This document shows, in pieces, positions 1 to 64,000 of a stretch of 64,000 nucleotides of DNA; position 1 is the stretch's first letter; each line of letters begins with the position of its first letter. Source of the stretch: Trypanosoma brucei gambiense DAL972. Its lineage: Eukaryota > Euglenozoa > Kinetoplastea > Trypanosomatida > Trypanosomatidae. Under the pieces are notes generated by a model. It saw nothing but the letters and a program-made list of their open reading frames with translations. It did not search any database and had not been told where the DNA came from. The position numbers and the translations under genes were made by a program. The stretch is from positions 2,356,001-2,420,000 of the forward strand of contig NC_026744.1 in NCBI RefSeq assembly GCF_000210295.1, written 5' to 3'.

Positions 1-3
1 TAG
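1..3 (+). CDS. 3' end (stop codon only) of a further DNA polymerase kappa copy
   Basis: The window opens with TAG followed by TGA, the same tandem stop that ends copies 1 to 4. The next bases are the same post-stop spacer that follows every other copy. The array therefore continues to the left of the window with at least one more unit. Confidence 0.85.
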   Translation, partial: 

Positions 4-807
4 TGAAATGAGGACATCAGTCAATAGAAATTCCCACATTGCCCAATGGCATTCATATACAAATCACCTATACACAAGTACCCATAAACAAAACACATTA
101 TACACATGTATTGTTATACAGCTATCATATGTTTTCATTTTTTGAAGTTATACTTTATATGGTTTATTACTTACATTGTTTTTTATTAAGCATGCTTGTG
201 CTCATGTACAACCAGTGGAGCAACTGGCTAATAACTCCTTCATCTTTGTGCGGACACCTTGGTGTATCCTATACTTTCTTTGAGGCCTTCTAATCCAGGT
301 ACTTTTTACACACTGTGACGCTAATAAGTGTAGTTCTTTCTTTTGATTAATGTCTACTGCGTGCAGTGATGCGAAAAAGTGTGTACTTTATTTGTATGTT
401 TATCTTCGGGTTTGATTTGTTTGGTTGCTGATGGCAGTGGAAGGCCTCTGCAATTATGAAAACTCATAAGGAGGTCCACTATAATTATACTGTTGTTCCC
501 AGATATACGGGTGTGCGCCTAAAGGGACAGGTGACGTTCAAATTGGATATCCCTCCCATTGTTGACCGTATCTCACATTATTGGATATGTTGTAATCACT
601 GACGGCTTGCTGTGAACTGCCACAGCTGTACACATGCACACACATGTGATTCGGTTTTTCTTCTCCCAATATCCTTCCTTTCATATAATATAGGCAACCA
701 CACAATATTGGCACAACACCTGCTATCAAACTACCCTAACCCAAGTGTCTGTTTGTTTCTTTACGTCACTGGGAGGGTTTTAACAAGAACTAACATTGAG
801 TCTGACC
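4..807 (+). other. Array spacer: 3' UTR of the upstream copy and 5' UTR of copy 1
   Basis: No gene is seen; reading frames here open with TTG or GTG and recur only because the spacer is repeated. The first part should be the 3' UTR of the upstream copy. A polypyrimidine tract lies near 650-681, and the AG at 692-693 leaves a 115-nt 5' UTR. The same spacing holds in all six units. The predicted 5' UTR carries ACCCTAACCC at 733-742, which resembles the complement of the telomere repeat. Confidence 0.75.
650..693 (+). promoter_or_regulatory. Predicted spliced-leader trans-splice acceptor, pol kappa copy 1
   Basis: A pyrimidine-rich run is followed by an AG at 692-693. The equivalent AGs are at 3210-3211, 5728-5729, 8248-8249, 10766-10767 and 13285-13286, each exactly 115 nt before the predicted ATG. 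This is a prediction from sequence pattern; mapped 5' ends would settle it. Confidence 0.6.
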
Positions 808-2520
808 ATGTGTGGGGGAGAAGAGAATGGTGGATTGGATCAGGCACATGTGTCCTACAGTGGCAGTGCGAGTGAGCAAAACATTGCGGAAATGATTGTA
901 GACCCATCAGCTTCCCGTCAGCCCACAGCATTCCAACTCACACTCGATTGCAATAAGGCAGGAATGGGAAATGTGGATAAGGAACGTGTCGCTGCAGTGA
1001 TACATGAGATGTCTGCGGGATCAGGGTACCTTTGCAATCAGCAGCGTTTATCAAAAGGTCGAGAGAAGCAACTGCAAGAGCTGAAGCGGAAATCATCTCT
1101 CTTCACTCAGTTGTTGGGTGGTGAACGAAACGCTGCGCAGCGGACGCAGTGGGAGGTGAAGGTTTCCAAAATAGAACAGGAGCTTGAGGCTACGCGTCGA
1201 CTGGGAACTTATATCCATTTAGACATGGACATGTTTTATGCTGCTGTTGAAATCAAGAAGCATCCGGAGTACGCCAACGTTCCGCTTGCAGTTGGAACTA
1301 AAACAATGCTAACAACCGCAAATTATGTTGCTAGAGGTTGTGGTGTCCGTCCTGGTATGCCAGGTTATATCGGATTGAAGATTTGCCCGAATTTGCTCAT
1401 TCTGCCTCCTGATTTCGATGCTTACAACGAGGAATCCAATACTGTGCGCCGTATTGTTGCTGAATACGACCCTAATTACATCAGCTTTGGTTTGGATGAA
1501 CTGACCCTTGAGGTAAGTGCCTACATAGAGCGCTTTGAGGGAACCAAAACAGCCGAAGATGTGGCTTCTGAACTGCGTGTACGTGTATTTGGTGAAACAA
1601 AGTTGACAGCAAGTGCTGGTATTGGACCCACTGCAGCACTTGCCAAGATTGCCAGTAATATTAATAAGCCGAATGGACAACATGATCTTAATCTTCATAC
1701 CCGACAGGATGTGATGACATACGTCAGGGATTTGGGTCTACGTTCTGTGCCTGGTATTGGGAAGGCTATGGAAGCTCTGTTGAAGGGACTGGGTATCACC
1801 ACTCTCTCAGATATTTACAATAGGCGTGTTGAACTTTGTTATATCTTTACCGAAAAAACATATCGCTTTTTGCTTGGAGCTTCCATTGGCATTATGCAAT
1901 GGCCCGATGCGTGCAATATACCGGGTGGCTCTGTCGATGATGGGACAGGTGTGGGAAGGAAGTCAGTTGGTAGTGAACGTACATTCAAAATATTGCAAAG
2001 CAAAGAGGAATTACAGGAAATCGTTGATTTTATTTTTAATTCTTCGTATGATGAACTAAAGAAACATGAGCTGATGTGTAGACAGGTTTCGTTAAGAATA
2101 AGGTGGGCAACCTATCGCTCCCGGCAGTATACTATGAATTTGGCCCAACATTCAGATGACTCTGCAACCCTTCGCCGCGCAGTGGATGGTTTACTGTTAC
2201 CGCATGCTGCAAAGTACTCAGATATGTCGTTACTGGGGATGCGTCTGTTAGACCTTATCTTTGCAAAAGACTTTCATATAAAAAGAAAGGGTGGTAACCA
2301 ACTGTCTATTTCACAATTTATTCGCCCCAAGAAGCTGGGTGAGGTAACAGCAACCACCGGTATAAAAAGGGAGAGGACTACTGAACCGAAACAGGTTGTG
2401 GAAATAATAATATCATCAGATGACGAGGATGAGAATGATAGTGTTGGCTTGGCATCTAGCTCCACTGCACTCGTTTCAACTGACAAAGGTACTGTTGAGA
2501 GGGAAGTTACCATAATTTAG
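808..2520 (+). CDS. POLK: DNA polymerase kappa, array copy 1
   Basis: Y-family translesion DNA polymerase, 570 aa. It inserts nucleotides opposite damaged bases using two metal-binding acidic clusters. Visible features: the DMDMFY palm motif with D139 and D141; the VR-PGMPG pocket loop near residue 182; the LDE catalytic motif with D230 and E231; a helix-hairpin-helix thumb (SVPGIGK, about 314-319); and a little finger to about 485. The C-terminus has a PIP-like motif (QLSISQFI, about 498-505), then VVEIII followed by an acidic run, which resembles a SUMO-interacting motif. The frame can be extended four codons upstream to a TTG, but the first ATG is at 808. This copy is the most divergent in its N-terminal block (SAGSGYLCNQQ) and little finger. 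In the related T. cruzi, a pol kappa has been described in the mitochondrion; location here cannot be read from the sequence. Confidence 0.93.
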   Translation: MCGGEENGGLDQAHVSYSGSASEQNIAEMIVDPSASRQPTAFQLTLDCNKAGMGNVDKERVAAVIHEMSAGSGYLCNQQRLSKGREKQLQELKRKSSLFTQLLGGERNAAQRTQWEVKVSKIEQELEATRRLGTYIHLDMDMFYAAVEIKKHPEYANVPLAVGTKTMLTTANYVARGCGVRPGMPGYIGLKICPNLLILPPDFDAYNEESNTVRRIVAEYDPNYISFGLDELTLEVSAYIERFEGTKTAEDVASELRVRVFGETKLTASAGIGPTAALAKIASNINKPNGQHDLNLHTRQDVMTYVRDLGLRSVPGIGKAMEALLKGLGITTLSDIYNRRVELCYIFTEKTYRFLLGASIGIMQWPDACNIPGGSVDDGTGVGRKSVGSERTFKILQSKEELQEIVDFIFNSSYDELKKHELMCRQVSLRIRWATYRSRQYTMNLAQHSDDSATLRRAVDGLLLPHAAKYSDMSLLGMRLLDLIFAKDFHIKRKGGNQLSISQFIRPKKLGEVTATTGIKRERTTEPKQVVEIIISSDDEDENDSVGLASSSTALVSTDKGTVEREVTII

Positions 2521-3325
2521 TGAAATGAGGACATCAGTCAATAGAAATTCCCACATTACCCAATGGCATTCATATACAAATCACCTATACACAAGTACCC
2601 ATAAACAAAACACATTATACACATGTATTGTTATACAGCTATCATATGTTTTCATTTTTTGAAGTTATACTTTATATGGTTTATTACTTACATTGTTTTT
2701 TTATTAAGCATGCTTGTGCTCATGTACAACCAGTGGAGCAACTGGCTAATAACTCCTTCATCTTTGTGCGGACACCTTGGTGTATCCTATACTTTCTTTG
2801 AGGCCTTCTAATCCAGGTACTTTTTACACACTGTGACGCTAGTAAGTGTAGTTCTTTCTTTTGATTAATGTCTACTGCGTGCAGTGATGCGAAAAAGTGT
2901 GTACTTTATTTGTATGTTTATCTTCGGGTTTGATTTGTTTGGTTGCTGATGACAGTGGAAGGCCTCTGCAATTATGAAAACTCATAAGGAGGTCCACTAT
3001 AATTATACTGTTGTTCCCAGATATACGGGTGTGCGCCTAAAGGGACAGGTGACGTTCAAATTGGATATCCCTCCCATTGTTGACCGTATCTCACATTATT
3101 GGATATGTTGTAATCACTGACGGCTTGCTGTGAACTGCCACAGCTGTACACATGCACACACATGTGATTCGGTTTTTCTTCTCCCAATATCCTTCCTTTC
3201 ATATAATATAGGCAACCACACAATATTGGCACAACACCTGCTATCAAACTACCCTAACCCAAGTGTCTGTTTGTTTCTTTACGTCACTGGGAGGGTTTTA
3301 ACAAGAACTAACATTGAGTCTGACT
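2521..3325 (+). other. Array spacer between pol kappa copies 1 and 2
   Basis: No gene is supported. It is nearly identical to the other spacers, with scattered single-base differences. The predicted splice acceptor for copy 2 is the AG at 3210-3211. Confidence 0.75.
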
Positions 3326-5038
3326 ATGTGTGGGGGAGAAGAGAATGGTGGATTGGATCAGGCACATGTGTCCTACAGTGGCAGTGCGAGTGAGCAAAAC
3401 ATTGCGGAAATGATTGTAGACCCATCAGCTTCCATCACCATGGGTTTTCCGTTTTCCATCGATTGCAATAAGGCAGGAATGGGAAATGTGGATAAGGAAC
3501 GTGTGGAAGCAATTATACGTGATGCCAGGGAAGGATCCCCCTTTCTATTGAATGAACAACGTTTGGCTGAGGGTCGAGAGAAGCAACTGCAAGAGCTGAA
3601 GCGGAAATCATCTCTCTTCACTCAGTTGTTGGGTGGTGAACGAAACGCTGCGCAGCGGAAACAGTGGGAGCTGAAGGTTTCCAAAATGGAGCAGGAGCTT
3701 GAGGCTACGCGTCGACTGGGAACTTATATCCATTTAGACATGGACATGTTTTATGCTGCTGTTGAAATCAAGAAGCATCCGGAGTACGCCACCATTCCGC
3801 TTGCCATAGGCACCATGACGAGGCTACAAACAGCAAATTATGTTGCGCGTGGACGTGGTGTCCGTCCCGGTATGCCAGGTTTCCTTGCTCTAAAAATCTG
3901 CCCGAATCTACTATTACTCCCTCCCGATGATGATTCCTACTATTTGGAATCCAATATCGTACGTCGTATTGTTGCTGAATACGATCCTAATTACATAGTT
4001 GTTGGTTTGGATGACTTTACTCTCGAAGTAAGTGCCTACATAGAGCGTTTTGAGGGAACCAAAACAGCCGAAGATGTGGCTTCTGAACTGCGTGTGCGTG
4101 TATTTGGTGAAACAAAGTTGACAGCAAGTGCTGGTATTGGACCCACTGCAGCACTTGCCAAGATTGCCAGTAATATTAATAAGCCGAATGGACAACATGA
4201 TCTTAATCTTCATACCCGAGAGGATGTGATGACATACGTCAGGGATTTGGGTCTACGTTCTGTGCCTGGTGTTGGGAAGGTTACGGAAGCTCTGTTGAAG
4301 GGACTGGGTATCACCACTCTCGGCGACATTCACGATAGGCGTGTTGAACTTTGTTACATTTTGCACAATAATTTATTTCGCTTTTTGCTTGGAGCTTCCA
4401 TTGGCATTATGCAATGGCCCGATGCAGCAACGGCAGCCAATACCGAGAATTGTGAGGGGGCTACTGGAGGGCAACGGAAGGCAATCAGTAGCGAGCGATC
4501 TTTTTATGTGTTACATAGCAAAGAGCAGTTGCATGAAATGATTTACAGTATTTTTGAAGAGGCCTATGAAGAAATGCGACAGAATGAAATGTTGTGTCGT
4601 CAGATCTCCTTGCTTGTGCGTTGGTCGTCTTATCGTTATCAACAATACACAAAAAGTTTGATACAACATTCAGATGACTCTGCAACCCTTCGCCGCGCAG
4701 TGGATGGTTTACTGTTACCGCATGCTGCAAAGTATTCAGAGATGTGTTTGTTGGGGGTACGTTTTCTTGACCTTATCTCTGCAAAAGACTTTCATATGAA
4801 AAGGAAGGGTGGTAACCAACTGTCTATTTCACAATTTATTCGCCCCAAGAAGCTGGGTGAGGTAACAGCAACCACCGGTATAAAAAGGGAGAGGACTACT
4901 GAACCGAAAAAGGTTGTGGAAATAATAATATCATCAGATGACGAGGATGAGAATGATAGTGTTGGCTTGGCATCTAGCTCCACTGTACTCGTTTCAACTG
5001 GCAAAGGTACTGTTGAGAGGGAAGTTACCATAATTTAG
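3326..5038 (+). CDS. POLK: DNA polymerase kappa, array copy 2 (LDD variant)
   Basis: A 570-aa Y-family polymerase with all domains of copy 1. Its key difference is the catalytic palm motif, which reads GLDDF and not GLDEL, so the second catalytic acidic residue (residue 230, codon 4013-4015) is Asp where the family has Glu. The metal-binding DMDMFY motif is intact. The N-terminal block is SITMGFPFSI in place of the RQPTAFQLTL type. The segment before the LDD motif reads DDDSYYLESNIV, not DFDAYNEESNTV. The little finger is the SFYVLHSKEQ type, shared with copies 3 and 4. The predicted protein appears identical to that of copy 4. Confidence 0.93.
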   Translation: MCGGEENGGLDQAHVSYSGSASEQNIAEMIVDPSASITMGFPFSIDCNKAGMGNVDKERVEAIIRDAREGSPFLLNEQRLAEGREKQLQELKRKSSLFTQLLGGERNAAQRKQWELKVSKMEQELEATRRLGTYIHLDMDMFYAAVEIKKHPEYATIPLAIGTMTRLQTANYVARGRGVRPGMPGFLALKICPNLLLLPPDDDSYYLESNIVRRIVAEYDPNYIVVGLDDFTLEVSAYIERFEGTKTAEDVASELRVRVFGETKLTASAGIGPTAALAKIASNINKPNGQHDLNLHTREDVMTYVRDLGLRSVPGVGKVTEALLKGLGITTLGDIHDRRVELCYILHNNLFRFLLGASIGIMQWPDAATAANTENCEGATGGQRKAISSERSFYVLHSKEQLHEMIYSIFEEAYEEMRQNEMLCRQISLLVRWSSYRYQQYTKSLIQHSDDSATLRRAVDGLLLPHAAKYSEMCLLGVRFLDLISAKDFHMKRKGGNQLSISQFIRPKKLGEVTATTGIKRERTTEPKKVVEIIISSDDEDENDSVGLASSSTVLVSTGKGTVEREVTII

Positions 5039-5843
5039 TGAAATGAGGACATCAGTCAATAGAAATTCCCACATTACCCAATGGCATTCATATACAAATC
5101 ACCTATACACAAGTACCCATAAACAAAACACATTATACACATGTATTGTTATACAGCTATCATATGTTTTCATTTTTTGAAGTTATACTTTATATGGTTT
5201 ATTACTTACATTGTTTTTTTATTAAGCATGCTTGTGCTCATGTACAACCAGTGGAGCAACTGGCTAATAACTCCTTCATCTTTGTGCGGACACCTTGGTG
5301 TATCCTATACTTTCTTTGAGGCCTTCTAATCCAGGTACTTTTTACACACTGTGACGCTAATAAGTGTAGTTCTTTCTTTTGATTAATGTCTACTGCGTGC
5401 AGTGATGCGAAAAAGTGTGTACTTTATTTGTATGTTTATCTTCGGGTTTGATTTGTTTGGTTGCTGATGACAGTGGAAGGCCTCTGCAATTATGAAAACT
5501 CATAAGGAGGTCCACTATAATTATACTGTTGTTCCCAGATATACGGGTGTGCGCCTAAAGGGACAGGTGACGTTCAAATTGGATATCCCTCCCATTGTTG
5601 ACCGTATCTCACATTATTGGATATGTTGTAATCACTGACGGCTTGCTGTGAACTGCCACAGCTGTACACATGCACACACATGTGATTCGGTTTTTCTTCT
5701 CCCAATATCCTTCCTTTCATATAATATAGGCAACCACACAATATTGGCACAACACCTGCTATCAAACTACCCTAACCCAAGTGTCTGTTTGTTTCTTTAC
5801 GTCACTGGGAGGGTTTTAACAAGAACTAACATTGAGTCTGACC
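5039..5843 (+). other. Array spacer between pol kappa copies 2 and 3
   Basis: No gene is supported. The acceptor for copy 3 is predicted at 5728-5729. Confidence 0.75.
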
Positions 5844-7559
5844 ATGTGTGGGGGAGAAGAGAATGGTGGATTGGATCAGGCACATGTGTCCTACAGTGGC
5901 AGTGCGAGTGAGCAAAACATTGCGGAAATGATTGTAGACCCATCAGCTTCCCGTCAGCCCACAGCATTCCAACTCACACTCGATTGCAATAAGGCAGGAA
6001 TGGGAAATGTGGATAAGGAACGTGTGGAAGCTATTATACGTGGTGCCGGGGAAGGCACACCTTTTTTATTAAATGAACAACGTTTGGTTGAGGGTCGAGA
6101 GAAGCAACTGCGGGAACTCAAACGGAAATCATCTCTCTTCACTCGGTTGTTGGGTGGTGAACGAAACGCTGCGCAGCGGACGCAGTGGGAGCTGAAGGTT
6201 TCCAAAATAGAACAGGAGCTTGAGGCTACGCGTCGACTGGGAACTTATATCCATTTAGACATGGACATGTTTTATGCTGCTGTTGAAATCAAGAAGCATC
6301 CGGAGTACGCCACCATCCCGCTTGCCATAGGCACCATGACGAGGCTACAAACAGCAAATTACATTGCGCGTGGACGTGGTATTCGTCAAGGTATGCCAGG
6401 TTTCCTTGCTCTAAAAATCTGCCCGAATTTGCTCATTCTACCTCCTGATTTCGATGCTTACAACGAGGAATCCAATACTGTGCGCCGTATTGTTGCTGAA
6501 TACGATCCTAATTACATAGTTGTTGGTTTGGATGAACTAACCCTTGAGGTAAGTGCCTACATAGAGCGTTTTGAGGGAACCAAAACAGCCGAAGATGTGG
6601 CTTCTGAACTGCGTGTGCGTGTATTTGGTGAAACAAAGTTGACAGCAAGTGCTGGTATTGGACCCACTGCAGCACTTGCCAAGATTGCCAGTAATATTAA
6701 TAAGCCGAATGGACAACATGATCTTAATCTTCATACCCGAGAGGATGTGATGACATACGTCAGGGATTTGGGTCTACGTTCTGTGCCTGGTGTTGGGAAG
6801 GTTACGGAAGCTCTGTTGAAGGGACTGGGTATCACCACTCTCGGCGACATTCACGATAGGCGTGTTGAACTTTGTTACATTTTGCACAATAATTTATTTC
6901 GCTTTTTGCTTGGAGCTTCCATTGGCATTATGCAATGGCCCGATGCAGCAACGGCAGCCAATACCGAGAATTGTGAGGGGGCTACTGGAGGGCAACGGAA
7001 GGCAATCAGTAGCGAGCGATCTTTTTATGTGTTACATAGCAAAGAGCAGTTGCATGAAATGATTTACAGTATTTTTGAAGAGGCCTATGAAGAAATGCGA
7101 CAGAATGAAATGTTGTGTCGTCAGATCTCCTTGCTTGTGCGTTGGTCGTCTTATCGTTATCAACAATACACAAAAAGTTTGATACAACATTCAGATGACT
7201 CTGCAACCCTTCGTCGCGCAGTGGATGGTTTACTGTTACCGCATGCTGCAAAGTATTCAGAGATGTGTTTGTTGGGGGTACGTTTTCTTGACCTTATCTC
7301 TGCAAAAGACTTTCATATGAAAAGGAAGGGTGGTAACCAACTGTCTATTTCACAATTTATTCGCCCCAAGAAGCTGGGTGAGGTAACAGCAACCACCGGT
7401 ATAAAAAGGGAGAGGACTACTGAACCGAAAAAGGTTGTGGAAATAATAATATCATCAGATGACGAGGATGAGAATGATAGTGTTGGCTTGGCATCTAGCT
7501 CCACTATACTCGTTTCAACTGGCAAAGGTACTGTTGAGAGGGAAGTTACCATAATTTAG
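5844..7559 (+). CDS. POLK: DNA polymerase kappa, array copy 3
   Basis: A 571-aa Y-family polymerase with canonical DMDMFY and LDE catalytic motifs. It combines the RQPTAFQLTL N-terminal block, a pocket loop reading GIRQGMPG (Pro of copy 1 replaced by Gln), the DFDAYNEESNTV block and the SFYVLHSKEQ little finger of copies 2 and 4. Its N-terminal two thirds match copy 5 almost exactly, while its C-terminal third matches copies 2 and 4. It is therefore a clear mosaic. The C-terminal PIP-like and acidic tail motifs are intact. Confidence 0.93.
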   Translation: MCGGEENGGLDQAHVSYSGSASEQNIAEMIVDPSASRQPTAFQLTLDCNKAGMGNVDKERVEAIIRGAGEGTPFLLNEQRLVEGREKQLRELKRKSSLFTRLLGGERNAAQRTQWELKVSKIEQELEATRRLGTYIHLDMDMFYAAVEIKKHPEYATIPLAIGTMTRLQTANYIARGRGIRQGMPGFLALKICPNLLILPPDFDAYNEESNTVRRIVAEYDPNYIVVGLDELTLEVSAYIERFEGTKTAEDVASELRVRVFGETKLTASAGIGPTAALAKIASNINKPNGQHDLNLHTREDVMTYVRDLGLRSVPGVGKVTEALLKGLGITTLGDIHDRRVELCYILHNNLFRFLLGASIGIMQWPDAATAANTENCEGATGGQRKAISSERSFYVLHSKEQLHEMIYSIFEEAYEEMRQNEMLCRQISLLVRWSSYRYQQYTKSLIQHSDDSATLRRAVDGLLLPHAAKYSEMCLLGVRFLDLISAKDFHMKRKGGNQLSISQFIRPKKLGEVTATTGIKRERTTEPKKVVEIIISSDDEDENDSVGLASSSTILVSTGKGTVEREVTII

Positions 7560-8363
7560 TGAAATGAGGACATCAGTCAATAGAAATTCCCACATTGCCC
7601 AATGGCATTCATATACAAATCACCTATACACAAGTACCCATAAACAAAACACATTATACACATGTATTGTTATACAGCTATCATATGTTTTCATTTTTTG
7701 AAGTTATACTTTATATGGTTTATTACTTACATTGTTTTTTCTTAAGCATACTTGTGCTCATGTACAACCAGTGGAGCAACTGGCTAATAACTCCTTCATC
7801 TTTGTGCGGACACCTTGGTGTATCCTATACTTTCTTTGAGGCCTTCTAATCCAGGTACTTTTTACACACTGTGACGCTAATAAGTGTAGTTCTTTCTTTT
7901 GATTAATGTCTACTGCGTGCAGTGATGCGAAAAAGTGTGTACTTTATTTGTATGTTTATCTTCGGGTTTGATTTGTTTGGTTGCTGATGACAGTGGAAGG
8001 CCTCTGCAATTATGAAAACTCATAAGGAGGTCCACTATAATTATACTGTTGTTCCCAGATATACGGGTGTGCGCCTAAAGGGACAGGTGACGTTCAAATT
8101 GGATATCCCTCCCATTGTTGACCGTATCTCACATTATTGGATATGTTGTAATCACTGACGGCTTGCTGTGAACTGCCACAGCTGTACACATGCACACACA
8201 TGTGATTCGGTTTTTCTTCTCCCAATATCCTTCCTTTCATATAATATAGGCAACCACACAATATTGGCACAACACCTGCTATCAAACTACCCTAACCCAA
8301 GTGTCTGTTTGTTTCTTTACGTCACTGGGAGGGTTTTAACAAGAACTAACATTGAGTCTGACC
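7560..8363 (+). other. Array spacer between pol kappa copies 3 and 4
   Basis: No gene is supported. The T-run near 7736 is interrupted as TTTTTTCTTAAG, where most other spacers have TTTTTTATTAAG; the spacer after copy 5 shares this variant. The acceptor for copy 4 is predicted at 8248-8249. Confidence 0.75.
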
Positions 8364-10076
8364 ATGTGTGGGGGAGAAGAGAATGGTGGATTGGATCAGG
8401 CACATGTGTCGTACAGTGGCAGTGCGAGTGAGCAAAACATTGCGGAAATGATTGTAGACCCATCAGCTTCCATCACCATGGGTTTTCCGTTTTCCATCGA
8501 TTGCAATAAGGCAGGAATGGGAAATGTGGATAAGGAACGTGTGGAAGCAATTATACGTGATGCCAGGGAAGGATCCCCCTTTCTATTGAATGAACAACGT
8601 TTGGCTGAGGGTCGAGAGAAGCAACTGCAAGAGCTGAAGCGGAAATCATCTCTCTTCACTCAGTTGTTGGGTGGTGAACGAAACGCTGCGCAGCGGAAAC
8701 AGTGGGAGCTGAAGGTTTCCAAAATGGAGCAGGAGCTTGAGGCTACGCGTCGACTGGGAACTTATATCCATTTAGACATGGACATGTTTTATGCTGCTGT
8801 TGAAATCAAGAAGCATCCGGAGTACGCCACCATTCCGCTTGCCATAGGCACCATGACGAGGCTACAAACAGCAAATTATGTTGCGCGTGGACGTGGTGTC
8901 CGTCCCGGTATGCCAGGTTTCCTTGCTCTAAAAATCTGCCCGAATCTACTATTACTCCCTCCCGATGATGATTCCTACTATTTGGAATCCAATATCGTAC
9001 GTCGTATTGTTGCTGAATACGATCCTAATTACATAGTTGTTGGTTTGGATGACTTTACTCTCGAAGTAAGTGCCTACATAGAGCGTTTTGAGGGAACCAA
9101 AACAGCCGAAGATGTGGCTTCTGAACTGCGTGTGCGTGTATTTGGTGAAACAAAGTTGACAGCAAGTGCTGGTATTGGACCCACTGCAGCACTTGCCAAG
9201 ATTGCCAGTAATATTAATAAGCCGAATGGACAACATGATCTTAATCTTCATACCCGAGAGGATGTGATGACATACGTCAGGGATTTGGGTCTACGTTCTG
9301 TGCCTGGTGTTGGGAAGGTTACGGAAGCTCTGTTGAAGGGACTGGGTATCACCACTCTCGGCGACATTCACGATAGGCGTGTTGAACTTTGTTACATTTT
9401 GCACAATAATTTATTTCGCTTTTTGCTTGGAGCTTCCATTGGCATTATGCAATGGCCCGATGCAGCAACGGCAGCCAATACCGAGAATTGTGAGGGGGCT
9501 ACTGGAGGGCAACGGAAGGCAATCAGTAGCGAGCGATCTTTTTATGTGTTACATAGCAAAGAGCAGTTGCATGAAATGATTTACAGTATTTTTGAAGAGG
9601 CCTATGAAGAAATGCGACAGAATGAAATGTTGTGTCGTCAGATCTCCTTGCTTGTGCGTTGGTCGTCTTATCGTTATCAACAATACACAAAAAGTTTGAT
9701 ACAACATTCAGATGACTCTGCAACCCTTCGCCGCGCAGTGGATGGTTTACTGTTACCGCATGCTGCAAAGTATTCAGAGATGTGTTTGTTGGGGGTACGT
9801 TTTCTTGACCTTATCTCTGCAAAAGACTTTCATATGAAAAGGAAGGGTGGTAACCAACTGTCTATTTCACAATTTATTCGCCCCAAGAAGCTGGGTGAGG
9901 TAACAGCAACCACCGGTATAAAAAGGGAGAGGACTACTGAACCGAAAAAGGTTGTGGAAATAATAATATCATCAGATGACGAGGATGAGAATGATAGTGT
10001 TGGCTTGGCATCTAGCTCCACTGTACTCGTTTCAACTGGCAAAGGTACTGTTGAGAGGGAAGTTACCATAATTTAG
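8364..10076 (+). CDS. POLK: DNA polymerase kappa, array copy 4 (LDD variant, near-duplicate of copy 2)
   Basis: A 570-aa Y-family polymerase whose predicted protein appears identical to copy 2, including the Glu-to-Asp change at residue 230 (codon 9051-9053) and the SITMGFPFSI N-terminal block. Nucleotide differences from copy 2 are rare; one is GTCGTACAG here against GTCCTACAG there, near 8410. Its position two units after copy 2 suggests that a two-gene block was duplicated. Confidence 0.93.
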   Translation: MCGGEENGGLDQAHVSYSGSASEQNIAEMIVDPSASITMGFPFSIDCNKAGMGNVDKERVEAIIRDAREGSPFLLNEQRLAEGREKQLQELKRKSSLFTQLLGGERNAAQRKQWELKVSKMEQELEATRRLGTYIHLDMDMFYAAVEIKKHPEYATIPLAIGTMTRLQTANYVARGRGVRPGMPGFLALKICPNLLLLPPDDDSYYLESNIVRRIVAEYDPNYIVVGLDDFTLEVSAYIERFEGTKTAEDVASELRVRVFGETKLTASAGIGPTAALAKIASNINKPNGQHDLNLHTREDVMTYVRDLGLRSVPGVGKVTEALLKGLGITTLGDIHDRRVELCYILHNNLFRFLLGASIGIMQWPDAATAANTENCEGATGGQRKAISSERSFYVLHSKEQLHEMIYSIFEEAYEEMRQNEMLCRQISLLVRWSSYRYQQYTKSLIQHSDDSATLRRAVDGLLLPHAAKYSEMCLLGVRFLDLISAKDFHMKRKGGNQLSISQFIRPKKLGEVTATTGIKRERTTEPKKVVEIIISSDDEDENDSVGLASSSTVLVSTGKGTVEREVTII

Positions 10077-10881
10077 TGAAATGAGGACATCAGTCAATAG
10101 AAATTCCCACATTGCCCAATGGCATTCATATACAAATCACCTATACACAAGTACCCATAAACAAAACACATTATACACATGTATTGTTATACAGCTATCA
10201 TATGTTTTCATTTTTTGAAGTTATACTTTATATGGTTTATTACTTACATTGTTTTTTTATTAAGCATGCTTGTGCTCATGTACAACCAGTGGAGCAACTG
10301 GCTAATAACTCCTTCATCTTTGTGCGGACACCTTGGTGTATCCTATACTTTCTTTGAGGCCTTCTAATCCAGGTACTTTTTACACACTGTGACGCTAATA
10401 AGTGTAGTTCTTTCTTTTGATTAATGTCTACTGCGTGCAGTGATGCGAAAAAGTGTGTACTTTATTTGTATGTTTATCTTCGGGTTTGATTTGTTTGGTT
10501 GCTGATGACAGTGGAAGGCCTCTGCAATTATGAAAACTCATAAGGAGGTCCACTATAATTATACTGTTGTTCCCAGATATACGGGTGTGCGCCTAAAGGG
10601 ACAGGTGACGTTCAAATTGGATATCCCTCCCATTGTTGACCGTATCTCACATTATTGGATATGTTGTAATCACTGACGGCTTGCTGTGAACTGCCACAGC
10701 TGTACACATGCACACACATGTGATTCGGTTTTTCTTCTCCCAATATCCTTCCTTTCATATAATATAGGCAACCACACAATATTGGCACAACACCTGCTAT
10801 CAAACTACCCTAACCCAAGTGTCTGTTTGTTTCTTTACGTCACTGGGAGGGTTTTAACAAGAACTAACATTGAGTCTGACC
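10077..10881 (+). other. Array spacer between pol kappa copies 4 and 5
   Basis: No gene is supported. The acceptor for copy 5 is predicted at 10766-10767. Confidence 0.75.
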
Positions 10882-12600
10882 ATGTGTGGGGGAGAAGAGA
10901 ATGGTGGATTGGATCAGGCACATGTGTCCTACAGTGGCAGTGCGAGTGAGCAAAACATTGCGGAAATGATTGTAGACCCATCAGCTTCCCGTCAGCCCAC
11001 AGCATTCCAACTCACACTCGATTGCAATAAGGCAGGAATGGGAAATGTGGATAAGGAACGTGTGGAAGCTATTATACGTGGTGCCGGGGAAGGCACACCT
11101 TTTTTATTAAATGAACAACGTTTGGTTGAGGGTCGAGAGAAGCAACTGCGGGAACTCAAACGGAAATCATCTCTCTTCACTCGGTTGTTGGGTGGTGAAC
11201 GAAACGCTGCGCAGCGGACGCAGTGGGAGCTGAAGGTTTCCAAAATAGAACAGGAGCTTGAGGCTACGCGTCGACTGGGAACTTATATCCATTTAGACAT
11301 GGACATGTTTTATGCTGCTGTTGAAATCAAGAAGCATCCGGAGTACGCCACCATCCCGCTTGCCATAGGCACCATGACGAGGCTACAAACAGCAAATTAC
11401 ATTGCGCGTGGACGTGGTATTCGTCAAGGTATGCCAGGTTTCCTTGCTCTAAAAATCTGCCCGAATTTGCTCATTCTACCTCCTGATTTCGATGCTTACA
11501 ACGAGGAATCCAATACTGTGCGCCGTATTGTTGCTGAATACGATCCTAATTACATAGTTGTTGGTTTGGATGAACTAGCCCTTGAGGTAAGTGCCTACAT
11601 AGAGCGTTTTGAGGGAACCAAAACAGCCGAAGATGTGGCTTCTGAACTGCGTGTGCGTGTATTTGGTGAAACAAAGTTGACAGCAAGTGCTGGTATTGGA
11701 CCCACTGCAGCACTTGCCAAGATTGCCAGTAATATTAATAAGCCGAATGGACAACATGATCTTAATCTTCATACCCGAGAGGATGTGATGACATACGTCA
11801 GGGATTTGGGTCTACGTTCTGTGCCTGGTGTTGGGAAGGTTACGGAAGCTCTGTTGAAGGGACTGGGTATCACCACTCTCTCAGATATTTACAATAGGCG
11901 TGTTGAACTTTGTTACATTTTGCACAATAATTTATTTCGCTTTTTGCTTGGAGCTTCCATTGGCATTATGCAATGGCCCGATGCAGCAACGGCAGCCAAT
12001 ACCGAGAATTGTGAGGGGGCTACTGGAGAGCAACGGAAGGCAATCAGTAGCGAGCGATCCATCACTACTCCACGAACCAAAGAAGGTATGCAGGAAATGG
12101 TTGATACCGTATTCAATGGCGCCTATGAAGAAATGCGGAAGAGTGAGATAATGTGTAGACGGATATCCCTCACAATTAGATGGGCCTCCTATCGTTATCA
12201 ACAATACACAAAAAGTTTGATACAACATTCAGATGACTCTGCAACCCTTCGCCGCGCAGTAGACGAGCTCATGTTACCGCACGCTGCAAAGTATTCAGAG
12301 ATGTGTTTGTTGGGGGTACGTCTCTCGGACCTTATCTCTGCAAAAGACTTTCATATGAAAAGGAAGGGTGGTAACCAACTGTCTATTTCACAATTTATTC
12401 GCCCCAAGAAGCTGGGTGAGGTAACAGCAACCACCGGTATAAAAAGGGAGAGGACTACTGAACCGAAACAGGTTGTGGAAATAATAATATCATCAGATGA
12501 CGAGGATGAGAATGATAGTGTTGGCTTGGCATCTAGCTCCACTATACTCGTTTCAACTGACAAAGGTACTGTTGAGAGGGAAGTTACCATAATTGAGTGA
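10882..12600 (+). CDS. POLK: DNA polymerase kappa, array copy 5
   Basis: A 572-aa Y-family polymerase. The first two thirds match copy 3, with GIRQGMPG and an intact LDE motif; the next residues are LALEV where the other copies have LTLEV or FTLEV. The segment after the thumb switches to the LSDIYNRR form otherwise seen only in copy 1. The little finger is a third type (SITTPRTKEG), shared with copy 6. It ends with ELMLPH and LSDLIS where the others have GLLLPH and FLDLIS or LLDLIF. The usual TAG stop is mutated to GAG, so translation runs one residue further (Glu) to the adjacent TGA. Confidence 0.93.
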   Translation: MCGGEENGGLDQAHVSYSGSASEQNIAEMIVDPSASRQPTAFQLTLDCNKAGMGNVDKERVEAIIRGAGEGTPFLLNEQRLVEGREKQLRELKRKSSLFTRLLGGERNAAQRTQWELKVSKIEQELEATRRLGTYIHLDMDMFYAAVEIKKHPEYATIPLAIGTMTRLQTANYIARGRGIRQGMPGFLALKICPNLLILPPDFDAYNEESNTVRRIVAEYDPNYIVVGLDELALEVSAYIERFEGTKTAEDVASELRVRVFGETKLTASAGIGPTAALAKIASNINKPNGQHDLNLHTREDVMTYVRDLGLRSVPGVGKVTEALLKGLGITTLSDIYNRRVELCYILHNNLFRFLLGASIGIMQWPDAATAANTENCEGATGEQRKAISSERSITTPRTKEGMQEMVDTVFNGAYEEMRKSEIMCRRISLTIRWASYRYQQYTKSLIQHSDDSATLRRAVDELMLPHAAKYSEMCLLGVRLSDLISAKDFHMKRKGGNQLSISQFIRPKKLGEVTATTGIKRERTTEPKQVVEIIISSDDEDENDSVGLASSSTILVSTDKGTVEREVTIIE

Positions 12601-13400
12601 GATGAGGACATCAGTCAATAGAAATTCCCACATTGCCCAATGGCATTCATATACAAATCACCTATACACAAGTACCCATAAACAAAACACATTATACACA
12701 TGTATTGTTATACAGCTATCATATGTTTTCATTTTTGAAGTTATACTTTATATGGTTTATTACTTACATTGTTTTTTCTTAAGCATGCTTGTGCTCATGT
12801 ACAACCAGTGGAGCAACTGGCTAATAACTCCTTCATCTTTGTGCGGACACCTTGGTGTATCCTATACTTTCTTTGAGGCCTTCTAATCCAGGTACTTTTT
12901 ACACACTGTGACGCTAATAAGTGTAGTTCTTTCTTTTGATTAATGTCTACTGCGTGCAGTGATGCGAAAAAGTGTGTACTTTATTTGTATGTTTATCTTC
13001 GGGTTTGATTTGTTTGGTTGCTGATGACAGTGGAAGGCCTCTGCAATTATGAAAACTCATAAGGAGGTCCACTATAATTATACTGTTGTTCCCAGATATA
13101 CGGGTGTGCGCCTAAAGGGACAGGTGACGTTCAAATTGGATATCCCTCCCATTGTTGACCGTATCTCACATTATTGGATATGTTGTAATCACTGACGGCT
13201 TGCTGTGAACTGCCACAGCTGTACACATGCACACACATGTGATTCGGTTTTTCTTCTCCCAATATCCTTCCTTTCATATAATATAGGCAACCACACAATA
13301 TTGGCACAACACCTGCTATCAAACTACCCTAACCCAAGTGTCTGTTTGTTTCTTTACGTCACTGGGAGGGTTTTAACAAGAACTAACATTGAGTCTGACC
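12601..13400 (+). other. Array spacer between pol kappa copies 5 and 6
   Basis: No gene is supported. It is slightly shorter than the others, with one fewer T near 12731. The acceptor for copy 6 is predicted at 13285-13286. Confidence 0.75.
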
Positions 13401-15119
13401 ATGTGTGGGGGAGAAGAGAATGGTGGATTGGATCAGGCACATGTGTCGTACAGTGGCAGTGCGAGTGAGCAAAACATTGCGGAAATGATTGTAGACCCAT
13501 CAGCTTCCCGTCAGCCCACAGCATTCCAACTCACACTCGATTGCAATAAGGCAGGAATGGGAAATGTGGATAAGGAACGTGTGGAAGCTATTATACGTGG
13601 TGCCGGGGAAGGCACACCTTTTTTATTAAATGAACAACGTTTGGTTGAGGGTCGAGAGAAGCAACTGCGGGAACTCAAACGGAAATCATCTCTCTTCACT
13701 CAGTTGTTGGGTGGTGAACGAAACGCTGCGCAGCGGAAACAGTGGGAGCTGAAGGTTTCCAAAATAGAACAGGAGCTTGAGGCTACGCGTCGACTGGGAA
13801 CTTATATCCATTTAGACATGGACATGTTTTATGCTGCTGTTGAAATCAAGAAGCATCCGGAGTACGCCACCATTCCGCTTGCCATAGGCACCAGGACGAG
13901 GCTACAAACAGCAAATTATGTTGCGCGTGGACGTGGTGTTCGATGTAGCATGCCAGGTTTCCTTGCTCTAAAAATCTGCCCGAATTTGCTCATTCTGCCT
14001 CCTGATTTCGATTCTTACAACGAGGAATCCAATACTGTGCGCCGTATTGTTGCTGAATACGACCCTAATTACATCAGCTTTGGTTTGGATGAACTGACCC
14101 TTGAGGTAAGTGCCTACATAGAGCGTTTTGAGGGAACCAAAACAGCCGAAGATGTGGCTTCTGAACTGCGTGTGCGTGTATTTGGTGAAACAAAGTTGAC
14201 AGCAAGTGCTGGTATTGGACCCACTGCAGCACTTGCCAAGATTGCCAGTAATATTAATAAGCCGAATGGACAACATGATCTTAATCTTCATACCCGAGAG
14301 GATGTGATGACATACGTCAGGGATTTGGGTCTACGTTCTGTGCCTGGTGTTGGGAAGGTTACGGAAGCTCTGTTGAAGGGACTGGGTATCACCACTCTCG
14401 GCGACATTCATGATAGGCGTGTTGAACTTTGTTACATTTTGCACAATAATTTATTTCGCTTTTTGCTTGGAGCTTCCATTGGCATTATGCAATGGCCCGA
14501 TGCAGCAACGGCAGCCAATACCGAGAATTGTGAGGGGGCTACTGGAGAGCAACGGAAGGCAATCAGTAGCGAGCGATCCATCACTACTCCACGAACCAAA
14601 GAAGGTATGCAGGAAATGGTTGATACCGTATTCAATGGCGCCTATGAAGAAATGCGGAAGAGTGAGATGATGTGTAGACGCATTTCGTTAAGAATAAGGT
14701 GGGCCTCCTATCGTTATCAACAATACACAAAAAGTTTGATACAATATTCAGATGACTCTGCAACCCTTCGCCGCGCAGTGGATGGTTTACTGTTACCGCA
14801 TGCTGCAAAGTATTCAGAGATTTCACTGTTGGGGGTACGTTTTCTTGACCTTATCTCTGCAAAAGTCTTTCATATGAAAAGAAAGGGTGGTAACCAACTG
14901 TCTATTTCACAATTTATTCGCCCCAAGAAGCTGGGTGAGGGAACAGCAACCACCGGTATAAAAAGGGAGAGGACTACTGAACCGAAACAGGTTGTTGGAG
15001 TGAATCTATCATCAGATGACGAGGATGAGAATGATAGTGTTGGCTTGGCATCTAGCTCCACTATACTCGTTTCAACTGACAAAGGTACTGTTGAGAGTGA
15101 AGTTACCATAATTGAGTGA
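13401..15119 (+). CDS. POLK: DNA polymerase kappa, array copy 6 (last copy)
   Basis: A 572-aa Y-family polymerase with canonical DMDMFY and LDE motifs. The pocket loop reads GVRCSMPG, unlike any other copy (C182, S183). The palm block ISFGLDELTL is otherwise seen only in copy 1, while the N-terminus matches copies 3 and 5 and the little finger matches copy 5. Changes near the C-terminus are unique to this copy: AKVFH for AKDFH, GEGTATT for GEVTATT, and VVGVNLSSDD for VVEIIISSDD, which alters the hydrophobic core of the possible SUMO-interacting motif. It ends with Glu-TGA, as copy 5 does. Edge copies of arrays often escape homogenisation, which may explain the private changes. Confidence 0.93.
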   Translation: MCGGEENGGLDQAHVSYSGSASEQNIAEMIVDPSASRQPTAFQLTLDCNKAGMGNVDKERVEAIIRGAGEGTPFLLNEQRLVEGREKQLRELKRKSSLFTQLLGGERNAAQRKQWELKVSKIEQELEATRRLGTYIHLDMDMFYAAVEIKKHPEYATIPLAIGTRTRLQTANYVARGRGVRCSMPGFLALKICPNLLILPPDFDSYNEESNTVRRIVAEYDPNYISFGLDELTLEVSAYIERFEGTKTAEDVASELRVRVFGETKLTASAGIGPTAALAKIASNINKPNGQHDLNLHTREDVMTYVRDLGLRSVPGVGKVTEALLKGLGITTLGDIHDRRVELCYILHNNLFRFLLGASIGIMQWPDAATAANTENCEGATGEQRKAISSERSITTPRTKEGMQEMVDTVFNGAYEEMRKSEMMCRRISLRIRWASYRYQQYTKSLIQYSDDSATLRRAVDGLLLPHAAKYSEISLLGVRFLDLISAKVFHMKRKGGNQLSISQFIRPKKLGEGTATTGIKRERTTEPKQVVGVNLSSDDEDENDSVGLASSSTILVSTDKGTVESEVTIIE

Positions 15120-15793
15120 AGTGAGGACATCAGTCAATAGAAATTCCCACATTGCCCAATGGCATTCATATACAAATCACCTATACACAAGTACCCATAA
15201 ACAAAACACATTATACACATGTATTGTTATACAGCTATCATATGTTTTCATTTTTTGAAGTTATACTTTATATGGTTTATTACTTACATTGTTTTTTATT
15301 AAGCATGCTTGTGCTCATGTACAACCAGTGGAGCAACTGGCTAATAACTCCTTCATCTTTGTGCGGACACCTTGGTGTATCCTATACTTTCTTTGAGGCC
15401 TTCTAATCCAGGTACTTTTTACACACTGTGACGCTAATAAGTGTAGTTCTTTCTTTTGATTAATGTCTACTGCGTGCAGTGATGCGAAAAAGTCTGTACT
15501 TTATTTGTATGTTTATCTTCGGGTTTGATTTGTTTGGTTGCTGATGACAGTGGAAGGCCTCTGCAATTATGTTTGTGTTTTTGTTTCTCTGTGTTGCTGT
15601 TTTTCTATATTTTTGGAGTTTGTTTTTTTTTCTTCCTGTTTTTTTGCACTTCTTTTCTTTGCTTTCCTCTTGCAACATATTTTTTTATGTAATTGTATTT
15701 TTTTTTTGTGTGTGTAATGGTGGCGGATGTTGTTTTTGTTTTAGGAGTTGAAGTTTTTGTTGTTGGATTGAGAGCGACAACGGTAGTTTGCTG
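15120..15793 (+). other. Truncated array spacer and junction to unique sequence
   Basis: Bases 15120-15571 match the start of the other spacers. Identity then stops and a very T-rich stretch (15571-15745) begins. That stretch could serve as the polypyrimidine tract for the next gene, with an AG at 15743-15744. No gene is seen here. Confidence 0.8.
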
Positions 15794-17458
15794 ATGGTTT
15801 CGTTTATTTACAGCTGCGTCTCTAGTCGTCTGACGTTTGCTAGTGTGAAGAGGGCTGTTGGGCAATATTCATGTTTTCATGTGATTTGTTCCCCGCGCTT
15901 CCACAGTAACTATGTTGTGGGGGTCAACAAGGCGCCTAGTTGGATCGCGTCCCCGACAGAAAGGCGACAAAAGTTTGGTGAAGAGTGCCTTGCCGAAGGT
16001 AAAGAGCGGGATGGCGACATGGATGTAGAGCTTGTTCCCGTGGACGTGAAAAAGCTTGCTTTGCCCCTGCACCTCACGGACTCGATCCCGCAGGATATCG
16101 TCGATAATATCGTTGCGAGAGATAGAACACTTGTTTTCGCGCCAAACATGAAGATACTAGACCTGCACAGGCGGTTGTCCCGGATGAAGTATCGGATAAG
16201 CGTCCAGCCGCTTGGGAAGGTGCTGCACTTCCGATTCTTTCGGCTGTGTAAATTGTCCAGCGGTATGCCCGGAGATGTTACAGTGGAAACCTTCCGCAGC
16301 ATCCAGCAGAAACTCTCCGAGTACACAAGATTTTTGGTGATGGATGAACGTTGGCCACTGGAGTTGTCATTAGAAATTACCCCCATTATTGAGCATCAAC
16401 GGAAGCAAATGCTTGAATGCCAAGGGGAATGCCGCGTTTCAACGGCGGAGGATGTAATGGAGTTACTTAGTAGTGTTTTTTCCGCTGAGCTCCGCGTGGG
16501 GGCGTGGTGCGGTTTGTCTTGCACACCAGTCTTGGCGAAGATGGCGTGCGACGAGTGTCACAGGAAACACAAACTATGCCGACAGGACTATTCTCGCGGT
16601 GGGGTAGTAGGTACCGTGCGTTACGATATTAGGTCGCACAAGGAGGCAAAGGAGTTTGTGCAGAACCTTTCGTTGGGCGATATTCCTGTTGTTGGGAAGC
16701 CACAAGCGAGGCTCCTGGAAGATGTTTATGGCATTACCAAATGCGGCGGGATTGCGGATCAGGAGGTAAGACTGGGTTTCAGCCTGTCGCAGTCGACGAT
16801 GGAGTTCTTCCTCTCTGTAGCGTATGGCACAGTTCGACTCCCTAGCGAGGCCACCACCACGCTTTTGCGCAAACCGCCGAGATGTAAGGCCGCCCATATA
16901 CGGCGCGAGTCACAGTTTGGCCGTGTGGTATCAGACGAACAGTTTATCAACACCGTAATGTCCGTCTTCGACAACGTGTACACAGACCTTGTGGAACATG
17001 ATTTCGTGACGGGACGGGTCATGATCGAGACACGCCGCACACTCCCGCGCACTCATTGGGTGGTTGAAGAGAGTGAAGACATTGCGCCCCGAACGAGCGA
17101 CCGCGATTTGCTGCGGGAGGTAACGATCCGCCTCGCAAGACGTTTTGCCCCACGGCGAACCGAAGAGCTGCGAGACATTTACAGCGTTGGTGTTCATTTC
17201 GGAGACGTGCGCTCGTGGTCAGAGAATGAGAGGTTGCAGAAGAAAGCTGTTGCAGTGAGCGAAGGGGGCAGCCCCACGACAGGCGGAAGGAAGGATGGCG
17301 TTATCGGTGCGGCGAACGGTGTCCCGGCGCCTACAGTGCCCAAGGGTAGCTCTTCCGCTGGGGCACGACAGCAGAAAAGAAAGAGAACGGGCACCGGTCC
17401 AAAGCCGTTGAGGAAAGGCAAGATGGGGGCGGCATCGGGAATTCGCATCGTCACATAA
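15794..17458 (+). CDS. Divergent Y-family polymerase-like protein, predicted catalytically inactive
   Basis: A 554-aa protein that aligns by eye with the neighbouring pol kappas over most of its length. Shared marks include the pocket GMPG (157-160), an STAEDVMELL helix like TAEDVASELR, the TPVLAKMA segment like TAALAKIA, the thumb IPVVGK..ARLL..GI, and the VYTDLVEHD and YSVGVHFGD parts of the little finger. The catalytic residues are gone. The position of DMDMFY reads APNMKI (about 116-121), and LDE reads PLE (188-190, bases 16355-16363). About 15 residues between GMPG and that site are missing. The first 50 residues have basic and Ser/Thr residues and almost no acids, like a mitochondrial presequence. 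The tail is basic. The frame opens at a TTG (15788); ATG 15794 lies 50 nt after the AG at 15743-15744. A decayed but intact pseudoenzyme with a structural role is my inference. Confidence 0.75.
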   Translation: MVSFIYSCVSSRLTFASVKRAVGQYSCFHVICSPRFHSNYVVGVNKAPSWIASPTERRQKFGEECLAEGKERDGDMDVELVPVDVKKLALPLHLTDSIPQDIVDNIVARDRTLVFAPNMKILDLHRRLSRMKYRISVQPLGKVLHFRFFRLCKLSSGMPGDVTVETFRSIQQKLSEYTRFLVMDERWPLELSLEITPIIEHQRKQMLECQGECRVSTAEDVMELLSSVFSAELRVGAWCGLSCTPVLAKMACDECHRKHKLCRQDYSRGGVVGTVRYDIRSHKEAKEFVQNLSLGDIPVVGKPQARLLEDVYGITKCGGIADQEVRLGFSLSQSTMEFFLSVAYGTVRLPSEATTTLLRKPPRCKAAHIRRESQFGRVVSDEQFINTVMSVFDNVYTDLVEHDFVTGRVMIETRRTLPRTHWVVEESEDIAPRTSDRDLLREVTIRLARRFAPRRTEELRDIYSVGVHFGDVRSWSENERLQKKAVAVSEGGSPTTGGRKDGVIGAANGVPAPTVPKGSSSAGARQQKRKRTGTGPKPLRKGKMGAASGIRIVT

Positions 17459-17818
17459 GTGGTGTTGATGGTGGCCACTAATTGCAGATTCTTATTTGGT
17501 CGTGGGAGCACTGTTGCTTGCAAGTGGCCGGTGTACTGCGCGGGGGCAACACTTCAACATGCAGCCGGGCTGAACGGGGCGCGAAGGAAACAGCCGTCGA
17601 ACCAGAGGTTCTACAAACCCGCGATGCGTTGATGATCTAAACGCTTCGCCGAGCACGTACGCTACTCAAAGGCTTTGAGTATCATGCAAAGGTCGCTGTA
17701 CCTGCCATTCTTTTCTCATCCCTGCTCATTATTCATTTGCGTCCTTTCCAGGACTTCCTTTTCACCCATTTTCTGTATCCTCATCCTTCGCCTGCAGGTA
17801 GCGCTCAGATACCGCGGC
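17459..17818 (+). other. Intergenic region with splice signals for the next gene
   Basis: No gene is seen. A strong pyrimidine tract (about 17706-17750) ends in an AG at 17750-17751, with a second candidate AG at 17796-17797. Both lie downstream of an in-frame ATG at 17684, which should therefore not be used. Confidence 0.6.
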
Positions 17819-19216
17819 ATGTGGCGTCACAGCTGTATTCTTCATGGAATACCCCCTGCAGAGGGGCTGATGACAACCCCCGGAACGCTGCCGCCCACTT
17901 CATCCTCTCCGCGTTGTACGCACACTTGTGTGGTTCGTGACCAACACCGCGGCCGTGACAACCGCGATTTCGCGCTTTTATCCACGTCGGCATCTCCCGG
18001 GGGTCGGCTGCTCTCCTTGCATATCGATAGCGAGCGGGCGGAACTGCGCCAGGCGCGGATCGCAGCTGTGAGTGATTCCCTGTTGGAAACAAGGGGGGCC
18101 GCCATGCACTTGCGTCTGACTTCCTCCCGGAGTGGTGGCGTGGCGCGCGGCGCTGGGTTTGACGCTGGCGAACAAACTCGGGGGAAAGTGCCAACGCCCC
18201 TTCAAATGACACCGTGGAGCCGCGTGGATACCACTGTTTTGGTTACAGATGACTATTGTGAACCGGTACGGCGCCTCCGGCTGTACAGTGAGCATGAGGA
18301 CACCGCGGTCGTAATGGCGCCGGACGCGTTGTACCAACTGCGGTTGGATCCGCTGATAAGGGAGTGCTTCTTCGATGTGGGTTGCGCGGCTGTGAACGCA
18401 ACAGCGGTGGACTGCTGGGGGCCGCATTGCGCGGTCGTCGGATTTTCTTCGGGTGATTTGTCCGTTGTTGACTGGCGTGACCCAGGTGGTGGTCCGCTGC
18501 TGCGGACCAGGCCGCCTCAGCCACCATTTGTTGCCCTACCGAAGTGCGGACGGCGCCTTGCAACTGCTCCACTATTTACAGGTGTGATGTCGTGTTGCTC
18601 GCTGGATGATGGATTCCGAATTGTGTGCGGGTTTGGAGATTTCGCCGGAACAGTTGTGGTTGCAGACCTGCGGAAAGCCGTGACGAACTCGAGCGATAAA
18701 AGGAAGAGTGGTCGCCGTTCTTTGGGGAAGGAAGGTCAGGATGCCGTTCTTACTGGCTCCTTTTCATCACCCACCTCCTACCCAGTATGCGACATGAGGC
18801 ACTGTCGTGACAGCTTTGGCACAATTGGCATGGTAGACACAGGAGGGACGGCACTCCTAACGTCAATAGGTGCACTGGAGTCGGGCGCTCTAAAGGCCCG
18901 TCGAGCACGGTGTGGGGCGGTTGCCAATGGAACCTTCGTGAGCGAACTCAAGCGTGGTGATGATGTTCCTATTAAGCATACGCGTGCCCTGCGGTGTGAC
19001 GTTTCACCAAATGGATCTTTTGTAGCGAGCACGGGTGCGGGGCCTTGGTCAGCTTCACTTACAACCCTTTGTGGTAGGAGTGTTCCTCTTGGTTTCGGCT
19101 ACTCTGCGGTGGAGGGGCTTGGAGAAGAGGTGTTCACGTCGATTTCATGTATGGGATCGGTCGTGGGCGCTCAGGCAATAGATGGGAGCGTCGTCCACGC
19201 CACCATTGAACCGTAA
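17819..19216 (+). CDS. Hypothetical protein, beta-propeller (WD40-like) features
   Basis: A 465-aa protein that I cannot name. Several blade-like segments can be seen: short hydrophobic strands with GD and D-x-R turns, such as VGFSSGDLSVVDWRD and GDFAGTVVVADLRK. Spacing is irregular, so the WD40 or propeller assignment is tentative. There is no signal peptide or membrane helix if the start at 17819 (MWRHSC) is right. A longer frame reaches ATG 17684 and would add a hydrophobic stretch (FCILILRL). However, that stretch is translation of the polypyrimidine tract before the predicted acceptors at 17750-17751 and 17796-17797, so the shorter form is preferred. The coding sequence is more GC-rich than the pol kappa array. 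Confidence 0.7.
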   Translation: MWRHSCILHGIPPAEGLMTTPGTLPPTSSSPRCTHTCVVRDQHRGRDNRDFALLSTSASPGGRLLSLHIDSERAELRQARIAAVSDSLLETRGAAMHLRLTSSRSGGVARGAGFDAGEQTRGKVPTPLQMTPWSRVDTTVLVTDDYCEPVRRLRLYSEHEDTAVVMAPDALYQLRLDPLIRECFFDVGCAAVNATAVDCWGPHCAVVGFSSGDLSVVDWRDPGGGPLLRTRPPQPPFVALPKCGRRLATAPLFTGVMSCCSLDDGFRIVCGFGDFAGTVVVADLRKAVTNSSDKRKSGRRSLGKEGQDAVLTGSFSSPTSYPVCDMRHCRDSFGTIGMVDTGGTALLTSIGALESGALKARRARCGAVANGTFVSELKRGDDVPIKHTRALRCDVSPNGSFVASTGAGPWSASLTTLCGRSVPLGFGYSAVEGLGEEVFTSISCMGSVVGAQAIDGSVVHATIEP

Positions 19217-19738
19217 TGGGAGTTATTTGAGTGCCAGAAGATTGATCACCCGGTGGGCAGTTTTTTGTGTGTGCCTTCTCTGTGAATTACTGTGGTGCAG
19301 TTGTAAAATATTTCCACCGATGTCTCTCTTCTCACGGGCGCAATATTGAGAAACTCGGTCGGATCTTTTTTTTTCCTCCCTCTTACGGGACCACAATAAA
19401 AACTGAAACCAATGAAATGGGTTGCTTCACACCCCTGCTGTTAGTTGAATTGTTGTTCGTGCTTTATGACAACTTTTCCCCCTGTGGTGTACTGCACCGC
19501 TGATGCTACAGTTTCGCTGTCACCCGCCGTTTGTCTTTTGGCTGCCGGCTGTAGGCGGCCGTGTTGCAGTTGGCGAATAGTGCTTAAGGTAAATTTTTCA
19601 CAAACCCCCATCGCCCAGTGTTTTTCTTACAACCTGCTATCATTTGCCCTTTGTCTTCGCTTATGTGTTGCGATGCGCTTACGCACGCAAGTAGTGGGAA
19701 TAGGACAGCTTAGAACATCTTTTACTTCACGAATTTGT
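19217..19738 (+). other. Intergenic region, 3' UTR and splice acceptor for the gp63 gene
   Basis: No gene is seen. The pyrimidine-rich stretch 19620-19670 and the AG at 19690-19691 suggest the trans-splice site, which puts upstream in-frame ATGs (19466, 19673) outside the mRNA. Confidence 0.55.
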
Positions 19739-21319
19739 ATGGGTCGTAGGAGCAACTCTGTCTTCTTCCATCTTTGGCTGAGCTTTGCTTCCCTTTGCCT
19801 GGGAAACAGCGACAGTTCAGAGGGGTCACCCCCAGTTTCTAATGGGACATCGCCTGTAGTTTTGAGTGATCAGTCGGTAGCTAATATGGAAGCAAACGAC
19901 TCTCAATGGAAGCCTATTCGCATCGTGGTATCGGCGAAGGACCTTGATGACTCACTGAAGTATTGCGTGGTGGCCGGCGTCCCCCGGCCCGACTTTATGG
20001 GCGGGACTTTGCGCTGCAAAACTGGCGATGTATTGACGAATGAAAAACGACTAATACTTACAGAGCACGCCCTTCCCAGTGCTATCCACTTACATGCCGA
20101 GAGACTTCTTGTTGGCATGGAAATCGACAACATCGTCGTTCCAGAGTTTGATTCACCTGCGTGTAAAAGTTTCACCGTTCCCATACATCACCGTTCTGTC
20201 GGTGTGCCGCAGGCGGATATTATTTTGTACGTGGCTTCTGGGCCTGCGCCTCACGATGGTCCCGCTTACGCAACAACATGTGCTTCGCTTCTCTCTGGGC
20301 GTCCAATCGCAGGGGCCATAAATTTCTCTCCTAGCGCAATCACTGAGTCGTACCTGTACATTCGGACCGTCGCCCACGAAATAGCCCACGTGCTTGGCTT
20401 CAATTTCGAAGCCATGAAGCAGCTCAACATGGTGGGTACAAAAAATATCCGAGGTAAGTCCTCTGTGAAGGTTGTAAAGACACCCAATGTAGTTAAGGTG
20501 GCACGTCAATATTACGGTTGTGGCAAGATCACTGGCATGGAACTGGAAGATAATGGGGATGACAGCGTACGTAACTCGCACTGGAAACGCCGCATTGCAA
20601 GAGACGATCTAATGACTGCCATCATGGGGGTTAGTCACTACAGTGAGCTAACATTGGCCTTTTTCCTTGATACGGGGTTTTATAGGGTAAATTGGGAGAA
20701 AGGGGAACGTATGCGATGGGGCCATGGGGCGGGCTGCAGTTTCATAGAGGGAAAATGCATGGAAAACAATGAAACAAACTTCCCAGACATGTTCTGTAAC
20801 GACTCTGCGGAAACGCTGTCCTGCACACATGACCGACAAGCACTTGGGCGCTGCACTGTGCATTCATATGCCGTACCCATAGAGGAAAGTGTGCGATACT
20901 TCACGATGTCCTGGGTAGGAGGCAGTGACAATAATCTAATGGACTATTGCCCTGTTGTAGAACCCTATACGGATAGCTACTGCCGAGATGGTCGGCGGGA
21001 GCTGTTACCCGGTAGCCGCATAGGGGAGAGTTCACGTTGCGTTAAGGGTGAAGGACTAGTTGCCTTCACTACTCATGTTGGCGACATATGTGTGGAGATT
21101 CATTGTGGAAAGAGGAGGGGAGTTAGTATACGTTACAGTGGTGATGATAGCTGGCACGTGTGCCCAGAGGGTGGGCATGTGACGCCCGATAAAACCTTTT
21201 CAGAAGGCCGCATTGTGTGCCCTAAGTGGGAAGAAGTTTGCGACGACAATGCCATGACTCTATCATGTCTAGCTGCCGTGTTCGCCATCTTCGTCAGTGC
21301 CCTTTCTTTGGTTGTATGA
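19739..21319 (+). CDS. GP63-like surface metalloprotease (leishmanolysin family, M8)
   Basis: A 526-aa zinc metallopeptidase of the leishmanolysin/MSP family. The metzincin signature is clear: HEIAH at 213-217 with the third zinc ligand probably H281 (NSHWKRR), after the long insert typical of gp63. The Met-turn follows at DDLMTAIMG (about M292-M296). Paired conserved cysteines occur throughout (for example GCSFIEGKCM). The N-terminus MGRRSNSVFFHLWLSFASLC is a good signal peptide. The last 20 residues are hydrophobic (FAIFVSALSLVV), consistent with a GPI-anchor signal or membrane anchor. The segment between signal peptide and mature domain (about 23-60) contains no cysteine, so the usual propeptide cysteine switch is not visible. 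The start was chosen as the first ATG after the AG at 19690-19691. In T. brucei, related enzymes release surface proteins such as VSG; the substrate here is unknown. Confidence 0.92.
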   Translation: MGRRSNSVFFHLWLSFASLCLGNSDSSEGSPPVSNGTSPVVLSDQSVANMEANDSQWKPIRIVVSAKDLDDSLKYCVVAGVPRPDFMGGTLRCKTGDVLTNEKRLILTEHALPSAIHLHAERLLVGMEIDNIVVPEFDSPACKSFTVPIHHRSVGVPQADIILYVASGPAPHDGPAYATTCASLLSGRPIAGAINFSPSAITESYLYIRTVAHEIAHVLGFNFEAMKQLNMVGTKNIRGKSSVKVVKTPNVVKVARQYYGCGKITGMELEDNGDDSVRNSHWKRRIARDDLMTAIMGVSHYSELTLAFFLDTGFYRVNWEKGERMRWGHGAGCSFIEGKCMENNETNFPDMFCNDSAETLSCTHDRQALGRCTVHSYAVPIEESVRYFTMSWVGGSDNNLMDYCPVVEPYTDSYCRDGRRELLPGSRIGESSRCVKGEGLVAFTTHVGDICVEIHCGKRRGVSIRYSGDDSWHVCPEGGHVTPDKTFSEGRIVCPKWEEVCDDNAMTLSCLAAVFAIFVSALSLVV

Positions 21320-22655
21320 ATCGTGTGACGTGTGGGGATCAAATATCAACCCCGTGGCTCCCGCGTCAGTCCCAACGTAGCAAGGAGGGGACGTGTTGTT
21401 TAACAAAAAGTATTCTTTTTTTTTTTTTTGCCTTTCTATCACCCCCTTCCGGAAGGTTACAGGGGTCTTTTAAAACCGTTTATATATTTTATTGCTCCCT
21501 ATCACGTCGCTGGAAAATATGAGCCGTGGAGTGGGACAAGTTTGTTTTGTTCCGCGGTACTCTCCCTTCCGGGAATGGTTGGGGTTACTGATTGCGCTTG
21601 TTGGCTGAAGGATGAGCGAGTGGTCATTGGGAAGGGAGGAAGGAACGAAATAGAATTCGACTAATGATAAATAATTTTAAATAGTGTCCCTCTGCAACCG
21701 TCCCTTTTCCAGCTTATTCTTTCGGTCGAGCGTGTAAGGGGGGATTGTGAACGCCCTCATGGTGTTTACAGTTTTTCTCATCCCTATGTTTCGATCTTCT
21801 TTTTGGGGGGTTTACCGCTTTCGATGCGGGGACTGAGTGTGGCAATTGCTTCGTTCCACTTGGCGGTTGGGAAATCGCACCAAGTGCTCATTTTTAAACT
21901 TCCCGAGTGAGGATCTCTTGTAGCTTCGATGCCCTTCACCTTTTCATGTTTTTTTTTTTCGCCTTCCTTTAACTGTGGTGAGAAGAAACTCCCAGCATAC
22001 GGACGTTTAATACAGTGCAACTAAAGGGATGAAGAGGACGAAGATGGAGAATTGTACGGGGTGAAAGATTTTTTTTACAAACACAGCTGAAAGGTGAGAA
22101 AAAGAGGGAAGGTAATAAAGAAAATTGAAAACAGAACGTGTATGTGTAGCTCTCGTGGCACACGCTTGTGGCGGGGGCTTGCGTTTTTTCGCTCATATAC
22201 GCGCACACTCTTTGTTCTGTATTTCTTTACTTGAATCAGCAATGTGTTTTTTTTTTCTCGTTTTGGCTCTTGTCCCCCCCCCCCCCAGGAGAGGGGGGAC
22301 GTTGTTGAATGTTAAGGACCGACTGCAAGTCCTCGGAAGAGTGCACGGGCTCTGTTTTCATTGAGCTTCGGTGAGAAGAATCTGTTCTCAGCAACATGGT
22401 TTCACGCGCGAGCGAGCGATGTGTATTTTAACGGATAATTGGCCTACCGCTAACGCTCATTGCGTGATCCAAAGGTGGGCTAATGATAACTCTGTCTCCC
22501 TCACATCTGTATGCGCTTATGCAATAAATGGCAGATCTTAGACTTATGTACTTATTTGTTGTTTAAATGGCATCCCTTACACATTTTTTTTCTCGTCTTG
22601 TCCATGGGAAACAAAAAAACATTCGCTAGCGAGCACAATAGGGAAGAGGCTTTGC
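21320..22655 (+). other. Long intergenic region (1.3 kb), no gene seen
   Basis: The stretch has several T-runs, a C-run of about 14 near 22275 and no reading frame with coding character. It should hold the gp63 3' UTR and the 5' UTR of the AAA ATPase. A T/C-rich tract near 22583-22600 precedes an AG at 22628-22629, the likely splice acceptor for the next gene. Confidence 0.5.
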
Positions 22656-24614
22656 ATGCGCAAGGGGGGAAATGATGCATTTAACAACAGTTCTCAGGAG
22701 GGTTTGCGAGTAGTGGGGGAGGTGGGGCGAACGACCCCACCTTCAGCATTTGAGCATGCACGGGATCTGATATGCGGCATTCTCGCCAACTGGCCGTACC
22801 CATCCCAAGCAGTGTCTCTTCTGCTCTGCGGCCCTTCCGGAAACGGTAAAAGTTATCTTGTACGAGCTGCTGCTGAAAAGGTCCGCACACAAGATTTTCA
22901 CCGCCATGTCATAGCAGTCATGCCTTCGTTGGCCCATTCTTTATCAAGGCGTCATGCGGATGGGAGTACGGCTTTTCGAAAAGATATCCGTAGGGCTATC
23001 CAGACAGCGGTTATGAACGAGGAACTGTCGCTTCCCAACAGCAGCGGCGGCTTAGGGGTCAGTGGTGGTACCGAGTTTGCTGTTCTCGTTGTTCTCGATC
23101 ATATGGAATTGTTCTTATCAGCCGCCAGTGATGCTGCGACTCCTGCTCAAGGCAGTGGACCAAAATCAGGACTAGTGGTTGATGTGGCACCACTTAACCC
23201 CTCCGTGTTGTGTGATCTCTATGATGTGCTACGCGGAAGGGAGCTATTCGATCGGGGTGAGTTGACTGCTATGAATTTGAAGGTGGTCCTTTTCGTAACG
23301 CTCTTCAGTGGTTCGTACGATGACGTAGATCCCTTTGCCAGAGCAAAGCTATTCTGCTCCCACGTGTCGTTGAACACACCAACGGAGCGGGAACGCCTCA
23401 CGTTCTTTACAGGACATGCTGACCTTCCCTACATCTTGTGCACTGCTTTGGCAGCACGTACAGGCGGCATTATTTACAGAGGACTGGTCGAAATCATTGA
23501 GCATGCGAAAAGCATCTTTTGCAATGTTGTTTCCGAGGAGGGTCGCCTATTGCTTTCCAACGAGGATGCTGACTCAGCTAGAAATGATGGAAGCAGCGAC
23601 TATTCAAATGCTTCAAACGCTGTAGGGTTAGCTGTAAATGTGTCACTGCATGTGATCCGAGCATTCGCGGGAAGCGATTCCGCGGCTGCAAGGGACTTTC
23701 GGCGGAGTGTTGGCTACGTGGACGTTCAGCAAACACGGTGGGACGATATCGCTGGTTTGGACAGTGCCAAATCGACGCTTAAGCGCCTCGTATTGCAGCC
23801 ACTGCAGTCGAACTTGGTGTACCAGCGCTTTGGGCTTCAACCATCCACGGGGGTTCTCCTTTACGGTCCACCGGGGACGGGGAAAACGATGCTTGCGAGG
23901 GTGATAGCAACGGAACTCAATGCTTCCTTCATCTACCTCGACCTCCCCCAGCTGATCCAAGCGGAGATGGGCGAGTCCGAGCGGCGCCTTCGGGAGTTCT
24001 TCGACGCCGCGCGAGATCGAAGCCCATCCGTCATGTTTATTGATGAACTCCAGGCAGCATTCGGCGCTCGTAGTCGAACTGCATCTGTTCACGATTCGAG
24101 ACTTGTCTCGCAATTTCTTAACTTGCTCGATGCGGCACGTGAGGACAGCTCTTATTTCACCCTCTTTGTAGGTGCAACAAACGTTGTACACACGTTAGAT
24201 GGTGAGCTTTTACGCGCTGGTCGGCTCGACACGATGGTGGAGGTCCCACCCCTGGACGAGGAGGCGAGGCTTCGATTAGTACGCCGCGTGGTGTATGGAG
24301 AGTGGGTTGCCTGGGCTGCATATGCAGCAACGGAAGCCGCTGGCAACCTAAGATGTGGCATGGATGGTATGGAGGCGCTGACACGTCGGCTTGTTGACGG
24401 CACGGTAGGGTTCAGTGGGGCTCAGTTGCGTCAGACGTTGAACGTGTTCGCTCTGCAGTTTCTTCGACTCAGATGTGGTGCAACTACTGGCAGCGGTAAT
24501 GCGGCATCCACTATTACTCTGCAGGACACCGCCGCAGGCATGGATGCGTCTGAGTCTCAGAATCGTATTGAAGATGCACTAAGGTTTGCGCTGTCGAGCG
24601 CAGTGCGTTACTAG
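22656..24614 (+). CDS. Two-domain AAA ATPase (CDC48/SPATA5/PEX-like)
   Basis: A 652-aa type II AAA protein. Domain D1 has a Walker A GPSGNGKS (59-66), but its Walker B reads VVLDHMEL (145-152), with His in the position of the catalytic Glu. D1 may therefore bind ATP without hydrolysing it well. D2 (about 360-600) opens with WDDIAGLDSAK. It carries Walker A GPPGTGKT (404-411), Walker B VMFIDEL (459-465), sensor GATN (507-510) and an arginine-finger region RAGRLD (520-525). No long N-terminal domain is present, so the protein is shorter than CDC48, SPATA5/AFG2 or PEX1/PEX6. The degenerate D1 with an active D2 resembles the PEX1/PEX6 plan, but the D2 motifs do not clearly match either. The subfamily is left open. 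Confidence 0.85.
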   Translation: MRKGGNDAFNNSSQEGLRVVGEVGRTTPPSAFEHARDLICGILANWPYPSQAVSLLLCGPSGNGKSYLVRAAAEKVRTQDFHRHVIAVMPSLAHSLSRRHADGSTAFRKDIRRAIQTAVMNEELSLPNSSGGLGVSGGTEFAVLVVLDHMELFLSAASDAATPAQGSGPKSGLVVDVAPLNPSVLCDLYDVLRGRELFDRGELTAMNLKVVLFVTLFSGSYDDVDPFARAKLFCSHVSLNTPTERERLTFFTGHADLPYILCTALAARTGGIIYRGLVEIIEHAKSIFCNVVSEEGRLLLSNEDADSARNDGSSDYSNASNAVGLAVNVSLHVIRAFAGSDSAAARDFRRSVGYVDVQQTRWDDIAGLDSAKSTLKRLVLQPLQSNLVYQRFGLQPSTGVLLYGPPGTGKTMLARVIATELNASFIYLDLPQLIQAEMGESERRLREFFDAARDRSPSVMFIDELQAAFGARSRTASVHDSRLVSQFLNLLDAAREDSSYFTLFVGATNVVHTLDGELLRAGRLDTMVEVPPLDEEARLRLVRRVVYGEWVAWAAYAATEAAGNLRCGMDGMEALTRRLVDGTVGFSGAQLRQTLNVFALQFLRLRCGATTGSGNAASTITLQDTAAGMDASESQNRIEDALRFALSSAVRY

Positions 24615-25009
24615 TGGCATCCTCAGAGCTGTAACGAGAGAGCTTTAATATCTTCTTTGCGATGCACGGAAATTCACCTGCGCATCGGATTGTTGAATTC
24701 GAAAGTGTTTCGAGGATACTAACTTTTTTTTTTTGCGGTGTCTGCCGCTCTCTGCCTCTGCAGGTCGATTGAAGTGACCAGGCCATCAGCTGGCCGCGCC
24801 TTCCCACACACGCTGAAACACCACAATAACGAGTAAATACCGGAAACTGTTCATTGTATTTCATCCGTCCTTGTATAACTCTCCTTACGTTGGGGAGTTG
24901 AAATGAATTGTACCTTGTTGTCTTACCCCATTTGTCTCCAAATCAAAAGCGAAAGGGTATTGAAAAGGGCAAGAACGTAAGTCTACGCGATACATTGGAG
25001 ATCACAACC
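24615..25009 (+). other. Intergenic region with two candidate splice acceptors
   Basis: A tract ending at the AG 24762-24763 and a second ending at the AG 24948-24949 are both good candidates. Use of the first would leave a 5' UTR with a 25-codon upstream reading frame starting at ATG 24903. Use of the second removes it. Confidence 0.5.
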
Positions 25010-25399
25010 ATGGGAAGGATAGGGGACACTCCGATGATCATCATTGGCCTTCTCGGTTTTATGGGTGTCGCAGCTGCGGCGATTGGCGCGCACTGGCTAC
25101 ATCCGAACCTTCCTGAGAAAGACAGACGGGCCTGGGACTACGCAGTTCAGTTCAACCTTATCCACACCGCAGCAATGATGGCTATCTTTGCCGTTTGCAA
25201 GTCAGTTCATCCGGAAGGCAGCGCCGCTAAGTGGCTCAACCGCAGTTTCGTGTTATTGTTCGCTGGAACAGCGATCTTTTGCGGTACCGTCTATGCCATC
25301 TGCTTGGGAGTCCCTGGAAAACAAGTGGGTCCTATGGCTCCTGTCGGCGCCATCACAATGATGTTGGGGTGGGTGTCTGTTGCAATTGCAGGTTTCTAA
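25010..25399 (+). CDS. DUF423/TMEM256 family small membrane protein
   Basis: A 129-aa integral membrane protein with four predicted hydrophobic helices and the family marks: GAIGAHWL-like AAIGAHWLHPNL, then WDYAVQFNLIHTAAM, GTAIFCGTVYAICL and PVGAITMMLGWVSVAIAG. Length matches bacterial DUF423 and animal TMEM256 proteins (about 110-130 aa). The biochemical function of the family is unknown. The frame extends upstream to a TTG at 24908, but the family-like start is the ATG at 25010. Confidence 0.88.
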   Translation: MGRIGDTPMIIIGLLGFMGVAAAAIGAHWLHPNLPEKDRRAWDYAVQFNLIHTAAMMAIFAVCKSVHPEGSAAKWLNRSFVLLFAGTAIFCGTVYAICLGVPGKQVGPMAPVGAITMMLGWVSVAIAGF

Positions 25400-25848
25400 G
25401 GATTAAAAAATACCAACAACGCGGATGGGGGTTAGGGGAAGTTGTATACATATATGCATGGTCAAAGGACATAGCGTAAAGATGTTCACTGCAAACCAAC
25501 ATAAGCGGGGGTGACCTCAAGAAATCCGTAAAACGTTGTGCAGCAAGAATGCTGCGACATTTCCCCGCATGTTTTCTTTTTGCTTGTCTTTTTTTCCTGC
25601 TTAGTTGTTTGAATAATGAATTGCTAGCTGTATCGCTGCAGCGCTATGTTTAAGGATGTTCCACCATCACATTGGTGAATAAGATTTTGACATCGGTGCT
25701 TCGCTGCAGTTCTCAATGCAGGTGGGTGACGGTCAGGTGCACTCTCTCTATTTCCCTCAGTTTTTTTCCTTTGCTATCTCTGCCTCGCTGGTGGCCGCGC
25801 TGCAATAAGAAGGAACATACAAAGGGTAACAAAACCCTCGTAAGAGCA
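25400..25848 (+). other. Intergenic region, splice acceptor at 25808-25809
   Basis: A long pyrimidine-rich stretch (25741-25800) precedes the AG at 25808-25809. No gene is seen. Confidence 0.5.
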
Positions 25849-26247
25849 ATGAGCGCACAAGGGGATCCACTTCTCCAGGGAACCTATATCCAGGATGACG
25901 TGGAGGATGTTCGTTCTACTTCGAAAGCAATTGAGCAGTTTGAAGCATGTTTGGCGAGCGGCCAACCAATTCATAGCACAAAGTTCCCCAAGAGAAATCA
26001 TAAGCCAGCACCAGGGACGCCGTTATATCGTGCAGCAGCAAAAGTCGGTCAAAAACTCCACGGGGGACAAGGGCTTCAACACTCCCAGCAGCAACAACAA
26101 CAATTAGTTCGGCGAAGGACACTGACAAGCGCCACGCACCGACCATCCGAAAAACAGGGGCTCTCTGAGGAGGCGTTGGAACGCCTAGAAGATATTGAAG
26201 CGGTTCACCGGCTGGGAGCTGATTCTAGTGATGACAATGACGATTGA
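25849..26247 (+). CDS. Small hypothetical protein with polyglutamine and acidic tail
   Basis: A 132-aa hydrophilic protein of unknown function. It has a basic middle (KFPKRNHKP), a run of six Gln after HS, a basic RRR patch, and a C-terminal helix (LSEEALERLEDIEAVHRLG) that ends in an acidic SSDDNDD tail. No membrane segment or recognised domain is visible. The frame is open upstream to a TTG (25672), but that part is translation of the polypyrimidine tract. ATG 25849 follows the AG at 25808-25809 by 39 nt. Confidence 0.65.
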   Translation: MSAQGDPLLQGTYIQDDVEDVRSTSKAIEQFEACLASGQPIHSTKFPKRNHKPAPGTPLYRAAAKVGQKLHGGQGLQHSQQQQQQLVRRRTLTSATHRPSEKQGLSEEALERLEDIEAVHRLGADSSDDNDD

Positions 26248-26801
26248 CAGAACCACGAACTTTTGCGCGGCAACGTTCCTGCAACTCTTGCCTCAAGTCG
26301 AGAGAGGAGTTGAAAAAAAAAGAAAGGTGTGTGACACGTGATCTTTGGTCTTTCACGCCATGTGATGTCAGGATCACGCTACCGTGGACAGAGGGAATAG
26401 ACTTGAATGGTAGTACTCAGTTTTTAGCTTTTCTCCCATTGTTCTTCGACACTTTTTTACGGCCGTCGGTAACCACTACAGTTTGAGTCGCACCTGCTGT
26501 TTCTAACATAAAGGGGAGTTTTGCCCTACTTCTCAGTGTGTGGTGTTTCAGCAAGTTGAAGAAGAAAGGGAAAGGATATCTCAGTTCTCCGGTTTGTGGG
26601 CCCTTCTAAGAATTGATGCGCTGTTGCGGTCATTGTGCCACCACACTTCCCGCTAACTGGTGGAACGTACATCATCCCCTCTATATTCCTAAAACCCCCT
26701 TTATAACCTACTCCTTCCCTTGTTTTTATTACATGCGTTACCTGCGGGAAAGTAACGGCCCCCGCCGGTTACCCACGTCGTAGGTCCTCCATGCAGAATA
26801 G
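26248..26801 (+). other. Intergenic region, no gene seen
   Basis: The AT- and pyrimidine-rich stretch 26690-26730 is the likely splice tract for the next gene. AGs follow at 26751-26752, 26782-26783 and 26794-26795. An out-of-frame ATG at 26791 would be removed only by the last of these. Confidence 0.45.
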
Positions 26802-28664
26802 ATGGAAGAGGTCAGTAACGTGGTGAAGACTTACTACGAAGTGATTGGAAAGAAGGATGAGGACATCTTCGAGCTCTACCGTGACAACAGGCGGCTACAA
26901 AAACAACTAGATGAAACGTTAACCGGCGAAGAGGATCGTGAGGCCGAGCGGCGGATTCTAAAGTTGCTTGTTGCGGCGTTACAGACAGAACTGAAAGAAA
27001 AGCATCTGTTCATTCAGGAGCAGGAAAGGGAAAGGAATGCGCTGCAGAGTGCCCTCGTGCGGGCTCGTGAGGCGCTCAACATGAACTCCGAGTTGGATCA
27101 CCCCGCCAATGACGTTGTAGATTCCCTCATCGCCCATTATATGATGTGCTACGAGTTGCAGACACAACTACGGGCACTCCTACAGGTCTCCATAAATAAT
27201 TGTACAGCTGCGCGATTTATGCTAATGGAAAATGAGGAACGGGAACGCCGTATCATCGCAGAAACCAGTGAGTTATCGTATACCACTATAGTTTCGTCGG
27301 CTCAACACACGCAGGCCGCTATTATACAACGGGACCTGCTGCGGTTAGAATACGAAGATGTAGAGCGGGAGCACCGTCAGAAGGAGGAGCTCGTTCGGAA
27401 GCAGCACTTAGTGGAGCATCATCGACAGGAAAGGCTTTTGGAAATGTGGCAGGAGAAGGCAAACACGGCCGTTGACAGTCTCATGTTGCACCAGACTCTG
27501 ACGGTTCATGAAAGGAAAGAGAAGGAGCTGTTGATGGAGGGCGCAAGCGCTCGTCTCGATTTGATGGCGGAACAGAGTGCCGATTTACTTCGAATTTTGG
27601 CGTTTATCTTCAGGTCATTTCGGCGTTTTGATGAGCAGCTGCAGGAGGCCCACGGGAGGGCGGCTGAAGCACAAAAGAAGAGGGAGAAGATGCAAATTAG
27701 TCTTTCCCAGGCGCGAGCCTGCGTCCGTGTATTGCAACACCCGGAAAGGACGGAAGTTAATACCCGTGCATTAGATAAAAGTGATTTTAGGGATAGGACG
27801 GATGAAGGCAGCCCTCATCCGCTGTCACTGCTTTCGATCGATCGGCAGGGGGAATGTGCCGACCTGCATGCGTTGCGAGAGGAACACGCGGCACTCAAAA
27901 CAGAATGGCAGAAGTACGTCGAGCGGGAACGTATGATGCGCCAGCAGTTGGTTTTAGCAACAAACCGCCACAGGGTGGAGAGGGACGACCTGGAGGCCAA
28001 AGCTGCAGAAGAACAACGTCGGCATGCAGTCCTCACCGTGGAGGTGAAGCGCACGAAAAAAGACATGAGGCAACGTACGAAGGAAGTGCGCCAGCTGCAG
28101 CAGCAGCTGCAAGATGTGCGAATGGAACTGGAACGTAGTGTGGACCGTTGCCGCGATCTGGAGGGCCTTAACGATACCTTAAAAGAGAAGAATACTGTAC
28201 TTCAAGACCGCGTGGAGACACAGCAAAAAGAACATGCCTTACGTGAAGAGCAGCTACAAGATCAAGTACGCACGAAGGAGACGTGGTGGGATGAAAAGAA
28301 CCGCACGTATCAGGAGCACATCGCGTCCCTCCAGAAGCAACTCCGTGATGACAAAGACGGGTTTTTGAAGGAATTGAAAGAATGGACTGTTGTTCTTGAC
28401 GATGCGCAAAGGAAGATTGCAGCAGCGGAGGGTGAGCGTGACAAGGAGAGGGCGCTGCGCTGTATGATGGAAGAACAGCACAGGGACGAGATTCGGCTGA
28501 TTAAAAATGTCACGAACAACGAAAAAATGAAGTTGACGCGAGCGCTGCAAAAGAAAATTGGCAAACTCGAGATGGCTTGCAGGCGCAGCGCCGACGTCAT
28601 TGCAGAACTACGTGAGGCGCTGCACCGAAGCAAAGGCGCTGCCGTAGATGATATAATGTTGTGA
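26802..28664 (+). CDS. Long coiled-coil protein, function unknown
   Basis: A 620-aa, highly charged protein. Nearly the whole sequence after residue 20 has heptad-like runs rich in Glu, Lys, Arg and Gln (for example RQLQQQLQDVRMELERSV), broken by less regular parts near 105-135 and 350-370. There is no signal peptide, membrane helix or enzyme motif. Such proteins in trypanosomes are often cytoskeletal, basal body or flagellar, but nothing here proves that. The ATG at 26802 begins a sequence with coding character from the first residue (MEEVSNVVKTYYEVI). Confidence 0.85.
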   Translation: MEEVSNVVKTYYEVIGKKDEDIFELYRDNRRLQKQLDETLTGEEDREAERRILKLLVAALQTELKEKHLFIQEQERERNALQSALVRAREALNMNSELDHPANDVVDSLIAHYMMCYELQTQLRALLQVSINNCTAARFMLMENEERERRIIAETSELSYTTIVSSAQHTQAAIIQRDLLRLEYEDVEREHRQKEELVRKQHLVEHHRQERLLEMWQEKANTAVDSLMLHQTLTVHERKEKELLMEGASARLDLMAEQSADLLRILAFIFRSFRRFDEQLQEAHGRAAEAQKKREKMQISLSQARACVRVLQHPERTEVNTRALDKSDFRDRTDEGSPHPLSLLSIDRQGECADLHALREEHAALKTEWQKYVERERMMRQQLVLATNRHRVERDDLEAKAAEEQRRHAVLTVEVKRTKKDMRQRTKEVRQLQQQLQDVRMELERSVDRCRDLEGLNDTLKEKNTVLQDRVETQQKEHALREEQLQDQVRTKETWWDEKNRTYQEHIASLQKQLRDDKDGFLKELKEWTVVLDDAQRKIAAAEGERDKERALRCMMEEQHRDEIRLIKNVTNNEKMKLTRALQKKIGKLEMACRRSADVIAELREALHRSKGAAVDDIML

Positions 28665-29033
28665 ATGTTGTATAGCTGTCCCAAGCTACCTCTTTTTTTT
28701 CTACATATCACTGTACAGTCACATGCTACTCAACCCACGCTGTGAAGGGCGATGGGACCGTCCTTTGTAATGTGTTAATTGTGTATTGCCAGTTTAGCAC
28801 GGTGTTTGCACATGAGTTACCTTGGACCACCATTTTCCTTCTTCAATGATCTATTCCTTTTCCACTTTTTCCACCGCTGTCCTTTCTCCCCGCTCTCCTT
28901 CTGCATTGCCTGACACCTGAAAATAAGTGGTATTACCCACAGGAAGTTGACAGAGGCCTGCGGACAACAGAGCGCAGCAACTTACGAAAAAAAAATAATA
29001 TATAACACACTAGTCGGGCGGCGCAGGAAAGCA
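28665..29033 (+). other. Intergenic region with splice signals for eIF4AIII
   Basis: A strong C/T-rich tract (28847-28902) is followed by AGs at 28926-28927 and 28941-28942. No gene is seen. Confidence 0.5.
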
Positions 29034-30239
29034 ATGACAGCAACCGCAAGGAGTGACGAGGAGGAGCGGGCGGGTCTTCATGAGGAGACGGATATGCAGG
29101 CAAATGTTCCAACCATACCCACTTTCGAAGCTATGGGGTTAAAAAAAGATCTGCTTCACGGTATGTATGGCTACGGTTACAAGAAACCTACCGCCATCCA
29201 GAAGCGCTTCGTTGCGCCGTTCCTACAGTCGCGGGATCTGGTAGCACAGGCATCGTCAGGCTCGGGAAAGACTTCAGCATTCTGTATTTGTCTTTTGCAG
29301 GCAAGTGAACCCACATTACGTGAGACACAGGGACTTGTTCTGAGCCCCACAAGGGAGCTGGCACTACAAACTCAGGACTTGTGCAATAACATAGGCCATT
29401 ACATGGGCATCTCTGCTTATGCCGCCATTGGGGGGAAAAGCATAGAAGATGATCTCCGGCGCTTAGAGAGTGGCGTGCAGATCGTGTCTGGTACCCCCGG
29501 CCGCGTGTTTGATATGATTAAGCGCCGTCATCTGCGTGTTAATCATCTCAAAACACTTGTTTTGGATGAGGCGGACGAAATGCTTGGAAAGGGGTTTAAA
29601 GCACAGATACATGATATTTACCGTATGATTCCGCCACTTCAAGTAGTACTTGTATCTGCTACCTTGCCGGTGGATGTGCTGGATATGACTGAGAAGTTCA
29701 TGACAGAACCAGTGCGCATTCTTGTGAAGCGCGACGAGATCACTGTAGATTCCATTATGCAGTACTTCGTTTCCGTGGATGAAGAAAAGAATAAATTTGA
29801 TACATTATGTGATTTGTACGATACTCTGACCATTGCTCATGCCGTGATATTCTGCAATACCCGCAAGAAAGTAGAGCAACTCGCGAAGAAAATGACCAAG
29901 GAGAAATTCACCGTTAGTTTCATGCATGGAGATATGCCCCAGGCGGAGCGGGATGAGATTATGCGAAACTTCCGCGAGGGCAAAAGTCGTGTGTTGATTT
30001 CAACGGACTTGTGGTCACGCGGTATTGATGTCGAGCAGATATCGCTGGTACTCAACTACGACTTGCCCTTCTCCCGTGAACAGTACATCCATCGTATTGG
30101 TCGCACGGGGCGAATGGGGCGGAAGGGGCTGGCAATTAGTTTTGTGAAGCACGATGAACTGAGGCTGTTGCGTGACATTGAGCAGTTCTACGCCACACAA
30201 ATTGAAGAACTACCAGCAAACGTCGGTGAACAGTTCTAA
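29034..30239 (+). CDS. EIF4A3: DEAD-box RNA helicase, eIF4AIII-like (exon junction complex core)
   Basis: A 401-aa minimal DEAD-box helicase of two RecA domains. Motifs: Q-motif region [11 protein letters not shown] (50-60), motif I ASSGSGKT (73-80), PTRELA (105-110), TPGR (154-157), DEAD (178-181), SAT, then the second domain with [13 protein letters not shown] and HRIGRTGR. The tail [21 protein letters not shown] is very close in pattern to eIF4AIII rather than to the translation factor eIF4AI. eIF4AIII is the ATP-dependent RNA clamp of the exon junction complex in other eukaryotes; in trypanosomes, with almost no introns, its role must lie elsewhere, for example in nuclear mRNA handling. 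The frame extends upstream to a TTG (28947), but ATG 29034 gives the usual family length. Confidence 0.92.
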
Positions 30240-31220
30240 CTGTGGGGGAAGCCAGGAAGTGGTCAAATAGCTTAGTGGAAGTGAGGTACTCGTGGATCGT
30301 GTGGTTCAGATACTGTGACATGGAGGATGGATGCACGACTTTACATAAAAAACTTTTAGGGAGAAAGAAATCTGGGGGCGGACAAAGAACGGTGTCGCTT
30401 AAAGGAAATGAAAAAGGAAGAATACGTGATGAGGAGGAAAGGGGCGAAAAAGCAAATAAGCAACAGTAAAACAATAATGATTGTCGGAATTACAATCGTA
30501 GTTGGGGCATCCATACCCTGTGCGAAGGCAGAGACTAAGCTCCCGCTCCCCTCTATCTCCTGTTGCCCTTCGCCCTCATTCAGGTGCAGCTCAAAGGCTA
30601 CGGTGAAAGTGTAGCATGACTATGCTCCCTTGCTAAAGGGGTTCAACACTTGAGAGGAGGGGGCAAAGTAGTTTGTGCAAAGCATGTTGACAACCACGGC
30701 CGCAGTCTTCGATATGGTGATCTTTTACTTTTTTTTCCTGGGTTTCTCCAAGCGCATGCAGGTTAGCAAGAATCATTTAGGTTATGCGTGAACTGCCATT
30801 TTCCATCTCTCGATTTTTGGGCCAACAGCTGTCGACAGCGGAGTGGTTACAGTGCAGACGCACATGCACGGAGTACTGTACAGTTTGCGATACGAAACTT
30901 TATGACGAGTGAATCAAAGAGCCATGAACAACTTTGACGAGGAGGAGCCACAACTCAAAAGAGGGGGGAGTATCTGGTGTTGCATTCCCCACAAAATCAA
31001 GCGGCGTGGTCTTACTCATTTGATACTACAGTTCAGGTGTCATGCGTTGGTGCTGATTTGCTGCGGTTGAGTCAAGGAACAGAAGAAGTGGTGAGGAGTG
31101 ACATGCTCACTTTTCTTTGCCGTCGATTCGTATCTCTCACTGCAGGCTCCCACACTACGTCTCGCAGTGTACTTTCCTTCGTTCGAATCTCCTTTCACAG
31201 CATAGGAAGGTGCATATATC
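30240..31220 (+). other. Intergenic region (981 bp), no gene seen
   Basis: Probably the eIF4AIII 3' UTR. A pyrimidine-rich stretch near 31171-31198 ends in the AG at 31199-31200, only 20 nt before the next ATG. Short frames inside open at non-ATG codons or lack coding character. Confidence 0.5.
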
Positions 31221-32942
31221 ATGGCGCTTTTATCACTGGACGTGATTGTGCGACTTCGAAGTCGCAACGAAGAGGGAGGAGACTATGGATCACCAGTCAC
31301 GCAAGAGAAGTTACGAGCGATTGAATTTGTTGTTAGAAACATGAAGTCAACGGCACCATGGCCTCCACCAGCTGCAAGCGATGGAAAGCCACTTGCCATG
31401 CCGAGCGAAGAAGCGTATGGAGCGTTAGCCCCATCCGTGTTCTATTACGCACCCCTAGGTGGCCGTTTTTCAAAGGAGTTTCGGGAGGCGCTTCGGCGCG
31501 GAATAACTCGTCTGCTCACCGAATTAGTCTTACGACAACTGGTTAACATGAGGCAGGAGAAAATTACTGGGGCCCGCTCCAGCGGCAATACATCCGGCAT
31601 AGAATCGTTCGTCTCCTTCCGTGGGGGCTGCCACAATAGGGAGGTGGCTTATGTGCACTGGTCACCTGGGTTGTTGAGCCTCCTTCTCTCCGCAGTGGAT
31701 ACAAGTGAGTTGCGTTTTGATGCGTCCCTGCCACTTGGTTCGACACTGGTTCCGTTCACTAGAGAAATGAAAGCGCCAACTGTGCAGCAGTCAACGGGCA
31801 CGGAACTACTTGGTAGCCACGGTCTCCATGGGAGTATAAATTACAAGAGCGGTGGCAATGATCACGTTCACAAGTACGAGAACTTAGTCTGTCAATTGCA
31901 TGCAGAAATGCAGAGAATGGAGGTCATCCAGCAGAGCTTACACGATGAGCGGACAGCGGACCGTCTTGCGGATTTTCTTTACCATTTCCATTTGAAACCA
32001 GCGGAGCAGATGCGAGAGGCTGGTGGTGATGCGCTGAAGCTGCAGCGGTATCGGGATGCGCTGGATTGCTACTGCAAGGCCCTATCCACTGTGCAAAAGG
32101 GATTGCTTGTCCCATACCGCCACGCCTTGCGACCCCCGCCATCACTGGAAGATCGCGTGGAGGGGACGATGGAGGAGGATATACTCGATGAAGCGACAGC
32201 ATTTGCACTTGTAGCCAGCTCACTTTCCGCGAAAAGAGAGAGAACATTTTTGGCACCTGCAAACAGATACTTCAACACCCTTCTTCAACTTGATATCCTC
32301 GAGGCCACGGATGGGGAAGGCAAAGAGATCTGCGGCATGCGTAGTGATTCCTTGCTCTTCGGATGTCGTGCTGTCTTTCCGCGTGCGCGTCCTCTGTTCC
32401 ATGTGTGGTACATGCTACACCGCCATGCAGTCGTAGCCGTTGCAAACGCGGCGCACACTCTTCTGTTATTGCAAGCAGCGCAAACCCCATCTTTCAATTC
32501 CGTGATGCCTGAGTCCGAGACATGCGTCACTGAACTGTCATCTAAGGAACTAAGGCACAGACAGGCGCGAGCGGGGCGATGGTGTGGACGGGCACTAGGT
32601 ATGCTTCAGTGTATCCATGTATGGCTGGGTGATTGCTTTAAAAATCCAGCTGCAGAAGGCGCAGCCCCGACAAGAGAGTGGATATGGGTTCAATCAATGA
32701 GGTTCAAAATTTTACTTCGTCGGGCAAGGCTAATGCAGCTCGTGGGGACGTTCGAGGAATGGAATCGTGCAGTTGAAGCAACGGATGAGCAACTACGCGT
32801 CCTCCAAGCCCAGTCAGATTTGTCATACTGTGCCTCCGAAGTTCAAGGAATTTTAGACGATGTTCGTGAGCGTCTTGAACAAGAGAGGTCTCTTCTGCAA
32901 CGTAACCACGACAGAGGGAGTGGGTTGGTGCTGCGGTTATGA
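31221..32942 (+). CDS. Hypothetical protein with possible TPR segment
   Basis: A 573-aa protein that I do not recognise. The N-terminal half is a mixed globular sequence (MALLSLDVIVRLRSR...). A segment near residues 270-300 (AGGDALKLQRYRDALDCYCKALSTV) looks like a tetratricopeptide repeat helix pair, and helical segments near 390-420 and 500-560 may continue a helical repeat. No signal peptide or membrane helix is visible. The start follows the AG at 31199-31200 by 20 nt, which fixes it well. Confidence 0.8.
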   Translation: MALLSLDVIVRLRSRNEEGGDYGSPVTQEKLRAIEFVVRNMKSTAPWPPPAASDGKPLAMPSEEAYGALAPSVFYYAPLGGRFSKEFREALRRGITRLLTELVLRQLVNMRQEKITGARSSGNTSGIESFVSFRGGCHNREVAYVHWSPGLLSLLLSAVDTSELRFDASLPLGSTLVPFTREMKAPTVQQSTGTELLGSHGLHGSINYKSGGNDHVHKYENLVCQLHAEMQRMEVIQQSLHDERTADRLADFLYHFHLKPAEQMREAGGDALKLQRYRDALDCYCKALSTVQKGLLVPYRHALRPPPSLEDRVEGTMEEDILDEATAFALVASSLSAKRERTFLAPANRYFNTLLQLDILEATDGEGKEICGMRSDSLLFGCRAVFPRARPLFHVWYMLHRHAVVAVANAAHTLLLLQAAQTPSFNSVMPESETCVTELSSKELRHRQARAGRWCGRALGMLQCIHVWLGDCFKNPAAEGAAPTREWIWVQSMRFKILLRRARLMQLVGTFEEWNRAVEATDEQLRVLQAQSDLSYCASEVQGILDDVRERLEQERSLLQRNHDRGSGLVLRL

Positions 32943-33519
32943 AAAGGCAGCCCCCAGTCGCATCATCTTTGCCGTATTTGCCTTCCCTACTCCAGAGTGT
33001 GTGCCCCCTATCGTTTCTCCCAATTCGGTTTCAATATCTTCATTTCGTTTTCGAGAGACGCGATGGCTTTTTCTCTCCCTTGATTTCGTCTTTTGCCTGC
33101 CGCCGTAACCAACTCGGATTCGGGCGGTCGAGTGGGGGTTAGACCGAAGTATAGGCAAACCAGCCTACTGAATGCAGTAACGTAAAACGAAGGTGTTCGA
33201 GTAGACGTGGTCCACCAAGCACGCGGTGGGAAAACAACCAAGAAGGTAGAAGGGGAGGGAAAAGAGCAGTCGTGCGTCGAACGCATACAAAAGGGCCGTA
33301 GCCTGCCTTGGTATGGCACCACACACACACACACACACACACCAGTCGTGCAGACGTGTTCCATTACAGTGCTTGAAACCAAATGTGGTTATTCATCACT
33401 TGCTCTCCACTTACTTACTAGCACTAGATTGTCATTTCTGTCACCCCGCTTCTTTCGTGGAGGGGGAACATACAAATATTTAGCGATAATCAAATAGCCC
33501 CTCAGTTCTGCAACAGGCA
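32943..33519 (+). other. Intergenic region with a CA microsatellite
   Basis: No gene is seen. A (CA)n run lies at about 33318-33342. The pyrimidine tract 33430-33457 and the AG at 33461-33462 are the likely splice signals for the syntaxin gene. Confidence 0.5.
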
Positions 33520-34476
33520 ATGGACCGCTTGCTTCAGTTCCACAGCCAATCCGGAGTGGGTTTCATGAGGGGCTCACCACCGCCAGGTTCATCCGGAGGC
33601 CTGTCACGGTTAACTGCCGTGGTGCCCGTCGCTGCACCCGGTTCGGTGGAGGCGGAAACGGTGACAACTCTAGAGACGTTCTTTGAGGTAGTTGCTACGG
33701 TGACTGAGTCTATCGACCGAGTAAATGTGTTAATGTGCGAAATGTCTAAGAAGCACGAACAAGCCATGGACACAGTGAACGTGGCAAAGTGTGACGCGAT
33801 TAGAAAGGAAGTTGGCGATTTGGATGACGAAATTAACAATACAATCCAGAAGGCGTGTAAGGGGGTCGAGGATATGGAAAACCTAACGAAGAAACTCAAA
33901 GAAACTCCGGAGATGGAGGGACGGTTTGCGGGAGTTATTCGTTTAGAGGAGAACCAACGGCGGTTCGTGCTCCAGAAACTCTCGGAGACAATGGAAGGCC
34001 TGCAAAAGCGCCAGCTGGTGGCGGAGAAAAACTACCTCTCGCAGACGGAGCGGCGGATAAAAATTGCCTACAGCAATCCAGACGGAGGCGAGATGGACGA
34101 CGAAACAGCCCACCAACTGGCCATGCAGGTGATGGAAAAGGGTGCAACAACAGCCATTTTCCAGCAGAGCAAAGAAGTTCTGGCTCAAATGCTTGAAACT
34201 AGGAGCGACATCTACCGCATTGAAATGTCTATGCGGTCCCTAAACCGAGTCTTCAGCGACCTGGCAATCCTTGTAGAGGAGCAGGGAGACCTCATGAATG
34301 TGATTATCAGAAACATTGACTCGACAAACTTGTACATGGAGAAAGCCCACAGGGAGCTACAACAGGCACGTGCTTACCAAAGGGCGAGTCGAAGCAAACT
34401 GATGTGTCTTCTGATGATTGGGGTTATAATCATTGCTCTTTTTGTTGCCGCTGGTTTGCTAGGGTCGTTATTGTAA
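33520..34476 (+). CDS. Syntaxin-like Qa-SNARE
   Basis: A 318-aa tail-anchored SNARE. Residues 50-175 form a three-helix Habc-like domain (FFEVVATVTESIDRVNVLM...). Residues about 222-287 form the SNARE helix with the central-layer glutamine at Q255 (LVEEQGDLM). The C-terminal 24 residues (295-318, LMCLLMIGVIIIALFVAAGLL) are the membrane anchor. The long Habc domain and the SNARE pattern (DIYRIEMSMRSLNRVFSDLAILVEEQ) fit the plasma-membrane or endosomal syntaxin class. It should act in vesicle fusion, with the anchor in the target membrane and the rest in the cytosol. The exact compartment cannot be told from the sequence. Confidence 0.92.
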   Translation: MDRLLQFHSQSGVGFMRGSPPPGSSGGLSRLTAVVPVAAPGSVEAETVTTLETFFEVVATVTESIDRVNVLMCEMSKKHEQAMDTVNVAKCDAIRKEVGDLDDEINNTIQKACKGVEDMENLTKKLKETPEMEGRFAGVIRLEENQRRFVLQKLSETMEGLQKRQLVAEKNYLSQTERRIKIAYSNPDGGEMDDETAHQLAMQVMEKGATTAIFQQSKEVLAQMLETRSDIYRIEMSMRSLNRVFSDLAILVEEQGDLMNVIIRNIDSTNLYMEKAHRELQQARAYQRASRSKLMCLLMIGVIIIALFVAAGLLGSLL

Positions 34477-35161
34477 AGTAGCAGCAACCCACATGTACAC
34501 ACGAATATGTATGCACATGTGTGCATCTTCAGCCGTTGTGCGGGGATTGATTTGATTTCGTTTTGTTTTTTGCTTTTGCTCAATCATTTGCCCTCTACAG
34601 GATGCGAACACAAAGCGAGCATCCCCCAGGTGCTCAGAGGGACTAGTACACAGTTGACAGTCCTGAGAGTAACTGTGGTTATTTTGGCACGCAGCGGCAC
34701 TTAATCTACACCGTTACTCTCCTACCGACAGCGTTGTTTCCTTCCGTCTCGTTTCCATTACATCACATGCAGGCAGCTTGATGCAAAGAAGATGATCTGC
34801 ACCGCCCATGCACTGGGGACGTGAGTAAGAAAATATATCGTGGGGTATGAGTAGGTACTTTTATTCCCTGCGTGGCCTTGTTTGCTTGTGAAACGGTTGT
34901 GGTGAATAAGGATCATGCCACAACGCTGTGTTATAAACGGTGTGGTGTAGTGCTAGAGCTTACCTTGCAGTGGTGGGAAAACTGTAGAGTGATTGGGGAG
35001 TGATTTATGTGCTGTCAGGTACAATAACGCCGGTCGCGGCGTCCTTGAAGCCTGAAGCAACGCCGTTCCTGTTGTTGGTACCGGCGGAAGTCGTCACCTC
35101 TCAGTTTCTCCACTTTGGTTCTTCATAATCACATCTACGTATGCTCAAGTGCTACTAACTC
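34477..35161 (+). other. Intergenic region (685 bp), no gene seen
   Basis: It holds the syntaxin 3' UTR and probably a splice tract around 35100-35130, with an AG at 35148-35149, 12 nt before the next ATG. That acceptor would also remove an upstream ATG at 35141. Confidence 0.45.
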
Positions 35162-35995
35162 ATGATAAATCAAACAGGCTTCGCAAGCGCCTTAGCCTCG
35201 CGCACAGCGTTGCGGCACTCCGCGTTACGCATGATCCCGGTTCGTCGCGATTGTTTTACCCTTTTCTCCTGCCGCCGCTGCTTCAGTTTTTCGCGGGCAC
35301 GAGCACCGCGTGTGAACTTAGAGGAGGTTCGCTTCGACAAACAATCCGCACGGTACGCCGGTACGGTATTTGGAGTGCCTACCGACGCGGTGGTTTTCTA
35401 CGCGAAAGTTGGAGCCGCTGTGGTCGGGGTTTTAATAGTGTTCTGTATTTTTGTCAAAGGCTACGGTATACTTGCTCGTCTCAACCTTGGTACTGTTGCG
35501 CGGTTGGGGTTCACGTCTGGGTTTCTTTCCTGTATGGTGCTGAATGCAGTTTTCATTGGAATAGCTAGACGGTTTCGCATCAGCCCAAACGCTGTGTACA
35601 ATCAGTCCATCGCCATCGTCATGCAAAATGAGAAGGTCGTTCAGCATCTCGGCCCCCATCCACGAACAGGAGATTTTAAGGCGTACTGTCAAACCGGTGG
35701 CTTCCGATTGCCGCTAATCCGGCGCATTCGTAGCGGCTCGTATGAGCTGTCAGACCTCCTTGGATTGAAGCCACAGAAGTTGCAAATGATGTTTGTTCTT
35801 CGAAACCAAGCAAATGGCGGTGAGGGTTTTGTTACATGTGAAGTGCGGCGGGAGACAACGGGCTTTCTAAGCTCAGCGAACACGTTCAGGTCACTCGCAG
35901 TGACGTTAACGGACCCGTCGCGCTCATCAGCGCGAACGATCGTATTAATTGGAAAGCCTGAGGACGTTGTGTATCGTGGGTTAATGAACCTGTAG
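35162..35995 (+). CDS. Tim21/Coa1-like mitochondrial inner-membrane protein
   Basis: A 277-aa protein. The first 50 residues are rich in Arg, Ser and Ala without acids until E54 (MINQTGFASALASRTALRHS), as expected for a mitochondrial presequence. Two hydrophobic segments follow (about 80-102 and 112-135). The domain after them starts SPNAVYNQSIAIVMQNEKVVQHLGPHPRTGDF, which resembles the Tim21 and Coa1 pattern of a helix followed by LG-P. Such proteins help import through the TIM23 translocase or early cytochrome oxidase assembly. The similarity is by eye and distant, so the fold is likely but the exact role is open. A second frame starting at 35149 overlaps but has no coding character. Confidence 0.7.
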   Translation: MINQTGFASALASRTALRHSALRMIPVRRDCFTLFSCRRCFSFSRARAPRVNLEEVRFDKQSARYAGTVFGVPTDAVVFYAKVGAAVVGVLIVFCIFVKGYGILARLNLGTVARLGFTSGFLSCMVLNAVFIGIARRFRISPNAVYNQSIAIVMQNEKVVQHLGPHPRTGDFKAYCQTGGFRLPLIRRIRSGSYELSDLLGLKPQKLQMMFVLRNQANGGEGFVTCEVRRETTGFLSSANTFRSLAVTLTDPSRSSARTIVLIGKPEDVVYRGLMNL

Positions 35996-36628
35996 AGGCG
36001 GGGAACAGTTCGTTTATGGTGCATGTGACTGTGCACCGCATTCGTGTACGTTAAAGGCGGAAGCAATTTTACCGGAGGTGGGAACAGAATCTGCTGTCGA
36101 GATGAGATCATCGAACGGGAGAGAGCATCAAAAAAATGTTTGGCAACTTTATTTCCCAGCTTATGAGAAACACTTGTTTGATTATGAGGTGTGTAACGCT
36201 TTTGTTTCCACTTTGCCTGTATTTTCAATCCTGCTGTGCAACATTCGACGTGCACGACCGTAGAGGCACAGAGTAAGGGAGAAAGGATCTAGGGAGGGGA
36301 AGATAGGGCGCCCCCTCCCGTGCTTACATCGTGTGCGTTAAAACCAGCCACCGAGGTGGCAAAGGACCGCCTAACGGCAATTATTACATGATTCGATTGT
36401 TACGGCGGTCACGTTTGGCATTGTCATCTTGAGTGTAGTGTGTTCCATGTAGTTCCTCGTGCGTTACCGCACGGATGCAAACACACGAGTATCCGCATGG
36501 ACGTGCTCTTCCCTTCATGTGTTGGCATCGCCGTGCAGCATGCACCGCATGCAGGACACTTTTTCCCTTTCACCTTTGCTTTGCCACTGATAGTTATAGA
36601 CCCGTTCCCCAGTGCAGGGTCCCACTGC
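35996..36628 (+). other. Intergenic region, splice acceptor near 36592
   Basis: No gene is seen. The tract 36559-36585 followed by the AG at 36592-36593 decides the start of the next gene, because it lies downstream of an in-frame ATG at 36497. Confidence 0.5.
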
Positions 36629-37966
36629 ATGATAAAACGAAGACAACACACAGATGTGTGCTACTACTCCCATGATCGGACAGGCATGAATAGGCTTCAT
36701 CCACTGCAGCTTCTGTTGGCTTACGAGGAGACTCGCTGTCCGTACGACCTGCCGGGGGAAAAGGAAAGAAGACGCCTTGTTGGTTATCCTTCATGGACGG
36801 AGGCGGCACTCACTGCCTGGTCGCGCCAATCAGTCAAATACAGCGTGGCTGGGGAGGTAGAAAAGAGGTGTGAGGGGAGCAAATCACCGGTGTTGTTGAT
36901 GGATGGGGGAGCGGAGCAACCGGAGCCTGTGGCCAAAGGTGCAGTGAGTACACCTACGAGCGGGGAAGCTGAAAAGGCAATAAGGATTACTGAAGCGCCC
37001 CTATTGGTGAGGCTGGTGGCACGCGAAGTTGTGGCGGCATCCCGCCTTATTGACGACTCGGCGACAAGTGAGGACGCAATGGGTAGCCAAGTTGATGGTG
37101 TGTTTACTTCTCATTGCAAACCGGTACGCTCAACTGAGTCTCATGCGCTTGAAAATCGAAGTGCCAACCCTGCACGGGAGTTGCTCAGAGTGAAACAACC
37201 GGCGACACGAGACATTGGGGTTGGCAGTGACATATGTGATCCCGGTAAAGGCCCTGCTGAGGAACGGGAAAGTTCCGGTCAAACGCGGCAAAGTGCCGTA
37301 GAGGACATCATGGTGGCACAAGGGAATCAAGTGGGTGATCTTCTTTCAAACACCGTGGAACGTCTCTACGCAAAGCTACAGGGGACCGCGCTAAAGGTCG
37401 TTGCCATTGATGACCTAAATCGACAATTAACCGAGAAGTTTGAATCCTTAAAACCGAGGGACCATGTGGAGGATAAGACTGAACTCAGCATATATCTGTA
37501 TTCTCTTCGTCGTCAGGTAGAAAACCTGAAAAGGGAATGGGATGTCCATAAAACTGCGCTGGAGGCATCGGAGCAGCGGCTACGAGGAAACAAAACGGAT
37601 CCTTCAGAGCGGACGGTTCGGGTGCAAATTGTGAAAGACTACGAAACGCCCCCGGTTCCTTACAAAAAGGGACCGTTCAGGCCGCTTGTTATACCGGCAG
37701 TCGGAAAGGAAGGGGAAAAGAAGAGCTCAGCCTCATATTCAGATAACTCCGAGTGGACCAGTGAGTCTTCAAGCTCGGTGCCCGCCTCGTCGCGCAGTGT
37801 TGTGTCGTCTTCTTCGTACACATCGACTTCCTCTCAACCAACGCCGACGTCTTCGTCTACAGACCACTCTTCCTCGTTTTCCACACTGAATTCGTCACCT
37901 TCTCGGCGAACGTCTTCGGTTAGCTTCTCATCGGAAGAAATCGACTCTGGAAGTACTCTTAGTTAG
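36629..37966 (+). CDS. Hypothetical protein with coiled coil and serine-rich tail
   Basis: A 445-aa protein that I do not recognise. The N-terminal part has LHPLQLLLAYEETRCPYDLPGE. The middle is low in hydrophobic residues. A coiled coil lies near residues 270-330 (NTVERLYAKLQGTALKVVAIDDL, then LSIYLYSLRRQVENLKREW). The last 80 residues are dominated by Ser and Thr with scattered acids, a likely phosphorylation-rich disordered tail. A short conserved-looking element, RTVRVQIVKDYETPPVPYKKG, precedes that tail. Starts considered: 36497 (upstream of the predicted acceptor, rejected), 36629 (chosen) and 36686. Confidence 0.72.
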   Translation: MIKRRQHTDVCYYSHDRTGMNRLHPLQLLLAYEETRCPYDLPGEKERRRLVGYPSWTEAALTAWSRQSVKYSVAGEVEKRCEGSKSPVLLMDGGAEQPEPVAKGAVSTPTSGEAEKAIRITEAPLLVRLVAREVVAASRLIDDSATSEDAMGSQVDGVFTSHCKPVRSTESHALENRSANPARELLRVKQPATRDIGVGSDICDPGKGPAEERESSGQTRQSAVEDIMVAQGNQVGDLLSNTVERLYAKLQGTALKVVAIDDLNRQLTEKFESLKPRDHVEDKTELSIYLYSLRRQVENLKREWDVHKTALEASEQRLRGNKTDPSERTVRVQIVKDYETPPVPYKKGPFRPLVIPAVGKEGEKKSSASYSDNSEWTSESSSSVPASSRSVVSSSSYTSTSSQPTPTSSSTDHSSSFSTLNSSPSRRTSSVSFSSEEIDSGSTLS

Positions 37967-39605
37967 TTGCCATGAGATTTCCCCGCGATGGAAGCAATAT
38001 AGACGTATCCGGATAGAATCAAACATAGAACACTAGAAACACCTCAGTTTTGTAGGTGTGTCGCTATTTCCACCGTATTTTTTTTGTTGGTTGTTTGATC
38101 ATTTAGTTTGGCTAGTACAAGCTGCTACACCCTGCCGCAAAGGAATGGGGTAAGTGACATGTTCTCTCCCCACAGGTAAATTAACTGTTTCTCATTTATG
38201 TCGTTCATAATTCGTCCGTTCGTTTCCCTTTGCGATTTTCTCGGTACTTAGAAACGAAAGCAACCACACAGTAACACCGGGACGAAACCTGTCATTAATA
38301 GGCAACGGAATGTGACATTCGGTGAGGAGTTGTGTGTGGGGGGGGGGGGACGTCTCTCGTTGGAGAACACTTGGCACGGGAGCATAAAGTTTCAATGGGT
38401 GTAGTGGAACTGACTGGTGAAGCGGTTGTTGTGACCGAAGACGCTGGGGTGGGGCGGGGTGGCGGCGCTCTGCGAGGCGAGTGGAAGAGAAAAGAAGGAA
38501 CCCTACACATTTAAGTCATGGGGGGGGGGTGCGTTTCCCAGCGGATGCACAAAACTTTCATAGGCTTAGGACGTGCGCCTGCCTGGTTCATGTCGCACTG
38601 GAGTTATGGTCGATTTGTATGTGCGTGCAATTGGCGGCGGAAACGGGCGCCTAAACATTTACATCCCCCCTTTTTTTTTTTGAACCCTCACGATTGTTGG
38701 CTACTTAGTGCCGTTTCATTGCCATTTGTTGGGGTGACTGTAACGCAACTAATCTTAATTCACTGCATGTCTTTTTTGTCGTCAACGCATGGAACCATTG
38801 GTTTCTGTATTGTAACAAGACGGCTGCAATTGTGTAAGGGCCTGTTTATACCCTCTTCTAACATATGTCAGCTTTATTGTTCATGCGCATCTTCTTAACC
38901 GTTCCCAGTGGATTGGTTTCTTTTCCGAAAACCTTTCTCATCGCTTCACTGACGTTTGATACTATGCACATCATCTCTTTCGCACACATACATGAATCTC
39001 GTTCCGTGGGTACCCAGTGTTCAGCTAAACACGTAATCGTTCCTCTTACCGTCACTGTGGTGTCCGTTTATTTTTGGTGTTTGGAGCCCTCTCTTGCATT
39101 TTGTTGTGTGTGGGTGGTGGGTGGGATTTCTATCGCTTTTTCCCTTTGTTGTTTATTTCCCCTGAGGCTGCTTTCTCGCAAAGATATAACGTGAGGGGGG
39201 TTTGCCATCGAGTAATAAAAATAAAAGGTAGAAAAGCCGGCAAAGAGAAAAAGGCGAAAGGTAGGACACGGCTACCAGTTCATCCAAGGCTAAGTTTTCC
39301 GGGTTTCGGTTTGTTCTGGTACTAAATTGGGTTGACGGCTTCGATAAATTCCGTATCTAGAAGTCGGTGAAAAAAAAAAGGAATAATTATCACCTGGCGA
39401 GTGAGTGATTTTTACTTGCTTTGTGGGACAAAGCAAAGAAAAAGGTGGAACTAATACTTGTGGAGTAATTAGAAGTGTTAGTTGAGTGAGCCACAACGAT
39501 TTAGACGGGTACGTGTGCCAAGGGGAAGGGATAATAGAAGGACTGAGGGTAAAGCAATAAGAGGAAGAAAGAAGTGTTGTTTTGCTGTTTTTTTTTTTTT
39601 TTACA
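37967..39605 (+). other. Long intergenic region (1.6 kb), no gene seen
   Basis: Contains a G-run at about 38338-38348, a second near 38520-38528, several T-runs and no convincing reading frame. A 126-codon frame from ATG 38518 starts inside the G-run and has no coding character. It should hold a long 3' UTR, and a regulatory role is possible but unproven. Confidence 0.5.
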
Positions 39606-40430
39606 ATGGCGAAAGGAAGCGATTATGATGCCGTAGCGTACGAGCCAATGCCGAGGGAAGGGTTCGATGCTGGCGATGAGGGACCTTTGGTCGGTAACCA
39701 TGATCCGGGATTTCTGTTCGATGACCAGGCGGATGGCGCCCACAGCACTCAGCTTACCTATATTGCGCCATCAGTCAAGAAGCCGGTATATGCACTGGGT
39801 ATCACACTACTTTTTCTTCTGGTTGCTGTGGTTTTAACCGTCATTCTGCAACCCACGTTTCTCTACGGCGAAACCTGCGTTACACCCTTTGGTACCATTA
39901 TTGGTGTGCACAATGGCGTTTTCGCGTATAGCAACTGCCGAAGGGATCACATCTCCACCCAAAAAAATAGCATCAAAGGTGAAGGCTCCATGGAGACTGG
40001 CATGGAATGGCAGTGCTTTGAGTACGTGAAACGCTATTGGATCATGCGTGGAGTTCCTCAGCCTGTTATTTTACCCACTGCAAGAAAGTCCAGTGAACTT
40101 TGGTCGTTCACACAAGCAACCTTTAAAAACGGCTCAAAGGTGCAACTGGAACGGCACGACAATGGGGGGTCCCAACCACTAGTTGGTGACCTTTTGGTAT
40201 ATCGCGAGCAACCCGCCCTGTTGCCGGTTGGTCATGTCGCCGTTATTGTGCGCGTGGGGAAGACACATGTTTGGGTGGCCGAACAGAACTGGTTTAACAA
40301 ACAATGGCACCCGCCGTTCCACAACTTTTCACGCACCATCAAGATGCATCACAATGCAGAAAGCCAAACCTACGAGTTGGAGGACATGGCGGGTACAACT
40401 ATCAAGGGCTGGATGCGGTACAAGACGTAG
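39606..40430 (+). CDS. Membrane-anchored CHAP-domain amidase/peptidase (family C51-like)
   Basis: A 274-aa type II membrane protein. A cytosolic acidic N-terminus (about 57 residues) is followed by one membrane helix (about 58-83) and then a CHAP (cysteine, histidine-dependent amidohydrolase/peptidase) domain. The catalytic candidates are C137 (EWQCFEYVKRYW), H210 (LPVGHVAVIV) and E226 (VAEQNW). The WQC and GHVAVI patterns are close to the amidase domain of glutathionylspermidine/trypanothione synthetases, so a glutathionylspermidine-like or peptide amide may be the substrate. There is no synthetase domain. The T-run (39588-39602) sits directly before the ATG with no AG between. Either the run lies inside the 5' UTR, or splicing occurs just inside the frame and translation starts at the in-frame ATG 39648; both forms keep the helix and the domain. 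Confidence 0.88.
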   Translation: MAKGSDYDAVAYEPMPREGFDAGDEGPLVGNHDPGFLFDDQADGAHSTQLTYIAPSVKKPVYALGITLLFLLVAVVLTVILQPTFLYGETCVTPFGTIIGVHNGVFAYSNCRRDHISTQKNSIKGEGSMETGMEWQCFEYVKRYWIMRGVPQPVILPTARKSSELWSFTQATFKNGSKVQLERHDNGGSQPLVGDLLVYREQPALLPVGHVAVIVRVGKTHVWVAEQNWFNKQWHPPFHNFSRTIKMHHNAESQTYELEDMAGTTIKGWMRYKT

Positions 40431-41485
40431 TAGGGTAGTTACGGGGCGTTGAAAGTGGCGCCGCGGTATCGACATTCTCAGATAGGGCATATTTTGTGCT
40501 TTTTTCCTCCTGGTTGGACTCCTTTTATTTCCTTCTTGTTCTCCCTTACACAGCGGCAGAAATGAAGGATGTTGGAAGGGGAAAGTATGCACCCCATCTC
40601 CAACCAGCTGTATCAACTTTGCTTGAACAACCGTTCAGCTCGGCGCGAAGACGCGCTGGTGCTTCACGGTTAACTTGTCCCTTTTGTCTTCTTCGGAGGG
40701 GGGAAGGGACCCTTTTCAGTAGTGAATCCGAACAAACAACCCCGACGGGAGTAAATCCTTCTTTTTTACACCACTCCTTGCGCGTTTCCTTCTCATCTCG
40801 GTTTCGGTTGCGATCTTTTTGTCTCCTATACTGTGCGTTAAGAGTGTTTGTGGACTATTGGACCATATAGTGGGTTTGCGTCTTCCCCTCTTGCCCCATT
40901 CATGCGCATTCACGCTCTTGAATACTTTATGGAAGCAGGAAAGGGAAAAAGTGAAATTATGACGGAACAGCGAGTGCCTGCCTGCGGGTGCACGCGCGTG
41001 GCGCCACCTCCACCACTGGATTGAGCCGCGACTTCCATCGATGGATTGCGCTACAGAATTGATGGAAATGGAGCTATGCAGAGTACTGTAGCGTTGTGTG
41101 CCGCACCAAGATTGTGGAGCATGTCTTTGCTGCTCTACAACCTAAGTCTTGCGGAGCTTACTAGGCCCTTCCATCCATTGGCGTGTGCGTGTTGTGCTAC
41201 AGTGCGTGTGGGATTGAGACAAGGTGTGCCGAATGATATGTTTTGCTTCCATTCTTTTGCTGTGCAATCGAGGAGTCATTCATGGCTGCGGACATTAACA
41301 TCTGATGGTGATGGCGCTGCGATTATTTCGGTTCCCCACATTTCGCTGATTTAATGTAAATAGTCGGCAAAGTGCACCCATTCAAATTTCTTTCACTCCA
41401 GTACCACTCTTTTTTTGTCGGTTCTTGTGCCGTTTGGTAGCATTCTTTTTTTTAAAAAAAGAGAGAAGGAAAGTGAGGGCAAGGG
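40431..41485 (+). other. Intergenic region (1.05 kb), no gene seen
   Basis: Short frames here open at TTG or lack coding character. The tract 41407-41453 with the AG at 41460-41461 is the probable acceptor for the next gene. Confidence 0.5.
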
Positions 41486-42535
41486 ATGACCTTACTCTCC
41501 CATGTAGTGGTTCTTTGTTCCCTCCTCTTCGTGCTGTCTGGTTGCGGGAGGGGGGTGCCTTTTTGTTACACGTATGAGCTAGACCGCAAGGTGAAACCGG
41601 TAGAAACTTGGACCGGACAAATGCTAACAATGGCGCAGCAAGCGCACGAGAGGGTGAAGGGAATGCGTCACTCAATTTCTTCCGTCGCCGCGGCTGTACA
41701 CAAATACGCATGGATTGTCAAGAACACAACAGAAGGGGATGCAATTTACGTAGACACCGCGACTCGACAACTGTCCAGAGCCTCGGATGCCCACGACCGG
41801 GTTGCAAACCTACAGAAGACAATACAGGATCATCACAAAGAGGTGACGTACCTTTCTCGCAAGGCAATGGAAAGCTGTGACGAATGGGTTGTCACGCTGC
41901 ACCGTCTCCGGAAGACGAGGGAAGAGAAGGACCGGACAGAACTGATGAAGAAACTTCAAACCCACGAGGCTGTAGCCAAAGAGAACATTGGCATCGCCAA
42001 GAAGGTGGCGTTACAGACAAAGCCATTCGCGGAGCAGGTTGCGAGGAACGTCTCGACAGCGGAGAGTGCACTCAGGTTCGCGCTAAATGTCTGGAAGAAG
42101 TTCACCTCCGTTCTTGGAGAGACAATTGAGAAAAAGAAGGCTGAGGCCGAACGTAGAGCTCGCGAGGCAGCCGAACAAACGAACAGATCTGACAATGCCA
42201 CTGATGAACCACAAGAGCAGACAGCAGATGCGGCAAACCGAACGGCCACCCTACCCGAAAAGGAGGGTTCGGCAGAGCAGAACGATGAGGAGGTGGAAGA
42301 CGTGCAACAGATTCCAAAGATTGTTGACAGTTTGGATTTCAGGGACAATTTCAGTGAGGAGCGACCCACCACACAAGTGAGCACACCATCGTGGAGTGAG
42401 CAAGGGGATGAAACTGCGACGGATACCACACTTAAGACGAGGGCCCAATATTCCGAACTGGCTACACGGGGGTGCAGAGGGCTGTTCCATTTATCGGCTA
42501 TTCTGTTCACCTATGCTCGCATTACCGCTCCTTAA
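41486..42535 (+). CDS. Putative secreted or surface helical-bundle protein, unknown family
   Basis: A 349-aa protein with a strong signal peptide (MTLLSHVVVLCSLLFVLSGC). After it come long amphipathic helices (about 35-225) with few cysteines, low aromatic content and heptad-like spacing. This is the pattern of the elongated three-helix bundles found in several trypanosome surface proteins. Potential N-glycosylation sites include NTT, NVS, NRS, NAT and NRT. The middle (about 215-330) is charged and probably disordered. The C-terminus (LFHLSAILFTYARI) is moderately hydrophobic and could be a weak GPI signal, but it is short. I cannot assign it to a named family. Alternatives are a secreted or a lysosomal protein. 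Confidence 0.7.
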   Translation: MTLLSHVVVLCSLLFVLSGCGRGVPFCYTYELDRKVKPVETWTGQMLTMAQQAHERVKGMRHSISSVAAAVHKYAWIVKNTTEGDAIYVDTATRQLSRASDAHDRVANLQKTIQDHHKEVTYLSRKAMESCDEWVVTLHRLRKTREEKDRTELMKKLQTHEAVAKENIGIAKKVALQTKPFAEQVARNVSTAESALRFALNVWKKFTSVLGETIEKKKAEAERRAREAAEQTNRSDNATDEPQEQTADAANRTATLPEKEGSAEQNDEEVEDVQQIPKIVDSLDFRDNFSEERPTTQVSTPSWSEQGDETATDTTLKTRAQYSELATRGCRGLFHLSAILFTYARITAP

Positions 42536-43148
42536 ATAGGGATCTCCTCCAATCTATCGAACGGCTGCGTCCTTTTTCCAGAAGAGTTGTATCTGTTGAT
42601 TTGCCCGTGGTGGAGATGGCAGGGGTGAGTTATATAGGTAACTAGCATGTGGGGTTGTACTATCCAAAGCCCATGTAGGTAGTCAATAAATGTGTACAGT
42701 TGGTTGTCGAGGTGGGGGTGTTGCGTGCGTTGGTGAGGAGGGTGTGCTTTTTGTATGCATACAACGTGTGCTTACCTCCCATCCACCACAACCACAACCT
42801 CCAACCAGTCAGAATGCTCGTTTTGTTCTTCGCTTTTCACCGTATTCGGTACTGTTGCTTCTACCCAAATTTGAACACTTTGCTTTAAGTATTATCTTTT
42901 TTCTTTGTTTGCTCCGCCACGACAAGTCAACGACTGTGCCGCGACGGCGCCTTAGTGGCGGCCCCTCCGTCGTTGCCCTTTTGCTCTGTAGAAGATATGT
43001 CGCTTTCTGCTTATTTGCTGAAAAGCAAATACGGGCGCCATTCAGCTGATCCGGCGTCACGTACTGTGTGGACGGTCACTGCTAGGTTTCCAGTCTGTTT
43101 ATTTCCCTCCTTTTTTTTGAGCTTAGTTGGGCACTAGTTTTCTTCCCT
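42536..43148 (+). other. Intergenic region, no gene seen
   Basis: The stretch is pyrimidine-rich near 43085-43118 and has an AG at 43120-43121, a possible acceptor for the small frame that follows. Confidence 0.4.
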
Positions 43149-43511
43149 ATGCCTGAAAATAAAAATCGTGGCGTGCCTTCGCTGGGCCAGCGCGGTTTGT
43201 GGCGAGACGGGGAGAAGCCCGCGCCAAACGCAACGGGTTTCAGGAGTACATATGTCGGGGCCCACTTTAATTGTAGGTTTACGCGCCCCGCTGCTAAAAC
43301 ATGGTGGCTAGGAAATTTTAGTAAGATATACCGCTGCGGGCACCAGCTTACCCGCCATTGCGGTGTCAAGGTCCAGCGCCGCCCATATCGGTGGACAACA
43401 AAACGCCAGCACCTTCGACGTGTCGAGCTGGTTTCGGAGGTGTATTTACAGCCACCCGACGGTGCCCCAATGAGGTGCGATGGTCACTTGAGGGGAAGGA
43501 AGAAGCGTTAG
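43149..43511 (+). CDS. Small basic hypothetical protein (doubtful)
   Basis: A 120-aa very basic frame with a proper ATG, 28 nt after a polypyrimidine tract and AG (43120-43121). It contains several Trp and Arg-rich patches (RPYRWTTKRQHLRR, a final GRKKR) and no known domain that I can see. Composition would suit a ribosomal or mitochondrial ribosomal protein, but I recognise no family. It is the last frame before an 11-kb gene-poor stretch, and it may be chance. Confidence 0.35.
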   Translation: MPENKNRGVPSLGQRGLWRDGEKPAPNATGFRSTYVGAHFNCRFTRPAAKTWWLGNFSKIYRCGHQLTRHCGVKVQRRPYRWTTKRQHLRRVELVSEVYLQPPDGAPMRCDGHLRGRKKR

Positions 43512-43860
43512 TTCGCAATTCGGCATAGCGGGGCAAACCGTATGTTTAGCCTAGTGTGCAGCGAAAAGAAAGGCGCGCGCGAATTTAGAATAAACTGCTT
43601 CTCGCCGGATTTGCCTTCCGGTGCACTGCCAAGGTGCTGATCCAGAAGCGACAGGATGCAAGAGCAAAAAGGGGGGAAGGATCATACAAACATACGTAGA
43701 TGCACACACGTACGCTTATGCATTTGTTATTTGTGAATGTGGCACCGAAGAGGGAACGAATCCCAGGGGGGGGAGGTTTTGATCGAGTTCTGTGGGGGTG
43801 AACTGCGTTAGTAAAGAGTGTGGGCAAAAACTCCCCCCCCCTCCCTTTGACAGCGAGCTA

Positions 43861-43930
43861 GTGATCCGCAAAAGCGGATACAACACCCCGCTAGGATATT
43901 CGGGATCTGGCGGGGATTGAACCCCCAGGC
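43861..43930 (-). other. Structured patch with tRNA T-arm-like hairpin (Pol III B-box match)
   Basis: On the - strand, a hairpin at 43907-43928 has the loop TTCAATC, a canonical tRNA T-loop, within GGTTCAATCC, which fits the internal Pol III B box. Its stem contains a bulged base. A 6-bp hairpin with an AAAA loop (43864-43879) and a CCCCGC/GCGGGG pair (43886-43891 with 43910-43915) lie beside it. I could not complete an acceptor stem, so this is not called as a tRNA. A tRNA relic or a Pol III promoter element is possible. Confidence 0.35.
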
Positions 43931-44555
43931 CGCTTCGTCTCACGGGACCGCGCCGCCGGTAGTGCCTTTAGGGGCGCCAACGGGCGGAAGCGAATGTGGA
44001 TGATTCGGCTGCGGTTCTACCCTTCGCATTCGTGCCATCATGCGCAATAGTATCTACGCCACCGACGCTGCAAGAACGCGGAGGTGTTACGAGCGGTTTG
44101 TGTATGTTGCAGAGGGGGAGAAGGAGAAAGGAAAGTATCCTTTTTTGTTTCCACTGCGGTCGCACGTGTAAGGGATTTCGTGAGGCCAAACAGCATTCAC
44201 TTCAACCTCTCACACTATCACCTTCTTTCCCTCTTTAGCTTCCATATTTTGGAGAGCTGTACAACACCTCTGCAGCGATTTTTGACACATCCTGCAAAAA
44301 TCTATTTCTACCACAAACTTCGTCCGGATTGAAAAAACACCAAGAGCACTCGCCTCGAGGGCGATCCCTCATGTGGCTATAGTTTTCTCCTGGGACTTTC
44401 ACTTCCAATCTTAACTCATGTTGTCGTCTGCTTTGGTGTAGCTTTCGCACCTCCAAGCTTCGCGTGCACACACACCATGGTAGATTCACCGAGCGCAGAC
44501 TCCGCGGCCATAGCAACTCAACGGTACACGGAACTTCTCTGAACCGCTTATAGCC

Positions 44556-44556
<1 letters not shown>

Positions 44557-44589
<33 letters not shown>

Positions 44590-44590
44590 C
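44557..44590. repeat. TA microsatellite
   Basis: A run of alternating TA interrupted by a few C bases, followed by a T-run. Confidence 0.9.
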
Positions 44591-45887
44591 ATTTTTTTTG
44601 CATTAAAGTTCCCAATAGTTCCCCAAACGACCTTCCAACGCCCGCCCAGCCACTCACTCGATCACGCGTGTGTAAATTTTGACCCTCGATTCGGTTTCCT
44701 CTCATGCCCCCTTTTGGTTGTCGCAATTCACGTATTTTCGTCACGCCGCAATCCATATATACAAACTGTCCCTTGTGGCCCGTGATCCCCATTCCGCAAA
44801 TTACCGAGAGTGGCTCATGGCTTTCCAACGTTACACGCTCCCCTTTTCCGCAAAAGCATGAGGACCCGTAGACGACACCACCTCGTAAAGCGACTGCAGC
44901 CTGCCGCCGGGCTCGGGTACCCTCGTCCCGGTTGCGCGGGGTTTGGTTGTTTTCGCTTTCAACCCTTCCTGGAGCAAGGGCAAATGGGGAGCTTGGTTCA
45001 GCCTCTTTTTCGCAGCGTCGACTGTCAGCCGCGGCCCTTTCAACGCCGATTTAGCTATTGCGTGTTTTCCACCGCCTCGACCGTATGGCCTGTTCACGCT
45101 GGCTCTCCACACCATGGCAGCTCTGTTCCCACTTCTAACTCGATCTTAACTAATACAAAACCGCTACTTTCCTCAACGACAATCGCTAATGGAGTGCTGG
45201 GGTCTCGTGCGCCAAAGCTTATCGGGGAAGGAGGCTAACCCCCACCCGTGATCACGACGCGCAGCCACCTACGCCGCCAAGAGTCGCAACGCTGTCAAAT
45301 GCCTTCGCTTGGCCCTCGAAAATGAGGAATTGTGGATTGAAGTTACTGCTGCCGCAGATGCTTGGGGCGGCCGAAGCCGCCATCGGCGTTGCGCGCGGTC
45401 GCCGTTTGCACGATAGCATATGCATACGATGTACATGAACTGCAACCCGCTTCGGATGTTTTACACCCGCGGCGGCGTCGCGAAATGGCAACGCCGAAGT
45501 ATGGGGTCCCCCTGGACACTTGTGTGATCCGCCGTACCCCTTACCGAAACTTGTAAGAGGAAGGGAAGCTAGCTATTGCGAATGGGCCGCAGCGGCAGCC
45601 AGCAGCCGACCTCAGAACCAAAGGAAGTGCGCTTTAGACGGATAATCGGTGCTGTTTCTTACCGAAAGGGTGAACGGATGCGCGGTGGAGGAAGGGGGAA
45701 ACTGCCAAAGAGGGCTTGTGCCGCCGCAAAAACGAGTGCGTACGCGACGGGAATGGTAGACAGAGATTACGAAAGCGGGGGCATGCCCGGCGATTGTCAA
45801 ATGAGAGCGAAGCACCGAGTAGCGGTGAACGGGGGCCCGTCAGCACTGACTTGTTTGCAGCCGTGACCGGTTGCCAAAATTGAGCGT

Positions 45888-45899
45888 TATGCAGAACAT
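45888..45899. repeat. Target-site duplication at the 3' end of ingi
   Basis: The 12-mer TATGCAGAACAT abuts the poly(A) end of the - strand ingi. Its partner at 51154-51165 differs at one base. Ingi and RIME elements are known for 12-bp duplications. Confidence 0.9.
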
Positions 45900-46348
45900 T
45901 TTTTTTTTGGAATTTTCTTCGTGCCTTCGTGGGAGTTTCCCCCCACTGGCGCGGCCATCAGCCATCACCGTAGAGCCCTGAGATGCTATCGGTCTGGCGA
46001 CTGTGGCAGAGTCTCCCTTTTTTATTCAGCCTAACACACCCTCTATAATTTTTGTTGTAGCTCCGCAGTTGAACGGAATACAGCAGATGGGGCGAGAAGC
46101 CCCCCACCCCAGGCTCTCCCAAAGATGTCAATTAGCAATCCTTTTGTTTTGATTTTTGTTATTCGTTTATTATTCTCTCCCCCTCTTTCTGTTTCTGTTG
46201 CTTGTTGATTGCATACCCCCTCTGTCTCTGAGGGTGTCTGGACTATTCCTGCGTCCGGTGCTTTTCCTGCTAGCTCCACTCTCGGCAATAAGGGGAGAAG
46301 TCGCGGAAGGAAGAGTGGGTTGTATGACTGTTACCTTAGGTGAGGACT

Positions 46349-49300
46349 TCACCTGCGGCCGGCTCCGTTCAACCGCAATGAGAAACTGCGCCACCGTTTT
46401 AGAGGAACATATATCCTGCACACACACACCCCCTCTACCGCAAACCTGACTCGTAACTTCTTCAAACCGGGACAGCTCATCAGGTGCAGCGACGTTTCTT
46501 TGCGGTCGCCGCGTTGGCTGGTAACAGCGCGCTCTACCTTCATACCGTGCATCTTCTTTTGATGTAGGGTGAGGCCAGTTTTGCTAGCACACTGCCTTCC
46601 GCATGTCGGGCACACCAATATGGATGTGTTTGTATGCGGGGAATCAGTGGCACACAATTTTGTGCTTTTGCTGCATTTAAGCTCGACTCCCTCACCTTTG
46701 TGGAAAGGCTTACAGTGTCGGATGAGGGAGTCCCTGCAACTGAGCACTTTTTGGCACACACCACACTGCACCTCGCCTTTCCCCGGGACGTCAACGTTTC
46801 CCTCACGGGCACGCTTACGAGGGAATTGCACCAACACCACGGTACCGTCCTCCGTCACTATGCTCTTATGTTTGAATTTCTTGTGTAGTGACAGGGAAGA
46901 ACGTGTACCGAAGCTCGCCTCGCACAGGTCACATTGAAACGGCAGCTTCCGTGTATCCTGAGGGGCTGGCGCTGCTGGGGCTCTACCATCTCCTTGCACT
47001 GACTCCTCGTTCTCTCGCCCCCTTTTCACGCGGCAACTACCGCTACCTATGCCATGTATCGTTTGAAGGTGGTGTAATAGTCGGCCTGCCACTGCGAATT
47101 TGGAGGCACAGCTGGTACAATGAAGCACCTGTGGTCTCATCGGGACTCGTGTGCTCGATGGTGGAGGAACGATCGCCACCACTGGAGGGGGCTCCGGGGG
47201 GATATCCACTGCAGGTGTTGCATCGCCGTATTTGATCTTCAAGAGGGCATCAGCTCGCACAAAGCCATGTTTGTTTACCATATGCGTTACAGCATTCGAC
47301 AGGTATTGGTATGTGGCATCACATTCCGTACATTTAGTTGGTTTGGAGGTTCTCTGAAGAGTGCGTGTCGCAACAGGTGTGGTTGTTTGTGTTGTTGGCC
47401 CTATTGCTGCATGTTGCGGGTTGCACCATCGGCACTGTGGAGGCACACTCGGGTTGATCTTTGGCAACATCCATCCATAGTGTCTTGAAGACCCAACCCG
47501 AAAGCGTGCCAGTGCCGTTTCTTCTTCCCTCGTCAGTTCTTCCTTATGTTTTGTTGGAAAGTGGTTGCCCGTGATACCAAACCTATGAGTGTTCTCATGG
47601 ACTTCTTCCAACCTAAGCACTCGCTTCACATAAGCAATGATGTCGGGGATCCATGTGTCTCGCAACTGTGGTAAATCAGCGGTCTTTTTGGCCATCTCAT
47701 CACAAACCTCGTTCCGTTTCACGCCACAATGGCCGAACACAAATTGTAGTCGGATACGCACCTTCCTTCTCTGAACTTGAAGCAGAAGCCCCCATAGTCG
47801 TCTCAGAATTGGATCCGTTACGGCTAGGGGGCCTGTCTGCAGTGCTGTTAACATTGACAGCGAGTCAGAGAAGATGGACAACCTGCTCGGTGTGCTTCTG
47901 TATGCCGGAAGCCATTTCAGCAGCCGTTGCGGTCCTATCTCTAATGCTACGCATTCCGCTCTGTAACTGCATGATGGTTCCCCTGCTCCGGTCTTGGATG
48001 CACAAATCAGCGTGTTGTTTCTATAGAGCAGGGCAGCTGCTCCGGACTTCTCACCGAGGGACACGGATCCATCAGTCCACAATTCGTAGTGCTCTCGCCG
48101 CGGTGGCTCCTTCCCCCTCCGTGCAAAATGCCGTTCAATCCACTTTTCGGAAGCCTCCCTTTTGACATCGTCAGGGTCATCAGCGCACACAGGCTTTATC
48201 TGCGTGTGAAATAGCGGTCGGCAGCTGTGGCGGTGCGTCGATGTCTCTAGTGGGTGCTCGCGTGGCCCAATGCAGAGGTGGGGATCAGACCGCATGATGC
48301 GGGAACGTAGGGCTCTGACTGGGTTTTTGCTGTGGTATACTTCTTCACTGCGCCGCAAACATCCGCCTCGTGACTCACACATCAGCATGAATTTCATGCT
48401 GCGCACAAGAGTGGTCGTCTTGAGTGGCAGGAGGTTTACTTCCAGCAGAGAGTCCTCTTTGCGCGTCCCATGCGGTATTCCAGCTATGATGCGACTGGCT
48501 TTGTGTTGTGCTGATGCAAGGAGGTCGCGACTTCGTTCCGAAGCGTCCCAGTACCATACCTCAATGCCATACATGGTGTGTGCCTGTACGAGTGCTAGAT
48601 AAAAAGCTCTCAGTACTTGTCGTCTTGGCCCCCATGTAGAAGCTGAGATGGCTGCTATCTGCAGTAGTCGGAAGTCCATCTTGCGTCTCGTTTCGGCCGC
48701 ATGTGTTGCCATCCCCTGCAGACACTGGAATGTTACCCCTAGAAGCTTCGGTGTCCTGTCAGCTCCTATTCTTTCGCCGTCCAGTTGTAATGTAAGGGGG
48801 TGGCCGCTCTGTACACCCGAAGGAGTGTGCACTTTGTTTTCGCTACGTTGACAGACATGAAGTACTCTTTTGACCACTGTAACACCACGTTTAGGTCGCA
48901 TTGTAGCGTGTGGTTGATGACATTCCTCTCTGTGTGCCTCGCAAGTTGCGTCAGGTCGTCTGCAAAGAATCCGTGCTGCAGTAACGGCACTTCTGCAAGG
49001 CGCTGGTTCAACGAGTTCATGACAATAATGAACATGATTGGGACAAGGACAGTTCCCTGTGGCACTCCTCGCTCAAATGTTCTGCTTCTGGAAAGCTTCT
49101 CCTTGAATCTCACTCTGCCAGTTCGGTTACTCAGAAATGATACGCACCACTTCACAATGTGGGGTGATACCTTCATTCTGTGCATTTCCATCGCAATTTT
49201 GTCGTGGTCTACTGTATCGAATGCCTTCTCGTAGTCAACGAATACAGCACCCGTACGATATTGGTGCGTGGGGCGGCAGAGGGCAGCGCGGACGTGCAGG

Positions 49301-51145
49301 AGTTGTTCCAGCGTTGAGCATCCGGGGCGAAAGCCTGATTGCTGCGGCGTCAGCTGGGACTCAACAGTGTCTCTAAGTCTCGCGGCAATTATGCGTTCCA
49401 TGACTTTGCAGAGACAGCTCGTGAGCGTCACAGGCCTGTAAGAATCGAGGTCCTCCGCCTTTTTTCCGGCCTTCAGGATGGGGATGATAACACCAGTCTT
49501 CCATGCAGGCGGCACGACTCCCGTTCGTAGGCTGTCATTGAATAGCCTCAGAACAACATTCTGCGCTGTGCTACAGAGGTGTTGCAGTGCCTCGTTGTAT
49601 AAGCAATCAGGTCCGGCTGCAGATCCACTCGGTAGCAGTTTGATCGATCTCCGTAGTTCAGCCATCATAATGGGACTGAACTCACTCGCTATCGTCTTTA
49701 TGTGTGCTGGTGGGTGTGAGTTGGGGTGCCTTCTTGCGCGGGACGAGTACAGTTTAATGAACCTCTCAGCTTGACGGTAGTCTGTGATGGCCGCGTAATC
49801 AACCAGTGACGCCGGTGTGGTTAGTGGTCGTGGCGCATATACCTTCTTGACAATGTGCCAACTGCAGCGGTCTGACACCGCAAGTCTGGAGCATAGCGTG
49901 CTCCATCTCTTCTTTGTGGTACGGTCCAGGATCTGCTTACGCGTGGCTACCAACTTTTCCCTTCGGTGGGAGGGTCCGCATCCAGCGATCTCTTCATCGA
50001 GTTTCGCGAGCTCAGGTGTCCAATGTGGTGGCGTTGCTCTGCAGCCACGGGGGACGGAGACCTTCGTCGCAATGCGGATGGCGGAGCTTAATTTCTGTTC
50101 CAGGGTGTTGACGTTCTTCTCTCTACCAATTTCCCTGCAGAGCTCGTCAAACTTGAGATGGAAATTCCTCCAGTTAGCTTTTAGCCATGCGTACATGGGC
50201 TTTCGAAGCCGCGGGCAACTCAGTGCATCTGTGTCGTCTCCAAAGATAACGTCGAAAAATATGTGATGGTGATCGCTATCGGGAGAATACAGCGATGTCC
50301 ACGTGTACACTGTGCAATTCCTTGAGAGTGTCACATCAGGGGTGGACTCCCCGTGGTGGCGCGCGTACCTGTTGCACTCACCAGTGTTGCAGACCAGAAA
50401 CTGGTTGTCAATGCACCACTGTGTGAGGGTTTCACCCTTGGTATTTGGTGGGTTCGCGCGATCCCATGCCAACGCGTGTGAGTTAGCGTCTGCACCGATG
50501 AGCTGGGCACCGTCAGTCATCAGAAGCGTATCTAGGTCAGTTGCCGTGAAGGTATGTTTTGGTGGGATGTATGCCGACGTGACAGTCAGCGCCGTTTCCA
50601 CGTGCAAGGTGAATTGTTGCATGCACTTGTTCAATGCGACCAACAACGGCCATACCGGTCTCGACTGGTAAGTCCTCCCTCACTAGTATTGATACACCAC
50701 CTCCTTTGCAGTTACGAGCTATTCCGTGATGTTGGTAGCCATCAACGCTAAAGCAAGCCGCCTCTCCAGGCGTCATCCTTGTCTCGCTCAACAGAAAAAA
50801 GGCGATCCGCTCATCAACAAGGGTTTTGTGGAGTGCTAATCTCTTTCCTTGAGATAGCCCGACGCAGTTCCACTGCATCCCGCGCAACGACGGGCCGGGA
50901 TTCTCTTCCACATCACCGGACAGCAGCATCTTAGTGCGGATGATACTGCTGATGGCACGCTGGCACGTGCCCAGGGACCGACAAATGAAAAACGGTGTCC
51001 CAGAAAGACGCTGCTGATCCCTGTGCTGTACGACGCTGTGGGCGAAGCAAAGCATTGTTCCCCATGAAAGGAACGCTGCTGGCTCTTGGCTTCCCCCGAT
51101 GATACGGGGTACTGGACTCTGACACCACGTTGAGGTGGCCGGCAT
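46349..51145 (-). pseudogene. ingi polyprotein, broken by two frameshifts
   Basis: Three overlapping frames cover the polyprotein. Frame one (51145-50537) holds the 5' leader, a 2A-like motif and the start of the endonuclease. Frame two (50646-48766) holds the rest of the endonuclease and the reverse transcriptase, with the RT catalytic motif as FADD. Frame three (48901-46349) holds the end of the RT, the RNase H with the acidic residues in WTDGS, YRAEC and FSDS, and five zinc fingers of the C-x2-C...H-x(3-4)-H type. Switches occur within 50537-50646 and within 48766-48901. Domain motifs look well preserved, so the breaks seem recent. Confidence 0.93.
50891..50917 (-). other. 2A-like self-processing peptide motif in ingi
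   Basis: The first ingi frame contains GDVEENPGP, the consensus at which ribosomes skip a peptide bond. Such motifs are known in trypanosome LINEs. It would release the leader from the endonuclease-RT protein. Confidence 0.9.
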
Positions 51146-51153
51146 TGCTAGGG
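51077..51153 (-). promoter_or_regulatory. ingi 5' conserved head, putative internal promoter
   Basis: The first 77 bases of L1Tc/ingi/RIME-type elements are conserved and carry promoter activity in L1Tc (Pr77). The same head recurs at 52423 on the other strand. Activity here is inferred. Confidence 0.55.
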
Positions 51154-51165
51154 TACGCAGAACAT
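51154..51165. repeat. Target-site duplication at the 5' end of ingi
   Basis: TACGCAGAACAT, one mismatch from the copy at 45888-45899. Confidence 0.9.
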
Positions 51166-52422
51166 CAACACCAACCGTGGGAACACCGGTCGTCCCATCG
51201 TGGTATCAGGGGCTGTCGGCCTCCAAGGTAAGGAACAAGGCCCCCCTTCGAGCATTGGCACAGCGGTGGCACCTGACATCAGCCAACCAGAGCAACCAGG
51301 CGCGGCAACAGTCGAGCACCACGGGAAGGTGCCCACTTTAAGCACTGCCTAATGCCGGCGAAAGTGCACACTTTTATGCTTTGTTGACGGGGCTATCTTG
51401 TCCCTCAGCGGGGATACCAAGTAGAACCCAGTTCCCGCTCCCATCATCGGAGCTTAACGAAACGGAGGGACACCTCTCAGGCGGAAACGTGTGATCCTCC
51501 CGGAAATGCTCTGCGAGGGCGCACTGGACCTTTCCGTCACGCAGGAGGTGATCGCAAAGGTTATGGGAACCGCGCCATTCACCTCCTATGGTTGCAAACA
51601 CACGGGGCTTGCCCATTTTAGAGAGAAAAGCACCAGGGCGTCAACACACGTTCGTTTTGGAGTGGTGTAGCTACGAGTCTGAGAACAAACACAGATTTGG
51701 GAAGCGTCACTGTTACAATGGTGTCTGAAAGTAGTGAACAGCATGCTGTGACATATTTCCCTTTCCCTGACAACTCTAACGTGAGCACGGGAAGGTCGGA
51801 GTTACTGGGAGAAATAAAGGTCCACGGCTATTTTGAGCGGATTCGAATTGTCGCCCTGCTGCCGGAACTCGCGCGCCCCAAAGGAAGAGAGTGAGAGAAG
51901 CTGATATTAAATTTGGCAACTGGAGAAGAGTTTAATGGTCACCGGCAGTGAAGACCTAATGTGACACACAACACTGAGAGACAGGCTGTTTCACACAAAC
52001 GTTACCTATTTCTGGCGTTGTGAGGTGACCGTTCAGAATGTGGTGCGGAACCGTAACAGCTACCACAGTTGGATCACCTCCAATGTAGCAGTGGGGCGCG
52101 ATATGAAAAGGATAATGTACTTCAAAACTCCACAACCTTTTACTTCCTCAGAAAAGGGGGCTGGTTGGCCCAAATTACTGAAAGGAACGCGCAATTAAGC
52201 CCCGTAAATAGGGGAAAGGTGGAGTGGACGGCACTTGAAGACTCCAACGAGGGCATTACATCTGTTGTTCGCCCGTTGACATCAAATACAATCCCTAATA
52301 GGGGCGACATGCTGCCACAAGGAATGTTCGCCGGAACAGAGAGTCCGTGAAAGTAAGGCATATCAACGCAGGAGCCTAGCGAAAAGACTAGCCTTCATTA
52401 GGTTGGGAAAAAATGTTTTGAA
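51166..52422 (+). other. Gene-poor stretch between the two ingi heads
   Basis: No convincing host gene. The longest ATG-initiated frame noted is an 80-aa frame on the - strand (51616-51374) with no recognised domain. Frames on the + strand are short. Confidence 0.45.
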
Positions 52423-52666
52423 CCCTGGCGATGCCGGCCACCTCAACGTGGTGTCAGAGTCCAGTACCCCGTGTCATCGGGGGAAGCCAAGAGCCAGCAG
52501 CGTTCCTTTCACGGGGAACACTGCTGTGCTTCGGCTATGGCATCATACAGCACAGGGATCAGCAGCGTCTTGCTGGGACACCGTTTTTCATTTGTCGGTC
52601 CCTGGGCACGTGGCTAGCGTGCCATCAGCAGTATCACCCGCACTAAGATGCTGCTGTCCGGTGATG
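52423..52666 (+). mobile_element. Solitary ingi/RIME 5'-end fragment
   Basis: 244 bp that match the first part of the ingi at 51153 (in opposite orientation), with scattered substitutions. The match begins at the same CCCT head and stops just at GGTGATG, inside the 2A-coding sequence. RIME elements consist of the ingi 5' and 3' quarters-of-a-kilobase joined together; here only the 5' part is seen. The bases after 52666 do not match the ingi 3' end. Its promoter-like head points to the right, toward the GDPD gene cluster. Confidence 0.88.
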
Positions 52667-54626
52667 ATGTTTCGAATGATGTATTTTTAGGGGGTCGAGG
52701 GGGAATGCTGCCAAATCATCCGTCACTGAAGGGCGAAACTGGATTTGACCGAGGGTGAGTCCACCGCCTGCTCGTCATCTATCATCGCTCAGGCAAGAAG
52801 TGAGTGCACGGTGACGAAAAAATGATAGACACAAGTTGTTTGTAGATACGTATACGTAGCATTCTACAAAGAATCCAACAATTCCACCAACGAATGTTGC
52901 CATCACTGAATACTGTCCGTTTAAGCCCATTTTCAACGCGGTTGCAATAAAGAGTCCCTCGGAGAGGCGTTTGTTGTACTAGAGAAAGGGGGGAGAACGA
53001 AATTTAATTCGTGTAGTTGCAGCAGTGGCGGAGGTTGGTAAGGGTTTCTCGTCTCGGTTTTGAACCGCTGCTGCCGTAAGTAGGGATTTCCTGACTAGCG
53101 GCAATCAGGATAGTCATTCCGGTCTTCTGGTGGAAAAACTTTATTAAGGATTATGGCGCTTTTTGCTCTTCAGGGTGCCGTCTGCTCTAAGAGCCACAAG
53201 GAAGAGGGAGAAAACGCGTGGCGGAGGAAGAGGCGCGGGGTTTACGAGGCTTTGGGGAGACTTCGACCCCTAGTGAGCGGCACCGCGGTACACCCTTGGC
53301 CCTCCCCGTCCTACGTCCATCACCCACAGTGACCCGGCTCCTAGGGCGTGTCACCGCTGCCTGATAGCTCGAGTAGTGGCTGCTAAACGCTTGCGGTGCC
53401 GGGAAGTGCGGTCTTTGATGTGACGCCTGCCGGAGGCAGGGCTTTTTACACAGCTTGCCTAACGAAGGTCGTGATTTGGTGGTCGCTGTAAATCGTCGAT
53501 TGACGTGGTCGTTTTGTGGCAATTCAGTCTGCCGGGGGCGGTTGGTGCTACCGCCGCAGATGTAGGAGGTGCCCTACCTGGTGCTCTCGGTAGTGCCTTC
53601 GCTTCTCCTCAGTCGTCTTTTTTTTGGACTGTGGTCCGACGGAGGAGAGATATGGGGCTCGTATGTGCCAAACCAAGGGTGGGGATTGGATCCAAACCGA
53701 CTGCCAGCGCTTCACTCACGGGGAGTTGGTTGGGCTCTCCGGGGTGGTCCCGCACCACCCACATGGGAAATGAGACGAGGGAGATATGACAGCAACTTGC
53801 TCACCTGCCGTTCACGGCGCGGTGCCCGCTGCGATCCACGTTCTTTTATTTTTTGTTGGGGAGGAGTTCAGTGTCTCGTTCCTTTCCTCAGCTGCTATGG
53901 CAAAAATTGTGGTTCGTGTGTGGAGTACCAAGGGTGCCGCAAACAACAAGCAACTGCGTTCCCGTAGCAACTGTCCGTGATTTTTGTCTTCCTTCAGGGG
54001 ATGTTGTGGAGTTCCCTAATACCGCGTTGTTCTGGCACAGCTTACCCGCTTGTCTTTGGCTATGTCCGGCACCACCGAGTTTCTGCTGCTTCCACTCATA
54101 TCTAATACTAGTTTTGTATATTTGTCATAGAGAGGGGGGCGCCGTGATGTTAAGGCATGGCATCTGCCCTCGGTTTTACGGGCGTTCATCCAAAATTTGC
54201 GCCGTTATTTCATCTGCTTTCTGAGCTAACCCGACCTAAGTGTCATTTCTATGTCTTATGAAGGTGGGTAAGCCGCGTATACACTAAACTTCTGCGGTCT
54301 GTGGAGCGCCACGTTCGTGGCGTTATATGATAAAGGCGTGGTTAAAGAATCTAAAGTTGTCAGTGCATCCCGTTGTTGGTCTGTTCTGTGCAAGTCGTGG
54401 TGAATACGATTAATTTCTGTCTGTGAAGGGTTCATTATATTTGTGCCGCTTTGATGGTTACTTTATCCTTTATGGTATTTGCATTCTGATGATAAACCCT
54501 ATTTTGTTGTTGGGAGGAATCATTAGCTTTGTGTAACGCTAAATCTGTTAGCATATAAACGATTTTTCGTTGTCTGCGGCAGATAAGGCCTCACACAAAG
54601 AAAGTGTGCAAGGTTAGTGAAATTCA
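52667..54626 (+). other. Gene-poor region before the GDPD cluster
   Basis: No confident gene in 2 kb. A GC-richer part (about 53160-53990) contains small ATG frames such as 59 aa (53153-53332) and 64 aa (53786-53980), of no known family. The end is AT-rich, with a tract and AG at 54581-54582 as the likely splice acceptor for the next gene. Confidence 0.5.
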
Positions 54627-55673
54627 ATGGCCTTTTCTGCACTAGCCGCTGTTTTTTTCACCGGTTTCTGTGTTCTGTTCGCCACTATATTAGCTTTTTC
54701 TCCGCGGCAGACCCATGATAGGAAGAAGGTGCTGGCGCGGTTGAGAGCTAAATTCCCCTACTCTGTCAGTAAGATCGCTCACAGAGGGGGGAGTATATTG
54801 GGACCGGAAAATACTTTGTATGCTTTCCACAGGGCAGTGAAGGAGGGCGCGGCGGACATGCTGGAGTTAGATGTTCGCGAAACCATGGACTATCGTATTG
54901 TGGTTTGCCATGACGAGTGGCTGGAAAGACTTTGTGGGAGTGCGTACAAGCACGTGACTGTAAAAGACATCACGGTTGGCGACGATCCCAACACCAATCT
55001 CCCCCAACTGCAAAGGAATATACCTCTCCATTTTGTGTCTAGTGAGAAAACCATGTACTGTGCCACAGATTCCGTACCAGTGGACGGCACCACTCGCTTG
55101 TGCTTGCTGGAAGAAGTATTCGAAGCATTTCCTACTATCCCAATTCACATTGATATTAAATATGCGAGTTCAGATTTCACTGATCGGATATTCGATTTGA
55201 TTAAGAAATATGGACGCGAACCGGTTACATTCGTTGGCAGTAGCAACTGGAGGAATGAAATATATATTACAAGGTATATGAAAAGACTTTCTTCACAGAA
55301 GGACAAGTGTAAATTTCACACCTTCGCCGGTCCCATAGACTACGTGCTTGTGCACGTTGCTCACTATATTGGCGTGCTGCCGCTGATCCCCTTGAACTTT
55401 GATATTTTTTCTGTTCCCTTATTTACGAAACGAAAGAAACAAGAAATTCCATTTTTCTTGCGGCCGATAGCACAGCTTTTAAATTCCCCGTCCCTGTGGA
55501 TGCACTTGCAGCAGCGGGGTATTCTTGTTGTCGGTTGGGTGCTAAACGACGTCGATGAGTTCGAGGAGGCTTCTAGATGGCCAATAAATGGTGTAATGAC
55601 CGATGATCCAATATCATTCAACGGTTTCCTAATATCACACGACGTTTCTAATACGATGAATTTGCTGAACTGA
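54627..55673 (+). CDS. Glycerophosphodiester phosphodiesterase family protein, membrane-anchored
   Basis: A 348-aa GDPD-family enzyme. An N-terminal membrane helix (about 3-24) is followed by the TIM-barrel signature: HRGG (52-55), ENTLYAF (61-67), ELDV (80-83) and VVCHDEWLERLCG (92-104). These supply the catalytic His pair and metal-binding acids. The closing part GWVLNDVDEFEEASRWPINGVMTDDP is also typical. The arrangement resembles eukaryotic GDE/GDPD1-type enzymes, which hydrolyse glycerophosphodiesters or act as lysophospholipase D on lysolipids. The membrane anchor suggests the endoplasmic reticulum or another internal membrane. The start follows the AG at 54581-54582. Confidence 0.92.
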   Translation: MAFSALAAVFFTGFCVLFATILAFSPRQTHDRKKVLARLRAKFPYSVSKIAHRGGSILGPENTLYAFHRAVKEGAADMLELDVRETMDYRIVVCHDEWLERLCGSAYKHVTVKDITVGDDPNTNLPQLQRNIPLHFVSSEKTMYCATDSVPVDGTTRLCLLEEVFEAFPTIPIHIDIKYASSDFTDRIFDLIKKYGREPVTFVGSSNWRNEIYITRYMKRLSSQKDKCKFHTFAGPIDYVLVHVAHYIGVLPLIPLNFDIFSVPLFTKRKKQEIPFFLRPIAQLLNSPSLWMHLQQRGILVVGWVLNDVDEFEEASRWPINGVMTDDPISFNGFLISHDVSNTMNLLN

Positions 55674-55951
55674 AATAATGCGGAAGATGCTGTCTTTCCC
55701 TCCACCACTTAACGTGTCGTTCTGTGGGAGCACGTTTTTTTTCAATTATGCCGTCTTGGAACATCATTAATTGAAGGGAAAGTACTTTCCCCTCCCGTTT
55801 TAACTTGGGAAACTATATATCTTCGTTAACAGTCAGTCTTTATATATTATTTTTCACTGAATATACCATACCACCGATTCACATTTTTTTTTCCATAAAG
55901 AAGGTGTGTTACAACCGTCGTTGGATCTTTTGGAGGGTGTCAGCTAGGGTC

Positions 55952-56371
55952 ATGCGCGCACTATACCAGTTCGTTGCGGGTGCCCTTTTTTCCGCCTCTT
56001 TGTTTGTCTTTGCAGACGGACTGATAGTGGCGACGCAAAATGCTCTTCCGTATAATTTTTTGATGTGGCTGCCATCGTTGTTGATGTTTTGCGGGATGTT
56101 CGTTCTTTGCTATGTCGATGCCGGAGCAATTAGCAATCGATATGATCTAATGGGTGATGGCGATTCATCACGTGACCGTGCCTTCTTCTTTGCGTCGGTC
56201 CTGTTTATGGTTAGCGGATTTGCCGTTTCTCTTTGGAAGGCAATTGATCCCTACACCAATGCTGGTGTTCCGTGGCCCGGTGCCTCTCTCGTTATTCAAA
56301 GCGCATTACTTATTGCTTCCTTTGCGCTGTTGTTTTGGCAGAAAACACAAGATAGCAATTCATTCTTGTGA
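55952..56371 (+). CDS. TMEM50 family four-helix membrane protein
   Basis: A 139-aa protein with four predicted membrane helices. The pattern (FADGLIVA near the first helix, MWLPSLLMFCGMFVLCYVDA in the second, FFASVLFMVSGFAVSLWKAIDPY in the third, SALLIASFALLFW in the fourth) matches the TMEM50/UPF0220 family, which includes yeast Vps68. Those proteins reside in the ER and endosomal system. The open frame extends to a TTG at 55805, but ATG 55952 after the AG at 55899-55900 gives the family length. Confidence 0.85.
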   Translation: MRALYQFVAGALFSASLFVFADGLIVATQNALPYNFLMWLPSLLMFCGMFVLCYVDAGAISNRYDLMGDGDSSRDRAFFFASVLFMVSGFAVSLWKAIDPYTNAGVPWPGASLVIQSALLIASFALLFWQKTQDSNSFL

Positions 56372-56604
56372 GTGAATTTCGAAGCAATACTTGTCGTTAT
56401 ATTTGTTTCAATTTCCCCCATCCACCTCATTTTCCTTGTGTTTTGTGTCAGCGCGACTTGCGGGCATGCCGTGTGGCTCGTTTTGCGGACGTTAGGACAC
56501 CTTTGTCTTATGTTACGCGTTGACTGTTGCGGTCTTGACTATTATTTTATTGCTGTTTTTTTATGTGTAATATGGATTACAAGCAACGCCATAGTTACTA
56601 GCGG

Positions 56605-58503
56605 ATGTCTGGACCGGTTTCCCAGCTCAGTAATGAGCGTTTGAGGGAGTTACGTGCTGCCGTTCATTCGTTTCTTCAGGATTCTAGCGTCTACTCCAGT
56701 ATTCGTGACATTATAGATACCTATGTCACTGAAAATCCCGAGGGTTCGGTGACAGCATCATCTTCGGCTGACGTGATGAAAATTATACGTGAAAGAGGTC
56801 TAGTGCAGGAACTACTGAACAAGCTGCAGGATGAGAAGCGTGCGGACGCTAAGAACACAATAACTCCTTGTCATTTATGGAAGCTTCTTCCTGGTGAATA
56901 TTATTTGCATGTCCGGCTTGCAGGGGGTAAGGCATTTGTGGACAACCTTGACATAGCTCCCAGTGTAGCCCAAGACTATCATATGTACGTGGCCTTGCAA
57001 TTTGGACCCCATCGCTATCGATCCGTTTCTCAAGATGTTTCTGTGGATCCACCCTTTCGTGATGAGTTTCTGATTCATCTTGACTACAAAGCATTTGGTA
57101 CATCAGCCCTCGACTTGATTGAAATTTCCACCCCTTTCAATTTGGCTGTCATACGGGAGGACCGTTTTTTATCAACAGCGACAATGGTTGGTGAGAACGT
57201 TGTTGACTGGAGGAAAGTTTTACGAACTGGCTATCTTGGGTTAACCGTAGAATTGTGTGGTGAAAATCCAGGAATCCCCGCGGGTATTATAGAACTACAA
57301 ATAGAAATACTTCCCAATAAAGCGCCTCGTTTTACCGATGAAGAAATTGTCAGGAGAATTGAGTTGCAAAGGTCAGGAATAACATCAGCCGATCGCGAAT
57401 TTCTTCTTTACGCACGACGTTGGTGGAAAGAATTCCAAGACATTCGACCGGGTCACAAACAGAGGAGAGTGAAAGTGTTTGCCTCTACTCCAAGTGGGAG
57501 AATGGTTCCCACGGCCCACTTCGTCTCCGTTATTCGCTCCGAAAGGGGGATTGAAACCCCTTTCGACGCAGCAAGGTTTGTTTCGCTGTTTGCAGTGACA
57601 ACAGAAGAGCATCTTACTCAGGAAGTCCTTAGTGGTTCTGGGGGTAACAGCTCTGGGGCGACGTGGGTTTCCTTGCTTACTTTCCTCTCCCAGAGGCGTG
57701 GTGATGTCTGCAATCATTCTACACTCCTTTGTTCGCTTCTGTTGGGGTTCGGTCTCGACGCGTACTGTGCCGTGGGAAGCGATAGAAAGGGGAAGACGAC
57801 AATGTTTGTCGTGACGCGCAGGAGGGTTGTGGCCGGCACCTTTGAAGTCACTCTGTGGGAGCCCACCTCCGGGAGTCGCTTTTTACTAACAGAGCCCCAC
57901 CCGTTTGAAACCATCGGCTGTATGTTTACTCACCGATCGTTTTATGCAAACATTCAGCAGTCCGATTTTGTAGTAACTACTTCATTCGATGTCGACAACG
58001 AGGAACTGTGGAAGCCCATGAATCCTCTGAAACTTCGCATGGTTCCCAAGTCACCCAACCCATCGCTCTTATGGGTTTCTCGTGATGTCAAAAAGCTAGA
58101 AAATGAGCTACAGGGATCACTCGTGCGGGAAATAACGAATTACCGTGATGCACGCGGAATCGTTTCGAACATCGATGAGCGACTTTCGTACGTTCTTTCC
58201 CAGGCTCTTTGTGCCTACGAAAACCACCGAAGGAGGGGCACACCAGAGGATTTGTCACTCTTCGAGTCTTGCGTGAAGGGAACCATTGGTGATGGCAAAA
58301 CCTTCAGAGGCGTTCCAGTTAACGTTACGCATTTGAACTCTCACAAGATACTTGCTGCATTCGGGGAGAGTACCTCGGGAAGAGAGATATTAGAGTTGAG
58401 TGCAGATGGCCTAACGCTTGGTATCCAAGTTAAGGTTTTCCCCTTCCCTGAAGAGGTGCTCTCAGTTTGGGTAATGCTGGCGGCAGCCTACAGGTCTCCA
58501 TGA
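56605..58503 (+). CDS. CEP76: CEP76 homologue (centrosomal/basal body protein of 76 kDa)
   Basis: A 632-aa protein collinear with animal CEP76 (about 660 aa). In order: an N-terminal helical part (ELRAAVHSFLQDSSVYSSIRDII); a C2-like domain opened by YLHVRLAGGKAFVDNL (about 97-235); the RRWWKEFQDIRPGHKQR segment; a transglutaminase-like domain with NHSTLLCSLLLGFGLDAYCAVG and FETIGCMFTHRSFYANIQQSD; and the C-terminal part with DGKTFRGVPVNV and a final VFPFPEEVLSVWVMLAAAYRS. In animals it limits centriole reduplication. In a flagellate it should sit at the basal body or transition region. The position matching the animal PHAWV reads TTMFV, so the His of the protease-like triad is missing and enzymatic activity is unlikely. 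Confidence 0.93.
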   Translation: MSGPVSQLSNERLRELRAAVHSFLQDSSVYSSIRDIIDTYVTENPEGSVTASSSADVMKIIRERGLVQELLNKLQDEKRADAKNTITPCHLWKLLPGEYYLHVRLAGGKAFVDNLDIAPSVAQDYHMYVALQFGPHRYRSVSQDVSVDPPFRDEFLIHLDYKAFGTSALDLIEISTPFNLAVIREDRFLSTATMVGENVVDWRKVLRTGYLGLTVELCGENPGIPAGIIELQIEILPNKAPRFTDEEIVRRIELQRSGITSADREFLLYARRWWKEFQDIRPGHKQRRVKVFASTPSGRMVPTAHFVSVIRSERGIETPFDAARFVSLFAVTTEEHLTQEVLSGSGGNSSGATWVSLLTFLSQRRGDVCNHSTLLCSLLLGFGLDAYCAVGSDRKGKTTMFVVTRRRVVAGTFEVTLWEPTSGSRFLLTEPHPFETIGCMFTHRSFYANIQQSDFVVTTSFDVDNEELWKPMNPLKLRMVPKSPNPSLLWVSRDVKKLENELQGSLVREITNYRDARGIVSNIDERLSYVLSQALCAYENHRRRGTPEDLSLFESCVKGTIGDGKTFRGVPVNVTHLNSHKILAAFGESTSGREILELSADGLTLGIQVKVFPFPEEVLSVWVMLAAAYRSP

Positions 58504-58781
58504 GCCCTAAAGGTAATCCCTAGTAGGATTTTGTGAGTGCTTTCCACTAAACGGTGATGGATGGATTCCCTTTGACTGACTTAGACCCACTGCACACCAC
58601 ATTCAACCGTGTGCCTGAGGATGTGTTGGGGGTAGATTGCGCCAGTTACCAGTGGTTCCATTGTTGCTCATTCATTTAGTGAATCGTCTTGATTCATCAG
58701 ATGTATCGTTTTTAGCCCTGTTTATACACTTTATTTTTAACTTTCTTTTAGTTTTCTCTAGCTAGCATACGGCACATAAGC

Positions 58782-60422
58782 ATGAGGGCCCTGCGTTGTG
58801 TCAGGAGGGGTGTTTATCGCCAGTCAGTACGACTCTGTTATTTTATGTCGCTGGAGTGTTCACTACGTCCAATCACAGGTGCCTCCGCACGATTACTGTG
58901 CCGATTTACTGCTCCGACTTGGCCCAGAAAAAATGAGGTGGAGGAAGGGGATGTGGGGACGACAGAGTCCACTTCGCAAGATGTGCGGTCAATATTTCGT
59001 AGTAACATCGAAACACACTCCGAAGTATCGCTCGAATCCTCAGCAAGTCCAGCTCTGCCACCCAAAACTGCGGCGTTGGATGTGTCTGTTCTCGACAGTA
59101 AGGGTAACGCGGTCCCAGTGAATCCTGTTAAGCTCTTTTCTGATCTCGACAATCTACCTGATTGGCTGTCGAAGGGACTCCAGTCGTCCGGATTTTCATG
59201 TACCACCCCCATTCAAAGCTATACTATTCCAGTCCTTGACGAGGGTCACGATATGATCGGCCTGGCTCCTACAGGTTCGGGGAAAACTGTAGCCTTCGCC
59301 GTTCCCGCCCTAAAAAAGTTTCAGTGGAGTCCGAACGGTTCACCAAGGATAGTGGTTCTCGCACCAACAAGGGAGCTAGTTCAACAAACTGCGAAAGTGT
59401 TCCATCAGTTGAGTTCGGGGAAAGTTCGTGTGTGCGAAGCGTACGGTGGTGCCCCACGTGAAGCGCAGGCCCGTCGGTTGCACAATGGTTGCGATGTTCT
59501 CGTGGCGTGCCCAGGTCGGTTGAAGGACTTCTTGCAGAACGGCGACGTGATCTTTGATGAAGTGTCGTTTTTGGTCTTCGATGAGGCTGATCGTCTACTG
59601 GACATGGGGTTCAAGGTCCAATTAGACGACATTCTGGGTTACTTTTCGAGCCACCGCCCTGCTCAAACGATGATGTGGTCCGCCACCTGGCCCCCGGTTG
59701 TGGAGCAACTGGCCCAAGAGTATCTCTCACAGAATCGCTACGTAATCCGGTCTGGAACCGCTGGAACGGGACTTCAGGTCAACGAGAATATTAAGCAGCA
59801 CATTTTCTTTGCTGATGCCCCCGAAGAGCGCGTGAAAACACTTGTTTCTCTCATTAAGGAGGGGAAAATTGACGAGAATACCGCTAAGATGATGATATTT
59901 GTCGAGCGTCAAACTGACACAGAGAATGCAGCCTACGCGCTGGCCCGTATGTTGGGGATTCATAGCAGATGCATTGGAGTGGTGCACGGCGGGATGCAAC
60001 AGCGGCAGAGGGATCATATAATGGGCATATTCAAGGAAGGACGGATTCGGATACTTGTAGCCACTGACGTGGCCTCTCGTGGACTTGACTTCCCGGATGT
60101 AACTTGCGTTGTTAACCTCATAGCCCCCAAGAACATTGACAGCTACTGCCACCGCATTGGTCGGACCGGAAGGGCTGGTCGCACCGGTGAGTCCTTTACC
60201 TTTATTGGGCGTTCGGATGGATCTCTGGCGAAGGACTTGATAAATTACCTGGAAAAATGTGGTATGGACGTCCCTCAGCGGTTAGTGGAGTTTGCTGAAG
60301 AGCACGCCCAAGGGGAGGAGATAAAGCGTATGAAACGACCGTGGCGCGGTAGGCAGCAGCGTGAGGGGAGGAGCCAGTCGCGGGGTGGTCGTGAGCCGGC
60401 ACCTCGTGACAGTGGTTGGTAG
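58782..60422 (+). CDS. REH1: Mitochondrial DEAD-box RNA helicase, probable mHEL61/REH1
   Basis: A 546-aa (about 61 kDa) DEAD-box helicase with an Arg/Ser/Cys-rich, acid-poor N-terminus (first 50 residues) that looks like a mitochondrial presequence. Motifs: SCTTPIQSYTIP (139-150), APTGSGKT (162-169), APTRELVQQ (194-202), PGRLKDF (244-250), DEAD (267-270), WSATWPP, then DVASRGLDFPDV and [13 protein letters not shown]. The tail is Arg/Gly-rich (RGRQQREGRSQSRGG), suited to RNA binding. Size, presequence and class fit T. brucei mHEL61, also called REH1, a helicase tied to kinetoplastid mRNA editing. Its position about ten genes after eIF4AIII also fits my unverified memory of chromosome 11. The helicase call is certain; the specific name is probable. 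Confidence 0.8.
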   Translation: MRALRCVRRGVYRQSVRLCYFMSLECSLRPITGASARLLCRFTAPTWPRKNEVEEGDVGTTESTSQDVRSIFRSNIETHSEVSLESSASPALPPKTAALDVSVLDSKGNAVPVNPVKLFSDLDNLPDWLSKGLQSSGFSCTTPIQSYTIPVLDEGHDMIGLAPTGSGKTVAFAVPALKKFQWSPNGSPRIVVLAPTRELVQQTAKVFHQLSSGKVRVCEAYGGAPREAQARRLHNGCDVLVACPGRLKDFLQNGDVIFDEVSFLVFDEADRLLDMGFKVQLDDILGYFSSHRPAQTMMWSATWPPVVEQLAQEYLSQNRYVIRSGTAGTGLQVNENIKQHIFFADAPEERVKTLVSLIKEGKIDENTAKMMIFVERQTDTENAAYALARMLGIHSRCIGVVHGGMQQRQRDHIMGIFKEGRIRILVATDVASRGLDFPDVTCVVNLIAPKNIDSYCHRIGRTGRAGRTGESFTFIGRSDGSLAKDLINYLEKCGMDVPQRLVEFAEEHAQGEEIKRMKRPWRGRQQREGRSQSRGGREPAPRDSGW

Positions 60423-60893
60423 TTGCTGCGCAGTTTTGTTGCTGTCAGGACTTGTGGTGACTGACATGTTTCTGTCATTTCTACTTTAGCACATTAGTTT
60501 CACATAGTGATCCTGGCATATGATGGACCTTCTTTCCTCGTCACTGGTGCGTGAACCCCTTTTCGGTGTGAGCGCACCTTTTGTTCGTTTTTTCACGTGT
60601 GTTATTTCCTAGAGCTTCACATCTGGTGATAGGCTCACGTGGCGTTGTAGTTAAATTCTTTAAGAAACCTGCGAGAGGTATTTCTAAAATAGTACAACAC
60701 GATGGAAAAATGTTGAAATAAATCTTAAATGAAACGGCACGTTCAAATAAGGAGAAAGGAACTATCAATGACATGTTTATTCGTTAAGCACTAACTTGTC
60801 ACCGCTTTGTCCACAATGTTTTTCCATCCGAACCAATTTACCACGCGAGGAACTTAGTCAATAAATTTCTAGGCATTGGGGTTTGATTGTGTC
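60423..60893 (+). other. Intergenic region, no gene seen
   Basis: The likely acceptor for SUA5 is the AG at 60871-60872, after TAAATTTCT. Confidence 0.45.
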
Positions 60894-62033
60894 ATGGCGA
60901 GGATAATTGACGTATCCGAGCTGGATTACGCAGCGCACTCCCTTACTCGTGGAGGACTAGTGGCACTTCCCACCGAGACAGTGTACGGCCTGGGTGGCAA
61001 TGCGCTCGACGAAAGGGCCGTCCAACAGATCTTTGAGGTTAAGGGGAGACCCTCCACTGACCCATTGATTTGCCATGTTCCCGATATCCAGAGAGCGGTG
61101 GGACTGTGGGATTCTAATGCTGACCCTGCAGCCCTGGAGGTAGCTAAGTGGATAGGGGATGCAATCTGGCCTGGGCCTTTGACTATCGTGTTTAGGGCGA
61201 ATTCTGTGCTACCTCCCTCGGTAACAGGGAATTCAGGGTATGTGGGCGTGCGGATACCAAATCACCCCATCGCGCTCCAGCTTCTGCAACTTGTTAACTT
61301 CCCCGTGGCTGCACCAAGCGCCAATACTTTTGGTCATGTTAGTCCTACTACAGCGGAGCATGTCCTTCGCGATTTGGGGGAAAGGTGTCCTTCGCTACTG
61401 GTCATTGACGGGGGGCACTCTAACATTGGTATCGAATCAACAGTATTGAAAGTGGCCAGTGCTACAAAGGTTGAAATTTTACGCCGTGGGAAGGTCTCGC
61501 TTGCGGATTTACAACAAGTAATATGGAAAAAGTTTGAGTGCCACATCACCGTTAGGGACACCCGGTCATGCCCAGGTACCGTCGATATGGCGATGGACGG
61601 ACCCGGTCAACTGTTGACCCACTATTCTCCCAGCGTTTTATCGGGTATGTTAACACCTAAGAGTACGAATTGCGAAGTGCATCAGAATGAACTGGACAAG
61701 GCTGTTGTAGAACTTCCCTCCACTCCCCCCTTGACAGGGGGAGTTCCGCTAAATCAAACCGTGATAATTGACTTTGGGGGGCTTTTGCAACGTTTTCAGA
61801 GGGTTTGCTTGGCATATCGTGATCTCAGCGCTGAGGGTGAGGTGCAGCAGGCTTGCTTTGCTGTCTTTGAGGCGTTGCGGTGGAGTGAGACGGTTTCAGG
61901 GGCGGGTGTGGTTTTGTTTCCACTAATATCGGAGTGGCCGTGCAAAACGGGTGATGAAGAACTTTTAGCGGCCGTGGAGGATCGCCTCTTCAGGGCTGCC
62001 TCCGGTAAGATAGCTAACATTCGCTTCGGATGA
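60894..62033 (+). CDS. SUA5: Threonylcarbamoyl-AMP synthase Sua5/YrdC
   Basis: A 379-aa enzyme that makes threonylcarbamoyl-AMP from threonine, bicarbonate and ATP. This is the first step of the t6A37 modification of ANN-decoding tRNAs. The YrdC domain fills about residues 1-215, with PTETVYGLGG (26-35), the KGRPSTDPL motif (50-58) and the AAPSAN and ESTVLKV segments. A Sua5-type C-terminal extension follows from about 235, after the linker LTHYSPSVLSG. Length fits archaeal and eukaryotic Sua5 (about 340-430 aa) rather than the short YrdC form. The frame runs upstream to a TTG (60876); ATG 60894 is the first ATG. Confidence 0.95.
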   Translation: MARIIDVSELDYAAHSLTRGGLVALPTETVYGLGGNALDERAVQQIFEVKGRPSTDPLICHVPDIQRAVGLWDSNADPAALEVAKWIGDAIWPGPLTIVFRANSVLPPSVTGNSGYVGVRIPNHPIALQLLQLVNFPVAAPSANTFGHVSPTTAEHVLRDLGERCPSLLVIDGGHSNIGIESTVLKVASATKVEILRRGKVSLADLQQVIWKKFECHITVRDTRSCPGTVDMAMDGPGQLLTHYSPSVLSGMLTPKSTNCEVHQNELDKAVVELPSTPPLTGGVPLNQTVIIDFGGLLQRFQRVCLAYRDLSAEGEVQQACFAVFEALRWSETVSGAGVVLFPLISEWPCKTGDEELLAAVEDRLFRAASGKIANIRFG

Positions 62034-62379
62034 ACAGTGCCATCATCAAATGACTGCTCTTTTCACTGCACTGTGAGACTTCGGGGGAAAATAGTGGTAT
62101 TTTTTTTTTTTTGAGCCAAAAGGAAAGGGAGGAAAAGCATTAGGGCACTGCATCTGATAGCTTTGAAGAAAAAGCAACTATAATTGTGGCAAGTAGGCAT
62201 GGACGCTTGGTATAAAGATAAAACAAGTATCCTGTTTCTCCCCAAAGTCTTGCTCGTCATTTGTTAACATTCGTTTAAAAGTTCCCTTTTTTATATCTTT
62301 TCACCTCTCTTAAGCGTTTGTTGGGTCGGTGTCACTTGGTTGAAGGGAGAATAAAGACGCTCGTGACTTCCACCTCGCA
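62034..62379 (+). other. Intergenic region, no gene seen
   Basis: A T-run at 62099-62113 and a pyrimidine tract at 62280-62310 with the AG at 62313-62314, the probable acceptor for the AC19 gene. Confidence 0.5.
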
Positions 62380-62784
62380 ATGAGTTTTCACCCTCGGGAT
62401 GCTTTCATCCTCCACCAAGAATACATACAACGTCTCAACGAAGGAGACGAAGTCGACACATCCGCCGAACAAAAAGTTGAACTGAACCTTCAGAGGCATG
62501 CGGATTCCGAGTCTGCAGCGACTGTCACATTTTCTCACGAGGATCATACGCTAGGAAATCCTTTGCGTCACGTGATTATGGAAGACCCGAGTGTGACGAG
62601 TGCCGGGTACGCCATTCCGCATCCACTAGAAGCAAAAATGCAACTTCATGTTCAGTCAAGTGAGTATGCCGTCGAAACGGTAGCCAAGGGTCTGGAGCGC
62701 TTGGCCGCTATTTGCGACGAGACGTTGAAAAGTTTCAACGCTTGCGTGGAGGCCATTTCCGCAGAGGACCCTGAGGGGCACTAG
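62380..62784 (+). CDS. RPC19: RNA polymerase I and III shared subunit AC19 (RPC19)
   Basis: A 134-aa member of the RPB11/AC19 family, which pairs with AC40 to form the alpha-like dimer that starts assembly of RNA polymerases I and III. The signature is clear: ATVTFSHEDHTLGNPLRHVI, then GYAIPHPLEAKMQLHVQS and a C-terminal long helix (TVAKGLERLAAICDETLKSF). The GYAIPHP and short-tail features favour AC19 over RPB11. In trypanosomes Pol I also transcribes the main surface-protein genes, so this subunit serves those as well. Length matches the family (about 130-140 aa). Confidence 0.93.
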   Translation: MSFHPRDAFILHQEYIQRLNEGDEVDTSAEQKVELNLQRHADSESAATVTFSHEDHTLGNPLRHVIMEDPSVTSAGYAIPHPLEAKMQLHVQSSEYAVETVAKGLERLAAICDETLKSFNACVEAISAEDPEGH

Positions 62785-63266
62785 ACCGATGTAGCGGTGT
62801 TGCTGCTCTGTGCTGAGGGTGATGCTTCCACGCAAGGTGTTTTCACTTTTAGCGGTAGCAGTGCTGGTGTCCGCATCGTCGAATAATATTTCTGGATTAT
62901 GTCGGTGGGCTTTGTTTTTCATGCATCCGGTTATATAATATTTGGATACGCACTCGGTGTAGAAGCCCCAGTTGTGGTTTTCAAATAAATAAAGGAGTTT
63001 TGAATTCAATATCAAGATATGTTCGCTACCGCAATGTGAGGTGGATCCTTTGAATAATCTAAAACCCCCCAGAGAAGCGGCAAACTGCACGATGCTCTAC
63101 CGCCTTTTAGTGTTGAGTCGAGAAACTCGTGTGTAACCCAACAAACCTCAATTTCCTCTTCCCCATTTTTGTTCAATCTCCATACACGTCTGCGTGATGA
63201 ATCAACGTAGCTGCCAGCGTTTTCGCGCTACTCCATATTTTGAGAGCGAGTCCGGCTGGTGAAAAG
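62785..63266 (+). other. Intergenic region, no gene seen
   Basis: A C/T-rich tract (63150-63185) precedes the AG at 63209-63210, the likely splice acceptor for DPCD. Confidence 0.5.
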
Positions 63267-63878
63267 ATGAGTGTAACCCTTTCAGAGCCTAAGTCATCTG
63301 TCATTGTCAACGGACGTCGTCGCATAACATCAAAGTTTGTCGATGGCGGTGAGATGATTGAGGAATATGACGTCATTACTGATGACCTTCTACTTCGCAA
63401 GTACCGCTCAAGGACCACACTTGGAGGGTTTAGCACTTGGGAAGTTGAGGTGGGAAATGAAGCCTCAACGCGTAACTTGGACAAAGAATTAGTTGTGGAG
63501 ACAAGTGGCAGCCCAGAAGTGGTAAAGCAGGATGCGTTGGAGTTTTATGTGTTCCGCATACGCAATCTTCCATACGCAAAGGAGGTGTTTAGTGTTGCCG
63601 TAGAGCATAGCAAACCAACCGATATGGGGGAAATTGTGGTGCGTACGAGCAACAAAAAATACTTCAAGAGGCTCTCCATACCTGATATGAACCGACGTAA
63701 CCTTAAGTTGGATCCTGCTCAACTCTCCTTTGATGTACAGCACAACACGCTGATTATTCGGTACAAGAAGCCCCTAGTGGTTCTTGCCGCAGAAAGTGCG
63801 GCAAAGAAGGAACGAGCCTCGCTCCCAGCGAAACGCATCGATGATGCCGACTCTAGGACCAGTTGCAATCAGCAATAG
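63267..63878 (+). CDS. DPCD: DPCD protein homologue (cilium/flagellum-associated)
   Basis: A 203-aa protein with the DPCD family pattern throughout: VNGRRRITSKFVDGGEMIEEYD, LLLRKYRSRTTLGGFSTWEVEVG, FRIRNLPYAKEVFSVAVE, VVRTSNKKYFKRLSIPDMNR and LIIRYKKP. Its length equals that of the human protein. DPCD is linked to formation of motile cilia and works with the R2TP (RUVBL1/2) assembly machinery, so a role in flagellar assembly is expected. The frame opens at a TTG (63240); ATG 63267 follows the AG at 63209-63210. The C-terminal tail is basic then polar. Confidence 0.94.
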   Translation: MSVTLSEPKSSVIVNGRRRITSKFVDGGEMIEEYDVITDDLLLRKYRSRTTLGGFSTWEVEVGNEASTRNLDKELVVETSGSPEVVKQDALEFYVFRIRNLPYAKEVFSVAVEHSKPTDMGEIVVRTSNKKYFKRLSIPDMNRRNLKLDPAQLSFDVQHNTLIIRYKKPLVVLAAESAAKKERASLPAKRIDDADSRTSCNQQ

Positions 63879-64000
63879 GGGTGAGCCAGCAGCCGATTCC
63901 GGGGTGTCGTACATGGCACTTTTCAAACTGTTGTGCGTTTGCTTCGGTGTGCGGTTGCGCATGTCTTAGATTCGCGGCTGGTCACGGAACTCCTACTTTT
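63879..64000 (+). other. Window end, 3' flank of DPCD
   Basis: The last 122 bases hold only the start of the DPCD 3' flank; no feature is seen. Confidence 0.5.

Follow-up and report, generated by a model that had tools for sequence, protein, structure and literature searches.

A protein with the fold of DNA polymerase (pol) kappa, with neither catalytic aspartate in any of 11 orthologues and with the fingers missing, is encoded beside the pol kappa genes of Trypanosoma brucei gambiense DAL972 and is conserved and kappa-linked within Trypanosoma. We favour the view that this pseudo-polymerase is a Trypanosoma pol kappa paralogue that lost catalysis and fingers before the sampled species split, was then held under constraint, and may serve in the mitochondrion as a platform that grips nucleic acid and does not synthesise it (probability of about 0.45). 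More generally, its sequence supports a conserved non-catalytic relative of the Y family kept for another job, possibly a mitochondrial one.

The stretch of DNA analysed (the window) is 64,000 nucleotides long and corresponds to bases 2356001-2420000 of contig 11. The features around the gene are the following:

808..15119, forward strand: six pol kappa copies, active-type relatives recognised by a profile match (one copy) and by sequence comparison; from ATG to stop, they lie at 808-2520, 3326-5038, 5844-7559, 8364-10076, 10882-12600 and 13401-15119
15575..15744, forward strand: pyrimidine-rich stretch (15575-15715) followed by an AG (15743-15744), a candidate spliced-leader acceptor picked out by eye
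15794..17458, forward strand: whole pseudo-polymerase gene, 554 codons and a stop; a catalytically dead, fingerless pol kappa paralogue

The intact frame of 554 residues and the adjoining pol kappa array, both described in an earlier note on this DNA, are confirmed. Shuffling the bases of the stretch 1000 times gave, in the same frame, open runs of 231 codons at most, which rules out a chance open reading frame. The six kappa copies of the window precede the pseudo-polymerase and a seventh lies just upstream. The spacer repeated in the array runs on to 15571, ahead of the pseudo-polymerase, in five out of five comparisons. The ATG at 15794 is the first one downstream of the AG at 15743-15744, which was called as a candidate site by the acceptor rule. 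The kappa array (1-15571) is poorer in GC3 than the pseudo-polymerase and the nine genes that follow it (0.41 for two kappa copies vs 0.60 and 0.50-0.59, respectively). For the next gene downstream (17684-19216, 510 amino acids when counted from its first ATG), Pfam gives nothing at E <= 1.

Table 1 of PMC7576959 lists the kappas of T. b. gambiense as seven genes (Tbg972.11.9660-9720), without an eighth, and a passage of PMC10719067 gives the T. brucei Pol kappa as Tb927.11.8530. Tb927.11.8710, which may or may not be the pseudo-polymerase gene, appears among the data of PMC4285177 as a hypothetical gene with an mRNA half-life. No description of an inactive trypanosome Y-family protein, or of the pseudo-polymerase itself, was found in the main texts of one open-licence library.

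Active-site variation exists within the kappa array itself: LDDF stands in place of LDEL at the catalytic Glu in three of the seven copies (3326-5038, 8364-10076 and the upstream seventh), and the two listed kappa clusters of TREU927 (P0013 and P0014) both have LDD. The last copy (13401-15119) carries GVRCSMPG, where the others have GVR/GIR-x-GMPG, and VVGVNLSSDDEDE where the others have VVEIIISSDDEDE, a stretch that resembles a SUMO-interaction motif. In other species, the catalytic core holds an uninterrupted run of 193 identical residues between the paralogues P0018 and P0023 (T. cruzi) and one of 178 between P0019 and P0025 (T. theileri), whereas each pair differs at both ends and the longest identical run between species is 22. 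The kappa core appears to have undergone gene conversion in T. cruzi and T. theileri.

Membership of the Y family is indicated by several types of comparison. The Pfam IMS profile matches the pseudo-polymerase with an E of 2.5e-5 (24.7 bits for a cut-off of 23.2). It is found at E <= 0.1 in all 11 orthologues (best E 1.3e-12) and IMS_HHH, at the same threshold, in 10 of them. Profile-profile alignment by hhalign with the 120 listed kappa matches, out of 2621 found, gives a probability of 99.2 and an E of 7.7e-20 over residues 190-478. Local matches to kappa are about 24-27% identical. Furthermore, the models of the window's protein and of its T. cruzi relative adopt a Y-family, kappa-like fold, for which kappa is the best structural match, and the folding of palm, thumb and little finger agrees with that of Y-family members of known structure. 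The kappa plan from palm to little finger, proposed earlier, thus holds for these three parts, with the thumb hairpin and the little finger kept as described (IMS_HHH in 10/11, hhalign and model), but not for the fingers, which are missing.

The NCBIfam search returned Pol IV and UmuC models only, in a collection where the presence of an ImuB model is uncertain. A sequence search of the PDB (2026 copy) gave nothing beyond a chance row, eL27, at E 0.73; this indicates that the pseudo-polymerase has not turned up in any trypanosome complex whose structure is known to date, and its identity as a subunit of one of them was rejected. TbPolIE, which we take to be Tb927.11.5550, was considered for this reason as another possible identity. 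It was rejected, as the part of PMC12578213 that deals with PolIE makes it an A-family enzyme.

The protein can be divided into the following parts:

15794..16024, forward strand: residues 1-77, presequence-like N-terminus, variable among orthologues and disordered in the model
16025..16213, forward strand: residues 78-140, LxPVDxKKLxLPLH then two helices, the most conserved block
16139-16156, forward strand: residues 116-121, APNMKI, inside the block 78-140
16214..16243, forward strand: residues 141-150, GKVLHFRFFR, the palm strand at the position of the DMD strand (structural alignments)
16232-16234, forward strand: R147, at the first catalytic Asp
16244..16282, forward strand: residues 151-163, short variable loop in the place of the fingers
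16262-16273, forward strand: residues 157-160, GMPG, within the variable loop
16283..16633, forward strand: residues 164-280, rest of the palm, with invariant K249 (hhalign, model, profile scoring)
16358-16363, forward strand: L189-E190, at the LDE site
16634..16828, forward strand: residues 281-345, thumb with helix-hairpin-helix (IMS_HHH in 10/11, model)
16895..17215, forward strand: residues 368-474, little finger (hhalign, model)
17216..17455, forward strand: residues 475-554, basic, variable and disordered tail without a PIP-like box

Both catalytic acidic sites had been described as lost. The two aspartates are indeed absent from the 11 proteins, but one carboxylate position, E190, is retained in all of them. 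Residue 147, at the first Asp, is Arg in nine proteins and Cys in two, and residue 189, at the second, is Leu in eight, Val in two and Thr in one. The earlier note had equated APNMKI with the DMDMFY site, which proves incorrect: APNMKI sits in helices ahead of the palm, whereas the DMDMFY strand corresponds to VLHFRFF, with R147 at the catalytic Asp. In structural alignments with the model of the window's protein, residue 1 of Dpo4 falls on 141, residue 26 of Pol iota on 139, residue 3 of Pol eta on 137 and residue 57 of human kappa on 97. Provided that no gap intervenes, the catalytic Asp numbers that we assume for these four enzymes all point to residue 147. With the T. cruzi model, the alignments of Dpo4 and Pol iota start at 164 and 162, which are the same alignment columns as 141 and 139, and the same assumed numbers point to residue 170 of the T. 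cruzi protein, the column of 147.

For the second site, read previously as PLE instead of LDE, gapless profile scoring places LDELTLEVSA at 188 (score 7.8, next 4.3), so that the Asp position is L189, where the loss is confirmed, and the adjacent Glu is E190, which is kept and invariant. The same scoring misses the DMD strand (the 147 register comes only fifth), and the assignment of R147 therefore rests on the structural alignments. APNMKI precedes the palm strand under either register. The kappa helix that it matches depends on the approach, i.e., the helix just ahead of the palm according to the structural offset and clasp helix 2 according to profile scoring (start 114, score 3.6, next -1.2).

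The block 78-140 lies where kappa has its N-clasp and pre-palm helices. Its helices span residues 100-112 and 117-137 in the model, and 11 of the 12 kappa rows have a match that opens at residue 97 or 99. The place of the N-clasp is occupied by helices, whose register differs between structural alignment and profile scoring. For residues 78-152, hhalign gives a weak register (scores as high in 6/200 shuffles with 118 kappas and in 163/200 with 32 trypanosomatid kappas), and for the N-terminal half alone it yields no usable register.

The loss within the fingers/palm region is larger than the 15 residues or so suggested previously. The distance between the two Asp positions is 42 residues vs 91 in the seven kappas measured, which means that about 49 residues, nearly all the fingers, are missing, a variable loop of 13 residues being left. 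GMPG, put forward as a retained pocket motif, lies in this loop and is not conserved; GMP occurs there in 2 of the 11 proteins, and is taken as chance or as an unconstrained remnant. In Y-family terms, the lost parts are those that bind metal and form the roof over the incoming nucleotide, and the kept parts are those that hold DNA in kappa.

It could be argued that the protein is still an active polymerase, or another metal enzyme with rearranged ligands (D184, E190 and E194). D184 and E190 are invariant and residue 194 is acidic in the 11 orthologues, and K249, which falls in the LAK motif of kappa, is also invariant. With D184 and E190 invariant, some metal binding may persist. However, with both Asp positions and nearly all the fingers gone, such an enzyme appears very improbable.

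A search of about 5.8 billion proteins returned the window's protein and 10 relatives, all from Trypanosoma and 47-53% identical over the matched part: T. congolense, T. grayi, T. melophagium, T. cruzi, T. c. marinkellei, T. conorhini, T. rangeli (two proteins), T. theileri and T. vivax. A profile search returned the same 11 proteins. No relative outside Trypanosoma appeared in the single-sequence or the profile search, each run among the 7996 candidates sharing most words. The block 78-140 has a mean pairwise identity of 0.71 among 10 of the 11 orthologues, vs 0.69 for the little finger, 0.66 for the thumb, 0.36 for the N-terminus and 0.32 for the tail.

Broken orthologues are not the rule, ten of the 11 proteins being full length. 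The entry of T. vivax (P0011) is short, with 401 amino acids and an end apparently out of frame after the thumb, either because the little finger has truly been lost or because the sequence contains an error. This truncated entry and the disappearance of the catalytic motifs are what a decaying pseudogene, with a frame open by chance, would lead one to expect. The ten full-length proteins, the 71 alignment columns invariant in all 11 and a rate of change near that of kappa make this hardly credible, and the pseudogene was rejected on these grounds.

This rate was estimated in two ways. Branches summed from the window's protein to that of T. cruzi amount to 0.79, vs 0.97 for kappa1. Over 10 matched species pairs (a mean calculated without the five T. 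vivax pairs), whole-protein identity is 50.6% for the pseudo-polymerase vs 52.7% for kappa, the latter value being lowered in the pairs of T. melophagium, whose kappa (P0021) has a stretch apparently out of frame. When T. melophagium is also left out, the six remaining pairs give 47.7% vs 50.6%. In the T. vivax pairs, the pseudo-polymerase looks faster (38.0-42.5% vs 45.3-52.4% identical for kappa).

A tree of the block that runs from the palm through the thumb to the little finger was built with 42 rows: nine pseudo-polymerases, P0008 and the truncated P0011 being left out of the 11, and 33 kappas taken from the 120 listed. The labels kappa1 (PIP-like box) and kappa2 (presequence-like start) were coined in the present analysis. 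The nine pseudo-polymerases form one clade (100/100), whose stem is 2.87 changes per column and whose inner branches are short. A long stem followed by change about as slow as that of active kappas suggests that catalysis was lost and that a new constraint then took hold. In this tree, the clade groups on the kappa2 side with a support of 86/82, and p-AU is 0.025 when the pseudo-polymerases are held with kappa1, 0.445 with kappa2 and 0.298 with non-kinetoplastid kappas. These values allow more than one origin among kappas, and the long stem makes any placement unsure.

Equal sizes of the longest contigs matched by the pseudo-polymerase and by kappa (626277, 454233, 577629, 8872 and 6428) lead us to infer that the two lie on the same contig in T. 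theileri, T. melophagium, T. vivax, T. c. marinkellei and T. conorhini. This presumed linkage in five other species, together with a basic run of the tail of the window's protein (KRKRTGTGPKPLRKGK) that could be a nuclear signal and to that extent weighs against a mitochondrial location, would fit a nuclear protein that regulates the active kappa copies, competing for instance for primer ends or partners. Tandem duplication alone would nevertheless also give linkage, and two features speak against such a role. The N-terminus is presequence-like, as the earlier note had proposed: residues 2-41 include no acidic residue in seven of the 11 proteins and one in the other four, and the T. congolense protein, counted from Met73, likewise has none. 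The same count gives 6-7 acidic residues in five kappa1 proteins and 2-3, with 9-10 basic ones, in three kappa2 proteins, and the six kappa copies of the window have acidic, non-presequence-like starts. Furthermore, a QxxhxxFx (PIP-like) box is present in the tail of 9/9 kappa1, 0/4 kappa2 and 0/11 pseudo-polymerases, where a match near 333 in six proteins falls in the thumb. A nuclear regulator thus seems quite unlikely.

The net charge of the palm-thumb-little finger block ranges from -5 to 0 in the pseudo-polymerases (n=9), from -3 to +4 in kappa1 (n=8) and from +13 to +19 in kappa2 (n=4). Being like that of kappa1 and far below that of kappa2, it does not indicate strong or tight DNA binding. 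This lack of excess positive charge, the presequence-like start, the long stem and a palm pocket that has been remodelled, with W187, W238 and C239 invariant, could mean that DNA binding was lost and that the fold took on a mitochondrial job based on protein or RNA, as an assembly factor or a structural subunit. On the other hand, the thumb and the little finger are well conserved and no PDB chain matches, so that the protein is not among the solved trypanosome complexes; this alternative appears somewhat unlikely.

Selection for a non-catalytic job, possibly in the mitochondrion, the central claim of the earlier note, is supported by the kappa-like fold, the 10 relatives, the kappa linkage, the kappa-like rate and the presequence-like N-terminus. 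A protein that has lost its catalytic site and fingers and yet is well conserved probably has a job other than copying DNA, and the most direct reading would be that it holds on to nucleic acid or to a repair complex and synthesises nothing. According to the favoured scenario of a constrained kappa paralogue, catalysis and fingers would have been lost before the Trypanosoma species sampled here diverged, after which the protein would have been retained under protein-level constraint for a non-synthesising job. It would be imported into the mitochondrion, where the thumb, the little finger and the N-terminal helices would grip nucleic acid without extending it, the substrate probably being intermediates of kinetoplast DNA repair or replication. 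It could also be the platform on which another enzyme is positioned, the LxPVDxKKLxLPLH block perhaps being used for this purpose.

Among known systems, pol kappa (Y family, DinB branch) shares with the pseudo-polymerase the palm, thumb, little finger, extra N-terminal helices and gene neighbourhood, but has both catalytic Asp and the 49 or so residues of the fingers that the latter has lost. The T. cruzi pol kappa, reported at the kinetoplast and able to bypass 8-oxoguanine (Rajao 2009, as related in PMC10719067), is likewise kappa-type and linked to the mitochondrion, but is active, whereas the pseudo-polymerase is devoid of the catalytic Asp. Bacterial ImuB, the catalytically dead part of a mutasome (PMC6511836), and other inactive Y-family proteins are also descendants of the family without catalytic residues that selection has kept, although they belong to a different branch, ImuB has ImuA and DnaE2 as its bacterial partners and, in the sections concerned of PMC6511836 and PMC12926913, loss of the fingers is not reported. 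Our best guess is that ImuB offers the nearest working model, in function and not in descent.

A bolder version, unlikely as a whole, would make the pseudo-polymerase a eukaryotic counterpart of ImuB in kind: a fingerless dead kappa that clamps kinetoplast DNA intermediates and is the platform by which a mitochondrial complex for lesion tolerance is recruited. Because no presequence-bearing kappa2 was found in the T. brucei lineage, it would also be the kappa-group protein left in the mitochondrion of these parasites. The seven kappa copies of the window's genome, on contig 11 at 2354408-2370858, align with the T. cruzi kappa2 from residue 28 or 31 of the latter and no earlier; with its first 27 residues unmatched, a presequence-bearing kappa2 seems absent from this genome.

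Inactive Y-family proteins are parts of bacterial mutagenic complexes, as described for ImuB in PMC6511836. A conserved fingerless protein in a eukaryote would show that the Y-family fold can be reduced to the parts that grip and turned to a new purpose, and it bears on which kappa-type protein serves the kinetoplast of T. brucei.
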